Source: Closterium sp. NIES-65
Lineage: Eukaryota; Streptophyta; Zygnematophyceae; Desmidiales; Closteriaceae
DNA length: 64,000 bases
Direction of reading: 5' to 3'
Assembly: GCA_948144175.1 (NCBI GenBank)
Contig: CANXME010002518.1
Location: 137,479-201,478 of the forward strand
Position numbers and translations under genes: made by a program
Shown here: piece by piece, positions 1-64,000 of the stretch
Numbering within the stretch: the first letter of the stretch is position 1
Layout: every line of letters starts with the position of its first letter
Notes under the pieces: model-generated
What the model was told of the DNA's origin: nothing
Seen by the model: only the letters and a program-made list of their open reading frames with translations
Databases searched by the model: none

Positions 1-1474
1 AAGAGCGCGGAGTCGGGATGTCTGGTGCATCCGGGTCTCCCTCAGGGGCTAGCAGTACAGACGCGAGACGAGGTGAAGCGACGGCCAGACACTGGAACTC
101 CTCCTGCCTGTCCTCAAGGACGTCCGTGCCAAGGGCACACTCACCCCCGACGGACGGAGGACAGGCGGACTCAGACTCAGTGACAAGACGAGCAGCGTAG
201 TCTAGACGACAGCGCGCAGCAAAGTCGACAAGCTCAGTGACAAGGGCAGACGCAACAGACGACTCGAAGGAGGGGTCAGTGACAGCAGTAGCCAGGAGAC
301 GCGTGACAGTAGGACTGGCAGCACGAAGAGAGTCCGATTCCGGGTCGGAAAGAGCAGGAAGAGAGGAAGCAGGAGGAGAAGGCAAAGGGGCACGCAGAGG
401 AGCAGTGGACGGACGCAGTGACATCCGGTGCGTGCCAGGGACAGGAGGAGGACGCTGACGCGACCCGCGACCACTAGCGCGCTCAGTACGAACAGGCGAC
501 ACAGGACGAGACGCAGGCTCACGACGCTCAGTAAGACCTCCAGTCGGACCAGCGTAGGGAGAAGGAGCAGGCAAAGGGGAGGCAGGCTGTAGCTGTGGCT
601 GTGACCGGACAGGCTGCGGACCCTCTAAGGGAGGAGGAGGAGGTGTAAGACCAAGAACCTGCTGCAGGAGCGGAACGAAGTACGGTCGGGGCCGCGCGGC
701 GACGCTAGAAACAGCAGGAACAGCACCAGCAGCCCCGGCAGGTGCACCCACTCCAGCAGCACCTCCAGCAGTACCACCAGAAGCTCCAGAACCTCCAGCC
801 GCAGCACCAGGAGCACTGTCAGTCGGACCGCCAACGGCAGGCTCAGCGCCAACACCCTCAGCAGGACCAGCCCCAGGAGAACTCTCAGACTCAGCAGCTC
901 CAGCACCCACAGTACGAGCACCGGCGGGGCGCGCAGCAGCAGTACCCTCTGCAGCCGAAGAACCACCAGCACCAGCAGCACGCCTCCAGCGCCTGGCAAA
1001 CCACTCACGCAGCTCCTGTGGGGAGAGTGGCTCCAGGCGAGACGAAGCACCCCCAGGCACAGCACCTCCAGGCTCAGCACCCCTAGACACAGCACCCCCA
1101 GGCACAGCACCCCCAGGCTCAGCACCCCCAGGCTCAGCACCCCCAGGCTCAGCACCTCCAGGCTCAGCACCCCCAGGCATAGCACCCCCAGACTCGGCAC
1201 CTCCAGGCTCAGCACCCCCAGGCTCAGCACCCCCAGACTCGGCACCTCCAGGCTCAGCACCCCCAGACTCCGCACCCCCAGGCTCAGCTCCCGCAGCAGC
1301 ACCAGAGTCACCAGTGACCTCGACAGGCTCGACCGCGTCTACCTGGGACACACCTGAAGGGGCAGGACCCTGAGGGGGGAGGGGGACTACCGGGGGGGGA
1401 CCTGGTACCAAGAAGAGCGGGGGCGGGGGGAGGGACGGAGTGCGGTAGGGGAAGAGGCGGTAGTAGGGTACCGA
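1..1474 (-). pseudogene. copia pol segment: integrase-RT linker and start of RT region (truncated by window edge)
   Basis: This continues the protease-integrase frame after a TAG at 1475-1477, where the copy at 34255-41663 has Glu. It reads on without another stop that I can see. It holds a run of G-A-E-P-G-like pentapeptides (about 1057-1300), a Gly/Ala/Pro-rich stretch, a conserved block ending FVPLLQQVLGL, and a second conserved stretch ending PDIPTPRS at the window edge. In the other copies the reverse transcriptase begins directly after that point. The linker is low-complexity and its function is unknown. Antisense frames are long here only because the composition is biased. Confidence 0.7.
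1057..1300 (-). repeat. 15-bp tandem repeat encoding a G-A-E-P-G pentapeptide linker
   Basis: About sixteen imperfect 15-base units, GGGGGTGCTGAGCCT on the sense strand, stay in frame between integrase and reverse transcriptase. The same repeat occurs at about 21230-21430 and 38430-38690 in other copies with different unit numbers, as expected for a tandem array that expands and contracts. Confidence 0.85.
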
Positions 1475-3010
1475 CTAGTCGAACGTGACGTCCTGGGAGG
1501 ACAGAACACGTCGAGAGGAGGGGTGGTAAAACTGCCACCCAGGGGCGTCGGGGGGGAACCCCAGGAAGACGCAGGGAGAAGCACGAGGGGACAGCTTGTC
1601 CGCAGACAGGTCGCGAACAAACGCCCGAGATCCCCAGACCCGGAACGCCGACGCATCGCCAACCTTCCCCGTCCACAGCAGGGCTGGGGAGGTCTCCGGT
1701 CGAGAGACCCTGGGGTGGAGGTTGATCTGGTGCGCAGCGTAACTGACCGCAAACGGCCACAGAAAATGGGGAGCAGCCGCATGCATCATGGACGTACGAG
1801 CGACGTCCATGACCATGCCAATGCGGCGCTCAGCAATCCCATTCTGCTGTGGTGAGTCCGGAAGCGTGAAGGTCTGACGGATGCCTCGCGCATGACAGTA
1901 GGCACTCAGGAGGCCAGAGGAGAACTCTCCGCCTCTGTCCGAGTGCAGACGCAAAACAGGGAAGTCAGAGCCAAAGCTCCTCCGAAGCTGGAGACGAGCT
2001 GCGCGGATCCAGTCGATCAACACCTCAGTGACCTCACCCTTGCTGCGCAAGGGGAAGACTGTGGTGTAACGCGAGTAGTCGTCAACCACCAGCAGGAAGT
2101 AGCGCTCCTGACCCTGTCCACGGACGCGGGCTGGGCCCCACACGTCCATGTGAAGCGTCTGCAACGGGGCCTCTGTCGGAGGAAACTGGGAGGAGTGAGG
2201 GGCAGCACGCTGGCGCCCCTCGACACAGGGGACACAGGTGGGGCCAGGGCCCGGAGGAAGGGGAGGGAGAGACCGGGGAAGACCAGACACAAGGACTCGC
2301 GAGGCCATGCCTCTGAGCCGAAGCAGAGAGGGGTGGCCAAGGCGGTGGTGCCAGAGGAGGGTCTCGTGAGACAGACGACGGCACGAGCAGGGGGCAGACT
2401 CAGGACCAGACCTGGACGCTGCAGCAAACACCTGACCAGACGAAGGGACCCTACCAGACTCAGCACCTGGAGGAGAAGCAGTGGTCAGTGTGTACAGGCT
2501 CGACCCTGGCCGACGTGTAAACGTAGCCAGGTAGCGACCTGTATCCGCCTCCGTGCAGTGGGTCACCCGCTGACGAGCAGGGGTGAACTGGTGGACACCC
2601 GCATCCTGGAGGTCAGCACCACTCACCAAGTTCGTCGAGAACGAGGGGAGGTAAAGACCAGTCAGGGTGCCAGAGGGGGCCGCCGGACACGGGAGGACAG
2701 TGGAGAAGCGAGACAGGACAGGCCCCCCAGAGGGGTCAGCCAGGGACACCGCAACCGGCCGACTCAGCGGCGTGAGAGTGGTGCGGTCCCTAAAGAAGGA
2801 GCGAGACGCTCCAGAGTCAAGGGTGAAGGTGTGAGAGGCCGAAGCCGACACAGTACCTGAGAGGGCAGACTCACCAGCACCTGAGAGCACAGACGCACTG
2901 GCACCTAGAGCAGCAGCCTCACTAGTACCTGACGCGGCAGTACCAATGCCCGGGTCGGGCGGGAAACACCGGTAACAGTCATCCTCATCACTACCAATCG
3001 CAGCATACAT
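1475..3010 (-). CDS. copia pol: aspartic protease, pre-integrase zinc finger and integrase core
   Basis: This 511-residue open segment cleaves the polyprotein and integrates the cDNA. The protease motif is DSGAS at residues 65-69. The HHCC zinc-binding domain has HHRLGH at 221-226 and CVPC at 259-262. The integrase catalytic triad is visible as D289 (HMDVWG), D358 (HSDRGGEF) and E394 (GIAER). The Met at 3010 is only the first in the frame. The true polyprotein starts in gag, and the frame runs upstream without a stop into the gag C-terminus. It ends at TAG 1475-1477 at a Glu position, so this copy is probably inactive although both catalytic domains look intact. Confidence 0.88.
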   Translation of the reverse strand: MYAAIGSDEDDCYRCFPPDPGIGTAASGTSEAAALGASASVLSGAGESALSGTVSASASHTFTLDSGASRSFFRDRTTLTPLSRPVAVSLADPSGGPVLSRFSTVLPCPAAPSGTLTGLYLPSFSTNLVSGADLQDAGVHQFTPARQRVTHCTEADTGRYLATFTRRPGSSLYTLTTASPPGAESGRVPSSGQVFAAASRSGPESAPCSCRRLSHETLLWHHRLGHPSLLRLRGMASRVLVSGLPRSLPPLPPGPGPTCVPCVEGRQRAAPHSSQFPPTEAPLQTLHMDVWGPARVRGQGQERYFLLVVDDYSRYTTVFPLRSKGEVTEVLIDWIRAARLQLRRSFGSDFPVLRLHSDRGGEFSSGLLSAYCHARGIRQTFTLPDSPQQNGIAERRIGMVMDVARTSMMHAAAPHFLWPFAVSYAAHQINLHPRVSRPETSPALLWTGKVGDASAFRVWGSRAFVRDLSADKLSPRASPCVFLGFPPDAPGWQFYHPSSRRVLSSQDVTFD

Positions 3011-3350
3011 AGCAGAGAGAATATCATCAAAATCAAGATCATAAATAGCTACACCAGCCCTAGACAGCTCTCCCCAGCGGGGGATCTCAGCTGCCTCCGG
3101 AAACTGCTGACGCCAGGCGTCAGTCAGGCGGCCAAAGCAGCGGCGGGCTGTGTGGGCGCCTCCACACCTCTCCCCTGCACGGTCACCGGTGCGAAGAACG
3201 TAGGGGCAAGGACCAAGCGCACCACCACGCTGACGCTGCGAGTACCACTCACGGAGCTGCTGAGGGGCGGGGACGGTGCGAGAGCGCTGCTGCTGCTGTG
3301 GCTGCTGCTGCGGCTGCTGCTGCTGCTGCTGCTGGCGCTGACCACCCCCA
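3011..3350 (-). pseudogene. copia gag C-terminal part (amino half deleted)
   Basis: This is in frame with the protease segment. It carries a Gln-rich run, then PQQLREWYSQR, then the family's Cys/His cluster (CPYVLRTGDRAGERCGGAH with a further RRC), then TDAWRQQFPEA. The matching copy at 35391 has about 800 bases of gag ahead of this point. Here the GC-rich leader joins directly to the Gln-rich part, so the gag N-terminus and Gly-rich run are gone. Confidence 0.75.
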
Positions 3351-3546
3351 GAGGGCGGCGGGGCCGCGTAGCAGAGGGCGGCGGGGCCGCGATCGAAGGG
3401 CGGCGGGGCCGCTAGGGAAGGGCGGCGGAGCCGCTAGGGGAAGGGCGGCGCAACGGGCCGCTAGGGGCGACACGACGGGTCGCTAAAAAAACGCGCCTCG
3501 GGGCGCGGTTCGGTGGGCCCTAGAAGCAGTCCCTAGGAGGGAACCT
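3351..3546 (-). repeat. GC-rich tandem-repeat leader remnant of copia copy 1
   Basis: Short units of the type GGCGGCGGGGCCGCTAGGG recur. This is a remnant of the long leader seen at 15240-16030, 32100-33050 and 34410-35390. The hairpin conserved beside the primer site in other copies is only partly kept here (about 3528-3543). Confidence 0.7.
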
Positions 3547-3558
3547 GCTCTGATTCCA
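3547..3558 (-). promoter_or_regulatory. primer-binding site, initiator Met tRNA type
   Basis: The minus strand reads TGGAATCAGAGC, one base from the common plant copia primer site TGGTATCAGAGC. It lies immediately beside the CA end of the LTR. Confidence 0.85.
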
Positions 3559-3689
3559 TGTGGAAACAAAGAACGAGAATGAATGACTATGAAGTGAAGT
3601 GAATACAAATAGGAAACCCTAATGTGTTGTACCCCCTATGGGATACCCCACTATAGCCTACACAAACAAGTAAGCTATATGTTCTGACA
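3559..3689 (-). repeat. 5' LTR of copia copy 1 (131 bp)
   Basis: The minus strand runs TGTCAGAACATATAGC... to ...TTTCCACA, that is TG...CA. It shares the CTATAGTGGGG-type core with the other small LTRs at 6542, 16060, 18269, 33080, 34255 and 41538. Confidence 0.88.
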
Positions 3690-3923
3690 ATAACTGCCTG
3701 TAGCTGTAGTTAGTGTAGTTATTATAAACTTTGTTAGGTGGTGCACCTTCTTTGTTCACATGCTATATGTTCTTGCAAACCTATAGTGAACTCACCTTTT
3801 CCAACTTTCTCGATACCTTCCCTTGGCACAACCTACTCGACATCCTCCTTGGGCCTAGGCTACTAAGCCTAGGCCCTAGTTAAACCTAGCATCTAACTAC
3901 ACTCATCCTCGTTCATTCTCACA
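3690..3923 (+). repeat. TRIM-1 first LTR, 5' end truncated
   Basis: It matches 4810-5050 from ATAACTGCCTG onward and ends in ...TTCTCACA. The first 17 or so bases of the LTR (TGTCAGAATTTATATAT) are absent where copia copy 1 abuts it. Confidence 0.85.
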
Positions 3924-3934
3924 TGGATTCAGAG
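3924..3934 (+). promoter_or_regulatory. TRIM-1 primer-binding site
   Basis: TGGATTCAGAG resembles the initiator-Met tRNA site TGGTATCAGAGC and directly follows the LTR. Confidence 0.7.
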
Positions 3935-4059
3935 TGTGTTTCGTCCTGGCTTGTGGGCCCGCCTTATGATTCCGCTGCTATTTTTCCGGTCGCGCGCCTA
4001 GGGCGGGTGGCGATTTTCGTCTTGTCCCGCCCCCGGGTGGCGAGTGACACCTTCTCTAC

Positions 4060-4214
4060 CCGTCGCGCGCCCCGTGGCACGCGAGGGTGCCTTAAACTTG
4101 CCCGTCGTGCGCCCCGTGGCACGCGACGGTGCCCTGCTCGTCGTGCGCCCCGAGGCACACGACGGTGCTCTAAACTTGAACTTGCCCGTCGTGCGCCCCG
4201 TGGCACGCGACGGT
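4060..4214 (+). repeat. four hairpin-forming repeat units inside TRIM-1
   Basis: Units at about 4060-4088, 4102-4130, 4138-4165 and 4186-4214 share the form CGTCGTGCGCC-CCGT-GGCACGCGACGG. Each is a near-perfect inverted repeat of about 12 base pairs with a 4-base loop, two pairs being G-U in RNA. TRIM-2 carries four equivalents (about 9434-9597). Confidence 0.8.
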
Positions 4215-4809
4215 GCTCTCCGCACCTGCACTCCCTGCAGCCGCCCCTGACCTACCTGCGCCGACCCTATTTAGCCGCTCTGCGGCTTTCTTCCCGCCCA
4301 CCCCGTCCTCCTTCGTCTCCCTGCAGCCATGGGGGGGAGGGTATGGGGGTGGCGGGTGTTGGAGTGTTGGGTAGAGAGCTTCCCTTCCCCTCCTCCTCCT
4401 TTCGTTCCCACTGCTGCAGCTGCCGCTGGTGGGGAGGGTGTGAGGGTGTGGGGGAGCAGGGGGAGTGGCACCGGGGTGGCGGGTGTGAGGCAAACAGCAG
4501 CCGTCCCTCCACCTCTCCTCTCTTCCCCCCCCCCCTCTGCTGCTCCTGCAGCAGTGTGGGGGAGGGGAAGGAGGAGGGTGAGGAGATAGAGTGGGTGACC
4601 AGCCAGAGCCAGCCCGCCTCCTCACTCTTCCTCCTTCCCCTCCTGTGGTTGGGGGGGGGAGAGGGTAAGGGGGTGGCAGGAATTTCTTGCTGTCGACCTA
4701 CTGTACCTGCTCACTTACCGTACTTGCTGTTGCTTGTTTATCAGTCTGCTTGTGTACCCCTGCAGGTTGTGTTCTGCACAAACTCCTGCTGCAGGCAGTT
4801 ATGGGGGAG

Positions 4810-5050
4810 TGTCAGAATTTATATATATAACTGCCTGTAGCTGTAGTTAGTGTAGTTATTATAAACTTTGTTAGGTGGTGCACCTTCTTTGTTCACATGC
4901 TATATGTTCTTGCAAACCTATAGTGAACTCACCTTTTCCAACTTTCTCGATACCTTCCCTTAGCACAAACCACTCGATATCCCCTAGGCCTAGGCTACTA
5001 AGCCTAGGCCTACTTAACTCTCAATTACTCTTAGAGCTCGTTATTTAACA
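4810..5050 (+). repeat. TRIM-1 second LTR (241 bp)
   Basis: It begins TGTCAGAATTTATATATA and ends GTTATTTAACA, directly after a GGGGGAG purine tract. The chromovirus gag reading frame resumes right after it. Confidence 0.88.
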
Positions 5051-5051
5051 G

Positions 5052-6044
5052 CAGCAGATGGAGAGCCTCTTCAACCGAATTACCGACCTGACCGAAGGGG
5101 AAAAAATCCAAGCGTATACTGAGGGGCTAAAGATGGAAGTCCGCCGACAAGTGATTGCCGCAAAGTACAACAACTACCGCGACATGGTGTGTGCAGCAGA
5201 GAGATTCGATGCGCTAATGCGATGTGAGCCCGAGACACGACGCCACGTGCCGAACAGATCATTCGACACGAAGCGATCGGCACCACCCACGACCGCCGAC
5301 CCGATGGATATGGACAAGATCGACGCGAAGCAGCGGCCGACAAAATATGAGAAGTGCGAGTTTTGCGGCGCAGCAGGACATCGATTCTTGGCGTGTTGGA
5401 AAATGAAGAAGGCACGAGCGGAGCTGCAGGGCAACAATAGTGCGACATCCACGATGGCGAAAAAAGGAGGACATGATGGCGCGAATTTAAAACGCCACGA
5501 TCGGCCGACAACAGGGGAAATCGCCGAGACAAATAGAGGCTCCGCGAAACAAGACTCTGCACCGACCGGGAAACTCCAGCCGAACACCCCCGAGAGTAAG
5601 AATATTCCCTCTCGAGGTTTTCAAGCCTTTAAAAAATTCAGGGGAGATTTCAAGGCCAAGAAAAAGCCTTTAGAAACTATTCAGGTACCTGAGAAGTTGG
5701 GCAAACCACTCCGGAGCGTTGAAAAGGGTCGTGCGTTCCAAGGAGTTCATATTCTCTCCCCGCAGCATAGTGTTAAGGCTCCCCATTGCCCACAGGAGAA
5801 GCCTACACAGCTGCAAAGGCTTAAGGGAAGGTTCCAGGCCAAGACGAAGCTGAATCGGCCTCGGATAAATCCTTCTAACCCTGCTCAGTTGGAAACCGAT
5901 ATGGAGTCAGCAGCTTCGAGCGCAGGACCAAGGGATGATCTATTTGACGTACCCTACAATCCAATAAACGAGACCATCTACGGCTACTCGGAGCAGCAAA
6001 AACCACTACTACTCGAGGTGATCTGCAATGGGCGACGCCTCTAG
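5052..6044 (+). CDS. GY1 gag, capsid C-terminal part and nucleocapsid (N-terminus missing)
   Basis: Gag packages the element's RNA. The opening segment (ITDLTEGEKIQAYTEGLK and following residues) matches the retrotransposon gag C-terminal region. A CX2CX4HX4C zinc knuckle (CEFCGAAGHRFLAC) is encoded at 5355-5396. A basic Lys-rich tail follows. The frame is cut at 5051 by TRIM-1, so the Met at 5058 is not the native start. It ends at TAG 6042-6044, and the protease continues in the same frame three bases later. In life gag and pol were therefore probably one frame, and the TAG is a mutation or a readthrough site. Confidence 0.85.
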   Translation, partial: QQMESLFNRITDLTEGEKIQAYTEGLKMEVRRQVIAAKYNNYRDMVCAAERFDALMRCEPETRRHVPNRSFDTKRSAPPTTADPMDMDKIDAKQRPTKYEKCEFCGAAGHRFLACWKMKKARAELQGNNSATSTMAKKGGHDGANLKRHDRPTTGEIAETNRGSAKQDSAPTGKLQPNTPESKNIPSRGFQAFKKFRGDFKAKKKPLETIQVPEKLGKPLRSVEKGRAFQGVHILSPQHSVKAPHCPQEKPTQLQRLKGRFQAKTKLNRPRINPSNPAQLETDMESAASSAGPRDDLFDVPYNPINETIYGYSEQQKPLLLEVICNGRRL

Positions 6045-6541
6045 GCAATGGTGGACAGTGGTGCGTCCCACTCGGTGTGCGACCGCGGGACGTTGGAGAA
6101 AATTGGAGAATTTTCGGAGGAGACCAAGTTCTCGGCAACAATGGTGGACGGTACGAAACTTCCCATCCACGGTGAAGCATCACTGCAGCTGCACATAGGG
6201 GCGCTGAGGTGGAAGCCGACATTGCCGATCACGAACATCAAGGGCTTAGATTTCATCTTGGGGCGAGATTTCTTGAAGCGGTTCAACCCCGAGATCGACT
6301 GGGTCAACAGGAAGGCGTGCATCTACAACAACGGGAAACTAGTGGAGCTGCGAAGCTGGACGGATACAGGGAACATTCCTGAAACGACACTGGCACGGTT
6401 CGAACGGACGGTGAACGAGAGTAATACGGGTTACTTAGCACTGGTTATGGCAGCAGCAGAGAAGGAGAAGCCGAGTTCGGAGCTACCTGCAGCAGTGAAG
6501 GAGGTCTTGGAGCAGTACAAAGATATAATGCCCGACGACCT
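6045..6541 (+). CDS. GY1 retropepsin-like aspartic protease
   Basis: The protease releases the mature proteins. DSGAS lies five codons after the TAG, and FILGRDFLK is the second conserved motif (hydrophobic-hydrophobic-G-R/K-D). It is in frame with gag. The sequence runs toward the start of the reverse transcriptase (EQYKDIMPDDL) and is cut at 6541 by the mini-copia; the frame resumes at 8113. Residues read past 6541 belong to the inserted LTR. Confidence 0.87.
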
Positions 6542-6670
6542 TGTCAGAATGTTATCTTATGCTATAGCCTGTAGTGGGGTGCTCTATAGCGAGTACAACC
6601 CTTCTAGGGTTTGCTATTTGTATCCCCATTCTTGCTAGTGCAGCCCTCTTCTTTCTTCTAAACGTTCACA
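6542..6670 (+). repeat. 5' LTR of mini-copia copy 2
   Basis: TGTCAGAATG...AACGTTCACA, 129 bp, followed at 6671-6682 by a perfect TGGTATCAGAGC primer site. Confidence 0.92.
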
Positions 6671-6682
6671 TGGTATCAGAGC
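6671..6682 (+). promoter_or_regulatory. primer-binding site of mini-copia copy 2
   Basis: Exact TGGTATCAGAGC, complementary to the 3' end of plant initiator Met tRNA. Confidence 0.9.
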
Positions 6683-6920
6683 ATGTGTATATATACATAT
6701 GTAACAGTACAAGCAAGGTCAAGAGGTGAGCAAGTGAGGCAAGACAGGCACAAGACCAAGCTGAGTACAGAAGCGCCGATGATCACAAGGCGCAAGTGCC
6801 TTGGTGAAGATATCAGCAGTGTTGGCCTCAGAGGCCAGGTAAGCAAGACGCAGCTGACCACGCCGCTGCAGCTCACGAGCAAGGAAGTAGCGGAGAGCAA
6901 TGTGCTTCGTTCTGTGCTCC
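6683..6920 (-). pseudogene. inverted fragment of copia pol 3' end (RNase H tail)
   Basis: On the minus strand this matches the last part of RNase H and the following 3' untranslated bases of the copies at 18590 and 41330 (motif EANTADIFTKAL region). It is inverted relative to its own LTRs and primer site, so it cannot be expressed as part of a polyprotein. Confidence 0.8.
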
Positions 6921-7455
6921 GCGGGTGTTGACGCGGTGGCTACTGCTGTCGGTCCTGGAGGCGGTCCAGTTGGGGGTGCTACTGGTGCTGCTGGAGGTAC
7001 TGGAGCTGGAGGTGATGCTGGTGCTGGTGCTGCCGCTGGGGGTACTGGTGCTGTCCCTGCTGTGTCTGGAGTCGCCGCGCGGCCTCGACCGTACTTCGTT
7101 CCGCTCCTTCAGCAGGTTCTTGGTCTTCCGCCTTCTACTGGTCCTCCTCCTCCCTTCGAGTGTCCACAGCCTGTCCCGTCACAGTTACAGTTACAGCCGG
7201 CCTCCCCACTGCCTGCTCCGTCTCCCTACACTGGTCCTACTGGAGGTCTTGCTGAGCGTCGTGAGCCTGCGTCTCGCCCTGCGTCGCCTGTCCGTGCTGC
7301 TCGCACTAGTGGTCGCGGTTCGCGTCAGCGTCCTCCTCCTGTCCCTGGCACGCACCGGATGTCTCTGCGTCCGTCCACTGCTCCTCTGCGTGCCCCTTTG
7401 TCTTCTCCGCCTTCGTCCCCCACTGCTGCAGCTGTCGCTGAGGGGGGTGGATGAG
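6921..7455 (+). pseudogene. fragment of copia integrase-RT linker
   Basis: The frame encoding GGTGAGG-type repeats, ARPRPYFVPLLQQVLGL and SLRPSTAPLRAPL matches the linker of the copies at 600, 20800 and 39000. It stops at a TGA near 7452. No integrase or reverse transcriptase residues remain. Confidence 0.8.
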
Positions 7456-7840
7456 TGGGAGACTGGGGTTGAGGGTTTAAGGGGGGTGCGTGGGAGTGGA
7501 GATAGGGTTTGAGCAGTGGGCGTATGCCGAGAGTGTGGGATAGTTTTGGGGAAGCTGAATGGAGGTTGCCGTCGTGTCGCCAGCAGCACCTGTATTCCGG
7601 GGACTTTGTCCGGTAGCCCAGTCGTAGCCAGCTGTGCCAGCCGCCCGTGGGTCCGTTGCTCGTCTGCCGCTACTTTAGCCGCGGGGCCAGTTACTCCACT
7701 ATTCCGGAGCGTTGTTCCGGTAGCCGCTGTGCCAGTGTGCCTCCTGTTGCCCGTGTGTCTGCAGCTTCATCCGTCGCCTCCTATCTCCTCTCCTCTCACT
7801 CTCTCTCCTCCTCCTCACTTGCCCGTTGTGACTACCACTA
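7456..7840 (+). other. unrecognised segment inside mini-copia copy 2
   Basis: GC-moderate sequence with a repeated ATTCCGG...GTCCGGTAGCC-type motif (about 7602-7620 and 7698-7722) and a CT-rich end. No domain, and no match to the other copia copies here that I can see. Confidence 0.5.
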
Positions 7841-7978
7841 GCTTTGCTCATAATTGTGAACTTTAAACTATTGCTTCTTGAACTTGTGCTCAGAATGTGT
7901 GGTGACATTGTGATCCACCCTGAGCTTGTACTGCTTTGCTTGCTCTGCTGATTACACCCCACTTTGGCTATGGGGGTG

Positions 7979-8107
7979 TGTCAGAATGTTATCTTATGCT
8001 CTAGCCTGTAGTGGGGTGCTCTATAGCGAGTACAACCCTTCTAGGGTTTGCTATTTGTATCCCCATTCTTGCTAGTGCAACCCTCTTGTTTCTTCTAAAC
8101 TTTCACA
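7979..8107 (+). repeat. 3' LTR of mini-copia copy 2
   Basis: TGTCAGAATG...ACTTTCACA, preceded by the purine tract TATGGGGGTG and followed by the duplicated target GACCT. Confidence 0.92.
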
Positions 8108-8112
8108 GACCT

Positions 8113-8450
8113 ACCCGCAGAAGTACCTCCAGCACCCACCCACGAGCACGAGATCGTGGAGGAACCAGGTGCGAAACCCGTGTCACGTGCACTATACCGA
8201 CTGAGTCCGACCGAACTCACAGACATGAAGAAACAGATAGAATATCTACTGGACCGACAACTGATCCGCCCATCCACCTCTCCCTACGGTGCACCATTCC
8301 TCTTCACACCAAAACCAGACGGCAGTCTACGGATGTGCATCGACTACCGTGCACTGAACAAACAGATAGTTAAAAACAAATACCCCATACCGTGCATAGA
8401 CGACCTACTGGACCAACTGCGTGGTGCAACAGTCTTTTCGAAGTTGGACC
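8113..8450 (+). CDS. GY1 reverse transcriptase, N-terminal part
   Basis: The frame resumes exactly at the target duplication. It encodes the conserved start of a gypsy reverse transcriptase: [21 protein letters not shown], then [10 protein letters not shown], then FSKLDL at the first palm strand. TRIM-2 interrupts it within the codon run for Leu-Asp-Leu, just after the first catalytic Asp. The remainder is at 9976. Confidence 0.9.
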
Positions 8451-8689
8451 TGTCGTGAAACTAGTACAATAGGTAGTTAGAGAATAGTTCGGCCTAGGCT
8501 TAGTAGCCTAGGCCAAGGAGGATCGAGTTGGTTGTGCCAAGGGTGTCGAAAGAATTGTGGGAAGAATGTTGTGTTCACTATAGATTTGCAATCACATATA
8601 TGCAAGTGAACAAAGGTGCACCACCTAACACAGTTTGTAATAACTACACTAACTACAGCTACAGGCAGTTAAAGATATAAACTCTGACA
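8451..8689 (-). repeat. TRIM-2 3' LTR
   Basis: The plus strand reads TGTCGTGAAAC...AACTCTGACA. It contains the palindromic GGCCTAGGCTTAGTAGCCTA block also present in TRIM-1 LTRs. Confidence 0.9.
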
Positions 8690-8904
8690 CTCCCCCATAA
8701 CTGCCTGCAGCAGGAGTTTGTGCAGAACACAACCTGCAGGGGTACACAAATAGCAGCAATAGCAGGTAGGTAGGTAGGTAGTACAGCAGCAAAGGTACAG
8801 CAACAATTCCTGCTATCTCCTCACCCTCCCCCTCCCCCTCCCCCCCACACTGCTGCAGTAGCAGCAGAGGGGGGAAGAGAGGAGAGGTGGAGGGACGGCT
8901 GCTG

Positions 8905-9235
8905 GATGGTCTCACACCCGCCACCCCAGTACCACTCCCCCAGCTCCCCCACACCCTCACACCCTCCCCCCAGCGGCAACTGCAGCAGCGGGAAAGAAAG
9001 GAGGAGGAGGGGAAGGGAAGTTGGTCTCAGACCCGCCACCCCAGTGCAACTCCCCCAGCTCCCCCACACCCTCACACCCTCCCCCCATCGGCAGCTGCAG
9101 CAGTGGGAAAGAAAGGAGGAGGAGGGGAAGGGAAGCATACCACCCGTCACCCCAACACCCGCCACCCCCATACCCTCCCCCCCACGGCTGCAGGGAAACG
9201 AAGGAGGAGGGGGTGGGCGGGGAGAAAGCCGCAGA
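8905..9235 (-). repeat. about 115-bp tandem modules inside TRIM-2
   Basis: About three copies of a C-rich module (CCGCCACCCCAGT..., then CCCACACCCTCACACC, then GCAGCAG...GGAAAGAAAGG) start near 8918, 9027 and 9143. TRIM-1 has about two equivalents at 4330-4500 on the other strand. Long open frames across these modules in several phases are compositional. Confidence 0.75.
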
Positions 9236-9433
9236 GCGGCTACTGATGGTTGGCGCGGGTAGGTCAGGGGCGGCTTCAGGGAGTGTAGGTGCGGGGTGAG
9301 GTAGTGGCGGCTGCACCAAGTGCAGGAGCGAGGTGGTGCAGGGGCGGCTGCATCAAGTGCAGGCGCTAGTAAGACACCGCCGAGTGCGCCAGGGGCGGGT
9401 ACGCGGCGGCTCAGGTAGGTAGGCAGGTAGTGC

Positions 9434-9597
9434 ACCGTCGCACGCCACGGGGCGCACGACGGGCAGGGCACCGTCGCGTGCCACGGGGCGCACGACGGGC
9501 AGGGCACCGTTGTGTGCCACGGAGCGCGCGACGGGCAGTTCAGGTAGGTAGGTAGTTTAGTTCCCCGTCGCACGCCACGGGGCGCACGACGGGCAGG
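9434..9597 (-). repeat. four hairpin-forming units inside TRIM-2
   Basis: CACCGTCGCACGCCACGGGG-type units recur at about 9434, 9472, 9510 and 9563, with the same inverted-repeat design as 4060-4214. Confidence 0.8.
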
Positions 9598-9731
9598 GTA
9601 GATGTCACTCGCCATCCGAGGGCGGGACATTAATGAAAATCGCCACGCGACCTAGGCGCGCGACCGGAAAAGAACAGCAGCGGAAGCATACGGCGGGCCC
9701 ACAGGCCAGAACGAAACTTGCTCTGATACCA

Positions 9732-9970
9732 TGTCGTGAAACTAGTACAATAGGTAGTTAGAGAATAGTTCGGCCTAGGCTTAGTAGCCTAGGCCAAGGA
9801 GGATCGAGTTGGTTGTGCCAAGGGTGTCGAGAGAATTGTGGGAAGAATGTTGTGTTCACTATAGATTTGCAATCACATATATGCAAGTGAACAAAGGTGC
9901 ACCACCTAACACAGTTTGTAATAACTACACTAACTACAGCTACAGGCAGTTACAGATATAAACTCTGACA
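9732..9970 (-). repeat. TRIM-2 5' LTR
   Basis: 239 bp, TG...CA, adjacent to the primer-site complement GCTCTGATACCA at 9720-9731. Confidence 0.9.
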
Positions 9971-9975
9971 AGACC

Positions 9976-11312
9976 TACGGTCGGGTTACTGGCAGATCAA
10001 GATGGCGGACAACTCGATCCACAAGACGGCATTCCGTACCAGATACGGCTCCTACGAATACTTGGTGATGCTGTTCGGACTCTGCAACGCACCAGCAACG
10101 TTTTAGGCGGAGATGAATCACATCTTACGACCCCTGCTGGACGAGTGCGTGGTGGTGTACCTGGACGACATTCTCATCTACTCCAAGAACATGAAGGAGC
10201 ACGTGGAGCATCTGCGGAAGGTGTTCGAGATCCTGCGGAAAAACAAGTTCTACGTGAAGCTGTCGAAGAGCGACTTTGCCCTGAAGAAGGTGCAATTTCT
10301 CGGGCACATGGTGAGTGCCGAGGGCATACACGTGGACCCACGGAAGATCGAAGCCGTCAAGAAGTGGAAAGTACCGGAGAACGTGAAGGAGTTGCAGCAG
10401 TTCCTAGGCTTCGCCAACTACTACAACAGGTTCGTGCCGCAGTACGCTAAGATAGCAGCGCCACTGACCGACCTACTGAAAAAGGATACGCCCTACAAAT
10501 GGGATACCCCTCATCAGCAAGCCATGGAGCAGCTACAGACAGCACTGACTACAGCGCCAGTACTCATCTTGCCGGATCCAGACAAGGACTACGTGGTGGA
10601 AGCAGACGCTAGTGACCAAGCAGTCGGAGCAGTACTGATGCAGGATCACGGACGCGGTTTGCAGCCCATCGCCTACCTCAGTAAAAAGCTACACGGAGGA
10701 GAACTGAACTACCCCATCCATGACAAGGAAGCCTTAGCGATAGTCATAGCCTTCAAGGTGTGTAGGTGTTACCTAGAGGGAGCCAAGACTACAGTCTATA
10801 CTGACCACTGCAGTCTCAAATACCTGAAGTCGCAGCCGACGCTCTTACGACGACAGGTGCGGTGGGTGGACTTCCTGGAAACTCATTTCCACTACGACAT
10901 CGTCTACAAGCCCGGGCTACACAACAAGGCAGACGCATTGAGCCGCCCCGGACATGTAGCAGGCATCCAGCTCGACGGGATGAACCCTCTGCTCAAGGGT
11001 CTATTCCAACATGGGTACTCCGTGGACGCAGAGATTGCTACAGCACAGACCAAGAAGCAGTTACAGTGGGAGAAAGACTTAGCTGTAAGGAAGGGTTCAA
11101 GAAGGATTCGGGTACCGAATTACGCCCCGCTACGGCAGATCCTATTGGAGGAGTTTCACGACGTACCTTACGCGGGACATTTCGGGAGCAACAAGACGTT
11201 AACAGGGATAGCAAAGTATTACTACTGGCCCGGGATGGCAGCAGACGTGCAGCAGTTCGTCACCTCATGCGACACGTGCCAGCGGATGAAGAGCAGTAAG
11301 CAGAAAAAGCAG
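9976..11312 (+). CDS. GY1 reverse transcriptase C-terminal part, RNase H and integrase zinc domain
   Basis: This continues the frame broken by TRIM-2 and starts in [11 protein letters not shown]. The YLDD catalytic box of the reverse transcriptase follows about 65 codons in ([10 protein letters not shown]). RNase H shows [13 protein letters not shown], then HDKEALAIV, then [10 protein letters not shown]. The integrase HHCC domain shows H...H then CDTCQRMK near 11270-11290. An in-frame TAG at 10104-10106 stands where chromoviruses usually have Gln (ATFQ). A one-base shift near 11312 moves the integrase core into another frame, so the copy is dead. Confidence 0.9.
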
Positions 11313-11840
11313 GGTTACTTCAGCCTCTACCTGTACCGGAGCAGCCATGGCAGGTTGTTAGCCTCGACTTTATCACAGGACTTCCTTCGACCTCACGGGG
11401 GCACGAATCCATCCTCGTAGTCATCGATAAGTTCTCCAAAATGGGTCACTTCATACCGACCAACGCCACAGCTACAGCTGAAGCAACTGCTCGCCTCTTC
11501 TTCGACCGCATCCTCACCATCGACGGCATCCCCGCTACACTCATCTCAGATAGAGACCCAAAATTTACGAGTAAGTTCTGGAAGGAGCTCATGGGACTAT
11601 TGGGGACAAAGCTTGCAATGTCTTCAGCATACTACCCCCAGACTGACGGACAGACAGAGCGACTCAATCAAGTGGTTGAACAGTTACTGCGCACAGCTTG
11701 CAAGGACGACGTCAGCCACTGGGACACACAGTTACCGACCCTAGAGTTCGCTTACAACAACGCATCACATGCGGCCACAGGGAAAACTCCTTTCTTCTTG
11801 TGTTACGGACGGGAACCACTCACACCACAGCAGCCAACTA
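11313..11840 (+). CDS. GY1 integrase catalytic core
   Basis: After the frameshift the frame encodes SLDFITGLP (first Asp), LISDRDPKFTSKFW (second Asp) and YYPQTDGQTERLNQ (Glu), the full D,D-E triad, then FAYNNASHAATGKTPF. It joins viral cDNA to chromosomal DNA. It is cut at 11840 by the gag-only copia and continues at 13722. Confidence 0.9.
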
Positions 11841-11845
11841 CACCG

Positions 11846-12664
11846 TGTTGGTGCAACCCTACGGTTTGCACTCGGCTTGTTGTCCGTGTGCGTGCATGTG
11901 TGTGTGTATGGAATGGTATGAGGGCATGGGATAATATATATTTCATGCTTATAATTGTGTGTGAATGTTGAGTCATGATGTCGAGTGTGCGTGTCGAGTC
12001 AATAGCGAGTTATCGCTAGACGCGTGTTACGCAGTCATTTGTGTCTCGCACGCGGTTTCTATTTTGTCGTGCGCGGTTTCTATTTTGTCCTGTGTCAAAC
12101 GTTCGGCGTGTTGCAGGTGTGTGTAGAAGACCCATCAAGAACTCAAGGATGAGTTTGTGATGAAGAGCGCGAGCCTTGGTGTCAAGCCTCAAGTGATTTC
12201 GAAGCTCGCCAAAAGGGTGCACCTCAAGATATTGAAGATAGTTACATTACTTTGTGTAGTGTAACATTTCACTTGGTGTAGGCCCTAGTGAAGGGTAGTT
12301 TCGAGACCCTTCGTGGTTGGGGACAGTGAGGCACTTTTCCACATCACTGTATCTCGGCTCTTGGGGTTTGTAGGAGCTGGGAGTCATTCCCAACTCGTAA
12401 CTCTTCCTAACTATTCCTATCTTGTGTTCTAAGACTATGTTGCTGCCATAGTGCTGTTCGTTTGATGTGTCGTCACTACTTGGTCAAATCGTGCGATCTA
12501 AATTGCCTAGTGTAGGCGATAATAAGACGCTCCAGATCCAAGTTGAATCAAGTCATTTGATGTTGTGACCGGAACGCTATGAATGTTTGAACCGCTGTGC
12601 AGAAATCCGACTGTGCACTCTATCTTTCGTCTTAGGCACATTGGAGCCTACTATGACTATAACA
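11846..12664 (+). repeat. 5' LTR of gag-only copia (819 bp)
   Basis: TGTTGGTGCAACC...GACTATAACA. It matches the reverse complement of 55634-56462 and 61264-62093. Confidence 0.92.
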
Positions 12665-12666
12665 AG

Positions 12667-12678
12667 TGGTATCAGAGC
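12667..12678 (+). promoter_or_regulatory. primer-binding site of gag-only copia
   Basis: Exact TGGTATCAGAGC, two bases after the LTR end. Confidence 0.9.
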
Positions 12679-12698
12679 CCCTTGGAGCAGTTTCGACA

Positions 12699-13203
12699 AT
12701 GGCTGGACCTGAGGAAAGGGGTGGCAGAGGTGCTGGTGGCCGAGGAGAAGCCCAAGCTCAAGGCCAACCCCGTGATTCAGCCATGGCGCGTGTGCAATCA
12801 ATTGTTGGCCCATCTAGGGATGAGCCTAGAGTGTTTGGCCTTGACAAGTTCAATGGTGACAACTTTGCTGAGTGGTCCTTCCGAATGGAGAACATATTTG
12901 ACCACTATGACCTGCTGGAGGTAATGGAAGGAACGGAGAAGCGTCCCGAGAACGACCCGGAGAAGAGCCCGTGGGTGCGGAAGAGCGCACAAGGCTACCT
13001 CCTACTTGGGCAAGCGTTGGGGAGCAGCCAAATCCGTCACATCAAGCCTTTCCAGCGTGAACCAGAGAAGGGACCAAAGGCATGGGCTGCTCTCAAGGGT
13101 GTACACGCTCCTGCAACAGCTGCGGTAGCTGTGGTGTTGGAACGGCAAATGGCGACACTAAGAATTGAAGAGGATGAAGCGGTTGAAGAAGGGGTGCAGA
13201 AAT
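12699..13203 (+). CDS. copia gag, N-terminal half (family 2)
   Basis: An open frame from Met 12699, the first ATG after the primer site. It encodes GLDKFNGDNFAEWSFRMENIFDHYDLLEVMEGTE, the start of a UBN2/gag-polypeptide-type copia gag, and then QREPEKGPKAWAALKG. The frame stays true through a stretch where the related element at 60873-60965 has two compensating indels, so this copy shows the likelier ancestral reading. The gene stops abruptly at VQKF, where it fuses to the truncated LTR. No zinc knuckle, protease or later domain is left. Confidence 0.85.
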
Positions 13204-13716
13204 TCTTGTTGTACATGTGCGTGCATGTGTGTGTGTGTATGGAATGGTATGAGGGCATGGGATAATATATATTTCATGCTTATAATTGTGTGTGAATGTT
13301 GAGTCATGATGTCGAGTGTGTGTGACGAGTCAATAGCGAGTTATCGCTAGACGCGTGTTACGCGGTCGTTTGTGTCTCGCACGCGGTTTCTATTTTGTCG
13401 TGCGCGGTTTCTATTTTGTCCTGTGTCGAACGTTCGGCGTGTCGCAGGTGTGTGTAGAAGACCCATCAAGAACTCAAGGATGAGTTTGTGATGAAGAGCC
13501 CGAGCCTTGGTGTCAAGCCTCAAGTGATTTCGAAGCTCGCCAAAAGGGTGCACCTCAAGATATTGAAGATAGTTACATTACTTTGTGTAGTGTAACATTT
13601 CACTTGGTGTAGGCCCTAGTGAAGGGTAGTTTCGAGACCCTTCGTGGTTGGGGACAGTGTGGCACTGTTCCACATCACTGTATCTCGGCACATTGGAGCC
13701 TACTGTGACTATAACA
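13204..13716 (+). repeat. 3' LTR of gag-only copia (truncated and internally deleted)
   Basis: It matches the first LTR from CTTGTTGT onward. It skips from CTGTATCTCGGC to ACATTGGAGCC and ends GACTATAACA. The junction with gag shares the bases TCTTG/CTTG, a microhomology. Confidence 0.85.
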
Positions 13717-13721
13717 CACCG

Positions 13722-14303
13722 GCACACGTCCAAGCCGCACATGACTTCGTCACCACCATGTAGCAGCTATGGGAGAAGATTCAGCGACGACTCACCACGA
13801 TGCAGACCTCCCAGAAGCAGTATGCCGATCGTCAGCGACATGATCACTCAGTAGCAGTCAGAGATCAGGTGCTTCTGGACACGCGCAACTTGAACCTGTC
13901 TCACCTCCCATCCAAACTCCGGCCTCGCTTCTGTGGTCCTTTTCTCGTTGAGGAACAGGTGACACCAGTTACATTCCGCTTGCGCTTACCAGATACATGG
14001 AAGCTTCACAATGCTTTCCATGTCCAGCTACTGAAGCCCTACAAGGACCCCAACCAACAGTTCGAGGGACAGCAGCTACCGCCACCACAACCTGTTCTCA
14101 TACAGGATGAACCCAAGTACGAAGTGGAGCGCGTTCTCACTCATCGGCGCCACGGCGGCAAGACCCTCGAGTTCCTGATACGCTGGAAGGGATACGACCC
14201 CACTGAGGACAATTGGGTTGCAGAAGCTGATATGCGCAATGCACGCCGTGCTCTCAAGGACTATCTTGTCAAGCAGGGTGTATCTCACGCCACCCAGCTT
14301 TGA
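13722..14303 (+). CDS. GY1 integrase C-terminal part with chromodomain
   Basis: The frame resumes after the target duplication with the integrase tail, including LRPRFCGPF and LPDTWKLHNAFHVQLLKP (the GPF/Y module region). A chromodomain follows (YEVERVL..., FLIRWKGY, ENW-type DNW). Chromodomains in this element class bind histone marks and bias integration toward heterochromatin. The aromatic positions Y, W and W are visible. A TAG at 13761-13763 interrupts the frame early. The gene ends at TGA just before the purine tract. Confidence 0.9.
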
Positions 14304-14313
14304 GGGGGGGACG
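14301..14313 (+). promoter_or_regulatory. GY1 polypurine tract
   Basis: TGAGGGGGGGACG lies directly before the 3' LTR, the plus-strand priming site of reverse transcription. Confidence 0.8.
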
Positions 14314-14691
14314 TGTGAGAGTACGACGGCTTATGCCAGCTATGCTTGCTTGCCTTTACTTTGTTATGCTATTTCTAGCATAGGATAATTATATGCATGC
14401 ATGAATTGCTTGATTTCCTAGGCTAGGTGCTTTCCTATATTTTATTATAGTAATAGCACTGAGCTAGGTTGCGTGCAATGAATTCTGGCTTTTCCGCGGC
14501 CACCGAATTGCCTTCTACCGAATTCGGTAAGGATCTGTTCGGGACGCTTCGCGACCCGCGGAATCTTCGCGTAACACCTGGTTACGGGGCCTTGTGTCGA
14601 GCCTATATATAGCCTCGTGTTGTACCCAGGTGATCATTCAATTCGATTCAATTCAAACTCTCATTTCTGAGCTCGATCATTGATCCTCACA
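14314..14691 (+). repeat. GY1 3' LTR (378 bp)
   Basis: TGTGAGAGTACG...GATCCTCACA, with TG...CA ends and a short inverted terminus. No second copy is in the window because the 5' LTR lies further left. CTGAC follows and should be the target duplication. Confidence 0.85.
14604..14612 (+). promoter_or_regulatory. TATA box candidate in the GY1 LTR
   Basis: TATATATAG lies about 80 bp before the LTR end, the usual place for the promoter that starts the retrotransposon transcript. Function is inferred from position only. Confidence 0.55.
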
Positions 14692-15220
14692 CTGACTAAG
14701 CGAAGGGAGTCAGGGAGGCGGGTGACTATTAGTAGAGGGTGATGTACATGGGGGCGGGGTTCTTGGCGCAGAACTCATTAGGAAGCGCAGCGCGGTAGCG
14801 AATGTCACTAGTGCAAAGGTGCGTAATGAGGTCAGCGACTGTGGGAAAGGCAGCAAGGTCAGGGAACAGGTACGGCAGCATGAGGCGGCTAAGCGGAGCA
14901 GTGGCAGGGGAGGAGTTGCGTGCAACTACAGCGTTGTACAAGGTCTTAGCACTCATGTACTGGCTAAAGTGCGCAAGCTCAGTGGTCGGTAAGTGGCGAC
15001 GCACAGCAAGGCGAGCAGCAGTATCGCGTGTGGCCCACTGTGAGCGAACAGTGCTGTCAGTAGTAGCAGTCGGGGCAGGAGAGACACCAGAGGTGAGATC
15101 GAACAGAGAGAGTCCGTCTGCCCTATCGCACTGTAGAAATAGCTTGAGGTCATCGACCCAGACCTCAAAGTCAACAGCACGGCCCTCAGCATCAAAGGTA
15201 AGGACACTGGGGGTAGCCAT
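14692..15220 (-). pseudogene. copia gag, N-terminal half, interrupted by GY1
   Basis: It starts at Met 15220 (MATPSVLTFDAEGRAVDFEVW), the first ATG after the leader. It continues through LFLQCDRADGLSLFDL and LPYLFPDLAAFPTVADLITHL to MYITLY. A one-base deletion at about 14727 creates TAA and TAG where the other copies read YYIVTRLP. It is homologous to 35391-36000 and 31627-32074. Confidence 0.85.
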
Positions 15221-15239
15221 AACTACAGTGGCCTAGCAG

Positions 15240-16030
15240 GGAGTAATCTCACCAGTCTGAGTAAGTAGGGCCGGGGCGCGCCGGTAGGAACAGTAGTGGC
15301 TCGACAGCAGGGCGGCTTGGCGGCTCGGCTGCTGGGCAGCTCGGCTGCGGGGCGGCTCGGCTGCTGGGCGGCTCGGCTGTTGGGCGGCTCGGCTGCTGGG
15401 CGGCTCGGCTGCTGGGCGGCTCGGCTGCGGGGTGGCTCGGCGCCGGGCGGCTCGGCTGCTGGGCGGCTCCGCGGCTCGGCTGTTGGGTGGCTCGGCTGCT
15501 CGGCGGCTCGGCGGCTCGGTCGCTGGGCAGCTTAGCGGTGACGGGGCCAGTAGAGGCGGCGATGGGGCCGCTGGGGGAGGCGACGGGGCCGCTAAGGGGG
15601 GCGAGGCGGTCGCGAAGGGCGGCAACGGGGCCTCCAGGGGAGGGCGACGGGGCCGCAAGTGGCGGCGACGCGGCCGCAAGTGGCGGCGACGGGGCCGTAG
15701 AGGGGCAGCAAGGGGCCTAGAGGGGCGGCGACGAGGCCGCGAAGGGGCCGTAAGGAGCCTAGAGGGGGCGGCGACGGGGCCGTAAGGGCGGCGCGAGGGG
15801 CCGACGGACGGCGCGAGGGGCCGTAAGGGGCCGTAAGGGCGGCGCGAGGGGCCGTAAAGGGCAGCGCGAGGGGCCGTAAAGAGCGGCGCGAGGGGCCGTA
15901 AGGGTGGCGTGAGGGGCCGTGAGAGGGGCCGCTAAGGGCGCGACGGTAGAGAGGGCACACAGGGCGCGACTCGGGCAGGAGCGAAGCGCGCTCCGGGCAG
16001 GAAAAAAAATCGTGGTGGGCCCTAGGAAGC
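15240..16030 (-). repeat. tandem-repeat leader of copia copy 3
   Basis: There are two blocks. At 15296-15540 there are 15-16-bp units of the form GGCGGCTCGGCTGCTG. At 15540-15950 there are GACGGGGCCGCAAGTGGCG-like units of 18-24 bp. The sense strand shows no ATG between the primer site and gag. Long open frames here are a product of composition. Confidence 0.85.
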
Positions 16031-16046
16031 GTTCCCACTAGGGAAC
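16031..16046 (-). ncRNA. hairpin next to the primer site, copia copy 3
   Basis: GTTCCC-ACTA-GGGAAC forms a perfect 6-bp stem with a 4-base loop. The same hairpin is at 33051-33066 and 34394-34409, always a few bases from the primer site. A packaging or dimerisation role is only a guess. Confidence 0.6.
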
Positions 16047-16047
16047 C

Positions 16048-16059
16048 TGCTCGATACCA
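16048..16059 (-). promoter_or_regulatory. primer-binding site of copia copy 3
   Basis: The minus strand reads TGGTATCGAGCA, the initiator-Met site with a small change. Confidence 0.8.
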
Positions 16060-16187
16060 TGATAAGAAACGAGGAATGAGAATGACTAAGTGAAAGTTGG
16101 GTACAAGTACAAACCCTAGAAAAGTGTTGTACCCCATATGTGCTACCCCACTATAGCCTACATAGGCTAAGTCATATAAGCCTGACA
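16060..16187 (-). repeat. 5' LTR of copia copy 3 (128 bp)
   Basis: The minus strand runs TGTCAGGCTTATATG...TTTCTTATCA. It shares the family core around CTATAGTGGGGTAGC. Confidence 0.88.
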
Positions 16188-17597
16188 CACACATCACACC
16201 TCGCCCGTTACTGTTACCACTCTAGTTCGTTATATAACATTCGCTCATTCCTTCGCTCAATGAACTGTTTTGCTTCAATAGTGCAATCTTCATTTGCACA
16301 CTCAATTGCACTCATAACATTGTTACACAGCGGACAGTAAAGCAGATTGTGGAAAGGGTAACAAGCAACATTAAAGAGAGTGCAACTTTATTCAAAGTAG
16401 TTGAATGAAACAACGTATATGATCGAATGTTCTGCACATCAGTTTTGCGCATTTTGTTATAGAACTTTGTAAGGAAGTTTTCCGGGTTTCTACCATGAAC
16501 CCGCATAACGCTAACAACACCGGACCGTTCTTCGCCCGTTCCTAATTAACGGTGTTCGCCACTTCGCCATCACTTTACCAAACCACGCATTGCTGTACTT
16601 GGCCGAGTCGGCCTACCCGTCGGGACTAGCGCAAACATAGTTGCTAGCATTGCACTAGTTAGCTCGCAATGCGTGCGCACACGTTTTCACTAGAAGTGTT
16701 CGCTCATGCCTTTGCGCACATTGTTCGTTTCTTGCCCCTTCAAAGCAATCCTCGCTCGCTTAATCAATTGCACACGCAAAACTTTGCGATCAAAGCCCCT
16801 TTCCTTTCACACCGCACATTGTTTCTGCTACCAGCACCCTCAAAGTTTTGTTTTTTCATTCGAAGGAGCAAACGCACATCAATACACTAGGAGCCATTGT
16901 CCTCATATTCTCACGTAAGCACGTACAGCCACGACCGCATCTAGTAGCTAGGTGTCAGAATTCTAAGGCTTTCGCCCAAGAAGTGCTGATAGAGGGTGTA
17001 GAGAAGGGCGAGGTGTGGAAAACCTGTACATTTGTACAGAATCGGAGCATTTGACAGCGGGGAACAGCAGAGGCACTGGCCAAACAGGGCGGGTAACTCG
17101 GCAGTGGGGGTAGCACTGAGGGGATCAATGAACTTGGGCGGTGGGCTGAGCTGGGAGGGTGGAGCGGCAGTTGGGTGGCAGCGAGATAGCGTGTATGTGT
17201 GTGTTTGTGAATGTCGTAGTGTGGTATGCATGTGTGTGTTTCGTTTCTTTTGCAGACACCGAGTCCAGGAGGGAGCTGGAAGGCAATATCGCCAGCTAGA
17301 GGCAGGGAAAGCAGTGGAGTGGATGGTTAGCTAGGTAAACGTAACAACTACCAATTGTTAGAGTTGCCTAGCTAGGGTTTGAGGTGGGAGGCATATGGTT
17401 GTGTCTTGGGACTGCCACTGCGTGTTTGTTTTCGTGAATTACTGTAATGTCTTTTGGAGATAAGCAGTTTGCAACGAAGCCATATCCGCAGTCAACATGA
17501 GTTAGGAAGGGTCTGATCTTACAAACAAGCCGTCTAGTCGATGCGATTGTGGTCAGAAGAGTAGCGGGAAGGAGTAGAACCGACGCACGCGAGAAGT
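16188..17597 (+). other. no gene recognised; probable GY2 5' LTR and leader region
   Basis: AT-richer sequence between copia copy 3 and the GY2 gag start. Open frames are short and match nothing I know. The stretch at about 17190-17260 is GT-rich with a pyrimidine tract and CAG. The position suggests the GY2 LTR and untranslated leader, but I find no matching repeat after 46268 and no convincing primer site. Confidence 0.4.
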
Positions 17598-18268
17598 GTG
17601 ACGATGGTGGAGGGAGCCGAGGCTCGGCATGGCACGAATCAGCCGCCGGAGCAAGGGGACACGGAAGGGTGGAATGGGCCGAGCGATGGATCGACCGGTC
17701 CGCAGGGCGGCGCTCGTACGGAGGTAACGGGTGGCGGGGAAAGCGCGCCTTGTGGATCGGAGGAGCAGCAGCGGGCTCATCCTCCCCCACTCTCACAGCA
17801 AGGGGGGCCAAGCGGCTATCAGCAGATTGCCTCCTAGCAGGGCACAGAAGACGAGACGGTGGTGCAGCGTTGGAGATACACACAGCTGCCTAAGATCGAG
17901 GTGCCGGATATGTTTTCGGGAGACATGAGACGCGGACCAAGCTTGAAGAACTACATTATGCAACTCGAGAATTTGAAGGCGCGTTGGGTGAAGGATCGGC
18001 TTGATCCTGAGGAGTTCTTCAGAGGATTGGCAAATATGCTGGCGGGGGAGTCAGAGACGTAATATCGGATCTCCTGGAAGGAGTTGCTAGAGTGGGCGGG
18101 ACGTGCACCAGGCAAGCGAGATCCAACGGCACGGTTCTTAGGGATGCTGCGAGAGCAGTTTCCCCTACAGACGACTGAGCGGGTCGAGGAGTTCCGGGGG
18201 TTCAAGCGAAGAGAACGAGAATCCCTGTTGGCATACTATGGCAGGTTGGTGGAGCTGAGAAAGGATAT
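17598..18268 (+). pseudogene. GY2 gag, N-terminal part
   Basis: It begins near Met 17598 or 17604. A low-complexity Pro/Gln/Gly segment precedes LPKIEVPDMFSGD, and the retrotransposon gag core follows (LREQFPL..., EEFRGFKRRERESL, YYGRLVELRKD). It stays in one frame through TAG 17835-17837 and TAA 18060-18062, both at plausible Gln positions. It is cut at 18268 by copia copy 4 and resumes in frame at 33209 (MNFQDQGQLIGKFIHGL). Confidence 0.8.
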
Positions 18269-18392
18269 TGTGAAGAATGAGGAATGAATGAACTAGCACA
18301 AAGTTGGGTACAAGTAGGAAACCCTAGGAAACTGTACCCCATAGTGTCTACCCCACTATAGCCTATACAAGCTATATAATATGAGTTTGACA
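18269..18392 (-). repeat. 3' LTR of copia copy 4
   Basis: The plus strand reads TGTGAAGAATG...AGTTTGACA. The adjacent CACCCCCATAGG is the complement of the purine tract. Confidence 0.92.
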
Positions 18393-18589
18393 CACCCCCA
18401 TAGGCAAAGTGGGGGAGAACAAGAGGTCACAAGACCAGTCAAGCAAAGCAAAGCAAGCTCAGGGTGGATCACAACGTCACCACACAATCCGAGCGCAAGA
18501 GCAAGGCCAAAAGGCTAGTTCACATGAAAGATCATATATAAAGGTAGACAAGCAAGTGCAGGTATAGAAAGATCACAGTACAAGCAAGG
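18393..18589 (-). other. 3' untranslated region of copia copy 4
   Basis: It holds the polypurine tract complement (18393-18404) and non-coding sequence with AAGCAAAGC repeats, conserved with 41331-41537 of copy 5. Confidence 0.7.
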
Positions 18590-21500
18590 TCAAGAAGTGA
18601 GCAAGTGAGGCCAAGTAGGCACAAGACCTAACATCGTACAGAAGCGCTGATGATCACAAGGCGGAAGTGCCTTGGTAAAGATATCAGCAGTGTTGGCCTC
18701 AGAGGCCACGTAAGCAAGGCGCAGCTGACCACGCTGCTGCAGCTCACGAGCAAGGAAGTAGCGAAGAGCAATGTGCTTCGTTCTGTGCTCCAGTCTGTGC
18801 TCTCGACACAAGGCCAGCATGGCCTTGTTGTCTACGTACAAAACTGGAGGAGAACGAGGCGACTCTCCTAGGTCAGTCAGCAGGTAGGTGAGCCAGCGTA
18901 GCTCCTGTGCAGCCATGGCCCTCGCGTAGATCTCAGCCTCACAGTTGGAGCTGAGAACAGAAGACGAGCGGGTCGACCGCCACAAAACACAGCCAAAGCC
19001 AAGGCTGAAGGTGTAACCCTGTGACGATCGCTGCAGAGCCTGGTCGTCAGCCCAAGAAGCGTCAGTGTGACCTGTGAGGACCACTCGATGTCGCCCTCCA
19101 AGGACTAGCCCCATGCCCGACGTACTGCACAAGTAGCGCAACACCCTCTTCGCTGCAGCCATGTGCTCTGGTCGGTGTCTGCCAGGAGCAACATAGCGTG
19201 CCAAGATGCTAAGAGGGTATGCAAGGTCAGGTCGTGTGCAGGTCATCAGGTACATGAGGCAGCCAACAAGCTCTGGGTACGGGCCACTCAGCTCTACGGA
19301 CTCATCCGAAGGCACAGCTGAGAGCGAGTGGCGAGTAGACAGAGGAGTGGCCTCAGACGAGGAGTACGTGAAGTCGAAGCACTGAAGGACCTGCTGCACC
19401 ATGTGTGACTGAGTCAGGGTAATGGTGCGCTGTGCTCTATCCCGGGTGATTTGCAAGCCAAGGTAGCTGCGCAGTTCACCCAGGTCTGTGCACGTGTGTC
19501 TCTTCTGCAGCTCGGACTTCACGTGGGCGAGTCCAACAGTGTCAGCAGTGGCAAAGACCAAGTCGTCCACGTACACGAGGATGTAGAACGGCGGCAAAGA
19601 GGTGTCGGCGCGTAGAAACAGCGACGGGTCAGCTGTAGAAGGAGCAAACCCAAGAGCTGCAAGTGTAGTCCTCAGTGTGTCGTGCCACTCACGGGGCGCC
19701 TGGCGGAGACCGTAGACTGGCCGCCGGAGGCTCCACTGGGTACGAGGAGGAAATGACCCAGTGAAGCCAGGTGGGCGGCGCAGCCAGATCTCTTTGTGCA
19801 GGCTACCCTGCAGGAAAGCTGTGCTGAAGTCAAGAGAGTGAAGCTCTTAGTCGCGCTGAGCGGCTATGTGCAGCAGCACCCAAAGAGTGGTCATCTTCGG
19901 GGTGGGAGAGAAGGTCTGAAAGTAGTCAACTCCCTGCCGCTGACTGAAGCCTCGAGCCACGTAACGCGCCTTGAAGACAGGCGGAGAACCCGGCGGCCGC
20001 TTCACCCTGAAAATCCACATGCCACTGACGATGTTCGCCCCAGGTGGGGGAACCTCGTCGACGTAGGTGCCTGTGGACTTCCAGGAAGCCATCTCTGCGT
20101 CCATGGCTGACTGCCACTGAGAGGAGTAGGGACCCTTGATCGCCTCAGCGTACGATCGAGGAGTCGGGATGTCTGGTGCATCCGGGTCTCCCTCAGGGGC
20201 AATCAGCGAGGACACGAGATGAGGCAAAGCAGCAGCAAGACACTGGAACTCCTCTTGCTTGTCCTCAAGGACGTCCGTGCTAAAAGCACACTCACCCCCG
20301 ACGGACGGAGGACAGACAGACTCAGACTCAGCAACAAGACTAGCAGTGCAGTCTAGACGACAACGAGCCGCGAAGTCGACAAGCTCAGCAACTAGGGCAG
20401 ACGTAGTAGTGGACTCAAAGGAAGGGTCAGTGACAACAGTAGCCAGGAGACGCGTGACAGTAGGACTGGCAGCACGAAGAGAGTCAGACTCAGGGTCAGC
20501 AAGAAGAGGAAGAGAGGACTCTGGAGGAGACGGCAACGGGACACGCAGAGGAGCAGTGGAAGGACGCAGTGCCATCTGGTGTGTGCCTGAGACCGGAGGA
20601 GGACGCGGACGCGAAGCACCACCACTAGTGCGAGCAGCACGAACAGGCGACGCAGGACAAGACGCAGGCTCACGACGCTCAGCAAGACCTCCAGTAGGAC
20701 CAGTGTAGGGAGAAGGAGCAGGTAGTGGGGAGGCGGGCTGTAACTGTGACTGCGACTGGACAGGCTGCGGACACTCCAAGGGAGGAGCAGGACGAGTAGA
20801 GGGCAGGAGACCATCAACCTGCTCAAGGAGCGGAACGAAGTACGGCCGCGGCCGCGCAACGCCTCTAGAACCAGCAGGGATAGCACCAGTACCCCCAGTG
20901 GTAGCACCAGCGCCAGCAGCACCTCCACCTCCAACAGCGCCAACTCCAGCACCCTCAGACGCACCAGCGCCAGCAGAAACACCAGCGCCAACACCCCCAG
21001 CAGCTCCAGCTCCAGCAGCTCCAGCACCATCAACTCCAGCAGCCCCAACAGCACCCCCAGTCCCAGCAGCTCCAGTACCGCCAGGACGAGCACCTCCGGG
21101 ACCAGCACCAACAATAGTACCTCCAGCTCCAGCAGCACGGCTCCAGCGCCGGGCAAACCACTCGCGCAGCTCCTGTGGAGAGGGTTGCTCCCGCCGCGAC
21201 GAAGCACCCACGGCGGCCACACGAGCAGACCCAGCGCCCCCAGGCTCCGCACCCCCAGGCTCCGCAACCCCAGGCTCCGCACCCCCAGGCTCAGCACCTC
21301 CAGATTCAGCACCCCTAGGCTCAGCACCCCGAGACTGAGCACCCCTAGACTCAGCAACCCCAGGCTCAGCACCCCCAGACTCAGCACCTCCAGTCCCGGC
21401 ACCCGCAAGCTCAGCAACTCTAACAGCACCAGAGTCAACAGCTACCTCGACAGGCTCGACTGCGTCTACCTGGGACACACCTGACAGGGTAGGACCCTGA

Positions 21501-23147
21501 GGGGGGAGGGGGTCTACCGGGGGAGGACCTGGCGCAAGGAAGAGCGGGGGCGGGGGAAGGGGCGCAGTGCAGTAGGGGAAGAGACGGTAGTAAGGTACCG
21601 ACACGTCAAAGGTGACGTCCTGGGAGGACAGAACATGGCGCGAGGTGGGGTGGTAAAACTGCCAACCAGGCGCGTCAGGGGGGAAGCCAAGGAAGACGCA
21701 GGGAACAGCAAGGGGGGACAGCTTGTCCGCAGACAAGTCGCGTACAAACGCCCGAGATCCCCAGACCTGGAACGCAGACGCATCGCCAACCTTCCCCGTC
21801 CACCGTAAGGTTGGGGAGGTCTCTGGCAAGAAGACCCGGGGCTGAAGGTTGAGCTGATGCGCGGCGTAGTGAACCGCAAACGGCCATTGAAAATGGGGGG
21901 CAGCCGCATGCATCATGGACGTAGGAGCGACGTCCATGACCATGCCAATGCGGCGCTCAGCAATCCCATTTTGCTGTGGAGAGGCCGGAAGCGTGAAGGT
22001 CTGGCGGATGCCATGTGCACGACAGAAGGCTCCCAGACGGGCAGAGGAAAACTCCCCGCCTCTGTCAGAGTGCAGACGCAGAACAGGAAAGTCCGAGCCG
22101 AAACTCTCCCTAAGCTGGAGACGAGCTGCGCGGATCCAGTCGATCAACACCTCAGTGACGTCACCCTTGCTGCGCAAGGGGAAGACTGTGGTGTAACGAG
22201 AGTAGTCGTCAACCACCAACAGGAAGTAACGCTCGTGCCCCTGTCCACGGACGCGGGTGGGGCCCTACACGTCCATGTGGAGAGTATGCAGCGGAGCCTC
22301 TGTCGGAGGAAACTCGGATGAGTGAGGGGCGGCGCGCTGTCGCCCCTCGACACAGGGGACGCAGGTAGGGCCAGGCTCCGGAGGTAGGGGAGGGAGGGAC
22401 CGGGGGAGACCAGAGACAAGGACACGGGAGGCCATGCCTCAGAGACGAGGCAGGGAGGGGTGACCAAGGCGGTGGTGCCAAAGGAGAGTCTGGTGGGACA
22501 GGAGACGACACGAGCAGGGAGCAGACTCAAGACCAGACCTGGACACTGCAGCAAACACCTGACTCGACGCAACTACCTAGCCAGACTCAGCAGCCGGAGG
22601 AGACTCAGTAGTGAGGGTGTACAGGCTTGACCCCGGCCGACGGGTGAACGTGGCCAAGTGTCGGCCTGTCCGAGCACACGTGCAGTGGGTCACCCGCTGA
22701 CTCGCAGGAGTGAAGTGGTCATCCCCCCTATCCTGTAGGTCCGCTCCACTCACCAAGTTCGTAGAGAATGAGGGGAGGTAGAGACCTGACAGGGTGCCAG
22801 AGGGGGCTGCCGGGCACGGTAAGACAGTGGAGAAGCTAGCAAGGACAGGACCCCCAGAGGGGTCCGCCAGGGAGACTGCAACCGGCCGACTAAGCGGCGT
22901 AAGCGTGGTGCAGTCTCGAAAGAAGGAGCGGGAAGCATCCGAGTCAAGGGTGAAGGTGTATAAGGCCTGAGCCGACGTAGTACCTGAGACAGCACACTTA
23001 CCAGCACCTGGGGCAGTAGACGCACTAGCACCTGGGGCAGCAGATGCACTAGCACCTAGAGCAGCAGCCTCACCAGCACCTAGAGCAATAGCCTCAATGC
23101 CCGGGTCAGGCGGTACACACAGGTAAGAGTCACCCTGAACACTAGCA
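18590..23147 (-). pseudogene. copia pol: protease, integrase, linker, reverse transcriptase, RNase H (four stops)
   Basis: One continuous frame, read from 23147 down to TGA at 18590. The protease motif reads DSDAS instead of DSGAS, which should inactivate it. The integrase shows HSDRGGEFSS and GIAERR. The linker carries the pentapeptide array. The reverse transcriptase shows YVDDLVFA. RNase H shows HTDASWADD, CEAEIYA and VDNKAML. Internal stops are at 22577-22579 (Gln in copy 5), 22439-22441 (Arg CGA in copy 5), 22265-22267 (Trp) and 19847-19849 (Tyr). Three of the four are C-to-T or G-to-A changes. Its 5' end is cut by the insertion at 23153, and gag continues at 30738. Confidence 0.88.
21230..21430 (-). 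repeat. pentapeptide-coding tandem repeat, copia copy 4
   Basis: 15-base units of the form GGGGGTGCTGAGCCT in the integrase-RT linker, homologous to 1057-1300 and 38430-38690. Confidence 0.8.
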
Positions 23148-23152
23148 GTCAC

Positions 23153-24236
23153 TGCGGAGATAACTGCTGCAACGGAAGCTAGGCTATGGGCTAGGCACGT
23201 GTGCTCGTGTGATCTCTGCGTTCATTCACTTAGTCGTTTCCTTGTGTTCACGCTGCTTGCTAGTTCACGGGGAGAAATGGCAAGAGTTTCACTAGGAAAA
23301 CATGACAACAATGATAGCAACAACATTGGCATCACAGACTACATCAGTGCTAGCTAGGCTGCTGGTCGACCTCCAGCACAGCACGGTCGACCGCGCTCCA
23401 GCGCAGCAGCGCTCGCACCGCTCCAGCGTTGCAGAGTAGCGGTTCGCCAACGTTGCAAGTCCACGGTGTGCCAGCGCTGCACCAAGTCGGCTGCACAGCG
23501 TTGCACCCGCAGGACAACGGTGCACTAGCTTCGCAGGTGCGCGCAGCTGGTTGGCGCTCCACACCTTGTCACGAGCACAGCGCAGACGCCTGGCAGATTC
23601 CACACCAGTGACTGCGCCCACCAGCCACATCGACCTCGGGATACCACCCCCGAGGTCGGCATCGTAGACTCCACCCTGGCGACACTTGCGCACGTCGCCC
23701 GGGTATCCCAGTCGACCAGGCAACCACGCCTGGCCGACTAGCGCAGTCCGTAGCCGGCCACGCATGCCCGGCGTCCCCAGTCCGGCGTCCAGGCGCCCAG
23801 GACACCTTCCGAACCTCCAGGTCGGCGTCCCTCCTCCCAGGACGCCGACCAGACGCCCAGGTCGGTGTGTGGGCCCCCCGGGACGCCCAGGTCGGCGTCC
23901 GGACCCTAGGGCCCCGTGCAGACGCCTAGGTCGGCGTCTGTCCTTCCAGAAGGCCGTGCAGGCGCCCACGACGTCGACCAGGCGCCCGGGTAGTCGTGGC
24001 GACGCCCAGCTCGGCGTCCAGCTTCCCAGGACGCCGTCCAGGCGTCCGGGACGCCAACCAGGCGTCCAGGGCGGCGTCCTCCTGCTCGGCGCCCTCCAAT
24101 CAGGCGCCCTCCAGCAAGGCGCCCTTGCAGTGGCCCCCGTGCCCACTGGTGCAGGTCGGCTACAACCTACGCACATCCAACCACAAGGTTGGCTCCGCCC
24201 AAGCAAGGACGGGGCCTTACAACACTCCCGTTTACA
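23153..24236 (-). repeat. 3' LTR of long-LTR copia (1084 bp)
   Basis: The plus strand reads TGCGGAGATAAC...CCCGTTTACA. The part from about 23800 to 24120 is dense in CAGGTCGGCGTC and CAGGCGCCC motifs, which can pair with one another. Confidence 0.92.
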
Positions 24237-24362
24237 CTCCCCTGCCGCGTTCACGCTTGGCCCCAGCCCACACGGCAGTACAGCTCCGAGAATAGCCCGT
24301 CGGCGTGCACCCAACACACAGCACGCCGGTCACTGCACCAGCCATGCAAGAGGGCATGGCAC

Positions 24363-24962
24363 CTACTGCTGCACGTCGTTGTCGCCGTCGCCCACGTCTG
24401 CCAAGCGCACCTGGCCGTTTGCGACGGAGCACCGGTTGAAGGCCGGATATTGCAGCGCCTTCGTCAGGAAGTCGGCTGGCTGCTCAGCGGTCGGGATGTA
24501 CTGCAGCGAGAACTTCCCACGCTTCACCATGTGCTGCAGCCAGGCCTGTCGCCGCTCAATGCTTGTCAACCCCATGCCCTCGGCGACCGTGATGGCCAAC
24601 TTGTTGTCCACGCGCACGACAGTCGGCTTCCCAGCGTCCAGCTGTCGGAACTCGGCGAGGAGGAAGCGAAGGCGGCGTCCCTCCTTGCCAACTTCAGTGG
24701 CCGCCACGTACTCCGACTCGGTCGACGACAGCGTCGCACACTTGATGCGCTGGCTCGACCAGGAGACAGCGGCCCCACCGTAGACGAACACATAGCCACC
24801 CGTGCTCGTCATGTTCTGCTTGTCACCGGCGTCGTCGGCGTCCACGTAGCCGACCAGCTCCAGCGACTCAGGTCCACCGCCGAACTCCAGGGTGGTGTCA
24901 CGTGTGTTGGCGAGGTAGGCAAGGCAACGGTCTACCTCGCGCCAGTGCTCGTCGCTCCTCAC
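24363..24962 (-). CDS. long-LTR copia RNase H
   Basis: It degrades RNA in the RNA-DNA hybrid. Motifs are YVDADDAGD (first Asp), STESEYVAA (Glu), RVDNKLAI (Asp) and EQPADFLTKAL at the end. It is in the same frame as the reverse transcriptase upstream, separated only by TAG 25029-25031, so the Met at 24962 is not a native start. The conserved YL.NTRDT and LELVGYVDAD blocks are present. The stop at 24363 (TAG) closes the polyprotein. Confidence 0.88.
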   Translation of the reverse strand: MRSDEHWREVDRCLAYLANTRDTTLEFGGGPESLELVGYVDADDAGDKQNMTSTGGYVFVYGGAAVSWSSQRIKCATLSSTESEYVAATEVGKEGRRLRFLLAEFRQLDAGKPTVVRVDNKLAITVAEGMGLTSIERRQAWLQHMVKRGKFSLQYIPTAEQPADFLTKALQYPAFNRCSVANGQVRLADVGDGDNDVQQ

Positions 24963-25028
24963 CGTGAGGCCGCTCCCCAGCTTGCTGCAGGCGAAGGCGA
25001 TGTCCGGCCTCGTCGTCGTCGCCGCTAA

Positions 25029-26801
25029 CTACAATGAGCCGACCTTCTGCCGGTACTCCTCCTCCTGCCGTTCCTGTGCCTCCTCGTCGTCGAAGGTGAG
25101 CTCGGCGTAGGCGTCGACCGAGACCGGCGTCTTCGGGGTGCGCCCGGTCTGCTCCTCGTCGATGAAACGCCTACGCAGCTTGTCGACGTAGCCCTGCTGG
25201 TGCAGCCACAGCTTCCCCGCCGACCTGTCACGCACGATCTCCAGCTCAAGGTACGTTTGCACCGGCGAGATCTCGCGCAGCTCGAAGGTGGCTTCCAGCA
25301 GCTCCTTCAGCTCCTTCAGCATCGCGGCGCTGCTGCTGGCGGCAAGCAGGTCGTCAACGTAGACCAGCACCCAGCAGGCCACTCCGTCCTCGCCGACCTT
25401 GAAGTAAAGAGCCTCGTCGACCTGGCTCTTCTTCCACCCGGCGCCGACCAGCACATCGTTGAGCGCCAAGTACCACAGCAGCGGAGACTGCTTCAGCCCA
25501 TAGAGGCTCTTCAGCAGCCTGCACACCCGGCCGGATCCATCGTTGAAGTAGTCAGGCTGGTGCATGTACAGCACCCGGTCGAGCTTGCTCTGCAGGAAGG
25601 CGTTCTTCATGTCGAGCTGCATCAGGTTGAGGTTGAGGACGGCGACGATGCTGAGGAAGATCCTCAGCGTGACGTAGCTGCCCAACGGCGCGAACGTCTC
25701 GTCGTAGTCGGCGCCGTACACCTGCGTGAAGCCCTTCACGACTAGCCTCGCCTTCTCTCGCTCGACGGTGTCGTCGATGTGGTACTTTGTCGTCAACACC
25801 CACCGGTTCTTCATGATGTTCACTCCCAGCGGGCGTTTGACCAGCTCCCACGTTCCCATGTTGAGGAGGCTGCGAATCTCCTCCTCCATGGCGGCCTTCA
25901 CCGCCAGGCCCTTCCAGCTCGCCAACGCCTCCTTCACCGACATCGTCGAGATGTCCCAACGGTGCTCGGGGTCAGCTAGCATATCGGGGTCGAGCTCTGG
26001 AAACTCCTCATCCTCCTCGGCGTCGTCGTACAGCAGGTCGTCGGCCTCATCGTCCACGTCGTACACCGTGGTGAAGGCAGCGGGGACGAAGAAGTCAGGC
26101 GGCCTCCGAAGTCGGCCTGAACGCCGTGGTTCTGGCTGGACCTCCTCGGCGTCCCCTCCATCGTCTTTGTCGTCGCTGCCCTCGGCATCCTGCTGCTCCT
26201 CAGCCGGCGTCGCAGCCGACTGCTCCACTGTGGTCGGCGTCCCAGCCGACTTCTCCCATGTGGTCGGCTCCCCTGCCGACGACCCGGTCGCCAACTGCTC
26301 CTTGATCGGCGTCGCTGCTGCGTGCTCCTTGGTCAGCTGCTGTTCTGCAGACGTCTCCTTCACCGAAGTTGGCTGCACCACCTGCTGCCTCCCGGTCGGC
26401 GTCAGCTTCGCTCCCGTGCCGCCTTGCACAGCAGCACGTTGGCCACCGGCGATGCTTGGGACCGGCGCCACAGGTGACGCACCCCGTCTCCCCTCATCGC
26501 CGGAGGCTGACAGCAAGGTCAGCCCATGCAAGTCGGCAACAAGGGGAGGGGCAGGTGGAGTGCAAGGAGCGGGGATGTCCTCGGCGTCCTCACCAGCAAC
26601 CTCACCGACCTCGGCAAGTAGAGACGGGGTCGTCGTCGAGGTGTCCGTTGGCGGGGGAACCGGCATCCGCCCTGACGCCGGCCCGTGCGCTGACTTCCAC
26701 ACCTCCAGCGACATGCTCTCGTAGAACACCACGTCCGACGTGGTGACAACCCGGTTGTCGGCAATGTCGAGGAGCTCCCAGCCCTTGCTCTCCGCCGACA
26801 C
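25029..26801 (-). CDS. long-LTR copia reverse transcriptase with upstream linker
   Basis: 590 residues. The first 240 or so are an acidic, Thr/Ala/Glu-rich linker with EPRRSGRLRRPPDF. The reverse transcriptase follows: NRWVLTTKYHIDDTVEREKARLVVKGF-type start (shown here only in part), YDETFAPL, MDMKNAFLQ-like LDMKNAFLQ, LYGLKQSP and the catalytic YVDDLLAAS near residue 480. The frame is shared with integrase (TAG 26850 between) and RNase H (TAG 25029 between). If both TAGs are mutations, the ancestral pol was one polyprotein. Confidence 0.9.
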   Translation of the reverse strand: MSAESKGWELLDIADNRVVTTSDVVFYESMSLEVWKSAHGPASGRMPVPPPTDTSTTTPSLLAEVGEVAGEDAEDIPAPCTPPAPPLVADLHGLTLLSASGDEGRRGASPVAPVPSIAGGQRAAVQGGTGAKLTPTGRQQVVQPTSVKETSAEQQLTKEHAAATPIKEQLATGSSAGEPTTWEKSAGTPTTVEQSAATPAEEQQDAEGSDDKDDGGDAEEVQPEPRRSGRLRRPPDFFVPAAFTTVYDVDDEADDLLYDDAEEDEEFPELDPDMLADPEHRWDISTMSVKEALASWKGLAVKAAMEEEIRSLLNMGTWELVKRPLGVNIMKNRWVLTTKYHIDDTVEREKARLVVKGFTQVYGADYDETFAPLGSYVTLRIFLSIVAVLNLNLMQLDMKNAFLQSKLDRVLYMHQPDYFNDGSGRVCRLLKSLYGLKQSPLLWYLALNDVLVGAGWKKSQVDEALYFKVGEDGVACWVLVYVDDLLAASSSAAMLKELKELLEATFELREISPVQTYLELEIVRDRSAGKLWLHQQGYVDKLRRRFIDEEQTGRTPKTPVSVDAYAELTFDDEEAQERQEEEYRQKVGSL

Positions 26802-26849
26802 GCCGAGGTGAAGGCCCCACCGAGCCTTGGGCTGCAGCTTGCCTCCACG

Positions 26850-28100
26850 CTACTGCTCAGGGACCAAGAACTGCGCCATGCAGCCCCACACCCGCGCCAG
26901 CGACAAGTCGGGCTTCTTCCCGGTCAGCAGTTGGTACGGCGTTGTCCCCGGCGGCAGCGCCGACCTCTCAAGGCAGTTGCGGACCCAGACGGCCTGTCGG
27001 AGAGCGAGGTGCCACCAGTGGTGCTGCAAGCCCATGTGCAGCAGCATCGTCCGCACCGACTCCACCACCATCCTCATCTCCCGCTCCGCCATGCCGTTCT
27101 GCTGCGGGGTGTATAGGCAGGTCAGATCGTGGACGATCCCCTTGCCGTTCACAAAGTTGGTGAACTGCTTCCCGAGGAACTCCCCTCCTCGGTCAGAGCG
27201 CAGCATCAATACCGACTTCCTTGTCTGCCGCTCAGCCACCGCCAGCCACTGCACGAACACCGGCAACGCATCTGACTTCTTGGCGACCGGCTTCACCCAC
27301 ACGTAGCGGGTCTTGCGGTCCTTCAGCAGCAAGAAGTACAGGCTGCCATCCTTGGCAGTCACGCGGAACGGCCCGCACAAGTCGATGTGCACGACGGCTA
27401 GCACGTCGTCGGCGTCGGAGCCTTGGTCAGGGAAAGTGTGCCGCGCCAGCTTCTCGCCGACGCACGAGACACACGGTGAGTCGGCGCCCGTCGCCGACTT
27501 GAGGTCCAGCCCAATGGCGACCTCGTTCTTCGCCGAGTTCCTGATGGTGTCCATGCCGACGTGCGCAAGCCTTGTGTGCATCCTGTCCGGAGATGCCTTC
27601 GTCGCCGAGACGATCGCGCGCAAGGCCACTACCTCCGTGGTAGGCTTTGTCGGCGTGGCCGAGCAGGGGCGCAGATCGGTGCAGAGGACACGCCCGGTGT
27701 ACGTCGCCTGACCGAGCACCTCCCCTGCTGCCAAGACGAGCAGCATCCCGTCGCCGTCCTCCTGCAGCTTCACGCCGTGCTCCTTCAGCTGGCCGGCTGA
27801 AAGCAAGTTTGCCCGCACACCCGGGACGTACAGCACGTCGGGGATGAGCACCTGCTTCCCGGCCTCCCCTTGCAAAGCGACGGTGCCGCGGCCCTGGACG
27901 TTCTGCAGTGCCCCATTGAAGCCGCAAACGTGCTTGATGGAGCTGCTCGGCTGCAGGTCGACGAAGACTTCCTTCGTCCCCATCAGGTGGTGGGAGCAAC
28001 CGCTGTCGAGCAGGACCACCGCTGGGTTCGCCTGCACAGCTGCCGCCACCGCCTTGAATTCCTCCCCGGCCTCTGGCGCCAGCGAGACGGTCGGCTCCAC
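26850..28100 (-). CDS. long-LTR copia protease and integrase
   Basis: 416 residues as read from the Met at 28100, though the frame extends further upstream into gag. The protease motif is LDSGCSHHLMG at 31-41, with Cys after the Gly. The integrase has the CVSC zinc pair, HIDLCGPF (first Asp), LRSDRGGEF (second Asp) and QQNGMAERE (Glu). The catalytic residues look complete. It ends at TAG 26850-26852, a plausible Gln (PEQ*). Confidence 0.9.
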   Translation of the reverse strand: MEPTVSLAPEAGEEFKAVAAAVQANPAVVLLDSGCSHHLMGTKEVFVDLQPSSSIKHVCGFNGALQNVQGRGTVALQGEAGKQVLIPDVLYVPGVRANLLSAGQLKEHGVKLQEDGDGMLLVLAAGEVLGQATYTGRVLCTDLRPCSATPTKPTTEVVALRAIVSATKASPDRMHTRLAHVGMDTIRNSAKNEVAIGLDLKSATGADSPCVSCVGEKLARHTFPDQGSDADDVLAVVHIDLCGPFRVTAKDGSLYFLLLKDRKTRYVWVKPVAKKSDALPVFVQWLAVAERQTRKSVLMLRSDRGGEFLGKQFTNFVNGKGIVHDLTCLYTPQQNGMAEREMRMVVESVRTMLLHMGLQHHWWHLALRQAVWVRNCLERSALPPGTTPYQLLTGKKPDLSLARVWGCMAQFLVPEQ

Positions 28101-28472
28101 GATGCCGACCAGCGAGCACGACGCCGTCTTGTCGTCCCGCCCCTTGCCGCCTGCAGAGGAGTCGGCGTCCTTCGCCGAGGTCGACGTTGTCGACTGCTTC
28201 TCCTTGCGCGGCTTGTTTCCTCCTCGACGAGGGCGATGACTGCCAGACCTCCCGCGGCCTCCCTTGGCGTCGTCGTCGTCGGAGTCACTGCGGTCGGGGC
28301 ACTTGTAGGAGAGGTGGTCGGGGTCGCCGCACAGCCAGCACTCCCGTCGTCAACCTCCTCCTCCTCGACTGCTGTCTTTGGCCGACATCTTCTTGTCGGC
28401 GTCCTTGCTCGGCTTCCAGCCACTGCTACCGCCACCGCCCGACTGCCCACGCTGCCCTGGTCGGCCTCCTTG
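28101..28472 (-). pseudogene. long-LTR copia nucleocapsid region with zinc knuckle
   Basis: The minus strand encodes ECWLCGDPDHLSYKCPD, a CX2CX4HX4C RNA-binding knuckle, then a basic Arg/Gly/Lys-rich tail that runs into the protease frame. A TGA a few codons before the knuckle and a TAG at 28473-28475 break the frame from gag. Confidence 0.75.
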
Positions 28473-29549
28473 CTACGTCGGGGCGACGAAGTTGGCCTGC
28501 GCCAAGAGCTCCTGGGATCGCTCGGCCTCATGCATCGCCTCGTCCTGCAGGATATACGAGGTCAAGTTGTCCTCGTTGAGAGTCGCCGTCGTGCTCGGCG
28601 CCATGGACAGCCGCTTTAGCAGGTTGTAGCTGCTCGAGAGTCCCTGCATGTCGTGGGTGACGTACGACGCTGTCGAGTACTGCGCGCCGGCCATCCTGAT
28701 GGTGGCGAGAATTCGCCGGGCCCGGTTGCAGTAGCCGGTCGCCGTCTCCTCGTCGCCCATGCTCAGATGCGTCAGCTGTCCCTCTATCTGAGCGATGAAC
28801 AAGTCGTCGGTGACTTGATAGGTCGACTCGATGAAGTTCCACGCCCGGTGGCCGGCGTCGAGGTACTCTCGGCACCACTTCAAGGCAATCTACACGCCCG
28901 GCGAGCAGCACCGCGAGATGACCGTGAAGGTCAACAACTGCACGGCGCGAAACTCTGCACGCAGGTCGGGGTGGTGCTCCCCCGGTGTCGCCACGGTCCC
29001 TCGAGCAAAGCCGATCAGCCCGGCCATCTCCAGCTGGGGCTCGATGGCTTCCTTCCAGGTGAGGATGTCTTGTCGACCAACGAGTGGCGGGGTGACCAAG
29101 ATCCTGTCCGGCGTAAACTTGAAGTAGCCGTAGCTCGGTGCGATCCCACCCGTTGTCACCTGGGTCGCCGACATCGGCGACAAACCACTTCGACGCCCAC
29201 CGGCGTCGCCCTGCGAGGAGCCTGCAGCCGCCGACGACTGCATCCCTCGCGCCTGAACGCCGCTGGCTTCACCGGAGTGTATCACACCTCGCTGCCTCGA
29301 CGTGTCTCCCGCACTGCTGCCGACTTGGCCACCTCCGGCGTTGACGCCCACGTCGACGCCGCCTTCGTTGGTCACCGGTCGAAGAGAAGCTGGTCGTGAA
29401 GAGGGATGTTCCATCGCCCACATGGAGCGGAGTCCTGCCTCAACGACTGCCCAGGGTATCGCCCCGTACTCCTGTGCCTCATGGCGTCTCCTCGCATCCT
29501 CCACCCGTCCCTCGAGTGTGTCCATCACCTCGGCGTCGCCTACGCGCAC
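28473..29549 (-). pseudogene. long-LTR copia gag
   Basis: Two open parts in one frame (29549-28893 and 28883-28476) are separated by TAG 28890-28892. The first has a Ser/Gly/Ala-rich N-terminus, then DILTWKEAIEPQLEMAGL. The second carries WCREYLDAGHRAWNFIESTY, DDLFIAQIEGQLTHLSMGD and YLLKRL-like YNLLKRLSMAP, the layout of a copia gag polypeptide. The Met at 29549 is about 100 bp inside the 5' LTR border and may be the true start. Confidence 0.8.
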
Positions 29550-29631
29550 GCTAGTGACTGCACGGCTGCCGGTCTACGAACACTATCGGTAAGTGCGAAG
29601 TCGGCTAGACTAAACTACGTCGCGGTGTAGT

Positions 29632-29648
29632 CCACGCTCACCGCACCA
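29632..29648 (-). promoter_or_regulatory. primer-binding site candidate of long-LTR copia (not initiator Met)
   Basis: The minus strand directly after the LTR reads TGGTGCGGTGAGCGTGG. It begins TGG as primer sites do but is unlike the initiator-Met site used by the other copia elements here. The matching tRNA is not known to me. Confidence 0.5.
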
Positions 29649-30732
29649 TGCGGAGATAACTGCTGCAACGGAAGCTAGGCTATGGGCTAGGCATGTGTGC
29701 TTGTTTGATCTCTGCATTCATTCACTTAGTCGTTTCCTTGTGTTCACGCTGCTTGCTAGTTCACGGGGAGAAATGGCAAGAGTTTCACTAGGAAAACATG
29801 ACAACAATGATAGCAACAACATTGGCATCACAGACTACATCAGTGCTAGCTAGGCTGCTGGTCGACCTCCAGCACAGCACGGTCGACCGCGCTCCAGCGC
29901 AGCAGCGCTCGCACCGCTCCAGCGTTGCAGAGTAGCGGTTCGCCAACGTTGCAAGTCCACGGTGTGCCAGCGCTGCACCAAGTCGGCTGCACAGCGTTGC
30001 ACCCGCACGACAACGGTACACGTGCTTCGCAGGTGCGCGCAGCTGGTTGGCGCTCCACACCTTGTCACGAGCACAGCGCAGACGCCTGGCAGATTCCACG
30101 CCAGTGACTGCGCCCACCAGCCACGTCGACCTCGGGATACCACCTCCGAGGTCAGCATCGCAGACTCCACCTTGGCGACACTTGCGCACGTCGCCCGGGT
30201 ATCCCGGTCGACCGGGCAACGACGCCTGGCCGACCAGCGCAGTCCGTAGCCGGCCACGCATGCCCGGCGTCCCCAGTCCGGCGTCCAGGCGCCCATGACA
30301 CCTTCCGAACCTCCAGGTCGGCGTCCCTCCTCCCAGGACGCCGACCAGACGCCCAGGTCGGTGTGTGGGCCCCCTGAGACGCCCAGGTCGGCGTCTGGAC
30401 CCCAGGGCGCCGTGCAGACGCCTAGGTCGGCGTCTGTCCTTCCAGAAGGCCGTGCAGGCGCCCACGACGTCGACCAGGCGCCCGGGTAGTCGTGGCGACG
30501 CCCAGCTCGGCGTCTAGCTTCCCAGGACGCCGTCCAGGCGTCCGGGACACCAACCAGGCGTCCAGGGCGGCGTCCTCCTGCTCGGCGCCCTCCAATCAGG
30601 CGCCCTCCAGCTGGGCGCCCTTGCAGTGGCCCCCGTGCCCACTGCTGCAGGTCGGTTGCAGCCCCCGCACATCCGACCACAAGGTTGGCTCCGCCCAAGC
30701 GAGGACGGGGCCTTACAACGCTCCCGTTGACA
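29649..30732 (-). repeat. 5' LTR of long-LTR copia (1084 bp)
   Basis: Same length as 23153-24236, with scattered substitutions (four in the first 90 or so bases). It ends CCCGTTGACA followed by the duplicated GTCAC. Confidence 0.92.
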
Positions 30733-30737
30733 GTCAC

Positions 30738-32074
30738 AGCATACATGGCAGCAAGGATAGCATCATAGTCAAGATCAAAGATGGCAACCCCCGCCCTAGA
30801 CAGATCTCCCCAGCGAGGGATCTCTGACGCCTCAGGGAACTGGTGACGCCACGCGTCCGTCAAGCGGCCGAAGCAGCGCTGGGTGGAGTGCGGGCCCCCG
30901 CACTACTCACCAGCGCGGTCGCCGGTACGGAGGACGTAAGTGCAGGGACCAGTACCCCCACCGCGCAGCGTACCACTCACGAAGCTGCTGAGGGGACAGG
31001 GTCTCACGACCGCGCTGCTGGTGCTGGCGCGGACCACCACCGGACCCACTCCTGTGCACAGAGTCGCGACCAGCTCCACCGCCGCCTCCGCCGCCGCCTC
31101 CGCCGCCTCCGCCACCTCCGCCACCTCCGCCGCCTCCGCTCCCTCCGCCACCACCGCCGCCTCCTCCACCTCCACTGCTGCCACCGCCGCCGCCACCCCC
31201 GCCACCACTCCCACCACCACCCCTACCCCCTCCACTGCCACCACCACCACCTCCACCACCCCCGCTAGCCCCTCCAGCTCCCTTGCCCCCCTTGCCCTTG
31301 CCGGTGCGGCGTCTCCCGCTAGGGGCGGACGCAGCGCCGACCTCGTAGAAACCAACGAGGTCGGCAGCAGCAGCAGAAGCAACAGAGGGCAAGAGGGGGG
31401 AGGGGGAACACCCCTCAAAGACGGGGGTGCGAGGGTCACCACGAGAGGCTCCTACAGCGACTATGCTCTTCTCTGCTGCTAGGAGGCGCTCCTCGAGGAG
31501 GTCAACGGTGAGTGTGGTCGGGCAAACTGAGAGGAAGTGGTCCCTGACTAAGCGAAGAGAGTCAGGGAGCCGTGTGACTATGTAGTAGAGGGTGATGTAC
31601 ATGGGGGGGGGGGGCTCTTGGCGCACAACTCAGTGGGAAGTGCAGCGCAGTAGCGAGTGTCACTAGTGTGGAGGTGCGTAATGAGGTCAGCGACTGTGGG
31701 AAAGACAGCAAGGTCAGGGAAGAGGTACGGTAGCATGAGGCGGCTCAGTGCAGCAGTGACAGGGAAGAGTAGCGTGCAACTACAGCGTCGTACAAGGTCT
31801 GAGCTCTCTTGTACTGGCTAAAGTGCGCACGCTTAGTGGTCGGTAAGTGGCGACGCACAGCAAGACGGGCAGCAGCATCGCGTGTGGCCCATTGTGAGCG
31901 AACAGTGCTGTCAGCAGTGGCAGGCGGGGCAGGGGAGGCAACAGAGGTGAGGTCGAACAGGGAGAGGCCGTCTGCCCTATTGCACTGGAGGAACAGCTGG
32001 AGGTCATCGACCTAGACCTCAAAGTCAACAGCACGACCCTTAGTATCAAAGGTAAGAACACTGGGGGTAGCCAT
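30738..32074 (-). pseudogene. copia copy 4 gag
   Basis: Start Met at 32074 (MATPSVLTF). It contains a TAG for Trp in EVWVDDL, a frameshift near 31750, a readable middle (RLPDSLRLVRDHFLSVCPTT), a long Gly-run (31070-31280 on the DNA) and SPQQLREWYAARW, then another frameshift before the Cys/His cluster. It ends at AAMYAVT, where the long-LTR copia inserted. It is the counterpart of 35391-36760. Confidence 0.82.
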
Positions 32075-33050
32075 GACTGCAGTGGCCTAGCAAGGAGTGA
32101 GCTCACCAGTCGAAGTAAGTAGGGCATGGGCGCGCCGGTAGGACGAGGAGCGGCTCGACGGCAGGGCGGCTCGGCTGCTAAGTGGCTCGGCTGCTGGGCG
32201 GCTCGACTGCTGGGCGGCTCGGCTGCTGGGCGGCTCGGCGGTTCGGCCACTGAGCGGCTCGGCGGCTCGGCTGCTGGGCGGCTCGGTGGCTCGGCTGCTG
32301 GGCGGCTCGGCTGTTGGGCGGCTCGGCGGCTCTACTGCTGGGCTGCTTGGTAGGGGCGGCGTTGGGGCCGTTAGGGGCGGCGACGGGGCCGCTTAGAGAG
32401 GGGAGCGGCGACGGGGCCGTGTAGTGGCGGCGACACGGCCGCTTAGAGGCAGCGACAGGGCTGCGTAGGGGCGGCAACGGGGCCGCTTAGGGTCGGCGAC
32501 GGGGCCGCTTAGGGGCAGCGACGGGGCCGCTAGGGGGCAGCGACGAGGCCGCTAGGGGCGGCGACGGTGCCGCGTATGGGCGGCGACGGGGCCGCGTAGG
32601 GTGAGAGGCGGCGACGGGGCCGATAGGGGCGGCGACGTGGCCGCTAGGGGCGGCGACGGGGCCGCGTAGGGGCGGCGACGGGGCCGCGTAGGGTGAGAGG
32701 CGATGACGGGGCCGCTAGGGGCAGCGACGGGGCCGCTAAGGGCGGCGACGGGGCCGTGGAGGGGCGGCGACAGGGCCGCGTAGGGGCGGCGACGGGGCCG
32801 CGTAGGGTGAGAGGCGGCGACGAGGCCGCGTAGGGTGAGAGGCGGCGACGGGGCCGCTAGGGGCGGCGACGGGGCCGCTAAGGGCGGCGACGGGGCCGCG
32901 TAGGGGCGGTAACAGGGCCGCTTGGGGGCGGCGACGAGGCCGCTCGGGGCCACTAGGGGCCTGGAAAGGGCGGCAAAAAGGCGCGCCTCGGGCAGGAGCG
33001 ACTGGCGCTCCGGTCAGAAAGGAAGTTTTCAGTGGTGGGCCCAAGGAAGC
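32075..33050 (-). repeat. tandem-repeat leader of copia copy 4
   Basis: 32150-32345 holds GGCGGCTCGGCTGCTG-type units. 32345-32960 holds about 25 units of GGCGGCGACGGGGCCGCGTAGG form, 18-24 bp each. The sense strand has almost no ATG (one, near 32126). Confidence 0.85.
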
Positions 33051-33066
33051 GTTCCCACTAGGGAAC
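33051..33066 (-). ncRNA. hairpin next to the primer site, copia copy 4
   Basis: GTTCCC-ACTA-GGGAAC, identical to 16031-16046 and the complement of 34394-34409. Confidence 0.6.
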
Positions 33067-33068
33067 CT

Positions 33069-33079
33069 GCTCTATACCA
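33069..33079 (-). promoter_or_regulatory. primer-binding site of copia copy 4
   Basis: The minus strand reads TGGTATAGAGC, one base short of the initiator-Met site. Confidence 0.8.
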
Positions 33080-33203
33080 TGTGAAGAATGAGGAATGAAT
33101 GAACTAGCACAAAGTTGGGTACAAGTAGGAAACCCTAGGAAACTGTACCCCATAGTGTCTACCCCACTATAGCCTACACAATCTATATAATATGAGTTTT
33201 ACA
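33080..33203 (-). repeat. 5' LTR of copia copy 4 (124 bp)
   Basis: The plus strand reads TGTGAAGAATG...GAGTTTTACA, three differences from 18269-18392. Confidence 0.92.
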
Positions 33204-33208
33204 GATAT

Positions 33209-33962
33209 GAACTTCCAGGACCAGGGACAGCTGATCGGAAAGTTCATTCACGGGCTAAGCCAGCCCATGCAACAGGAGGTACAGGTGCACGTGTTTGAGC
33301 TGGGGCCAGAAGCCATGCTGAAGGATGCGTACGAGATCATCAAACGCTTGGAAACCGGGCGTCGGCTCTATGAGGTGGAGCGCATAGTGGATAGAGGACC
33401 AGAGAGAAGGCGGCCGGCGTTGGCAACGACTTCCGCATACCCGGAACTGGAAGATAGAGGGAGAGAGGAAGCTCAACGCTTCCACAACTGCGGGCTACCA
33501 GGGCACCTACGAAGGGATTGTCATAACCTGGCGGCGTGTTCGTTGTGCAGGAGCCGCGATCATATGCGACGGGAGTGCCCAGGAGCGCCAGTCTGCGCTC
33601 GTTGCGGGCGGAGGCGCTACTAGGAGGCAGATTGCTACGAGAACCGAAGGGAGCGACGGGGGACAGAAGGAGGAGAGGATAGGCAGGCCACCATGGCGTG
33701 CCTGCGGGCGCAGCTAGCGGATCCAGAGGCAGCAGAACAGAAGCAACCCGAAATGGTGGCGCAGGAGGAGGAAGAGCCGAATGAGCCGGAATTCATGTTG
33801 ATGGCCCAGCTAGCCCGAGATCGGGAAGAATTGGGCTTGAGGGGAGCTGCGCAAAGACAGCTGTTTCGGGAGGATGAACGGCGGGAAGACGGGCCGAGGA
33901 GGAGACCAGCGAGAGTGTGGAGGCGGAAGGGGCAGTATATCGGCACCCGCAAGAATGAATGA
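33209..33962 (+). pseudogene. GY2 gag C-terminal part with zinc knuckles
   Basis: This continues gag in frame after copia copy 4. Three knuckle-like motifs follow in 33479-33640. The first has lost its first Cys (FHNCGLPGHLRRDC). The second is intact (CSLCRSRDHMRREC). The third has Tyr for His and a TAG (33621-33623) inside it. A Glu/Gln-rich tail to TGA 33960-33962 follows. In the third knuckle, His to Tyr (CAC to TAC) is again a C-to-T change. Confidence 0.8.
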
Positions 33963-34254
33963 TCTGTCAAGCTACGGTCCAAACGATTGAACCAGGGGCG
34001 ATCACAGTTGGGGGGTTAAAAGCTCAACGGGCGATTCTGGATACTGAGGCAGCGCATGTGCTTATCGTGAGGCGGTTGGCGGAGAAGTTACAGCTGCACA
34101 AGCCAGGGCGACTGATAGCAGAACGATACCTGCTGATGACCGCAGACCGCAGGGAAGCGAAGTGGATGCCCAAGACCTGGCAGTCCATGGTGCTGATGCT
34201 TAGTCGAGGGACCCCGGAGGAATGCACGCTGAGGGTATACAGCGGAGTGTCAGA
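33963..34254 (+). pseudogene. GY2 aspartic protease, N-terminal part
   Basis: Read one frame off from gag. AILDTEAAHVLIV aligns with the retropepsin ILDTGA box, with Glu for the invariant Gly (34038-34056), which should destroy activity. It continues LAEKLQLHKPGRL to LRVYSGVS, is cut by copia copy 5, and resumes at 41669 (ESEDFDLLIEGG). Confidence 0.7.
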
Positions 34255-34380
34255 TGTCAGATTTATATGACATAGCTACTGTAGGTTATAGTGGGGTAGC
34301 ACATATGGGGTACAGCTTTCTGGGGTTTGTACTTGTACCCAACTTTCCCTTAGTCATTTCATTCTCGTTCTCTTTTCTCA
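34255..34380 (+). repeat. 5' LTR of copia copy 5
   Basis: TGTCAGATTTATATGAC...TCTTTTCTCA. TTTATATGA near its start is the only TATA-like stretch. Confidence 0.93.
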
Positions 34381-34391
34381 TGGTATTGAGC
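34381..34391 (+). promoter_or_regulatory. primer-binding site of copia copy 5
   Basis: TGGTATTGAGC, an initiator-Met-type site. Confidence 0.82.
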
Positions 34392-34393
34392 AG

Positions 34394-34409
34394 GTTCCCT
34401 AGTGGGAAC
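34394..34409 (+). ncRNA. hairpin next to the primer site, copia copy 5
   Basis: GTTCCC-TAGT-GGGAAC in sense orientation, 6-bp perfect stem, a few bases after the primer site. Confidence 0.6.
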
Positions 34410-35390
34410 TGTTCCTAGGGCCCACCGACTTTTTTTTCCTGCCCGGGGCGTGTCTCGCCCCTGCCCGAAGCGCGCTTAGGGTCGCGCCTTCCCTAGCGGC
34501 CCCGTCGCGTCGCCCTTAGCGGCCAATCGCGCCGCCCTTAGCGGTTCCGTCGAGCCGCCCTTCGCGGCCGCGTCGCGCCGCCCCTTCGTGGCCCCATCGC
34601 GGCCCCGTCGTACCGCCCTCAGCGGCCCGTCGCCGCCCTCCCCCTGTGGCGCGTCGCCGCCCTTTCACCTACGGCCCCGTCGCCGCCCTTACAACTGCCC
34701 CGTCCCTGCCCTTGCAGCGGTCCCGTCGCCGCCCTCCCCTTACGGCCCGTCGCCTCCCTCCCCTTACGGCCTGTCGCCGCCCTTACAGCGGCCCCGACGC
34801 CGCCCTTATAGCGGCCCCGTCGCCGCCCTTACGGCAGCCCCGTCGCCGCCCTCCCCTTACGTCCCGTCGCCGCCCTTTCAGCGGCCCCACCGCCTTCTTC
34901 AGCGGCCCCGTCGCCACCCCTGCAGCGGCCTCGACGCCGCCCCTTCAGCGGCCCTCCCGCCGCCTCCTCTGTGGCCCCGTTGCCGCTCACTTCAGCGGCC
35001 CCGCCGCCCCTCGCGGCCCCGCCTTCCTTAGCGGCACAGCCGCCCAGCAGCCGAGCCGCCGAGCAGCCGAGCCGCCCAGCAGCCGAGCCGCCAAGCCGCC
35101 CAGCAGCCGAGCCGCCAAGCCGCCCAGCAGCCGAGCCGTCGAGCCGCCCAGCAGCCAACCGCCGAGCCGCCGAGCCGCCGAGCAGCCGAGCCGCCAAGCA
35201 GCCCAGCCGCCCAAGCCGAGCCGCCGAGACGCCCAGTCACCGAGCCGCCGAGCCGCCCAGTTGCCGAGCCGCCGAGCCGCCGGACTGCCCGAGCCGCCGG
35301 ACTGCCCGAGCCGCCCTGTCCGGTAAGAGCAGCGCCTCTGTCACTGCACTGCCCTTACCCTACCGTTCGCGCTGCTAGTCTACTGCTGTC
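34410..35390 (+). repeat. ATG-free tandem-repeat leader of copia copy 5
   Basis: 34480-35030 carries CCCGTCGCCGCCCTTACGG-type units. 35035-35310 carries CCGAGCCGCCCAGCAG units. I find no ATG from the primer site to the gag start at 35391, although the leader is nearly 1 kb long. Open frames in all phases are compositional (Pro/Ser/Arg/Ala). Confidence 0.85.
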
Positions 35391-36767
35391 ATGGCTACCC
35401 CTAGTGTCCTCGCTTTTCACGCTGAGGGTCGGGCCATTGACTTTGACGTCTGGGTAGATGACCTGCAGCTTTTCCTACAGTGCGATAGGGCAGACGGTCT
35501 CTCCCTCTTTGACCTCACCTCTTGCGCCTCTCCTGCCCCTGCTGCTGATGCTGACGCCACTGTTCGCTCACAGTGGGCCACACGCGATGCTGCTGCACGT
35601 CTTGTTGTGCGTCGCCACCTGCCTACCTCTGAGCGTGCGCACTTTAGTCAGTACAAGAGTGCTCAGACCTTGTACGATGCTGTAGTTGCACGCTACTCCT
35701 CCCCTGCCAGTGCTGCACTGAGCCGCCTCATGCTACCGTACCTCTTCCCTGACCTTGCTGCCTTTCCCCCAGTCGCTGACCTCATTACGCACCTCCGCAC
35801 TAGTGACACTCGCTACCGCGCTGCGCTTCCTGCTGAATTCTGCGCCAAGAACCCCCCCGCCATGTACATCACCCTCTACTACATAGTCACCCGGCTCCCT
35901 GACTCTCTTCGCGTAGTCAGGGACCACTTCTTCTCAGTTTGCCCCACCACTCTCACCGTTGACCTCCTCGAGAAGGCCCTCCTAGCAGCAGAGAAGAGCA
36001 TAGTAGGTGTAGGAGCCTCTCGTGGTGACCCTCGCACCCCCATCTTTGAGGGGTGTTCCCCCTCCCCCCTTTTGCCCTCTGTTGCCTCTGCTGCTGCGGC
36101 CGACCTCGTTGAGCTTGAGTCGGTCGGTGCGGCGTCTACCCATAGCGGGAGACGCCGCCCTGGCAAGGGCAAGGGGGGCAGGGGCGCTGGAGGAGCTACC
36201 GGGGGCGGTGGAGGAGGCGGTGGAGGCGATGGAGGGGGTGGGGGTGGCGGTGGGGGTGGTGGCGGGGGTGGAGGTGTCGGTGGCGGCAATGGAGGCGGAG
36301 GCGGCGGCGGCGGTGGCGGTGGGAGCAAAGGTGGCGGAGGTGGCGGCGGTGGAGGAGGCGGTGGCGGTGGAGGTGGAGCTGGTCGGGGTGGCGCTGCACA
36401 GAGGGTCGGCTCCGGTGGTGGTCAGCGCCAGCAGCAGCAGCACCTGCAGCGCACCGGTGACATCCCCCCCCCCCCTCAGCAGCTCCGTGAGTGGTACGCT
36501 GCACGCCAGTGGGGTGGGGGTACTGGTCCGTGCACCTACGTCCTACGCACCGGCAACCGCGCAGGTGAGCAGTGCGGGGGTGCTCACTCCACCCAGCGCT
36601 GCTTTGGCCGCCTGACGGACGCTTGGCGTCACCTGTTCCCGGAGGCCACTGAGGTCCCCCGCTGGGGCGAGCTTTCTAGGGCGGGAGTAACTGTCTTTGA
36701 CCTTGACTTTGATGCTATTCTTGCTGCCATGTATGCTGTGACTATTAGTGATGAGGGTGACTGTTAC
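35391..36767 (+). CDS. copia gag, small-LTR family (complete)
   Basis: It starts at the first ATG after the leader (MATPSVLAFHAEGRAIDFDVW). It has a copia gag helical region (LFLQCDRADGLSLFDL, LPYLFPDLAAFPPVADLITHL, YIVTRLPDSLRVVRDHF), then a basic GRRRPGKGKGG patch, a Gly run of about 70 residues (36190-36395), a Gln run, and PQQLREWYAARQW. Instead of a standard CCHC knuckle it has C-X13-C-X3-H-X4-C (codons at 36531, 36573, 36585 and 36600). This is likely the nucleic-acid-binding element, by inference. It runs in frame into the protease. Confidence 0.88.
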
Positions 36768-38279
36768 CGGTGTTTTCCGCCCGACCCGAGCATTGAGACT
36801 GCTGCTCTAGGTACTGGTGAGGCTGCTGCTCTAGGTGCTAGCGAGGCTGCTGCTCTTGGTGCTCGTGCGTCTGCTCCCTCAGGTGCTGGTGAGTCTGCTC
36901 TCTCAGGTACTGCGTCGGCTTCGGCCTCCCACACCTTCACCCTTGACTCGGGGGCTTCTCGCTCCTTCTTTCGAGACCGCACCACACTCACGCCGCTTGG
37001 CCGGCCACTTGCAGTCTCTCTGGCAGACCCCTCTAGGGGTCCTGTCCTTACTCACTACTCCACTGTCCTCCCGTGTCCGGCGGCCCCCTCTGGCACCCTG
37101 TTTGGTCTTTACCTCTTCTGGTTCTCTACAAACTTGGTGAGTGGTGCTGACCTACAGGATGCGGGGGTTCACCACTTCACTCCTGCGAGTCAGCGGGTGA
37201 CCCACTGCACGGACGCTCGGACAGGCCGACACCTGGCCACGTTTATACGTCGGCCGGGGTCGAGCCTGTACACACTGACCACTGAGTCTCCTCCAGTCAC
37301 TACGTCTGGTCAGGTAGCTGCGTCAGGTCAGGTGTTTGCTGCAGCGTCCAGGTCTGGTCCTGAGTCTGCCCCCTGCTCGTGTCGCCTCCTGTCTCACGAG
37401 ACTCTCCTCTGGCACCACCGCCTTGGTCACCCCTCCCTGCTTCGTCTCCGAGGCATGGGCTCTCGTGTCCTTGTCTCTGGTCTTCCCCGGTCCCTCCCTC
37501 CCCTTCCTCCTGGGCCTGGCCCTACCTGCGTCCCCTGTGTCGAGGGGCGGCAGCGGGCTGCCCCTCACTCCTCCCAGTTTCCTCCGACAGAGGCCCCGCT
37601 GCAGACGCTTCACATGGACGTGTGGGGCCCGGCCCGCGTCCGTGGACAGGGTCACGAGCGCTACTTCCTGCTGGTGGTTGACGAGTACTCGCGTTACACC
37701 ACAGTCTTCCCCTTGCGCAGCAAGGGTGTTGATCGACTGGATCCGCGCAGCTCGTCTCCAGCTCAGGCAGAGCTTCAGCTCAGACTTTCTTGTTCTGCGT
37801 CTGCACTCTGACAGAGGCGGAGAGTTCTCCTCTGGCCTTCTGCGAGGCTACTGTCGTGCACGAGGCATCCGCCAGACCTTTACGCTTCTGGACTCTCCAC
37901 AGCAAAATGGGATTGCTTAGCGCCGCATTGGCATGGTCATGGATGTCGCTCGTACGTCCATGATGCATGCGGCTGCCCCCCATTTTCTGTGGCCGTTTGC
38001 GGTTCGGTACGCAGCGCATCAGATCAACCTTCACCCCAGGGTCTCCATGCCGGAGACCTCCCCAGCGATGCGTCTGCGTTCCGTGTCTGGGGATCTCGGG
38101 CGTTTGTCCGCGACTTGTCTGCGGACAAACTGTCCCCTCGCGCTGCTCCTTGCGTCTTCCTTGGCTTCCCCCCTGACGCGCCAGGGTGGCAGTTCTACCA
38201 CCCCACCTCTCACCGTGTTCTGTCCTCCCAGGACGTCCCGTTAGACGAGTCGGTCCCCTACTACCGTCTCTTCCCCTAA
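36768..38279 (+). pseudogene. copia protease and integrase with two compensating deletions
   Basis: The protease box LDSGASRSFFRD is intact (36942 onward), as are HHRLGHPSLLRLRGM, CVPC and HMDVWGP. Near 37727 a 14-bp deletion between GGTG repeats shifts the frame in the integrase after LRSKG. A TAG at 37918-37920 replaces Glu of GIAER, the catalytic Glu. Near 38067 a 25-bp deletion brings the frame back. TAA at 38277-38279 replaces Tyr. The integrase is therefore non-functional. Confidence 0.88.
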
Positions 38280-39500
38280 CGCACTCCGTCCCTCCCCCCG
38301 CCACCGCTCTTCCTTGTGCCAGGTCCCCCCCCGGTAGACCCCCCCCCCCCTCAGGGTCCTGCCCCTTCAGGTGTGTCCGAGGTAGACGAAGTCGAGCCTG
38401 TCGAGGTTACTCGTGACTCTGGTGCTGCTGAGGGTGCTGAGCCTGGGGGTGCTGACTCTGGGGGTGCTGAGCGTGTGGGTGCTATTCCTGGGGGTGCTGA
38501 GCCTGAGGGTGCTACTACTGGGGGTGCTGAGCCTGGGGGTGCTGAGCCTGGGGATGCTACCACTAAGGGTGCTGAGACTGGGGGTGCTGAGCCTGGGGGT
38601 GCTACGCCTGGGGGTGCTGAGCCTGGGGGTGCTACGCCTGGAGGTGCTGCGCCTGGGGGTGCTGAGCCTGAGGGAGCTGGGCCTCCTCGTGTGGCGTCTG
38701 GCGGTGCTGGGCCTGGAGGTTCTCCGGGTGCTTCGTCTTGGCGGGAGCCACTCTCTCCACAAGAGCTGCGCGAGTGGTTTGCCCGGCGCTGGAGGCGTGC
38801 TGCTGGAGCTGGAGGTTCTTTGGGTGCTGAGGGTGCTAGTGCCGCGGGTTCTGGAGGTGCTCGTACTGGGAGTACTAGAGCTGCTGGGCCTGCGGGAACG
38901 ACTGGAGCTGGAGCTGCTGAGGGTGTTGGCGCTGAGGCTACTGCTGTCGGTCCTAGAGGCGGTCCTGCTGGGGGTGCTACTGGTGCTGCTGGAGGTACTG
39001 GAGCTGGGGGTGTTGCTGGCGCTAGTGCTGCCGCTGGGGGTACTGGTGCTGTCCCTGCTGTGTCTGGAGTCGCCGCGCGGCCTCGGCCGTACTTCGTTCC
39101 GCTCCTTCAGCAGGTTCTTGGTCTCCCGCCTTCAACTGCTCCTCCTCCTCCCTTAGAGTGTCCACAGCCTGTCGTGTCACAGTTACAATTATAGCCGGCC
39201 TCCCCACTGCCTGCTCCTTCTCCCTACACTGGTCCTACTGGAGGTCTTGCTGAGCGTCGTAAGCCTGCGTCTTGCCCTGCTTCGCCTGTCTGTCCTGCTC
39301 GCACTAGTGGTCGTGCTCCGCGTCAACGTCCTCCTCCTGTCCCTGGCACACACCGGATGTCTCTACGTCCGTCCACTGCTCCTCTGCGTGCCCCTTTGCC
39401 TTCTCCTCGTGAGTCCTCTCTTCCTGATCTTGCCAACCAGGAGTTGGTCTCTCTTCGTGCTGCCAGTCCTACTGTCACGCGTCTCCTTGCTACTGTCGTG
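38280..39500 (+). pseudogene. copia integrase-RT linker
   Basis: Pro-rich start, pentapeptide array (38430-38690), SPQELREWFARRW, Gly/Ala/Thr-rich stretch, and ARPRPYFVPLLQQVLGL. TAG at 39192-39194 stands for Gln of copy 4. It is the same frame as gag and RNase H. Confidence 0.8.
38430..38690 (+). repeat. pentapeptide-coding tandem repeat, copia copy 5
   Basis: About seventeen 15-base units (CCTGGGGGTGCTGAG and variants) encode G-A-E-P-G-type repeats. Confidence 0.88.
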
Positions 39501-40740
39501 AGTGACCCTTCCTTTGAGTCCACTGCTGCGTCTGCCCTAGTTGCTGAGCTCTTCGACTTTGCTGCTCGCTGTCGTCTAGACTACGCTGCTAGTCTTGTCG
39601 GTGAGTCTGAGTCTGTCTGTCCTCTGTCCGTCGGGGGTGAGTGTGCCCTTGGCACGGACGTCCTTGAGGACAGGCAGGAGGAGTTCCAGTGTTTGGCCGC
39701 TGCTTCACCTCATCTCGTGTCCGTACTGCTTACCCCTGAGGGAGACCTGGATGCACTTGACATCCCGACTCCGCGCTCTTACGCGGAGGCGATAGAGGGT
39801 CCCTACTCCTCTCAGTGGCAGGCAGCTATGGACACAGAGATGGCTTCCTGGAAGTCCACAGGCATCTACGTTGACGAGGTTCCCCCGCCTGGGGCGAACA
39901 TCGTCAGTGGCATGTGGATTTTCAGGGTGAAGCGGCCGCCGGGATCTCCGCCTGTCTTCAAGGCGCGTTACGTGGCTCGTGGCTTCAGTCAGCGGCAGGG
40001 AGTTGACTACTTTCAGACCTTCTCTCCCACCCCGAAGATGACCACTCTACGGGTACTGCTACACATAGCTGCTCACCGCGACTACGAGCTGCACTCTCTT
40101 GACTTCAACACTGCTTTCTTGCAGGGCAGCCTGCACGAGGAGATCTGGCTGCGTCGCCCACCTGGCTTCACTGGGTCTTTTCCTCCTGGCACCCAGTGGA
40201 GCCTATGGTGGCCAGTCTACGGTCTCCGCCAAGCGCCCCGTGAGTGACACGACACACTGAGGACTACACTTGCGGCTCTTGGGTTTGCTCCTTCTACAGC
40301 CGACCCGTCGCTGTTTCTGCGCACCGACACCTCTTTGCCGCCGTTCTACATCCTCGTGTACATCGACGACTTGGTCTTTGCCACAGCTGACACTGCTGGA
40401 CTCGCCCACGTGAAGTCCGAGCTGCAGAAGAGGCACACGTGCACAGACCTGGGTGAACTGCGCAGCTACCTTGGCTTGCAGATCACCCGGGACAGAGCAC
40501 GCCGCACCATTACCTTGACTCAGTCACACATGGTGCAGCAGGTCCTTCAGCGCTTCGGCTTTACGTACTCCTCGCCTCAAGCCACTCCTCTGCCTACTCG
40601 CTACTCGCTCTCAGCTCAACCTCCGGATGAGTCTGTAGAGTCGAGTGGCCCGTACCCAGAGCTTGTTGGCTGCCTCATGTACCTGATGACCTGCACACGA
40701 CCTGACCTTGCATACCCTCTTAGCATTCTCGCACGCTATG
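39501..40740 (+). pseudogene. copia reverse transcriptase
   Basis: SQWQAAMDTEMASWKSTG opens the domain. FRVKRPPGSPPVFKARYVARGFSQ-type residues (partly quoted), VDYFQTFSPTPKM, LDFNTAFLQG, VYGLRQAP and LVYIDDLVFA follow. The catalytic box is YIDD, where copy 4 has YVDD. TGA at 40245-40247 replaces Trp of PREWH. It makes cDNA from the element RNA in the particle. Confidence 0.88.
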
Positions 40741-41330
40741 TTGCTCCTGGGAGACACAGACCGGAGCACATGGCTGCAGCGAAGAGGGTGTTGTGCTACT
40801 TGTGCAGTACGTCGGGCATGGGGCTTGTGCTTGGAAGGCAGAGTCCAGTGGTCCTCACTGGGCACGCAGACGCTTCTTGGGCTGACGACCAGGCTACGCA
40901 GCGGTCGTCACAGGGTTACACCTTCAGCCTTGGTTCCGGCTCTGTTTCGTGGCGGGCTACCCGCTCGTCTTCTGTTCTCGGCTCCAGTTGTGAGGCTGAG
41001 ATCTACGCAGGGGCCATGGCTGCACAGGAGCTATGCTGGCTCACCTACCTGCTGACTGACCTCGGAGAGCCGCCTCGTTCTCCTCCAGTGCTGTACGTAG
41101 ACAACAAGGCCATGCTGGCCTTGTGTCGAGAGTAGAGACTGGAGCACATTGCTCTCCGCTACTTCCTTGCTCGTGAGCTACAGCAGCGTGGTCAGCTGCG
41201 CCTTGCGTACGTGGCCTCTGAGGCCAACACTGCTGATATCTTCACCAAGGCACTTGCGCCTTGTGATCATCAGCGCTTCTGTACTCAGCTGGGTCTTGTG
41301 CCTTCCTTGCCTCACTTGCTCACCCCTTGA
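40741..41330 (+). pseudogene. copia RNase H
   Basis: It shows HADASWADD (first Asp), CEAEIYAGAMAAQEL (Glu), YVDNKAMLALC (Asp) and EANTADIFTKAL. TAG 41133-41135 stands at the His of REHRLEH in copy 4, and a short piece around it is deleted. The polyprotein ends at TGA 41328-41330. Confidence 0.87.
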
Positions 41331-41537
41331 CCTTGTTTGTACTGTTGCATATATATATACACCTGCTCTTGCTTGTCTAGCCTTATATATATATGTAATC
41401 CTGCATGTGAACTGGCCTTGTGGCCTTGAACTTGTGTTTGGAATGTGTGGTGACTTTGTGATCCACCCTGAGCTTGCTTTGCTTTGCTTGACTGGTCTTG
41501 TGACCCCTTGTTCTCCCCCACTTTGCCTATGGGGGTG
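41331..41537 (+). other. 3' untranslated region and polypurine tract of copia copy 5
   Basis: It contains TATATATATAC runs at 41349-41398, a block shared with the mini-copia and copy 4 (GGAATGTGTGGTGAC), and TATGGGGGTG just before the LTR. Confidence 0.75.
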
Positions 41538-41663
41538 TGTCAGATTTATATGACATAGCTACTGTAGGCTATAGTGGAGTAGCACATATGGGGTACAGCT
41601 TTCTAGGGTTTGTACTTGTACCCAACTTTCCCTTAGTCATTTCATTCTCGTTCTCTTTTCTCA
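41538..41663 (+). repeat. 3' LTR of copia copy 5
   Basis: TGTCAGATTTATATGAC...TTTTCTCA, followed by TSD TCAGA. Confidence 0.93.
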
Positions 41664-41770
41664 TCAGAGTCGGAAGACTTTGACTTGCTGATAGAGGGTG
41701 GAGTACCTTTTCGGAATAGGATCAACGATATGCATGTGGGAGGAGAAAGTGCAGATCCGGGTGCGCTACT
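41664..41770 (+). pseudogene. GY2 protease C-terminal part
   Basis: It resumes in frame with 34254 (ESEDFDLLIEGGVPFRNRIND). A frame change before about 41770 leads into the methyltransferase frame. DLLIEG may correspond to the second protease motif. The assignment is by position and weak similarity. Confidence 0.5.
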
Positions 41771-42987
41771 GGGAGGATGATGGCCCCATTGGGACACTGC
41801 CGGTGCGGTTCGTGCGAAGGGAACCAAGGGAATCTTACCAGTGCACTGAGGCGCAGCTATGCGAGGAACTTGTGAGGATGCTGGCGGCGCCATCAAGGGA
41901 AGGCGAGGGGGAAGCAGATCTGAAGTCGCTGTGTACGAACACGAAGAGGCTGCTGGGACCCACTGTAGTGCTTGAGCTTTTTGGAGGCATAGGTATAGGG
42001 CCGGCGGCGCTGCTGAAGTCGGGAGCACACGTGGATTTGTGGATTCTGGTGGAGAATGACATGGAGGCGGTGAAGATGGCATGGTGCCACGCGGATAAGC
42101 TCCAGAAAAGGTATCCGCATCATTTTTGCTCTGTTTCTATGGAGGAGAGTGCGCGGTGCGGAACCTGTGATATACGCCATATATACAAGAGTACCATACG
42201 GCGATGGGGAAGGATCGACGTGGTAATCGCATGGTGGGAGTGACAAGGCTACTCACGAGCGGGGGCAGGCAGAGGCATGAGGGATGAGAGGAGCAGCCTG
42301 TTCCGGGAGTTGGTGTGAGTGTTAAGGCCGATAAAGCGGGTGCAATGGGACGTCTTGTACATTGTGGAGAATGTAGATATGGAAGGGGATGCCAGAGAAC
42401 AGGTGCAAGTGGCACATGAAGAGGTCATGGCGGCCCTTGGGCCTGGTGTAGTGGCAAATGGAGCGCAAGCGGGGAGCAGGACTCACCGAGTCCGCCGATA
42501 CTGGGCGAACGGGGTGTGCGAGGCAACGCTACAGTGCCGTCTCTCACTGTTGGAACGACCAGTACCGCTGCTGGTTGAACACATTCTAGAGCTAGGAAGG
42601 ATGCCGGCCCCAGTGAGGCATCCCGACCATCCGACGCAGTTTCCGTGCAACGAAATGGGGAAGCCGAGATAGGCATGGCCGACGTTCGTATCATACGAAG
42701 AAGCGGTCGCCTTCAAGATGCACGATGGGACACCAGGACCAGGCATGGTGTATGAATGCACCGCGCAAGAGTGGCAGGAGCCGACGGTGTTGGAGAGGGA
42801 ACTAGCTATGGGGTTCATGAAAGATGCAACGGCTCACCCGGAGGTGACAGAGGCAGAGATGAGGAGGGCGCTGGGAAGGGCTATGGATCTCAACGTCTTG
42901 ATGTACCATTCAATCTGGATGTACCATTCACAACTGCCGTGGAAGCGGAAGCGTGATAAAGCAGCGGCGGTCCAACCCCCAATATAA
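41770..42987 (+). pseudogene. C5 DNA cytosine methyltransferase domain inside GY2
   Basis: One frame carries the motif order of C5 methyltransferases. Numbering codons from 41698, motif I (AdoMet loop) is VVLELFGGIGIG at 90-101. The adenine-binding acidic residue is in LVENDMEA at 118-125. Motif IV region is DVVIAWWE-stop-QGYSRAG. The TGA at 42241-42243 is exactly where the catalytic Cys of the Cys-Gln pair belongs. RDERSSLFRELV follows. Motif VI ENV is at 42367-42375. A motif VIII-like HRVRRYWANG lies near 42484-42513. A motif IX/X-like LERELAMGF...RRALGRAMDLN lies at 42790-42900. Further stops are TGA 42316 (Arg likely), TAG 42670 and TAA 42985. It would methylate cytosine at C5; here it is dead. 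Confidence 0.83.
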
Positions 42988-43500
42988 AGGGCGGCAGCGA
43001 AGGAGGCACTGGCGCGGGCCATGCTAGGGGAGATTCAAGACAATGAGAAGGTGCAACATGAGGGAGGACATTCGTTGGAAATGAGATGGGTGTACTTGTG
43101 GGAGGAGGATGATGAAAGGTCGGCTCTGTATGCGGAGCAAACAAAGATCTGGCTCTCAGGTGACCGGGAGGAGGCGGCGGTGGATACGAATTGAGAAGAC
43201 TTCAGTTGGCTCGAGGAAGCCATTGAGAGGTAGAGAAGTAGGGAGAGTTATGAGCGAGAGTTCGGGTCGCGGGAATTCGCCCTGATGGTAGCAACAAATG
43301 AGGAGGATAGGGCAGTGACGGAAGGGCAAGGCGTAGAGGAAGCAGAGGGTGGGAGTACGGCACCGCAAGAGCCCACGGTGGCAGGAAGCTTACATTGGTC
43401 GGATGAGGGGGAAAGCCAGCATCGGTAGAAAGCGGGAGAGAAAGAGTAGGAGATAGGGGAAGGCATGGCGTAGGAGGACGCGGCAGAATTGAAGTAGGTG
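42988..43500 (+). pseudogene. GY2 spacer between methyltransferase and reverse transcriptase
   Basis: Same frame as the methyltransferase. It is rich in Glu, Arg and Ala (REEAAVDTN, EREFGSREFALMVATNEE) with several stops (TGA near 43192; TAGs near 43231, 43426, 43448, 43471 and 43496). No domain recognised. Confidence 0.5.
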
Positions 43501-44393
43501 CTAGTTAAGTACCGGCCGACCTTTGTGTATACTTGGAAGGAAGTGGGAAGATGGAACATGGCGGAGGTCACCATAGAGCTAACCACGGAGGTACCCATGT
43601 ATCAGCGGAGGCGACAGATGACAGTGGAGGAGATACAGATGTGCACGGAGAAATGTCAGGAGCTTATGTAGGCGGGCTTCATCCGAAAGTCTAGCTCGGA
43701 GCGGCGGCGACGGTGGTGGCGGCACGGATGGATTTGATGAGGCAGGGGCTGTCTAAGCGCATGTGCGGAGATTACCGAGGACTGTTTCAAGTCTCTATCA
43801 TGAAGAGGTACCAAACACCAACGTCGGACGAGATATTTGATAAGCTAGCAGAGGCGCTAGTCTTCTCCACGTTGGACCTGCGGCAGGGGTTCAACTAGAT
43901 CCCCATAGCGGAGGCAGACAAGAGAAAGACGGCCTTCCATGGGCCAGACGGGCAGTACGAGTGGAACACCCTGCCGTTCGGCTTGAAGTCAGCCTCCCCT
44001 AAGTTCCAGCGGGTCATGGATTAAGTGCTGCGGAACGTGTAGAACGCCGCGTGCTACATCGACGACGCCATCGTGTTCAACACTGATAGTCACTCGCATG
44101 TGAAAGACATGGAAGCCTCATTGAACGCCATCCAGAGTGCGGGCCTGACCTGTCACCCGGGAAAGTGTAAATTCAGGCAAACAACCATGGAGTACCTGGG
44201 GTTCGAAGTGGAGGGGGGGAAAATTGGGATCCAGAAGGCGAAGGTGGAGGTGCTGGATCGGGTAGCCATGCCGAAGGACATGAGCACGCTGCGAGCACTG
44301 CTAGGTTTCCTGAATTACTATAAGAAGTTCGTGCGGAACTTCAATTGTCGGGCCACCGCGTTGAACCACCTACTGAGGGAAGATCGTAAGTAG
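43501..44393 (+). pseudogene. GY2 reverse transcriptase
   Basis: The N-terminal flank MYQRRRQMTVEEIQ...AGFIRKS is followed, after a frame change near 43700, by MCGDYRGL, FSTLDLRQGFN-stop-IPI, WNTLPFGLKSA, FQRVMD-stop-VLRNV-stop-NAACYIDDAIVF. CYIDD is the catalytic box. EYLGFEV, then LGFLNYYKKFVRNF, the connection region, come later. Three internal stops (TAG 43897, TAA 44023, TAG 44041, approximate) stand at usual Gln positions. Confidence 0.85.
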
Positions 44394-44836
44394 GAATGGG
44401 GACTGGACCAGTAGAAAGCAGTGCAGGACCTCAGGGAGCGGTGAAGAATGGGGCAGTGCTAGAACTGCCGAAAGCAGACCTGCCGTTTACCCTGTACACG
44501 GACTGGAGTAGCGCGGGCATGGGTGCGGTCCTAGCACAGATGAAGGGGGAGGTGGAGAAGGTAGTGGCCTTCGCAAGCCGTAGCTGTAACGTGGCAGAAG
44601 CCAACTATTCGTCGTGCGAGCGGGAGGGGCTGGCGGTGGTGTGGGCAGTGAAGCACTTTCAGGTGTACTTGCAAGGCAGGAAATTCACGTTGGTGACAAA
44701 CCACCAGCCGCTACTGTGGCTGATGCAGACGCCGGATCTCATGCAGCGTAATGCCAGATGGGCAATGAAGCTGCAAGAGTACGATTTTGAGATCAAGCCC
44801 GGCAAGACCACGCAGCATGTGGATGGTCTCTCATAG
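44394..44836 (+). pseudogene. GY2 RNase H
   Basis: After a further frame change near 44430, LYTDWSSAGMGAVLAQ (first Asp), SSCEREGLAVVWAVKHF (Glu) and LVTNHQPLLWL follow, with Asn for the usual Asp of TDH. IKPGKTTQHVDGLS marks the end. TAGs at about 44391 and 44412 precede the domain. Confidence 0.83.
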
Positions 44837-45700
44837 AAATCACCAGCCATGCAGCTGTCAGCATGCCTGATGGCAATGGCAAAGGAAGCAGACCACGGGC
44901 GAGCGTGGGGGGAGGTGAAAGGAGGCTCCACGGACATTTGGGAAGACCAGGCAGCTCTAGCGTGGATCCAGGGGGTAACAATGGAGGAGGGAGCAGTACC
45001 CGCCAGAGTACGTGCTAGGGGTGAGCACTACCGCTGGTTCAAGGGGCAAGTGCAGCTGTGGACAGGGGAAGGTTGGAAGCACATGCCGCCCCCAGGTGAA
45101 CGGGAGGGCATCATACGCAAAGTACATATGAATCTGGGACACTACGGGCCACCGAGAACTCAGCAGCTAGTGCAGACAGGGTGGTGGTGGGCAGGCATGC
45201 GTGGACTGGGTGTGGAAGTGTGAGACATGCTGTAGGAACCGAGCTGTGCTGGAGAGAGAAAAGGCAGAGTTGACAGCCGCTTCCCATTGTGAGTTTGGGT
45301 TACAGATGGTCACTGGTCATAGCGGGAGAACTACCGGTCACCACAAAGGGGAGAAGGTACATTATGCTGATGGTGGAACATGTCAGCAAGTGGGCAGAAG
45401 CGAGGCCACTGGTGCACAAGACGGCGGACGCGGTGGCCGAGGCGTTTGAAGAGATTGTGATAACACGGCTGGGGGCATGTGGAGAGGTACTGACAGACCA
45501 GGGAACGGAGTTCAAGGGGGCATTCGAGGAACTACTGAAAGCCACCGGCATCAGGCATCGCAGCACATTGCGCTACCACCTGCAGAGCGACAGATTGACG
45601 GAGCGGTTTGTGCAGACAGTGAAGAAAGGGCTAAGGGCCTATGGAGAAGAGCATAAGAGGGACTGGGATAGGAAGCTCTGCTGAATTAAGGCGGGATATC
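44837..45700 (+). pseudogene. GY2 integrase zinc domain and core
   Basis: HMNLGHYG and KCETC form the HHCC zinc domain in two frames (a shift near 45205). The core then reads WSLVIAGELPV (the first catalytic Asp position reads Val), VLTDQGTEF (second Asp) and SDRLTERFVQ (Glu). Stops close the frame near 45684. FYLLFGKEP follows in the next open piece. Confidence 0.8.
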
Positions 45701-46268
45701 GGTTCAGCAAGCAGGCAGCGTTGAGGGGCGTGTCCCCGTTCTACCTGCTGTTTGGCAAGGAGCCAGTAATGTCGGTGGGAGCTCCTAGGCTCCTGCTGGA
45801 TGTGGTAACCACAGGCTCAGCGGAGAAGTGAGTGGCGCGCGGGCGGCGTACCTGAGGCAGCTGCTGCCAGCAGTGATGGAAAACCTCCATGTCGCACAGC
45901 TCTGGGACATCGAGCGATACAAGCAGCGGCAGGAGGCAGGCGGAAAGGGGGCAAGGGCAGGGGTATAGGAGGAAGAGGAGGTGTACCTAAGGAGGCAGCG
46001 GAAGCATGCGCTGGACGTGGGTCTGTCACAGCAGCGATGGGCCGTGATGGAAGTGAAGCCATTTGGAGTCATAGTCCTGGAAGATGGGAAGGGTAAGCGT
46101 GTGGCAGACCATGTGACTAACGTGGCCAGGATTCTCACTCAGAAGGAGAAGGCAGGACCCAAGGGGCCCATGACGCGCGCGAGGACGGCTGCAATGCGTC
46201 ATGGGAGGGGGCAGGAAGGGTCTGAACAGATGCAGGACAAGGGCAAGGGCAAGGACAAAGTGGGGTGA
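45701..46268 (+). pseudogene. GY2 integrase C-terminal tail
   Basis: Frame 45981-46268 encodes WAVMEVKPFGVIVLEDGKG, similar to the integrase C-terminal barrel (GPF-like), then a basic tail (KGPMTRARTAAMRHGRGQ) ending in TGA. No chromodomain is visible, unlike GY1. Confidence 0.65.
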
Positions 46269-46529
46269 GGAGACTAAGGACACCGCTGGGGAAAATCGGG
46301 GGGGGGGGGGGGGGGGGGGGGGGTGGAGGAAGGAAAAAGGTGATGAAAACGTCAAACAGGAGAGGATGGCAGTGGCAGGAAAGGATGGCAGGGGTAGAAC
46401 TGTCTTACCAGGGAAGGGAACATGAAGGCGGTGAGGAGGTTTCCGACATAGGAATGCTGATGCCCTTCAGATAGGAGACCATATTAGTCTTGCCGAGCTC
46501 ACAAAGGAGCGCATGGATGACTTACAGCA
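46269..46529 (+). other. non-coding interval after GY2, with a 26-base G run
   Basis: 46298-46323 is an uninterrupted run of 26 G. The rest is purine-rich (possible polypurine tract and remnant LTR) up to the degenerate copia that begins near 46484. I see no LTR match to the region left of the GY2 gag. Confidence 0.6.
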
Positions 46530-47345
46530 TCAATTGCACGATGACTCGCTCGAAATCCCGAAAATCACTCTTGCGCATGTCAGTTTCTGCACAAACACAA
46601 GCATCGCTAGCAGCACCGGCAAGAAACTCAAGCAGTGGAGCTCCTGCGCAGCCATAGCGCCGTCGTAGATCTCAGCCTCAGCAATAGACAAAGCAACTGA
46701 CGACAAGCGCGTCGACCTCCAAGAGACACTGGGTGCCAGGAGAGAACGACGCAGTGATACCAGGACGGCAGCGCAACCAGATTTTCTCGTGCATTCTACC
46801 TTGAACGAAGGCAGTAGAGAAGTCCAGTGAGGCTTGTAGTCACGTTGTGCTGCAATGTGTAACACTAGAGAGTGGTCATCTTCGGGGTGGGGGAAAAGGT
46901 CTTAAATCTACCCCCTCTCGCTGACTAAAGCCTCTCGCCACGTAGTGCGCCTTGAAGACAGGCGACGATCAAGGTGGTCGTTTCAACTTGAAGATCCACG
47001 TGCCATCGACTACGTTCACCCCAAGAGGATGACGAGCATCGATGTAAGTGCCTGTGGACCTCGAAGGGCCAACTTTGCGTCCATGGCTGCTATTCACTGA
47101 GAGGCCCAGAGTCCCGAGGCTACCTTATTCTAAGTGCGAGGAGTCATGATGTCAACAGCGTTTGGGTCACCCTCCGGAGCTAGCAGCATAGCACAGAGGT
47201 GGGGACCAATGGCCGCAAGGAAGGCTAGCTCAAACTGCCCATCCTCTAGGACGTCCCAGCCAAAGGCAGGAGCATCCCTGAGGGACTGAGGATGGGCAGT
47301 CTCAGACACCTGCTGACCTGCGTAGTCAAGGCGGTGGGTGGAGGC
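46530..47345 (-). pseudogene. copia RT N-terminus fused to RNase H fragment
   Basis: VDGTWIFKLKRPP and HYVARGFSQR mark the RT start. MLHIAAQRDYKPHW follows, but then VSWRSTRLSS and AEAEIYDGAMAAQEL of RNase H, so about 600 bp in between is missing and the catalytic YVDD is lost. Confidence 0.7.
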
Positions 47346-47665
47346 AACGTCAGCGGCAGCAAGACCAGATCCGAGACAGACTGTGGCAGAACAGTAGGGT
47401 CAGTGAACAAGGAAGAAAGGACACTAGAGACTGTAGGGCGAGCAACATAAAGTGTGTCAGATAATGGAGGAGGAGAGATAAGAAGGGATGATTTAGGACA
47501 ACAGGAGGAGGGAGAGAACGAAGGCCGATGGAGTGGAAGCCTAGAATAAGGAGACGAGTGATGACCACGAGGGGGACGAGGAGGAAAGGGGCCAAGAGAC
47601 GGATCAGGGAGAAAAGGAGGAGACAGCGAAACTGGTAGGAAAACAAGCCGGAGAAGGGTCCGGGA

Positions 47666-48523
47666 TGTTATAGACTAAGGACGGAGTCTATGAAGATTAG
47701 GAGCCGAAATATCTCAAAATCGTTGGACTAGGATTCTGGACAGAATTGTCGACTTCACAGAAAACATCGTCGATGAAAATTTCACCGTTAGAATGATCTC
47801 AAACTCGATATGTTGTAGCTCTTGATCGTGGCTATCTTTCCCAATTTGAGTCGTATCCAAAGATGGAGTATAACTTGAGTTATGAATTTCGGCGCACTAG
47901 GGGGTATGCTACCATAGCAACTTAACTCAATCACAATTTTCTCAAGATCCACACAAGAAAGTTAGAGTAGCAATCAACCAGGTAGGAGTGAAGAAGAGGA
48001 CTAGATGGAAGGTCCCCAAGGAGTCCCCAGCCAAGGAAACCCCATACCACACAATTCCCCTCCCTATAGCCACCTCACAACTTTGACATTTGTCACTTTA
48101 CCAACCCATGCCATCCACCTCACCCAACTTGGCCACACTTGCCAACCTGGTTTGGCTTCTCCCAACCATTTGGCATCCACTAGAGTAGTGATGACGAATT
48201 TCCCAACCCCCAATGGTCTATGCCCCTTATGGAGTCACCCCACAAATTCCCAAAGTTGCTGCAACCAAATATAAGAAGCATACGAACTTCAACCGTTTGT
48301 AACTTTCTCGTTCGTGCTCCGATTGAAGCGATCCTTGGTTCGTCAGAATGCTCTCGAGCAGAGGAGTCACTTCAGATATCTTCTCAAGAAAAATAACATT
48401 CACACACACTCAGAAAATCCAAACCACGCCAAATACAAATTCTTGCACACACCACGCATGCAACGCACGAACATAGGATGGGAGGTAGACAGACGTGAAT
48501 GCAAATGATAGCATCACATAACA
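47666..48523. repeat. solo LTR of an unidentified family (858 bp)
   Basis: It starts TGTTATAGAC and ends CACATAACA, inverted ends TGTTAT/ATAACA, with perfect 5-bp duplication CGGGA at 47661-47665 and 48524-48528. The interior is AT-richer than its surroundings and non-coding. It sits in the copia copy 6 linker. A solo LTR arises by recombination between the two LTRs of a full element. Confidence 0.75.
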
Positions 48524-48616
48524 CGGGATAGGCAGTGGAGGGGAGGAGGGTATCTATTGTCAGTGTAAGGAAGATCAAGGACGACCTGCGGTGGCTGCGG
48601 CTGCGGTCGGCAGCTG

Positions 48617-49065
48617 TTGATGCGGGTGTTGCTACTACTGCTGCTGATGCTGCAGCCTTGCCGACTAGTGCGAGCCTATCGCACCTCCAGGATCCAAACC
48701 TCTAGCATCAGCACCCCCAAAACCAGAACCTCCAGCGTTCGGGTGCTACTGCTTCTGTTGCGGCTGCGGCTGCTGTTGCTGTTGCTCCTGCTTCTGCTGC
48801 TGTTGTTGTTGCTGCTGCTACTGCTGTTGCTGTTTTTGTCTCGCCAAATGCCGCGAGCCCTCTGCTGCTGCTGCAGTCTTGCCGACTAGTCCGGGCCTAT
48901 CGCACCTCCAGGGTCCAAACCTCTAGCATCAGCACTCCCAAAACCAGAACCTCCAGCGTCCGAGTGCTACTGCTGCTGCTGCGGTTGCGGCTGTTGTTGG
49001 CGCTGTTGCTATTGCTCTTGCTCCTGCTGCAGCAGCTGCTGTTGCTGTTTCTGTCTCGCCAAATG
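48617..49065. repeat. 225-bp tandem duplication with CTG/CAG runs
   Basis: Two copies (starting near 48658 and 48883) of a segment with a non-repetitive half (CGCACCTCCAGG..., CCAAACCTCTAGCATCAGCA) and a CTG/TTG-rich half. On the minus strand the run would encode Gln. It lies in the copia linker. Confidence 0.75.
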
Positions 49066-49530
49066 CCGAGAGCCCGCTGCACCTCTGGGGTCCGTGCCTC
49101 CAGGGTCACCACCACCAGATTTAATACCTCCAGGGTCTGCACCCCAGAGCCAGCACCTCCAACGTCAGCAGCCTTAGTAGCAGTATCCTCAGGGTTCGCA
49201 CCCTCCAGCACCCCTCGAGTCCACAGTGACTGGCCACTGCGGTGACAGCTGCTGCGGCGACTACGAGAGGAGGCCAGGGACGGAGGAGACTGCGGGGTGT
49301 CATGCGACACATCAGACGGGACAGGACGCGACGAGGGGTGGGAGGGGGGAAGGAGGTTACGGGAGGAGTGGGACCAGGGGGGGGGGGGGAGTGAGGAAGA
49401 GGGGAATGAAGGGGACTGGGGTACAACAGTGGGGGTGACGAGTGTAGAAGCGAACAGACTCATTAAAGGTGACGTCCTGAGAGTTGAGGAACCGGTGAGA
49501 CAAAATGGTAGAACAGCTAGTTAGGAGCAT

Positions 49531-49836
49531 TTAGGGGGAAACCGAGGAAGACATAGGGGATACTGCAGCCAACCTTGTCCGAGTGAGAGCGCGAACGTGA
49601 GCAAGGCAGACACGAAATGCAGCCGCAACTAAATGAGAGACCCACTCCAGCGGTGGGTCGGCATACGAGCGTGAGAAACAAGGCCGCATGTTAAGCTGGT
49701 GCGCGGCGTGGCAGACTGTAAAAGGCCACAGAAAATGGGAGGCATTGACATGGCACATGGGGGTACAAACGATCTCCATGACCAAGCTAATTGCGCCACT
49801 CGGCGACCCCATTCTACGTGGCAAGTCCGCTAGCAT
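49531..49836 (-). pseudogene. copia integrase C-terminal fragment, copy 6
   Basis: The minus strand encodes HFLWPFTVCHAAHQLNMRP, matching HFLWPFAVRYAAHQINLHP of copy 1. FRVCLAHVRALTRTRLA matches FRVWGSRAFVRDLSADKL. Confidence 0.7.
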
Positions 49837-50280
49837 TTAGGACTGGCGGATGACCTTCGCACGACCGAACTGCTCACATAGCTGAACTCACCACCGCGGT
49901 TGGAGTGCGGACGAAGCACAAGACACGCGTGCTAGGCACGGACAGCCACTTGTCACGTGAGGAGAACATCCGGCTGCTCACATAGCTGGCGAGCGTGCAA
50001 ACTATGCAGCTGCTAGCGATGACCTAATGCAACAGCGTGTCAAGCGATAGCACCGCTACGGATGGCAAGATCGTGATGCGCGGTAGTAGCGCAACGAACG
50101 GCAGCAGCGCGAAGAGCGGCCTGGTGACTACCTATCTGGGGTTTGGATTGAGGGGCCGCGGAGGCCTAGTGGGGCGCGAATCGACGGGGCTATAGGGGAG
50201 CCTTAGGGGGCGTGAATCGAGGGGTCTGCGAGGCGCGAAGTGAACCAAACTATTAGATGATTGAAATCGGCGCTACCTAG
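49837..50280 (-). other. decayed copia integrase and leader-like sequence, copy 6
   Basis: 49840-49990 weakly matches integrase on the minus strand. 50100-50250 has GGGGCCGCGGAGG- and GGGGCGCGAATCGA-type units like the family leader. The gag and protease are absent. No open frame of note. Confidence 0.5.
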
Positions 50281-52990
50281 AGCATGAAACCTCGAGTGGA
50301 CTTGCTCACCAAACTTGAATTGTGACTGTTGAAGCATGACACATTGGCTTTGGGGAAGCAAGCGGAGGTGAAAGACATGGGCATGGCCATGTTCAAGGGT
50401 GCTGACAGGAAGGTGGCAGGCCTCAAGAAGGTGCTTTTGGGTGCCCAACCTTGCAGCCAACCTGATTTCCGTGCGGCGGTTGCAAAAGGCCAGCATGGAC
50501 ACGAGCTCGAAGGGTTCCAAGACTTAAGGCTTGGCGAGCAAATTCTATGGAACCTTTACGAGTACATGGATGTCTATAATGAGGTGTGGCAGATTCTTGT
50601 GGTTCTTATGCCTAATGAGAGGCAAGTGGCAGCATGCATCAGCAGCAAGGGTAGAGCGGTTGGTAGCTGCAATAATACGAACGATGATGCCAAGGAGAAT
50701 GAGTCCAAGAAGAGAAATCTTGGAGGGACCAACAAGTTGTAGGATCACAAGGAGATTTGTGGAGCAGCCAAGCAGCAGCAAAAGGGTGAGGAGAACCCCA
50801 AGGCCATATTCAAGGGTGGCGATGGAAAACAGGTGGGCCTCAAGAACGCCCTATGGGCGCCCAACCTTGCTGCCAACCCGATTTCTGTGCGGTAGTTACT
50901 AAAGCGGCGTGGACACGAGCTCGAAGGGTTTTAAGACCTACACCACTAGGCTTGGGAAGCGGATTCTTTGGGTCCTCCATGGACACGAGCTCGAAGGGTT
51001 TTAAGACCTACACTGGTAGGCTTGGGCAGCGGATTCTTTGGGACCTCCATAAGGACTAGGACGTCTACAATGAGATGTGGCAGATTCATATGGTCTCAAT
51101 GCATAAGAAGAGGCAAGTGGCAGCAAGCATCAGCACCAAGGGTGAAGCGGTTTGCAGTGGCAACGACAAGAACACTGACACCAAGGAGAAAGAGTTCAAG
51201 AAGAGCAATTATAGAGGGACCAGCAAGTTGTGTAATCACAAGGAGATTGGTGCAACACCCAAACGGCAGCAAAGGGGTGATGAGAACCCCAAGGCAACAG
51301 CAAAGGAGGAGTACAGGGAGAGCAACTAGGGCACTATTGCGAGTGCCGCGCACTCCAATCCGACTTCTGCTACAGGGGAGTGTGATTGGCTGACCCTGAT
51401 CGGTGACTGGGACATGTGGAATTGCCCATTTTGCAGAAACTAGTGAAGCAAGAGATGGTTGCTGGGATAAGTGTGAAGGGGGGGGGGGAGTGGTGAGATA
51501 CTTGGCTGTCCGACATGCATGCAAGCCAAGTTCAGTCATTTCACATTTTCTAGCTCGGGGACATCGGCTAAGACAGCACTCGATGAGGTGGCGATGGATC
51601 TGGTGGACCCCTTGAAGCTTGGAGCTGATGGGGCTGAGTATTTCCTCACCGTAGTCGATGCTTGCACCCGCATGACTTGGGCATATGTGCTATCCAAGAA
51701 GAGCGATGTGGCTGATACGGTGTGAAGGCGGATTGGTTGCCTACGGTGGAGCGGCAACAAGACCAGCTTGTGAAGGCAATCCGCATTGATCGAGGGGGGG
51801 ATTTCATGAGCAAGGAGTTTTCTATGACGCCGAAGAAGGACAGTATAAGGCACTTCCTTGTCATGCCATACTCCCCTGCAATGAACGGCATTGCCGAGCG
51901 AGCGAACCTTACACTCACGGAGAAGGCTCGTGGTCTACTCATTGAATCCGGGCTACCCGACTATTTCTGACCAGATGAGGTGCGGCATGCTTGTGTGGCC
52001 AATATCAGAGCCTCAACTCATGTGGGAGCAGACAAGTGGGCGGCCTATGAGGAGTGGATAGGCAGGAAACCGAAGGTGGGCATGCTTCGGTTGTTTGGGT
52101 GCATGTGCACGGCACCTGTGCCTAAGCAACTTTGGCACAACAAGCTTGGTGCCAAGGTGATATGGGCGGTGCACTTGAGCATGGCTCAAAACAGCAAAGG
52201 GTGGCTTCTTTTGAACCCATTCACCAAGAAGTTCATGGTGAGCAGGGAGTGCACATTCACGAAGAACCCCGTGTACAAGGATTAGAAGGCGAAAAATGAG
52301 GCGAAGATAGGCGTGCAACTTGATGAGGTGAAGGGATCTGACTTGGAGCATATGGAGCTGCCAATGGAGTTGAGCAGCAGCACCAACATCACAAGGTAAT
52401 CTCCGCTTGAAACTGAGAGAGAGGAGGCCAAGAATGGAGAGGAAGAGGGGGAGGAGGTGCAGCAAGCGAGTCAGCATGCACCCATAATTTTACCTCGTGC
52501 TACAAGTGCTCCTCAGATTCGAGAGCATTCAAGTCCCTGCGCCTGAGGAGGAAGGAAAGGGCAAGAAGAAATTGCAAGCCCCCAATAGGCTGAGGTATGG
52601 TGCGGCAGGAAGGCCAGTCAAGTCAGCCTTGACCGGAGCAGCGCTCATAATTGGAGACGACGAGGAGAGTGAAGGCGAGAAATGTGCCTTTGCGTTCTTC
52701 TCTCCGGTGGAAATGCCTGGGGAACCAGCAACTCGTAAGAAGACCTTAGAGAGTAGCGATGCTGAGGAGTGGAAGAAGGCCAAGGATATTGAGATGGAGA
52801 GTATCAAAGAGAAGGACATGTGTGAATTGGTGGAGCTATCGGAGGGGCGTAAGGCACTTACGTCCAAGTGGCGCTGACTGGAAAATCGAGCGCTACAAGT
52901 CTAGGCTTGTGGCCAAGGGGTATGAGAAGAAGGAGAAGGTGGACTTCAACGTGTTTTTTCCTATAGTGAAGCCCAAAACACTGCAAACTC
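50281..52990 (+). pseudogene. copia pol fragment: protease tail, integrase, RT N-terminus
   Basis: Readable pieces are AEVKDMGMAMFKG (50360s), AEYFLTVVDACTRMTWAYVLSKKSD (51635-51710), RIDRGGDFMSKEF with GGDF for GGEF, MPYSPAMNGIAERANLTLTEKARG (51860-51930), GRKPKVGMLRLFGCMC, AFAFFSPVEMPGEPAT and KIERYKSRLVAKGYEKKEKVDF. The RT ends before its catalytic box, at the LTR join. All have close counterparts in 57900-60100 on the other strand. Confidence 0.8.
50911..51050 (+). repeat. 70-bp tandem duplication inside a larger repeat of the protease tail
   Basis: GGACACGAGCTCGAAGGG recurs at 50911 and 50981 (period 70) and, less exactly, at 50496. A wider segment near 50384-50560 is repeated at about 50799-50990. 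Confidence 0.75.
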
Positions 52991-53037
52991 TCCTCACAGG
53001 GGCTGCCAACGTGTTTTCTCCTATAGTGTTTTTTTTT

Positions 53038-53652
53038 CTAGTCGCGTGTCAAGTCGTCGTTTGCGTGTTATATGCATTTTCTATTTTGACTTGTATCAAA
53101 CTTTCGGCGTGTCGCATGTGCTTACAGCAAGCTTCTCTAAGGAATCAAGGAGGGATTTTGTAATGAAGAACCAGAGCTTGGGTTTCACAATTCTAGTGAT
53201 GTTGGAGGTCGCCAAAACGGTAAATATCACGATAGTAAAAATAGTTGTATTGCATTGTGTAGTGTGGCATTTCTCTTGGTGTAGGCCCTTGTGGTGAGAA
53301 GTTTCGAGACCCTTCAGGGTTGGGTGTGGCATTTCTGGAACTTGGCTCTTGGGGGTTTGTAGAGGCTGTGAATCTTTCCGAACTCGAACTTCTTCCTAAC
53401 ATATGCTCTATTACCTTAGTGTTGTTTGACATCCATTCGCTCAAACTAAGATCAAGCCGTCAATCCTTTATCAAGTCGAGTGATTCAAATTTCCTAATGT
53501 AGAAGAGATCAAGATGCCGCAAATCAAAGTTACATAACATCATTCCATGTAGTAGTTAGTCTGCTATCATTGTTTAAACATGCTCTACCGAAATTTGTTT
53601 GTGCACTCTCTATTTTGTTTAAGACACATTTAAGGCTTTTCTGACTATAACA
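53038..53652 (+). repeat. partial 3' LTR of degenerate family 2 copia
   Basis: From CTAGTCGCGTGTCAAGTCG to GACTATAACA it follows 12015-12664 with many changes. The first 170 or so bases of the LTR are missing. Confidence 0.7.
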
Positions 53653-54180
53653 AGATCTAATAAAGCCAGGTGGACAGTGGAGCTAGATCTGCTTATACAG
53701 ACTACCCTGAATTCAAATGAGTGCAGCTCGTAGTCGCGCTTTGCTGCGATGTGCATCAAATTTCGGACAATCTTTGGGGTGGGGGAGAAGGTCCAAAAGA
53801 AGTCTACCCCCTCTCGCTGACTTATGCCTCTAGCCACATAATGCACCTTGAAGACAGGTAGCGCTCGAGGTGGGCGCTCCAGGTGGCCGCTTCACCTTGA
53901 AGATCTAAATGCCATCAACTACGTTCTCCCGTGGAGGGGGAACTCCGGCGAACTAGGTGTCTGTGGACCTCCAAGATGCCATCTTTGTGTCCATGGCCGC
54001 TATCCGCAGAGAGGCCCTGTGTCCTGACACTGCCTCAGCATAGGTCCGAGGAGTCAAGATCTCAATAGCATCTAGGTCACCCGCAGGGGCTAGCAGCAAG
54101 GCACAGAGGTGAGGAGTAGATGCTGTAAGGAAAGCCAACTCAAAGTGCCTGTCCTCTAGGACCTCCAAGCCAAAGGCAGG
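53653..54180 (-). pseudogene. copia RT N-terminal fragment, copy 7
   Basis: LTPRTYAEAVSGHRASLRIAAMDTKMASWRSTDT matches the RT start of copy 5 (pieces quoted under 20 in series: SYAEAIEGPY there). HYVARGISQREGVDFFWTF and HIAAKRDYELHSFEF follow. It is disrupted after that. Confidence 0.7.
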
Positions 54181-54839
54181 AGCACCTCGAGGGACTGAGG
54201 AGGAGCAGGAGCAGACACCAGCTGAGTGGCTTAGTCAAGGCGGTGGGTGGAGGAAAATTCAGTGACAGTAGCGACAAGAGCCAAGACAGACGACCAACGA
54301 GCAGTAGTGTTAGTAACAAGGGAGGGAGGGATACGAGGGGCCGTATGGCGAGCAGCACGGAGAAATTCGGACCTGGAGGGGGTGAGACAGAGACCGCTGA
54401 GGAGGCAACGGTCGAATAGGAGGTGAGAAATGAATGGGGAAGAAAATGGAGGCCCATAGGGTGAAATCCAGGAATAGGAGACGAGGCACGAGAATAAGGG
54501 GCACTACGAGTGGTTCAGGGAGAAGCGTCACGCGACGGGTCAAGAAGGAGAGGGGGAGACACCGGAGAACAGGGAGAAAAACAAGCCGAAGACGTGTCTG
54601 GGAGAGGAAGTGGTGAGGAGGGAGAAGAACTGTCAGTGGAAGGCCAAGGAAGGCCAAGTACAACAAGGCACGACTGTTGTGGCTGCTGCTGCTGTGGCCG
54701 CAGCTGCTGCTGGTACAGAAGTTTCGCTGAACGTCGAGGGCCCACAGCACCCTCAGGGTCCACACCTCAAGTGTTACCCCCAGAAGCAGCACCCCCAGGG
54801 TCCGCACCCTTCACCTCTTGCACCCCCAGGGTCCACACC

Positions 54840-55612
54840 TGTTGGATGCACGTCATCCTGAGTGCATGTCATCCTAACGTCCTGCCGAGTGCTCATGCTA
54901 TTCATACGTGCATTGTTTGCATGAGCATATGTCATTGTGCATGGCTGTTGGATATTATCATCTCTGTGTTTTTCTCCAAGTTTAAATGCTTGATCATGCA
55001 GGAGAACTCCAGAGCTTTCCAACGATACCAAGATCACCTTATTCCGACCAAGATCGCCCAAGTTACAAGATCTCCAAGACTTGGATTTCTTTTTACCTTT
55101 TGGGGTTATATCTAATTTGGGTGATTACTTGGACATGACTAAAAATGGATCTTTGGTTGGGTGGTTAAGGAAGACAACTTTGACTTTTGGATTGGGGTGG
55201 CTAGAAGTTTCTAGCATGGGTTGCAAATGTTGCAACACCTAGGCAAAATCCAACTAGATTGGATTTTGCATGTGACACTTCAAGGACCTCATGATGAGGG
55301 TTGCATCCTTGATACTAGGAAGGTTCCTACCAACCTTCCCTAGCTCTTGGAGAACCCCTTCCCTCTCATGGTTCTCTTGGAAGTCCCCAACTCCAACTTC
55401 CTATGCCCTAATGCTCGTACTTCCTCCACCTTTCTAGTTATGCGGCTGCTGGACTTTTTCACTTGGTTCTCACTCTATAGACCATCTTAACAAAATGATG
55501 TAACTTGGAGATGGTAGCTAAGCCTAAGGCGCAACATCCTACCGAACGGATTTGCGTTTAGTTGAGAAATGAGTTCATCGTAAGCTCTCAAAGTGACGGA
55601 TCCTGAACAACA
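54840..55612. repeat. probable solo LTR (about 773 bp), second unidentified family
   Basis: AT-rich non-coding block starting TGTTGGATGC and ending TGAACAACA, with flanks ACACC and ACAGC (four of five match). Outside it, both sides continue the copia copy 7 linker. Ends could shift by three bases because of the CAACAACA run. Confidence 0.5.
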
Positions 55613-55633
55613 ACAGCGACCGGTCGCTACGAC

Positions 55634-56462
55634 TGTTATAGTCACAAGAGGCTCCAATGTGCCTAAAACGAAAGATAGAGTGCACAGCCGGATTTCTGCA
55701 CAGCGGCTTCAAACGTTCATAGCGTTCTGGTCACAACTTCAAATGACCTGATTCAACTTGGATCTGGAGCGTCTCAACGTCGCCTACAATAGGCAATTTA
55801 GATCGCACAATTTCACCAAGTATTGACGACACAGTGTCGGTTTGAACGAACGGCACTATGGCAGCCACTATAGTCTTAGAACACAAAATAGGAAGAGATA
55901 TGAAGAGTTACGAGTTGGGAATGACTCCCAGCTCCTACAAACCCCAAGAGCCGAGGTACAGTGATGTGGAACAGTGCCACACTGTCCCCAACCACGAAGG
56001 GTCTCGAAACTACCCTTCACTAGGGCCTACACCAAGTGAAATGTTACACTACACAAAGTAATGTAACTATCTTCAATATCTTGAGGTGTACCCTTTTGGC
56101 GAGCTTCGAAATCACTTGAGGCTTGACACCAAGGCTCGGGCTCTTCATCACAAACTCATCCTTGAGTTCTTGATGGGTCTGCTGCACACACCTGCGACAC
56201 ACCGAACGTTCGACACAGGACAAAATAGAAACCGCGCACGACAAAATAGAAACCGCGCGCGAGACACAAACGACCGCGTAACACGGGTCTAGCGATAACT
56301 CGCTATTGACTCAACACACACACTCGACATCATGACTCAACATTCATACACAATTATAAGCATGAAATATATATTATCCCATGCCCTCATACCATTCCAT
56401 ACACACACACATGCATGCACACGGACAACAAGCCGAGTGCAAACCATAGGGTTGCACCAACA
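55634..56462 (-). repeat. 3' LTR of family 2 copia
   Basis: The plus strand reads TGTTATAGTCAC...TTGCACCAACA. The adjacent AACCCCCCCTCGG is the complement of the polypurine tract. Confidence 0.95.
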
Positions 56463-56503
56463 AACCCCCCCTCGGATTGTTGGCCTTAGGATATGTTGCT
56501 CTC

Positions 56504-57010
56504 TCAGTTCAGAGCCATCCCAGCCAGCTTGCAACACTTCCAATGCTGCTGCTCCACCAGCCTCTTGGTCATCATGTCAGCCGGCTGCCCCGTGGTCTTC
56601 ACGTACCGCAACTCAACTTCACCCGCGGTCACCATGCTCCTTGTCCAATGCCACTTCACCCTCATGTGCTTTGTGAGTCCATGCAACACAGGGTTCTTAG
56701 CAAGAGCAATGGCACCCTGGCTGTCACAGTAGAGTGGGGTAGGTCCTTGCTGCTCCTCCCCCAATTCAGCCAACAAACGCCGCTGCCACACAATCTCCCG
56801 TACGGCACGGAAGAGTGCCATGTACTCGGACTCCACCGAGCTCAAAGCTTGGTCAACCTGCTTCTTGCTCTCCCAAGCAGTTGGGCCTCCACCAACACAG
56901 CATATGAAGCCTCCCACACTTGTCATGTCCTCTGGTTCCGATGCATATGACGCATCCGAGTAGGCGGTGAGGAACAAACGCCCGGGCCTCAACACCATCC
57001 GCGCCCTTTT
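56504..57010 (-). pseudogene. family 2 copia RNase H (frameshifted from RT)
   Basis: AYSDASYASEPEDMTSVGG (first Asp), SSVESEYMALF (Glu), YCDSQGAIALAKNP (Asp) and RYVKTTGQPADMMTKRL close the polyprotein at TGA 56504-56506. The reading frame differs from the upstream pol by one base lost or gained near 57000-57030. Confidence 0.9.
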
Positions 57011-60000
57011 GGCGCCTTTGTGCCGCCGCCGAGTATTGCAGCCCAACGGTCGGTGTTTGGCCAAGATACTTGGCCACCCTCATTCCAGCTGCTACCTGCT
57101 CCTCATTAGGGCATTGCAAAACCCTAGCCAGCTGCCCGGTGGCAAACGCGACGTCCGGTCGGGTGTTTACCGCCGCATACATGAGGCTGCCCACCAACGA
57201 GTGAAATCGGCGCCTCTCCTCTTCTCCAACGCTCTCCTCCTCTGGCCCCTTCACACACTTGAACCCAGAGGGAAAGGGAGTAGCCACATGACCTTCACTC
57301 TGGCCGAAGTTGGCAGCCAACGCCTCTAGGTACTTCCGTTGGTGCACTCGCATGCTCCGCTTCTCCACGTCTCGTTCGATGTGGAGCCCAAGGTAGAAGT
57401 TCACGTCGCCAAGGGACTTGCACTTGAACTTGTCATGCAGCTTCAGCATCACCTCCTTCACAAGGTCAGAGGAGGGTGAGAATATGAGAATGTCATCCAC
57501 ATAAACCACCATGAAGCTCCTCTGCTCCCCCTCGCCAAGCATGAACAAGGAGTGATCGGCCGTTGAGGGAGTGAAGCAGATCTCCTCCAACACTTCGCGC
57601 AGCTTCATGTACCATTGCCTAGGGGCCTGCTTCAGCCCATAGAGGGCCTTCTTCAGCTTCCACACTCTGCCACTACCATCATCAAACCCCTCTGGCTGCG
57701 CCATAAAAATCTCCTCCTCAAGGATGCCGTTAAGGAATGCCGTTACGATGTCCATTTGTTTAACTACCCATCCTTTGATGGCGGCTCCCGCGAATAGGGT
57801 TCGCAGCGTCGTCGGCTTCACCACAGGAGCAAACAGCTCCTTGAAGTCCACCTTCTCCTTCTGCTGGTACCCCTTGGCTACAAGCCTAGACTTGTAGCGC
57901 TCGATCTTGCCGTCGGCATCCGACTTGATTTTGAAGAGCCACTTGGACGTTATCGCCGTACGCCCCTCCGGTAGCTCCACCAATTCAAACGTGTCATTCT
58001 CCTTGATGCTCTTCAGCTCACTCTCCATGGCCTTCTTCCACTCCTCAGCATCACTACTCTCCAAAGCCTCCTTGAGAGTTGCTGGTTCTCCCGGCATCTC
58101 CACCGGAGAGAAGAACGCGAAGGCACACTCCTCGTAGTCACTCTCCTCGTCGTCTCCGACCATCATTGCCGCTCCGGCCAGGGCTGTCTTGCCCTGCTTT
58201 CCCAGCGCATCATAGGTCAGCCTATTAGGGGGTTGAACTCTCCTCTTCCCCCTTCCTTCCTCCTCAGCTGCAGGGACTTGAAGGCCTTGGCGTTGCTGCG
58301 GTGTGGCTCGATTCCGTGGAGCACTTGTATTGCGGGAAGGGAGTGACGGTGCACGCTCGCTCACTTGCTGCACCTCCTCCTCTTCTTCCTCTGCATCATT
58401 GGCCTCCTCTCCCCCATTCACAAGGGAAGATTGCCTTGTGGTAGTGCTGCCGCTGCTCAGCTCCAAAGGCAGCTCCACATGCTCCAAACCGGAACTCTTC
58501 ACCTCCCCAAACCGCACGCCTATCTTCGCCTCATTCTCCGCCTTCCAATCCTTGTACATGAAGTTCTCCATGAACTTGCAGTCCCTGCTCACCAAGAACT
58601 TCTTGGTGAATGGGTCCCAAAGAAGCCATCCCTTGCTGTTTTGAGCCATGCCCAAGTGCACGGCCCACACCGCCTTGGCACCAAGCTTGTTGTGCCGAAG
58701 ATGCTTAGGCACGAGCGCTATGCACATGCACCCAAACACCCGAAGCATATCCACCTTTGGCTTCCTTCCTAGCCACTCCACATAGGGCACCCATTTGTCT
58801 GCTCCTACATGAGTCAAGGCTCTGTTCTTGGCCACACACGCACTCCGCACCGCATCAGGCCAGAAATAGTCGGGTAGCCCGGCTTCAATTAGCAACCCAC
58901 GTGCCGCCTCCGTGATTGTGCGGTTCGCTCGCTCGGCGATGCCGTTCATTGCAGGGGAGTATGGCATGGTGAGGGAGTGCCGAATACCATTCTTCTTCAG
59001 CCACAACCCAAACTCCTTGCTCAGGAACTCTCCCCCTCGATCGGTGCGGATTGACTTGACTAGACGGTCTTGTTGCCGCTCCACCATCGGGAACCAATCC
59101 GTCTTCAACGTTTCAGCCACATCGCTCTTCCTGGCCAGCACGTACACCCAAGTCATACGGGTGTAGACGTCCACAATAGTGAGGAAGTACTCAGCTCCAG
59201 CAGCTCCAAGCTTCAGGGGGCCCTCCACGTCCATCACCACCTCATCAAGTGGTGCCTTAGCTGTTGCCTCCGAACTAGAGAATGGGAAACGGGTGAACTT
59301 GGCTTGCATGCACGTCGGGCAGCCAAGTACCTCATCGGGCTCCCCCTTCACACGTATGCCAGCAACCATCTCATTCTTCACTAGCTGCTGCAAGATGGGC
59401 AGGGCCACATGCCCCATGCGCCGATGCAAGGTGAGCCAATCACACTCCCCCGTAGCCGAAGTTGGATTGGAGAATGCCGCGCTCGCAATAGCGCCCCACA
59501 TACTCTCTCCGTAGTCCTCCTCCGTTGCTGCCTCGGGGTTCTCCTCACCCTTTTGCTGCTCCTTGGCTGCTGCACCTCTCTCCATAGGTTCACCAAGCTT
59601 GCTGGTCCCTCCAGGTTTTCTCTTCTTGAGCTCAATCTCCTTAGCGCGACCGTTCGCGCCATCGTCGCTACCGACCGCTCCATCCTTGGTGCTGATGCTT
59701 GCTGCCACTTGCCTCTCCTTAGGCATAGGGACCACTGGGATCTGCCACATCTCGTTGTAGACATCCTTGTCCTCATGAAGGTCCCAGAGAATTCGATCGC
59801 CAAGCCTTGCGGTGTAGGTCTTGGCTCCCTTCGAGTTCGTGTCCATGCCGGCCTTTGCCAACCGCCGCACGGAAATCAGGTTTGCAGCAAGGCTGGGCAC
59901 CCAAAGCACGTTCTTGAGGCCCACCATCTTCCCATCAGAACCCTTGAACATGGCCTTCCCCATGCCTTTCACCTCAGCTCGCTGCCCCAAAGCCGATGTG

Positions 60001-60371
60001 ACATGCTTCACCGGTGACGGCTCGAGTTCGGTGAGCAAGTCCGGGCGAGGTGTCATGCTATAGGTTGCGCCACTATCAATCACCCAGTAGTCCAGGGGGT
60101 GTAGGGTCACCTTCCCCACAGCTGCTGGCTCCTCAAAGCCTTCATCCTTCTCTGGACCAGCCGGTGCTTGCGTCGACACGAAGTAGAATAGACCCGGGTA
60201 TCGATCGTCGCTCGGGTCCTTGTCGTTGTCTCCGCTCTTCATGTTTGCAGCTCCGCCACCGCGACCGCCACGGCCTCCACGGCCTCGTCCTCTCCCTCCT
60301 CCTGCTCCTCTACCCTCTTGGCCTTGAGCAGGGGTCCAACCATCAGGGATTTTGTAGCAGTCGCGCCACAT
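57011..60371 (-). CDS. family 2 copia pol: protease, integrase, reverse transcriptase
   Basis: The uninterrupted frame from 60371 carries DSGATYS at residues 99-105 (protease). LHRRMGH and CPTC form the pre-integrase zinc domain. The integrase core shows DVEGPLKL, RTDRGGEFLSKEF and NGIAERANR. A linker contains EEEGRGKRRVQPPNRL. The reverse transcriptase shows WKKAMESELKSI, FAPVVKPTTLR, MDIVTAFLNG, LYGLKQAPRQW and YVDDILIFSPS, then LVGSLMYAAVNTRPD. The frame extends upstream past the Met into the zinc knuckle. All catalytic residues appear present. It continues into RNase H only by a frameshift. Confidence 0.94.
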
Positions 60372-61190
60372 GTGTCCGCTCTTGTGGCAATAGTGACACT
60401 CGCCGTCGAATCGGCCGCGACCGCGTCCGTAGCTCTTGTCGTCGCTGCCGTAACCGCCACTCCCGCGGCCTCCCCGAAGTTGCTGCCACCAAACCTTCCT
60501 CCCCCTCGTCCTCTGCCTCTTCCTCGACCATATCCTCGGCCGATGCTCGCTGCCCCAGCGCCATCCGCACTCGCCAACTCACGGCGGCGGAAATCCTCTT
60601 GAAGGATAGCCCGCTTCACGTCTTCGAGCGAGAGGTGGGGCAAGTCGCGATTCAGGTTGATGATGAGCGAGGACCATGATTCGGGGAGTAGGGCCAGCAA
60701 CTTGGTCTTCTTTTGGAGCTCACTATAGTTCAAATCCGCTCCCTCAAGCCGCGTCAACAAGTCGAAGAATTTCTGCACCCCTTCTTCAACCGCTTCATCC
60801 TCTTCAATTCGTAACGTCGCCATTTGCCGTTCCAACACCACAGCTACCGCCGCTGTTGCAGGAGCGTGTACACCCCTTGAGAGCAGCCCATGCTTTTGGT
60901 CCCTTCTCTGGTTCACGCTGGAAAGGCTTGATGTGACGGATTTGGCTGCTCCCCAACGCTTGCCAAGTAGGAGGTAGCCTTGTGCGCTCTTCCGCACCCA
61001 CGGGCTCTTCTCCGGGTCGTTCTCGGGACGCTTCTCCGTTCCTTCCATCACCTCCAACAGGTCATAGTGGTCAAATATGTTCTCCATTCTGAAGGACCAC
61101 TCAGCAAAGTTGTCACCATTGAACTTGTCAAGGCCAAATACTCTAGGCTCATCCCTAGATGGGCCAACACTTGGTTGCACGGGCGCCATG
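60372..61190 (-). pseudogene. family 2 copia gag with zinc knuckle (three indels)
   Basis: The start is probably Met 61190 (MAPVQPSVGPSRDEPRVFG). It continues GLDKFNGDNFAEWSFRMEN, then reads out of frame between about 60965 and 60873, where two opposite single-base indels occur relative to 12700-13200. It is then in frame again (LERQMATLRIEEDEAVEEG, LLALLPESWSSLI). Near 60480 another indel shifts the Gly/Arg-rich tail. The CCHC knuckle CHYCHKSGHMWRDC (about 60360-60400) lies in the pol frame. Confidence 0.88.
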
Positions 61191-61251
61191 GTTGAATCAC
61201 GGGGTTGGCCTTTCCTCAGGTCCAGCCATTGTCGAAACTGCTCCAAGGGGC

Positions 61252-61263
61252 TCTGATACCACT
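61252..61263 (-). promoter_or_regulatory. primer-binding site region of family 2 copia
   Basis: The minus strand reads AGTGGTATCAGAGCCCC after the LTR end. The exact TGGTATCAGAGC complement spans about 61250-61261. Confidence 0.9.
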
Positions 61264-62093
61264 TGTTATAGTCACAAGAGGCTCCAATGTGCCTAAAACG
61301 AAAGATAGAGTGCACAGCCGGATTTCTGCACAGCGGCTTCAAACGTTCATAGCGTTCTGGTCACAACTTTAAATGACCTGATTCAACTTGGATCTGGAGC
61401 GTCTTAACGTCGCCTATAATAGGCAATTTAGATCGCACAATTTCACCAAGTATTGACGACACAGTGTCGGTTTGAACGAACGGCACTATGGCAGCCACTA
61501 TAGTCTTAGAACACAAAATAGGAAGAGATATGAAGAGTTACGAGTTGGGAATGACTCCCAGCTCCTACAAACCCCAAGAGCCGAGGTACAGTGATGTGGA
61601 ACAGTGCCACACTGTCCCCAACCACGAAGGGTCTCGAAACTACCCTTCACTAGGGCCTACACCAAGTGAAATGTTACACTACACAAAGTAATGTAACTAT
61701 CTTCAATATCTTGAGGTGTACCCTTTTGGCGAGCTTCGAAATCACTTGAGGCTTGACACCAAGGCTCGGGCTCTTCATCACAAACTCATCCTTGAGTTCT
61801 TGATGGGTCTGCTGCACACACCTGCGACACACCGAACGTTCGACACAGGACAAAATCGAAACCGCGCACGACAAAATAGAAACCGCGCGCGAGACACAAA
61901 CGACTCGCCGTAACACGCGTCTAGCGATAACTCGCTATTGACTCAACACACACACTCGACATCATGACTCAACATTCATACACAATTATAAGCATGAAAT
62001 ATATCTATCCCATGCCCTCATACCATTCCATACACACACACATGCATGCACACGGACAACAAGCCGAGTGCAAACCATAGGGTTGCACCAACA
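61264..62093 (-). repeat. 5' LTR of family 2 copia (830 bp)
   Basis: The plus strand reads TGTTATAGTCAC...TTGCACCAACA followed by TSD ACGAC. About eight differences from 55634-56462. Confidence 0.95.
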
Positions 62094-62540
62094 ACGACGA
62101 CCCCCAATGCCGCTGCTGCGGGGACTGTGAGGACGAGGCAGGGACGGCGGAGAGAATGTGAGGTGACGTGCAACACACCAAACGGGGCAAGAAGTGGGAG
62201 GGGGGGGTTGGAATCTACCAAGAGGAGTGGGAATAGGAGGAGGGCGGGGAGTGAGGAATAAGGGGGCGGAGGGAACGGGGTACCTCGGTGGGGGTGACGA
62301 TTGTAGAAACAGACAGACTCATCAAATGTGATATCCTAAGAGCTAAAGAACAGCCAGCGAGAAATGTCGAGGGGGAACCCGAGGAGTACACATGTGATAT
62401 GAGAGTTGAGAGCTTGTCTGCGCCACGGGCACCGGATATGAGCAAGGCAGCCCCACACACAAAACGCAATTGCAATACTAGGGGGACCCTGCCCAGAGGA
62501 AGGTCGGTTGTAAACCTGCGGGCGGCGTGAGCGGTCGGCG
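62094..62540 (-). pseudogene. copia linker and integrase C-terminal fragment, copy 7
   Basis: The minus strand encodes pieces matching FRVWGSRAFVRDLSADKL, FLGFPPDAPGWQFYH and DVTFDESV of copy 5 across two frames. Confidence 0.65.
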
Positions 62541-63051
62541 AGCTGATGGCGCGCGTGGGCTGCGAGCTGCTAGCGTGTAGGAGAGGGCGCGAGGGGCGCT
62601 ACGACGGGACCAGTGGGATCTTACGGCATGGCCAGCTAAGCGTAGCGGCGGGGCCAGTGAGGGGCACTATGGTGGTGCCCGCGAGGGGCGCTACGGGGGG
62701 GTCAGTGAAAGCGCGATTGTGGGGCCGGTGAGGAGAGCGTCAGTGGGACCAGTGAGGGGCACTAAGGCGGGGCCAACGGGCCTTACAGTAGGGCAGGTAA
62801 GCGGCCACGAGCTAGGGGTGACGTACGGGGGCAGAGGGGCCGTGAGATAAGGGCGAACGACAAAACCAGCGTGGCCGCGAGCTAGGGGCGACTGGCGGGG
62901 TTAGCGGGGCTGCGATCTAGGCGTGACGGGCGGGCTAAGCGACAATGGTCGTGCTAGAGAAATCGGGCGGGCTAAGGGGCAATGGGCATGCTAGGGTCGA
63001 TGGGCATGCTAGGGGTTACGGGTTGGCTAGGGTAACCCAACGATGATACCT
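62541..63051 (-). repeat. leader-like repeats and primer-site remnant, copia copy 7
   Basis: GGGGCCAGTGAGGGGCACTA-type and GGGCATGCTAGGG units. CGATGATACCTT at 63041-63052 looks like a decayed complement of the initiator-Met site. No open frame of interest. Confidence 0.55.
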
Positions 63052-63187
63052 TGTAAAAGAGTGAACTAAATAGAATAAATATATTAATAACATACAATGG
63101 TACATACAGGAAACCCTAATCTGTCCAACCTAGCATAACAAAGAGTACACATGCAAGCATACAAAACATATTAAATGTGCTCTAACA
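63052..63187 (-). repeat. 5' LTR of copia copy 7 (136 bp, AT-rich)
   Basis: The plus strand reads TGTAAAAGAG...GCTCTAACA. TG...CA ends, length like the other small LTRs, and it contains GGAAACCCTAAT as they do. Confidence 0.6.
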
Positions 63188-64000
63188 ATTGGGACCTTCC
63201 CTCCTCGGACCCAGTGGAGCCGCAGGCACCCCGTGAGTGGCATTACATGTTACGCACTACGCTTACAGCCCTTGGCTTCTTCCCATCTTCTACTAATACT
63301 CCTCTCTTCATTCACTACGGCACTACACCTTTCTACACTCTTGACTACGTCGACGATCTGGAATTAGCCACTCCCAACAGAGCAACACTGGCCTCGGTGA
63401 AGGACGAGCTGCTAAGGAGACACACTTGCACTAACCTAGGTGAGCTGCGCCGCTATCTTGTCTTGCAGATCACCAGGGACAAAGCATTACGCACCATCAT
63501 TCAGACTCAGTCACACATGGTGCAGCAGATCCTCGACAGCTTCTGCCTTTAGCTCTCCTCTAGTCAACCCAGTCCTCTCGCAATTTACCATAAGCTGTCA
63601 GCTCCTGTCCCTGACGAGGCAGCTGACGCTAGTGGTCCGCAGAGCTGGTGCTGTGCCTCATGTACCTGATGACCTGCACTCGTCCGGACCTTGCACTCAC
63701 AAGACACGCAGACGCGTTGTGGGCAGATGATGTCAAGATTCTTAGGTCCTCTCAGGTCTACTGCTTTAGCCTTGGCGCCGGAGATGTCTCGTGGAGGTCC
63801 ACTCATTCGTCATCGGTGGCACACTCCAACTGTGAGGCAGAGGTATATGTAGAGGTTATGGCTTCTCAGGAGCTCCGCTGGCTGACATTCTTTCTCACAG
63901 ACTTAGGTGAGCCGTCTCGCTCTGCCCCAGTCCTGTTTACTGATAACAATGCCATGATCCTCCTGTGTCAGGAGCACTGGAGGGCAGGGCGAAGCACATC
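63188..64000 (+). pseudogene. copia RT C-terminal part and RNase H, plus strand, leaving the right edge
   Basis: It starts directly at the LTR of copy 7. It encodes DPVEPQAPREWHYMLRTTL, then YVDDLELATPNRATL (catalytic YVDD near 63349), RRHTCTNLGELRRYL and TQSHMVQQILDSF, then a stop and frame changes. RNase H pieces CEAEVYVEVMASQELRWLTF and VLFTDNNAMILLCQEH follow to the edge. It is a small-LTR family relative, interrupted by copia copy 7. Confidence 0.8.

Follow-up and report, generated by a model that had tools for sequence, protein, structure and literature searches.

A putative DNMT3-like cytosine methyltransferase domain within a decayed Ty3/gypsy retrotransposon of Closterium sp. NIES-65

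In a stretch of 64,000 nucleotides from Closterium sp. NIES-65 (the window), positions 41959–42906 of the plus strand almost certainly encode, judging from profile matches, a C5 cytosine methyltransferase domain in a Ty3/gypsy polyprotein. The element that carries it, GY2, is a dead copy that is unable to make the enzyme, since its sequence holds four in-frame stops and two Copia insertions, and unbroken versions of the methyltransferase exist among its relatives. GY2 is probably an element of the KnitGypsy-Dnmt3 kind in another algal class; KnitGypsy-Dnmt3 of Klebsormidium nitens was reported as a Gypsy element whose Pol ORF includes a domain related to Dnmt3 (de Mendoza et al. 2018, PMC5890265). 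We give about an even chance to the whole reading, in which GY2 is a dead member of this kind and the packaged enzyme of the element would methylate cDNA before integration.

To identify the domain, we used a family profile built from 10 relatives with the window copy excluded. The profile scored 483 bits at 41959–42906 (profile positions 2–317 of 326) and 492 bits over the entire frame, and when all six frames of the window were searched, nothing else matched at E≤10, either within GY2 or outside it. The four open pieces of the frame, searched singly, scored 168.8, 126.7, 114.8, and 30.6 bits. Among 1000 shuffled controls, 567 returned a listed score, and the top score was 5.2 bits. Pfam scans of the single ORF pieces gave no PF00145 match, the read-through with X at the stops matched PF00145 at E=0.0011 and 18.8 bits (below the cut-off of 22), and a phmmer search of the read-through against the PDB reached a best E of 0.12. 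The single-piece Pfam and phmmer searches are thus too weak alone, and the identity is settled by the profiles of relatives. PF00145 was matched at E≤0.01 in all 10 relatives from which the domain was cut out and in 14 of 16 whole gene models, the two exceptions, P0028 and P0035, being proteins without motif IV. Furthermore, the Closterium protein P0002 is 70.9% identical to the window over 433 amino acids (42076–43368). The profile search of the translation therefore bears out the C5 methyltransferase proposed in a preliminary description of this DNA, with a significant match, and all motifs listed there occur in order in one plus-strand frame (translation 41695–43200). The extent given there, 41770–42987, does contain the domain, but its first ~190 bases (41770–41958) belong to the protease C-terminus and a linker; likewise, a single frame runs throughout, but it is not open, with stops at 42241, 42316, 42670, and 42985.

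The layout of GY2, which spans ~28 kb of the window, was determined by tblastn with the Closterium polyprotein P0023, the protease being added by P0025 and P0022. All of its parts lie on the plus strand, and the order gag, protease, reverse transcriptase (RT), RNase H, and integrase is present in this single element. The first part of gag lies at 17817–18268 (P0023 residues 83–234, 71% identity) and includes the target duplication GATAT at 18264–18268. It is followed by a first nested insertion in minus orientation at 18269–33203, bounded by terminal repeats of ~124 bp (18269–18392 and 33080–33203, 98% identical); its Copia type and its orientation we infer because the Copia part of P0022 matches the minus strand at 18916–18620. 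The gag frame, read by eye across the insertion site, continues as in P0023, and the second part of gag occupies 33204–33896 (P0023 residues 233–468, 51%), where CCHC zinc knuckles were recognised in the translation. The protease follows at 33941–34254 (P0025 residues 452–556 and P0022 residues 211–279, together with the translation). A second nested Copia insertion of 7.4 kb on the plus strand, at 34255–41663, has a pair of ~126-bp LTRs that are 98% identical, matches the Copia part of P0022 at 41016–41300, and is flanked by the target duplication TCAGA, which, like GATAT, is 5 bp long. The end of the protease and the linker to the methyltransferase lie at 41664–41958, where P0022 residues 289–337 match 41698–41844 at 90% and the match of P0023 resumes from residue 524. 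The preliminary description was correct in placing the methyltransferase between the protease and RT of GY2, although the second Copia insertion now separates the protease from it.

Downstream of the methyltransferase, a decayed linker at 42907–43479 (the P0002 match extends to 43368) leads to a decayed RT at 43480–44438, which matches P0023 residues 997–1317 in two pieces (RVT_1, 2.7e-08) with a frame change near 43701. RNase H lies at 44414–44833 (RT_RNaseH, 5.4e-35; P0023 from residue 1310), and the integrase up to the end of pol lies at 44837–46217 (rve, 3.1e-09, with the core match inside 45274–45681; P0023 to residue 1928). In the flanks searched, no fitting pair of LTRs of GY2 itself was found, nor any other terminal repeats, DIRS-like ones included.

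Several other repeats were observed in the window. The 15-kb first Copia insertion holds direct repeats of 1087 bp at 23153–24239 and 29649–30735 (96% identical), perhaps another nested LTR element, and just within it, at 32116–32950, lie G+C-rich minisatellites with 8-base spacing and longer arrays. A second gypsy-type stretch from RT to integrase, 28–39% identical to P0023, lies at 8177–11827. Moreover, a repeated segment occurs at 11900–13716, 55634–56432, and 60765–62063 as inverted copies, the longer pieces of which are 91–97% identical.

The decay of the window copy, on which the preliminary description was silent, extends to the catalytic site of the methyltransferase. The stops at 42241, 42316, and 42670 fall within the domain, and the first of them takes the position of the motif IV catalytic Cys of the relatives, the window reading VIAWWE*QGYSRAG, while the motif VI Glu is retained. 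The active-site triplet of the GY2 protease is DTE, compared with DTG in P0025, P0034, P0036, and P0043. In addition, observed/expected TpG and CpA are both raised over 41664–46270 (1.26 and 1.32; whole-window TpG 1.15), which would be consistent with the decay of cytosines that had been methylated.

To place GY2 among its relatives, we collected 54 distinct proteins from three protein searches, one of which scored only the 7996 candidates sharing most words. All are database gene models, in which false introns or deletions are possible; 52 are from Closterium (NIES-53, -54, -65, -67, -68, and Naga37s-1), and the others are P0034 and P0035. The domain lies after the protease in P0025, P0034, P0036, and P0043 and before RT in P0023, P0024, P0026, P0027, P0031, P0041, and P0042; the preliminary description had named intact relatives that lack it between protease and RT as evidence against its claim, and this objection was not borne out. 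Across the 16 models scanned, a Pfam protease, PF00145, and RT never occur in a single protein, and the complete order for the relatives was assembled by combining several models. The longest order among the 16 is that of P0023 (1928 aa), with CCHC, methyltransferase, RT, RNase H, and integrase; it has no DTG protease motif and no Pfam protease match. By Pfam, P0025 and P0034 carry CCHC, protease, and methyltransferase, the PF00145 match of P0034 being 20.6 bits and under the cut-off, and P0036 and P0043 show sub-cut-off protease matches ahead of the methyltransferase. An rve integrase is present in the window and in P0023, P0026, and P0027. P0034 (1195 aa, 7 member sequences) is a distant gag-protease-methyltransferase protein with ECQ in motif IV, and it has no match among viral contigs.

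The domain is conserved across relatives at the protein level, and the Closterium subfamilies are diverged, with 40–57% domain identity in most pairs. Methyltransferase and RT identities covary (Mantel r=0.86, with 0 of 2000 permutations as high) across 11 sequences, namely the window and 10 proteins chosen from the 18 in which an RT stretch is present, a set in which near-copy pairs raise the correlation. Such covariation would be expected of a domain that was acquired a single time and then passed down together with the element. It also bears on the idea that the similarity is accidental, or that a piece of a host gene simply happened to end up in the element, for which the empty single-piece Pfam scans might speak. 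Given the gap between 483 bits and the shuffles at 5.2 bits or less, the collinear arrangement of the domain with protease or RT among the relatives, and its co-inheritance with RT, this idea was ruled out, and we assign it a negligible probability.

The catalytic motifs of the relatives depart from the usual pattern in one respect, which had also gone unmentioned in the preliminary description. To our knowledge, Pro-Cys in motif IV is near-universal in C5 methyltransferases. It occurs in none of the 29 relatives that cover this motif (the other 25 of 54 were excluded), which read ECQ (25), SCQ (2), DCQ (1), and SCR (1). These 29 proteins are not 29 independent loci, as P0026/P0027, P0004/P0009, and P0029/P0042 seem to be near-copies. 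The catalytic Cys of motif IV is retained in 29/29 and the motif VI Glu in 32/33 relatives. Because the distant P0034 also has ECQ, the swap from Pro to Glu seems to be an old one in the lineage. With motif IV lacking Pro-Cys in every case, activity is not to be assumed.

Among solved structures, DNMT3A and DNMT3B are the closest class to the Closterium domain by profile and by predicted fold, and the domain is DNMT3-like in sequence and in its modelled fold. With the family profile, DNMT3A scored 65.8 bits, HhaI 30 bits lower, and the tRNA enzyme DNMT2 19.7 bits. In contrast to the mostly ECQ motif IV of the Closterium elements, DNMT3A has SPCN/PCN, and we know of no fusion of cellular DNMT3A or DNMT3B to a protease or RT. 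Methyltransferases of viral contigs scored 52.9–79.3 bits with the same profile, comparable to DNMT3A. All 10 relatives from IMG/VR read SPCQGFS in motif IV, these loci being non-independent (over the 250 residues compared, L002/L004/L005 resemble one another, as do L007/L008), and three phage genes found by tblastn read SPCQGFSFAG, SPCQGLSIAG, and SPCQGFSSSG. The viral and phage enzymes thus resemble the Closterium domain in the motif IV block and in profile scores but differ from it in having PCQ rather than ECQ. They form a group of their own with support 100/99 in an unrooted tree with no outgroup and one DNMT3 row. P0001 matched 106 records of the phage collection at E≤1e-3, all below 60% identity and none covering 80%, and 65 pattern matches in GTDB genome contigs contained no relatives.

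These comparisons bear on whether the Closterium elements captured the domain separately, from a host DNMT3 or a phage-type methyltransferase and independently of KnitGypsy. In motif IV, the block CQGxSRAG is like the one in the viral-contig relatives and unlike the PCN of DNMT3A, three phage genes have SPCQG, and the best viral relative reaches 79 bits; the likeness to viral contigs is partly selection, since the scan used CQGxS[RK]AGxG as its search pattern. As to the source, profile scores for host and phage-type origins overlap, and the tree is unrooted. Against a separate capture, the predicted fold is nearest to DNMT3 and HhaI falls 30 bits below DNMT3A, although one phage relative is about equally near to both (86.5 and 83.7 bits). 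Moreover, the K. nitens protein P0035 has a protease and the C-terminus of the domain in the same order. We consider a separate capture quite improbable.

A shared origin of the Closterium elements and KnitGypsy is very probable from the sequence comparisons. The protease of P0035 is homologous to that of Closterium P0025 (29% over 118 aa, E 3e-13), and it is followed by the C-terminal end of the methyltransferase (50% over 52 aa, E 2e-11), the middle of the domain being absent. P0035 is the only K. nitens protein found; its motif IV is deleted, it was retrieved at E=0.077 by the database search, and it has no Pfam match at 0.01. Its membership of the published KnitGypsy family is our inference. 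Methylase-bearing retrotransposons are known to occur in charophytes (PMC6338049), and P0035 gives substance to the charophyte connection drawn in the preliminary description, whose suggestion that this copy belongs to a known group is better supported by P0035 than its alternative of a further capture. KnitGypsy-Dnmt3 and GY2 share a Dnmt3-type domain in a Gypsy polyprotein of a streptophyte alga and, on the evidence of the single protein P0035, a homologous protease beside it; they differ in host, Klebsormidium as against the Zygnematophyceae, and KnitGypsy was reported with DIRS-like repeats (PMC5890265), none of which turned up for GY2 in the flanks searched. That paper terms the acquisition in K. 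nitens independent, in contrast with dinoflagellates rather than with Closterium. SymbioDIRS-Dnmt3 of Symbiodinium likewise has a DNMT3-type domain inside Pol, but it belongs to the DIRS class with a tyrosine recombinase (PMC5890265), whereas the Closterium element has an rve integrase and no tyrosine recombinase appeared among the Pfam matches of the window and the scanned relatives. The simplest reading would be that two algal classes share one type of element, through one old capture. No Closterium element of this kind was found in the available text of PMC6338049, PMC13398078, PMC13419823, PMC11096116, and PMC10407611, and no title on methyltransferase retrotransposons in Closterium appeared among those listed from the open-access papers covered. 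New here are the diverged Closterium subfamilies, the co-inheritance with RT, and a motif IV that is never Pro-Cys.

As for function, we tentatively favour, at slightly less than even odds, methylation of new cDNA by the element's enzyme before integration, by analogy with known elements. In working copies, the domain would be made in a fixed ratio with RT and packaged with it in the virus-like particle, after the DIRS model (PMC5890265), where it could methylate cytosines of the new double-stranded cDNA. Host maintenance enzymes might then preserve the mark, and the new copy would arrive resembling silent "self" DNA, with less host damage and a shield from responses to unmethylated foreign DNA as the presumed benefit. 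That the catalytic residues are conserved and the domain is co-inherited with RT speaks for an active part in the life cycle of the element. For the KnitGypsy-Dnmt3 domain of K. nitens, a Ka/Ks of <0.2 was reported (PMC5890265). SymbioDIRS-Dnmt3 gave de novo CG methylation in yeast; against methylation of cDNA stand the 29/29 motifs without Pro-Cys and the KnitGypsy DNMT, which gave no methylation in yeast, a result its authors called inconclusive (PMC5890265).

Given the motif IV swap, a different substrate or a silent binding role is also conceivable. The domain might modify RNA (genomic RNA, primer tRNA, or an RNA-DNA hybrid) rather than finished cDNA: Pro is replaced by Glu in 25/29, a packaged enzyme would encounter RNA first, and RNA methylation was raised for SymbioLINE-Dnmt by de Mendoza et al. 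(PMC5890265). However, fold and sequence are nearest to DNA enzymes of the DNMT3 class and the score of DNMT2 is low, and we regard an RNA substrate as unlikely. We think it just as unlikely that the domain is non-catalytic and retained as a DNA-binding or integration-targeting module, for while the loss of the motif IV proline in every relative would fit this, Cys in 29/29 and Glu in 32/33 would be unexpected without catalysis at 40–57% subfamily identity. Finally, a bolder and rather doubtful possibility is a single ancient capture that predated the split of Klebsormidiophyceae and Zygnematophyceae, or spread between them, after which Pro-Cys was swapped to Glu-Cys. If true, this would define a retrotransposon-specific enzyme class with altered substrate or chemistry, perhaps adapted to cDNA within the particle or to the RNA-DNA hybrid.

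Collectively, these results add several strains of Closterium, whose class is the closest to land plants, to the one streptophyte alga with retrotransposon-borne DNA methyltransferases, and suggest a single old origin where one lineage had previously been described. NIES-collection Closterium strains are used in genome work, as in the Closterium genome-size paper (PMC10407611), so methylation of the cDNA would be measurable in them. If the enzymes work, the motif IV proline would be dispensable; if they are inert, a parasite would have kept a methyltransferase fold for another use.
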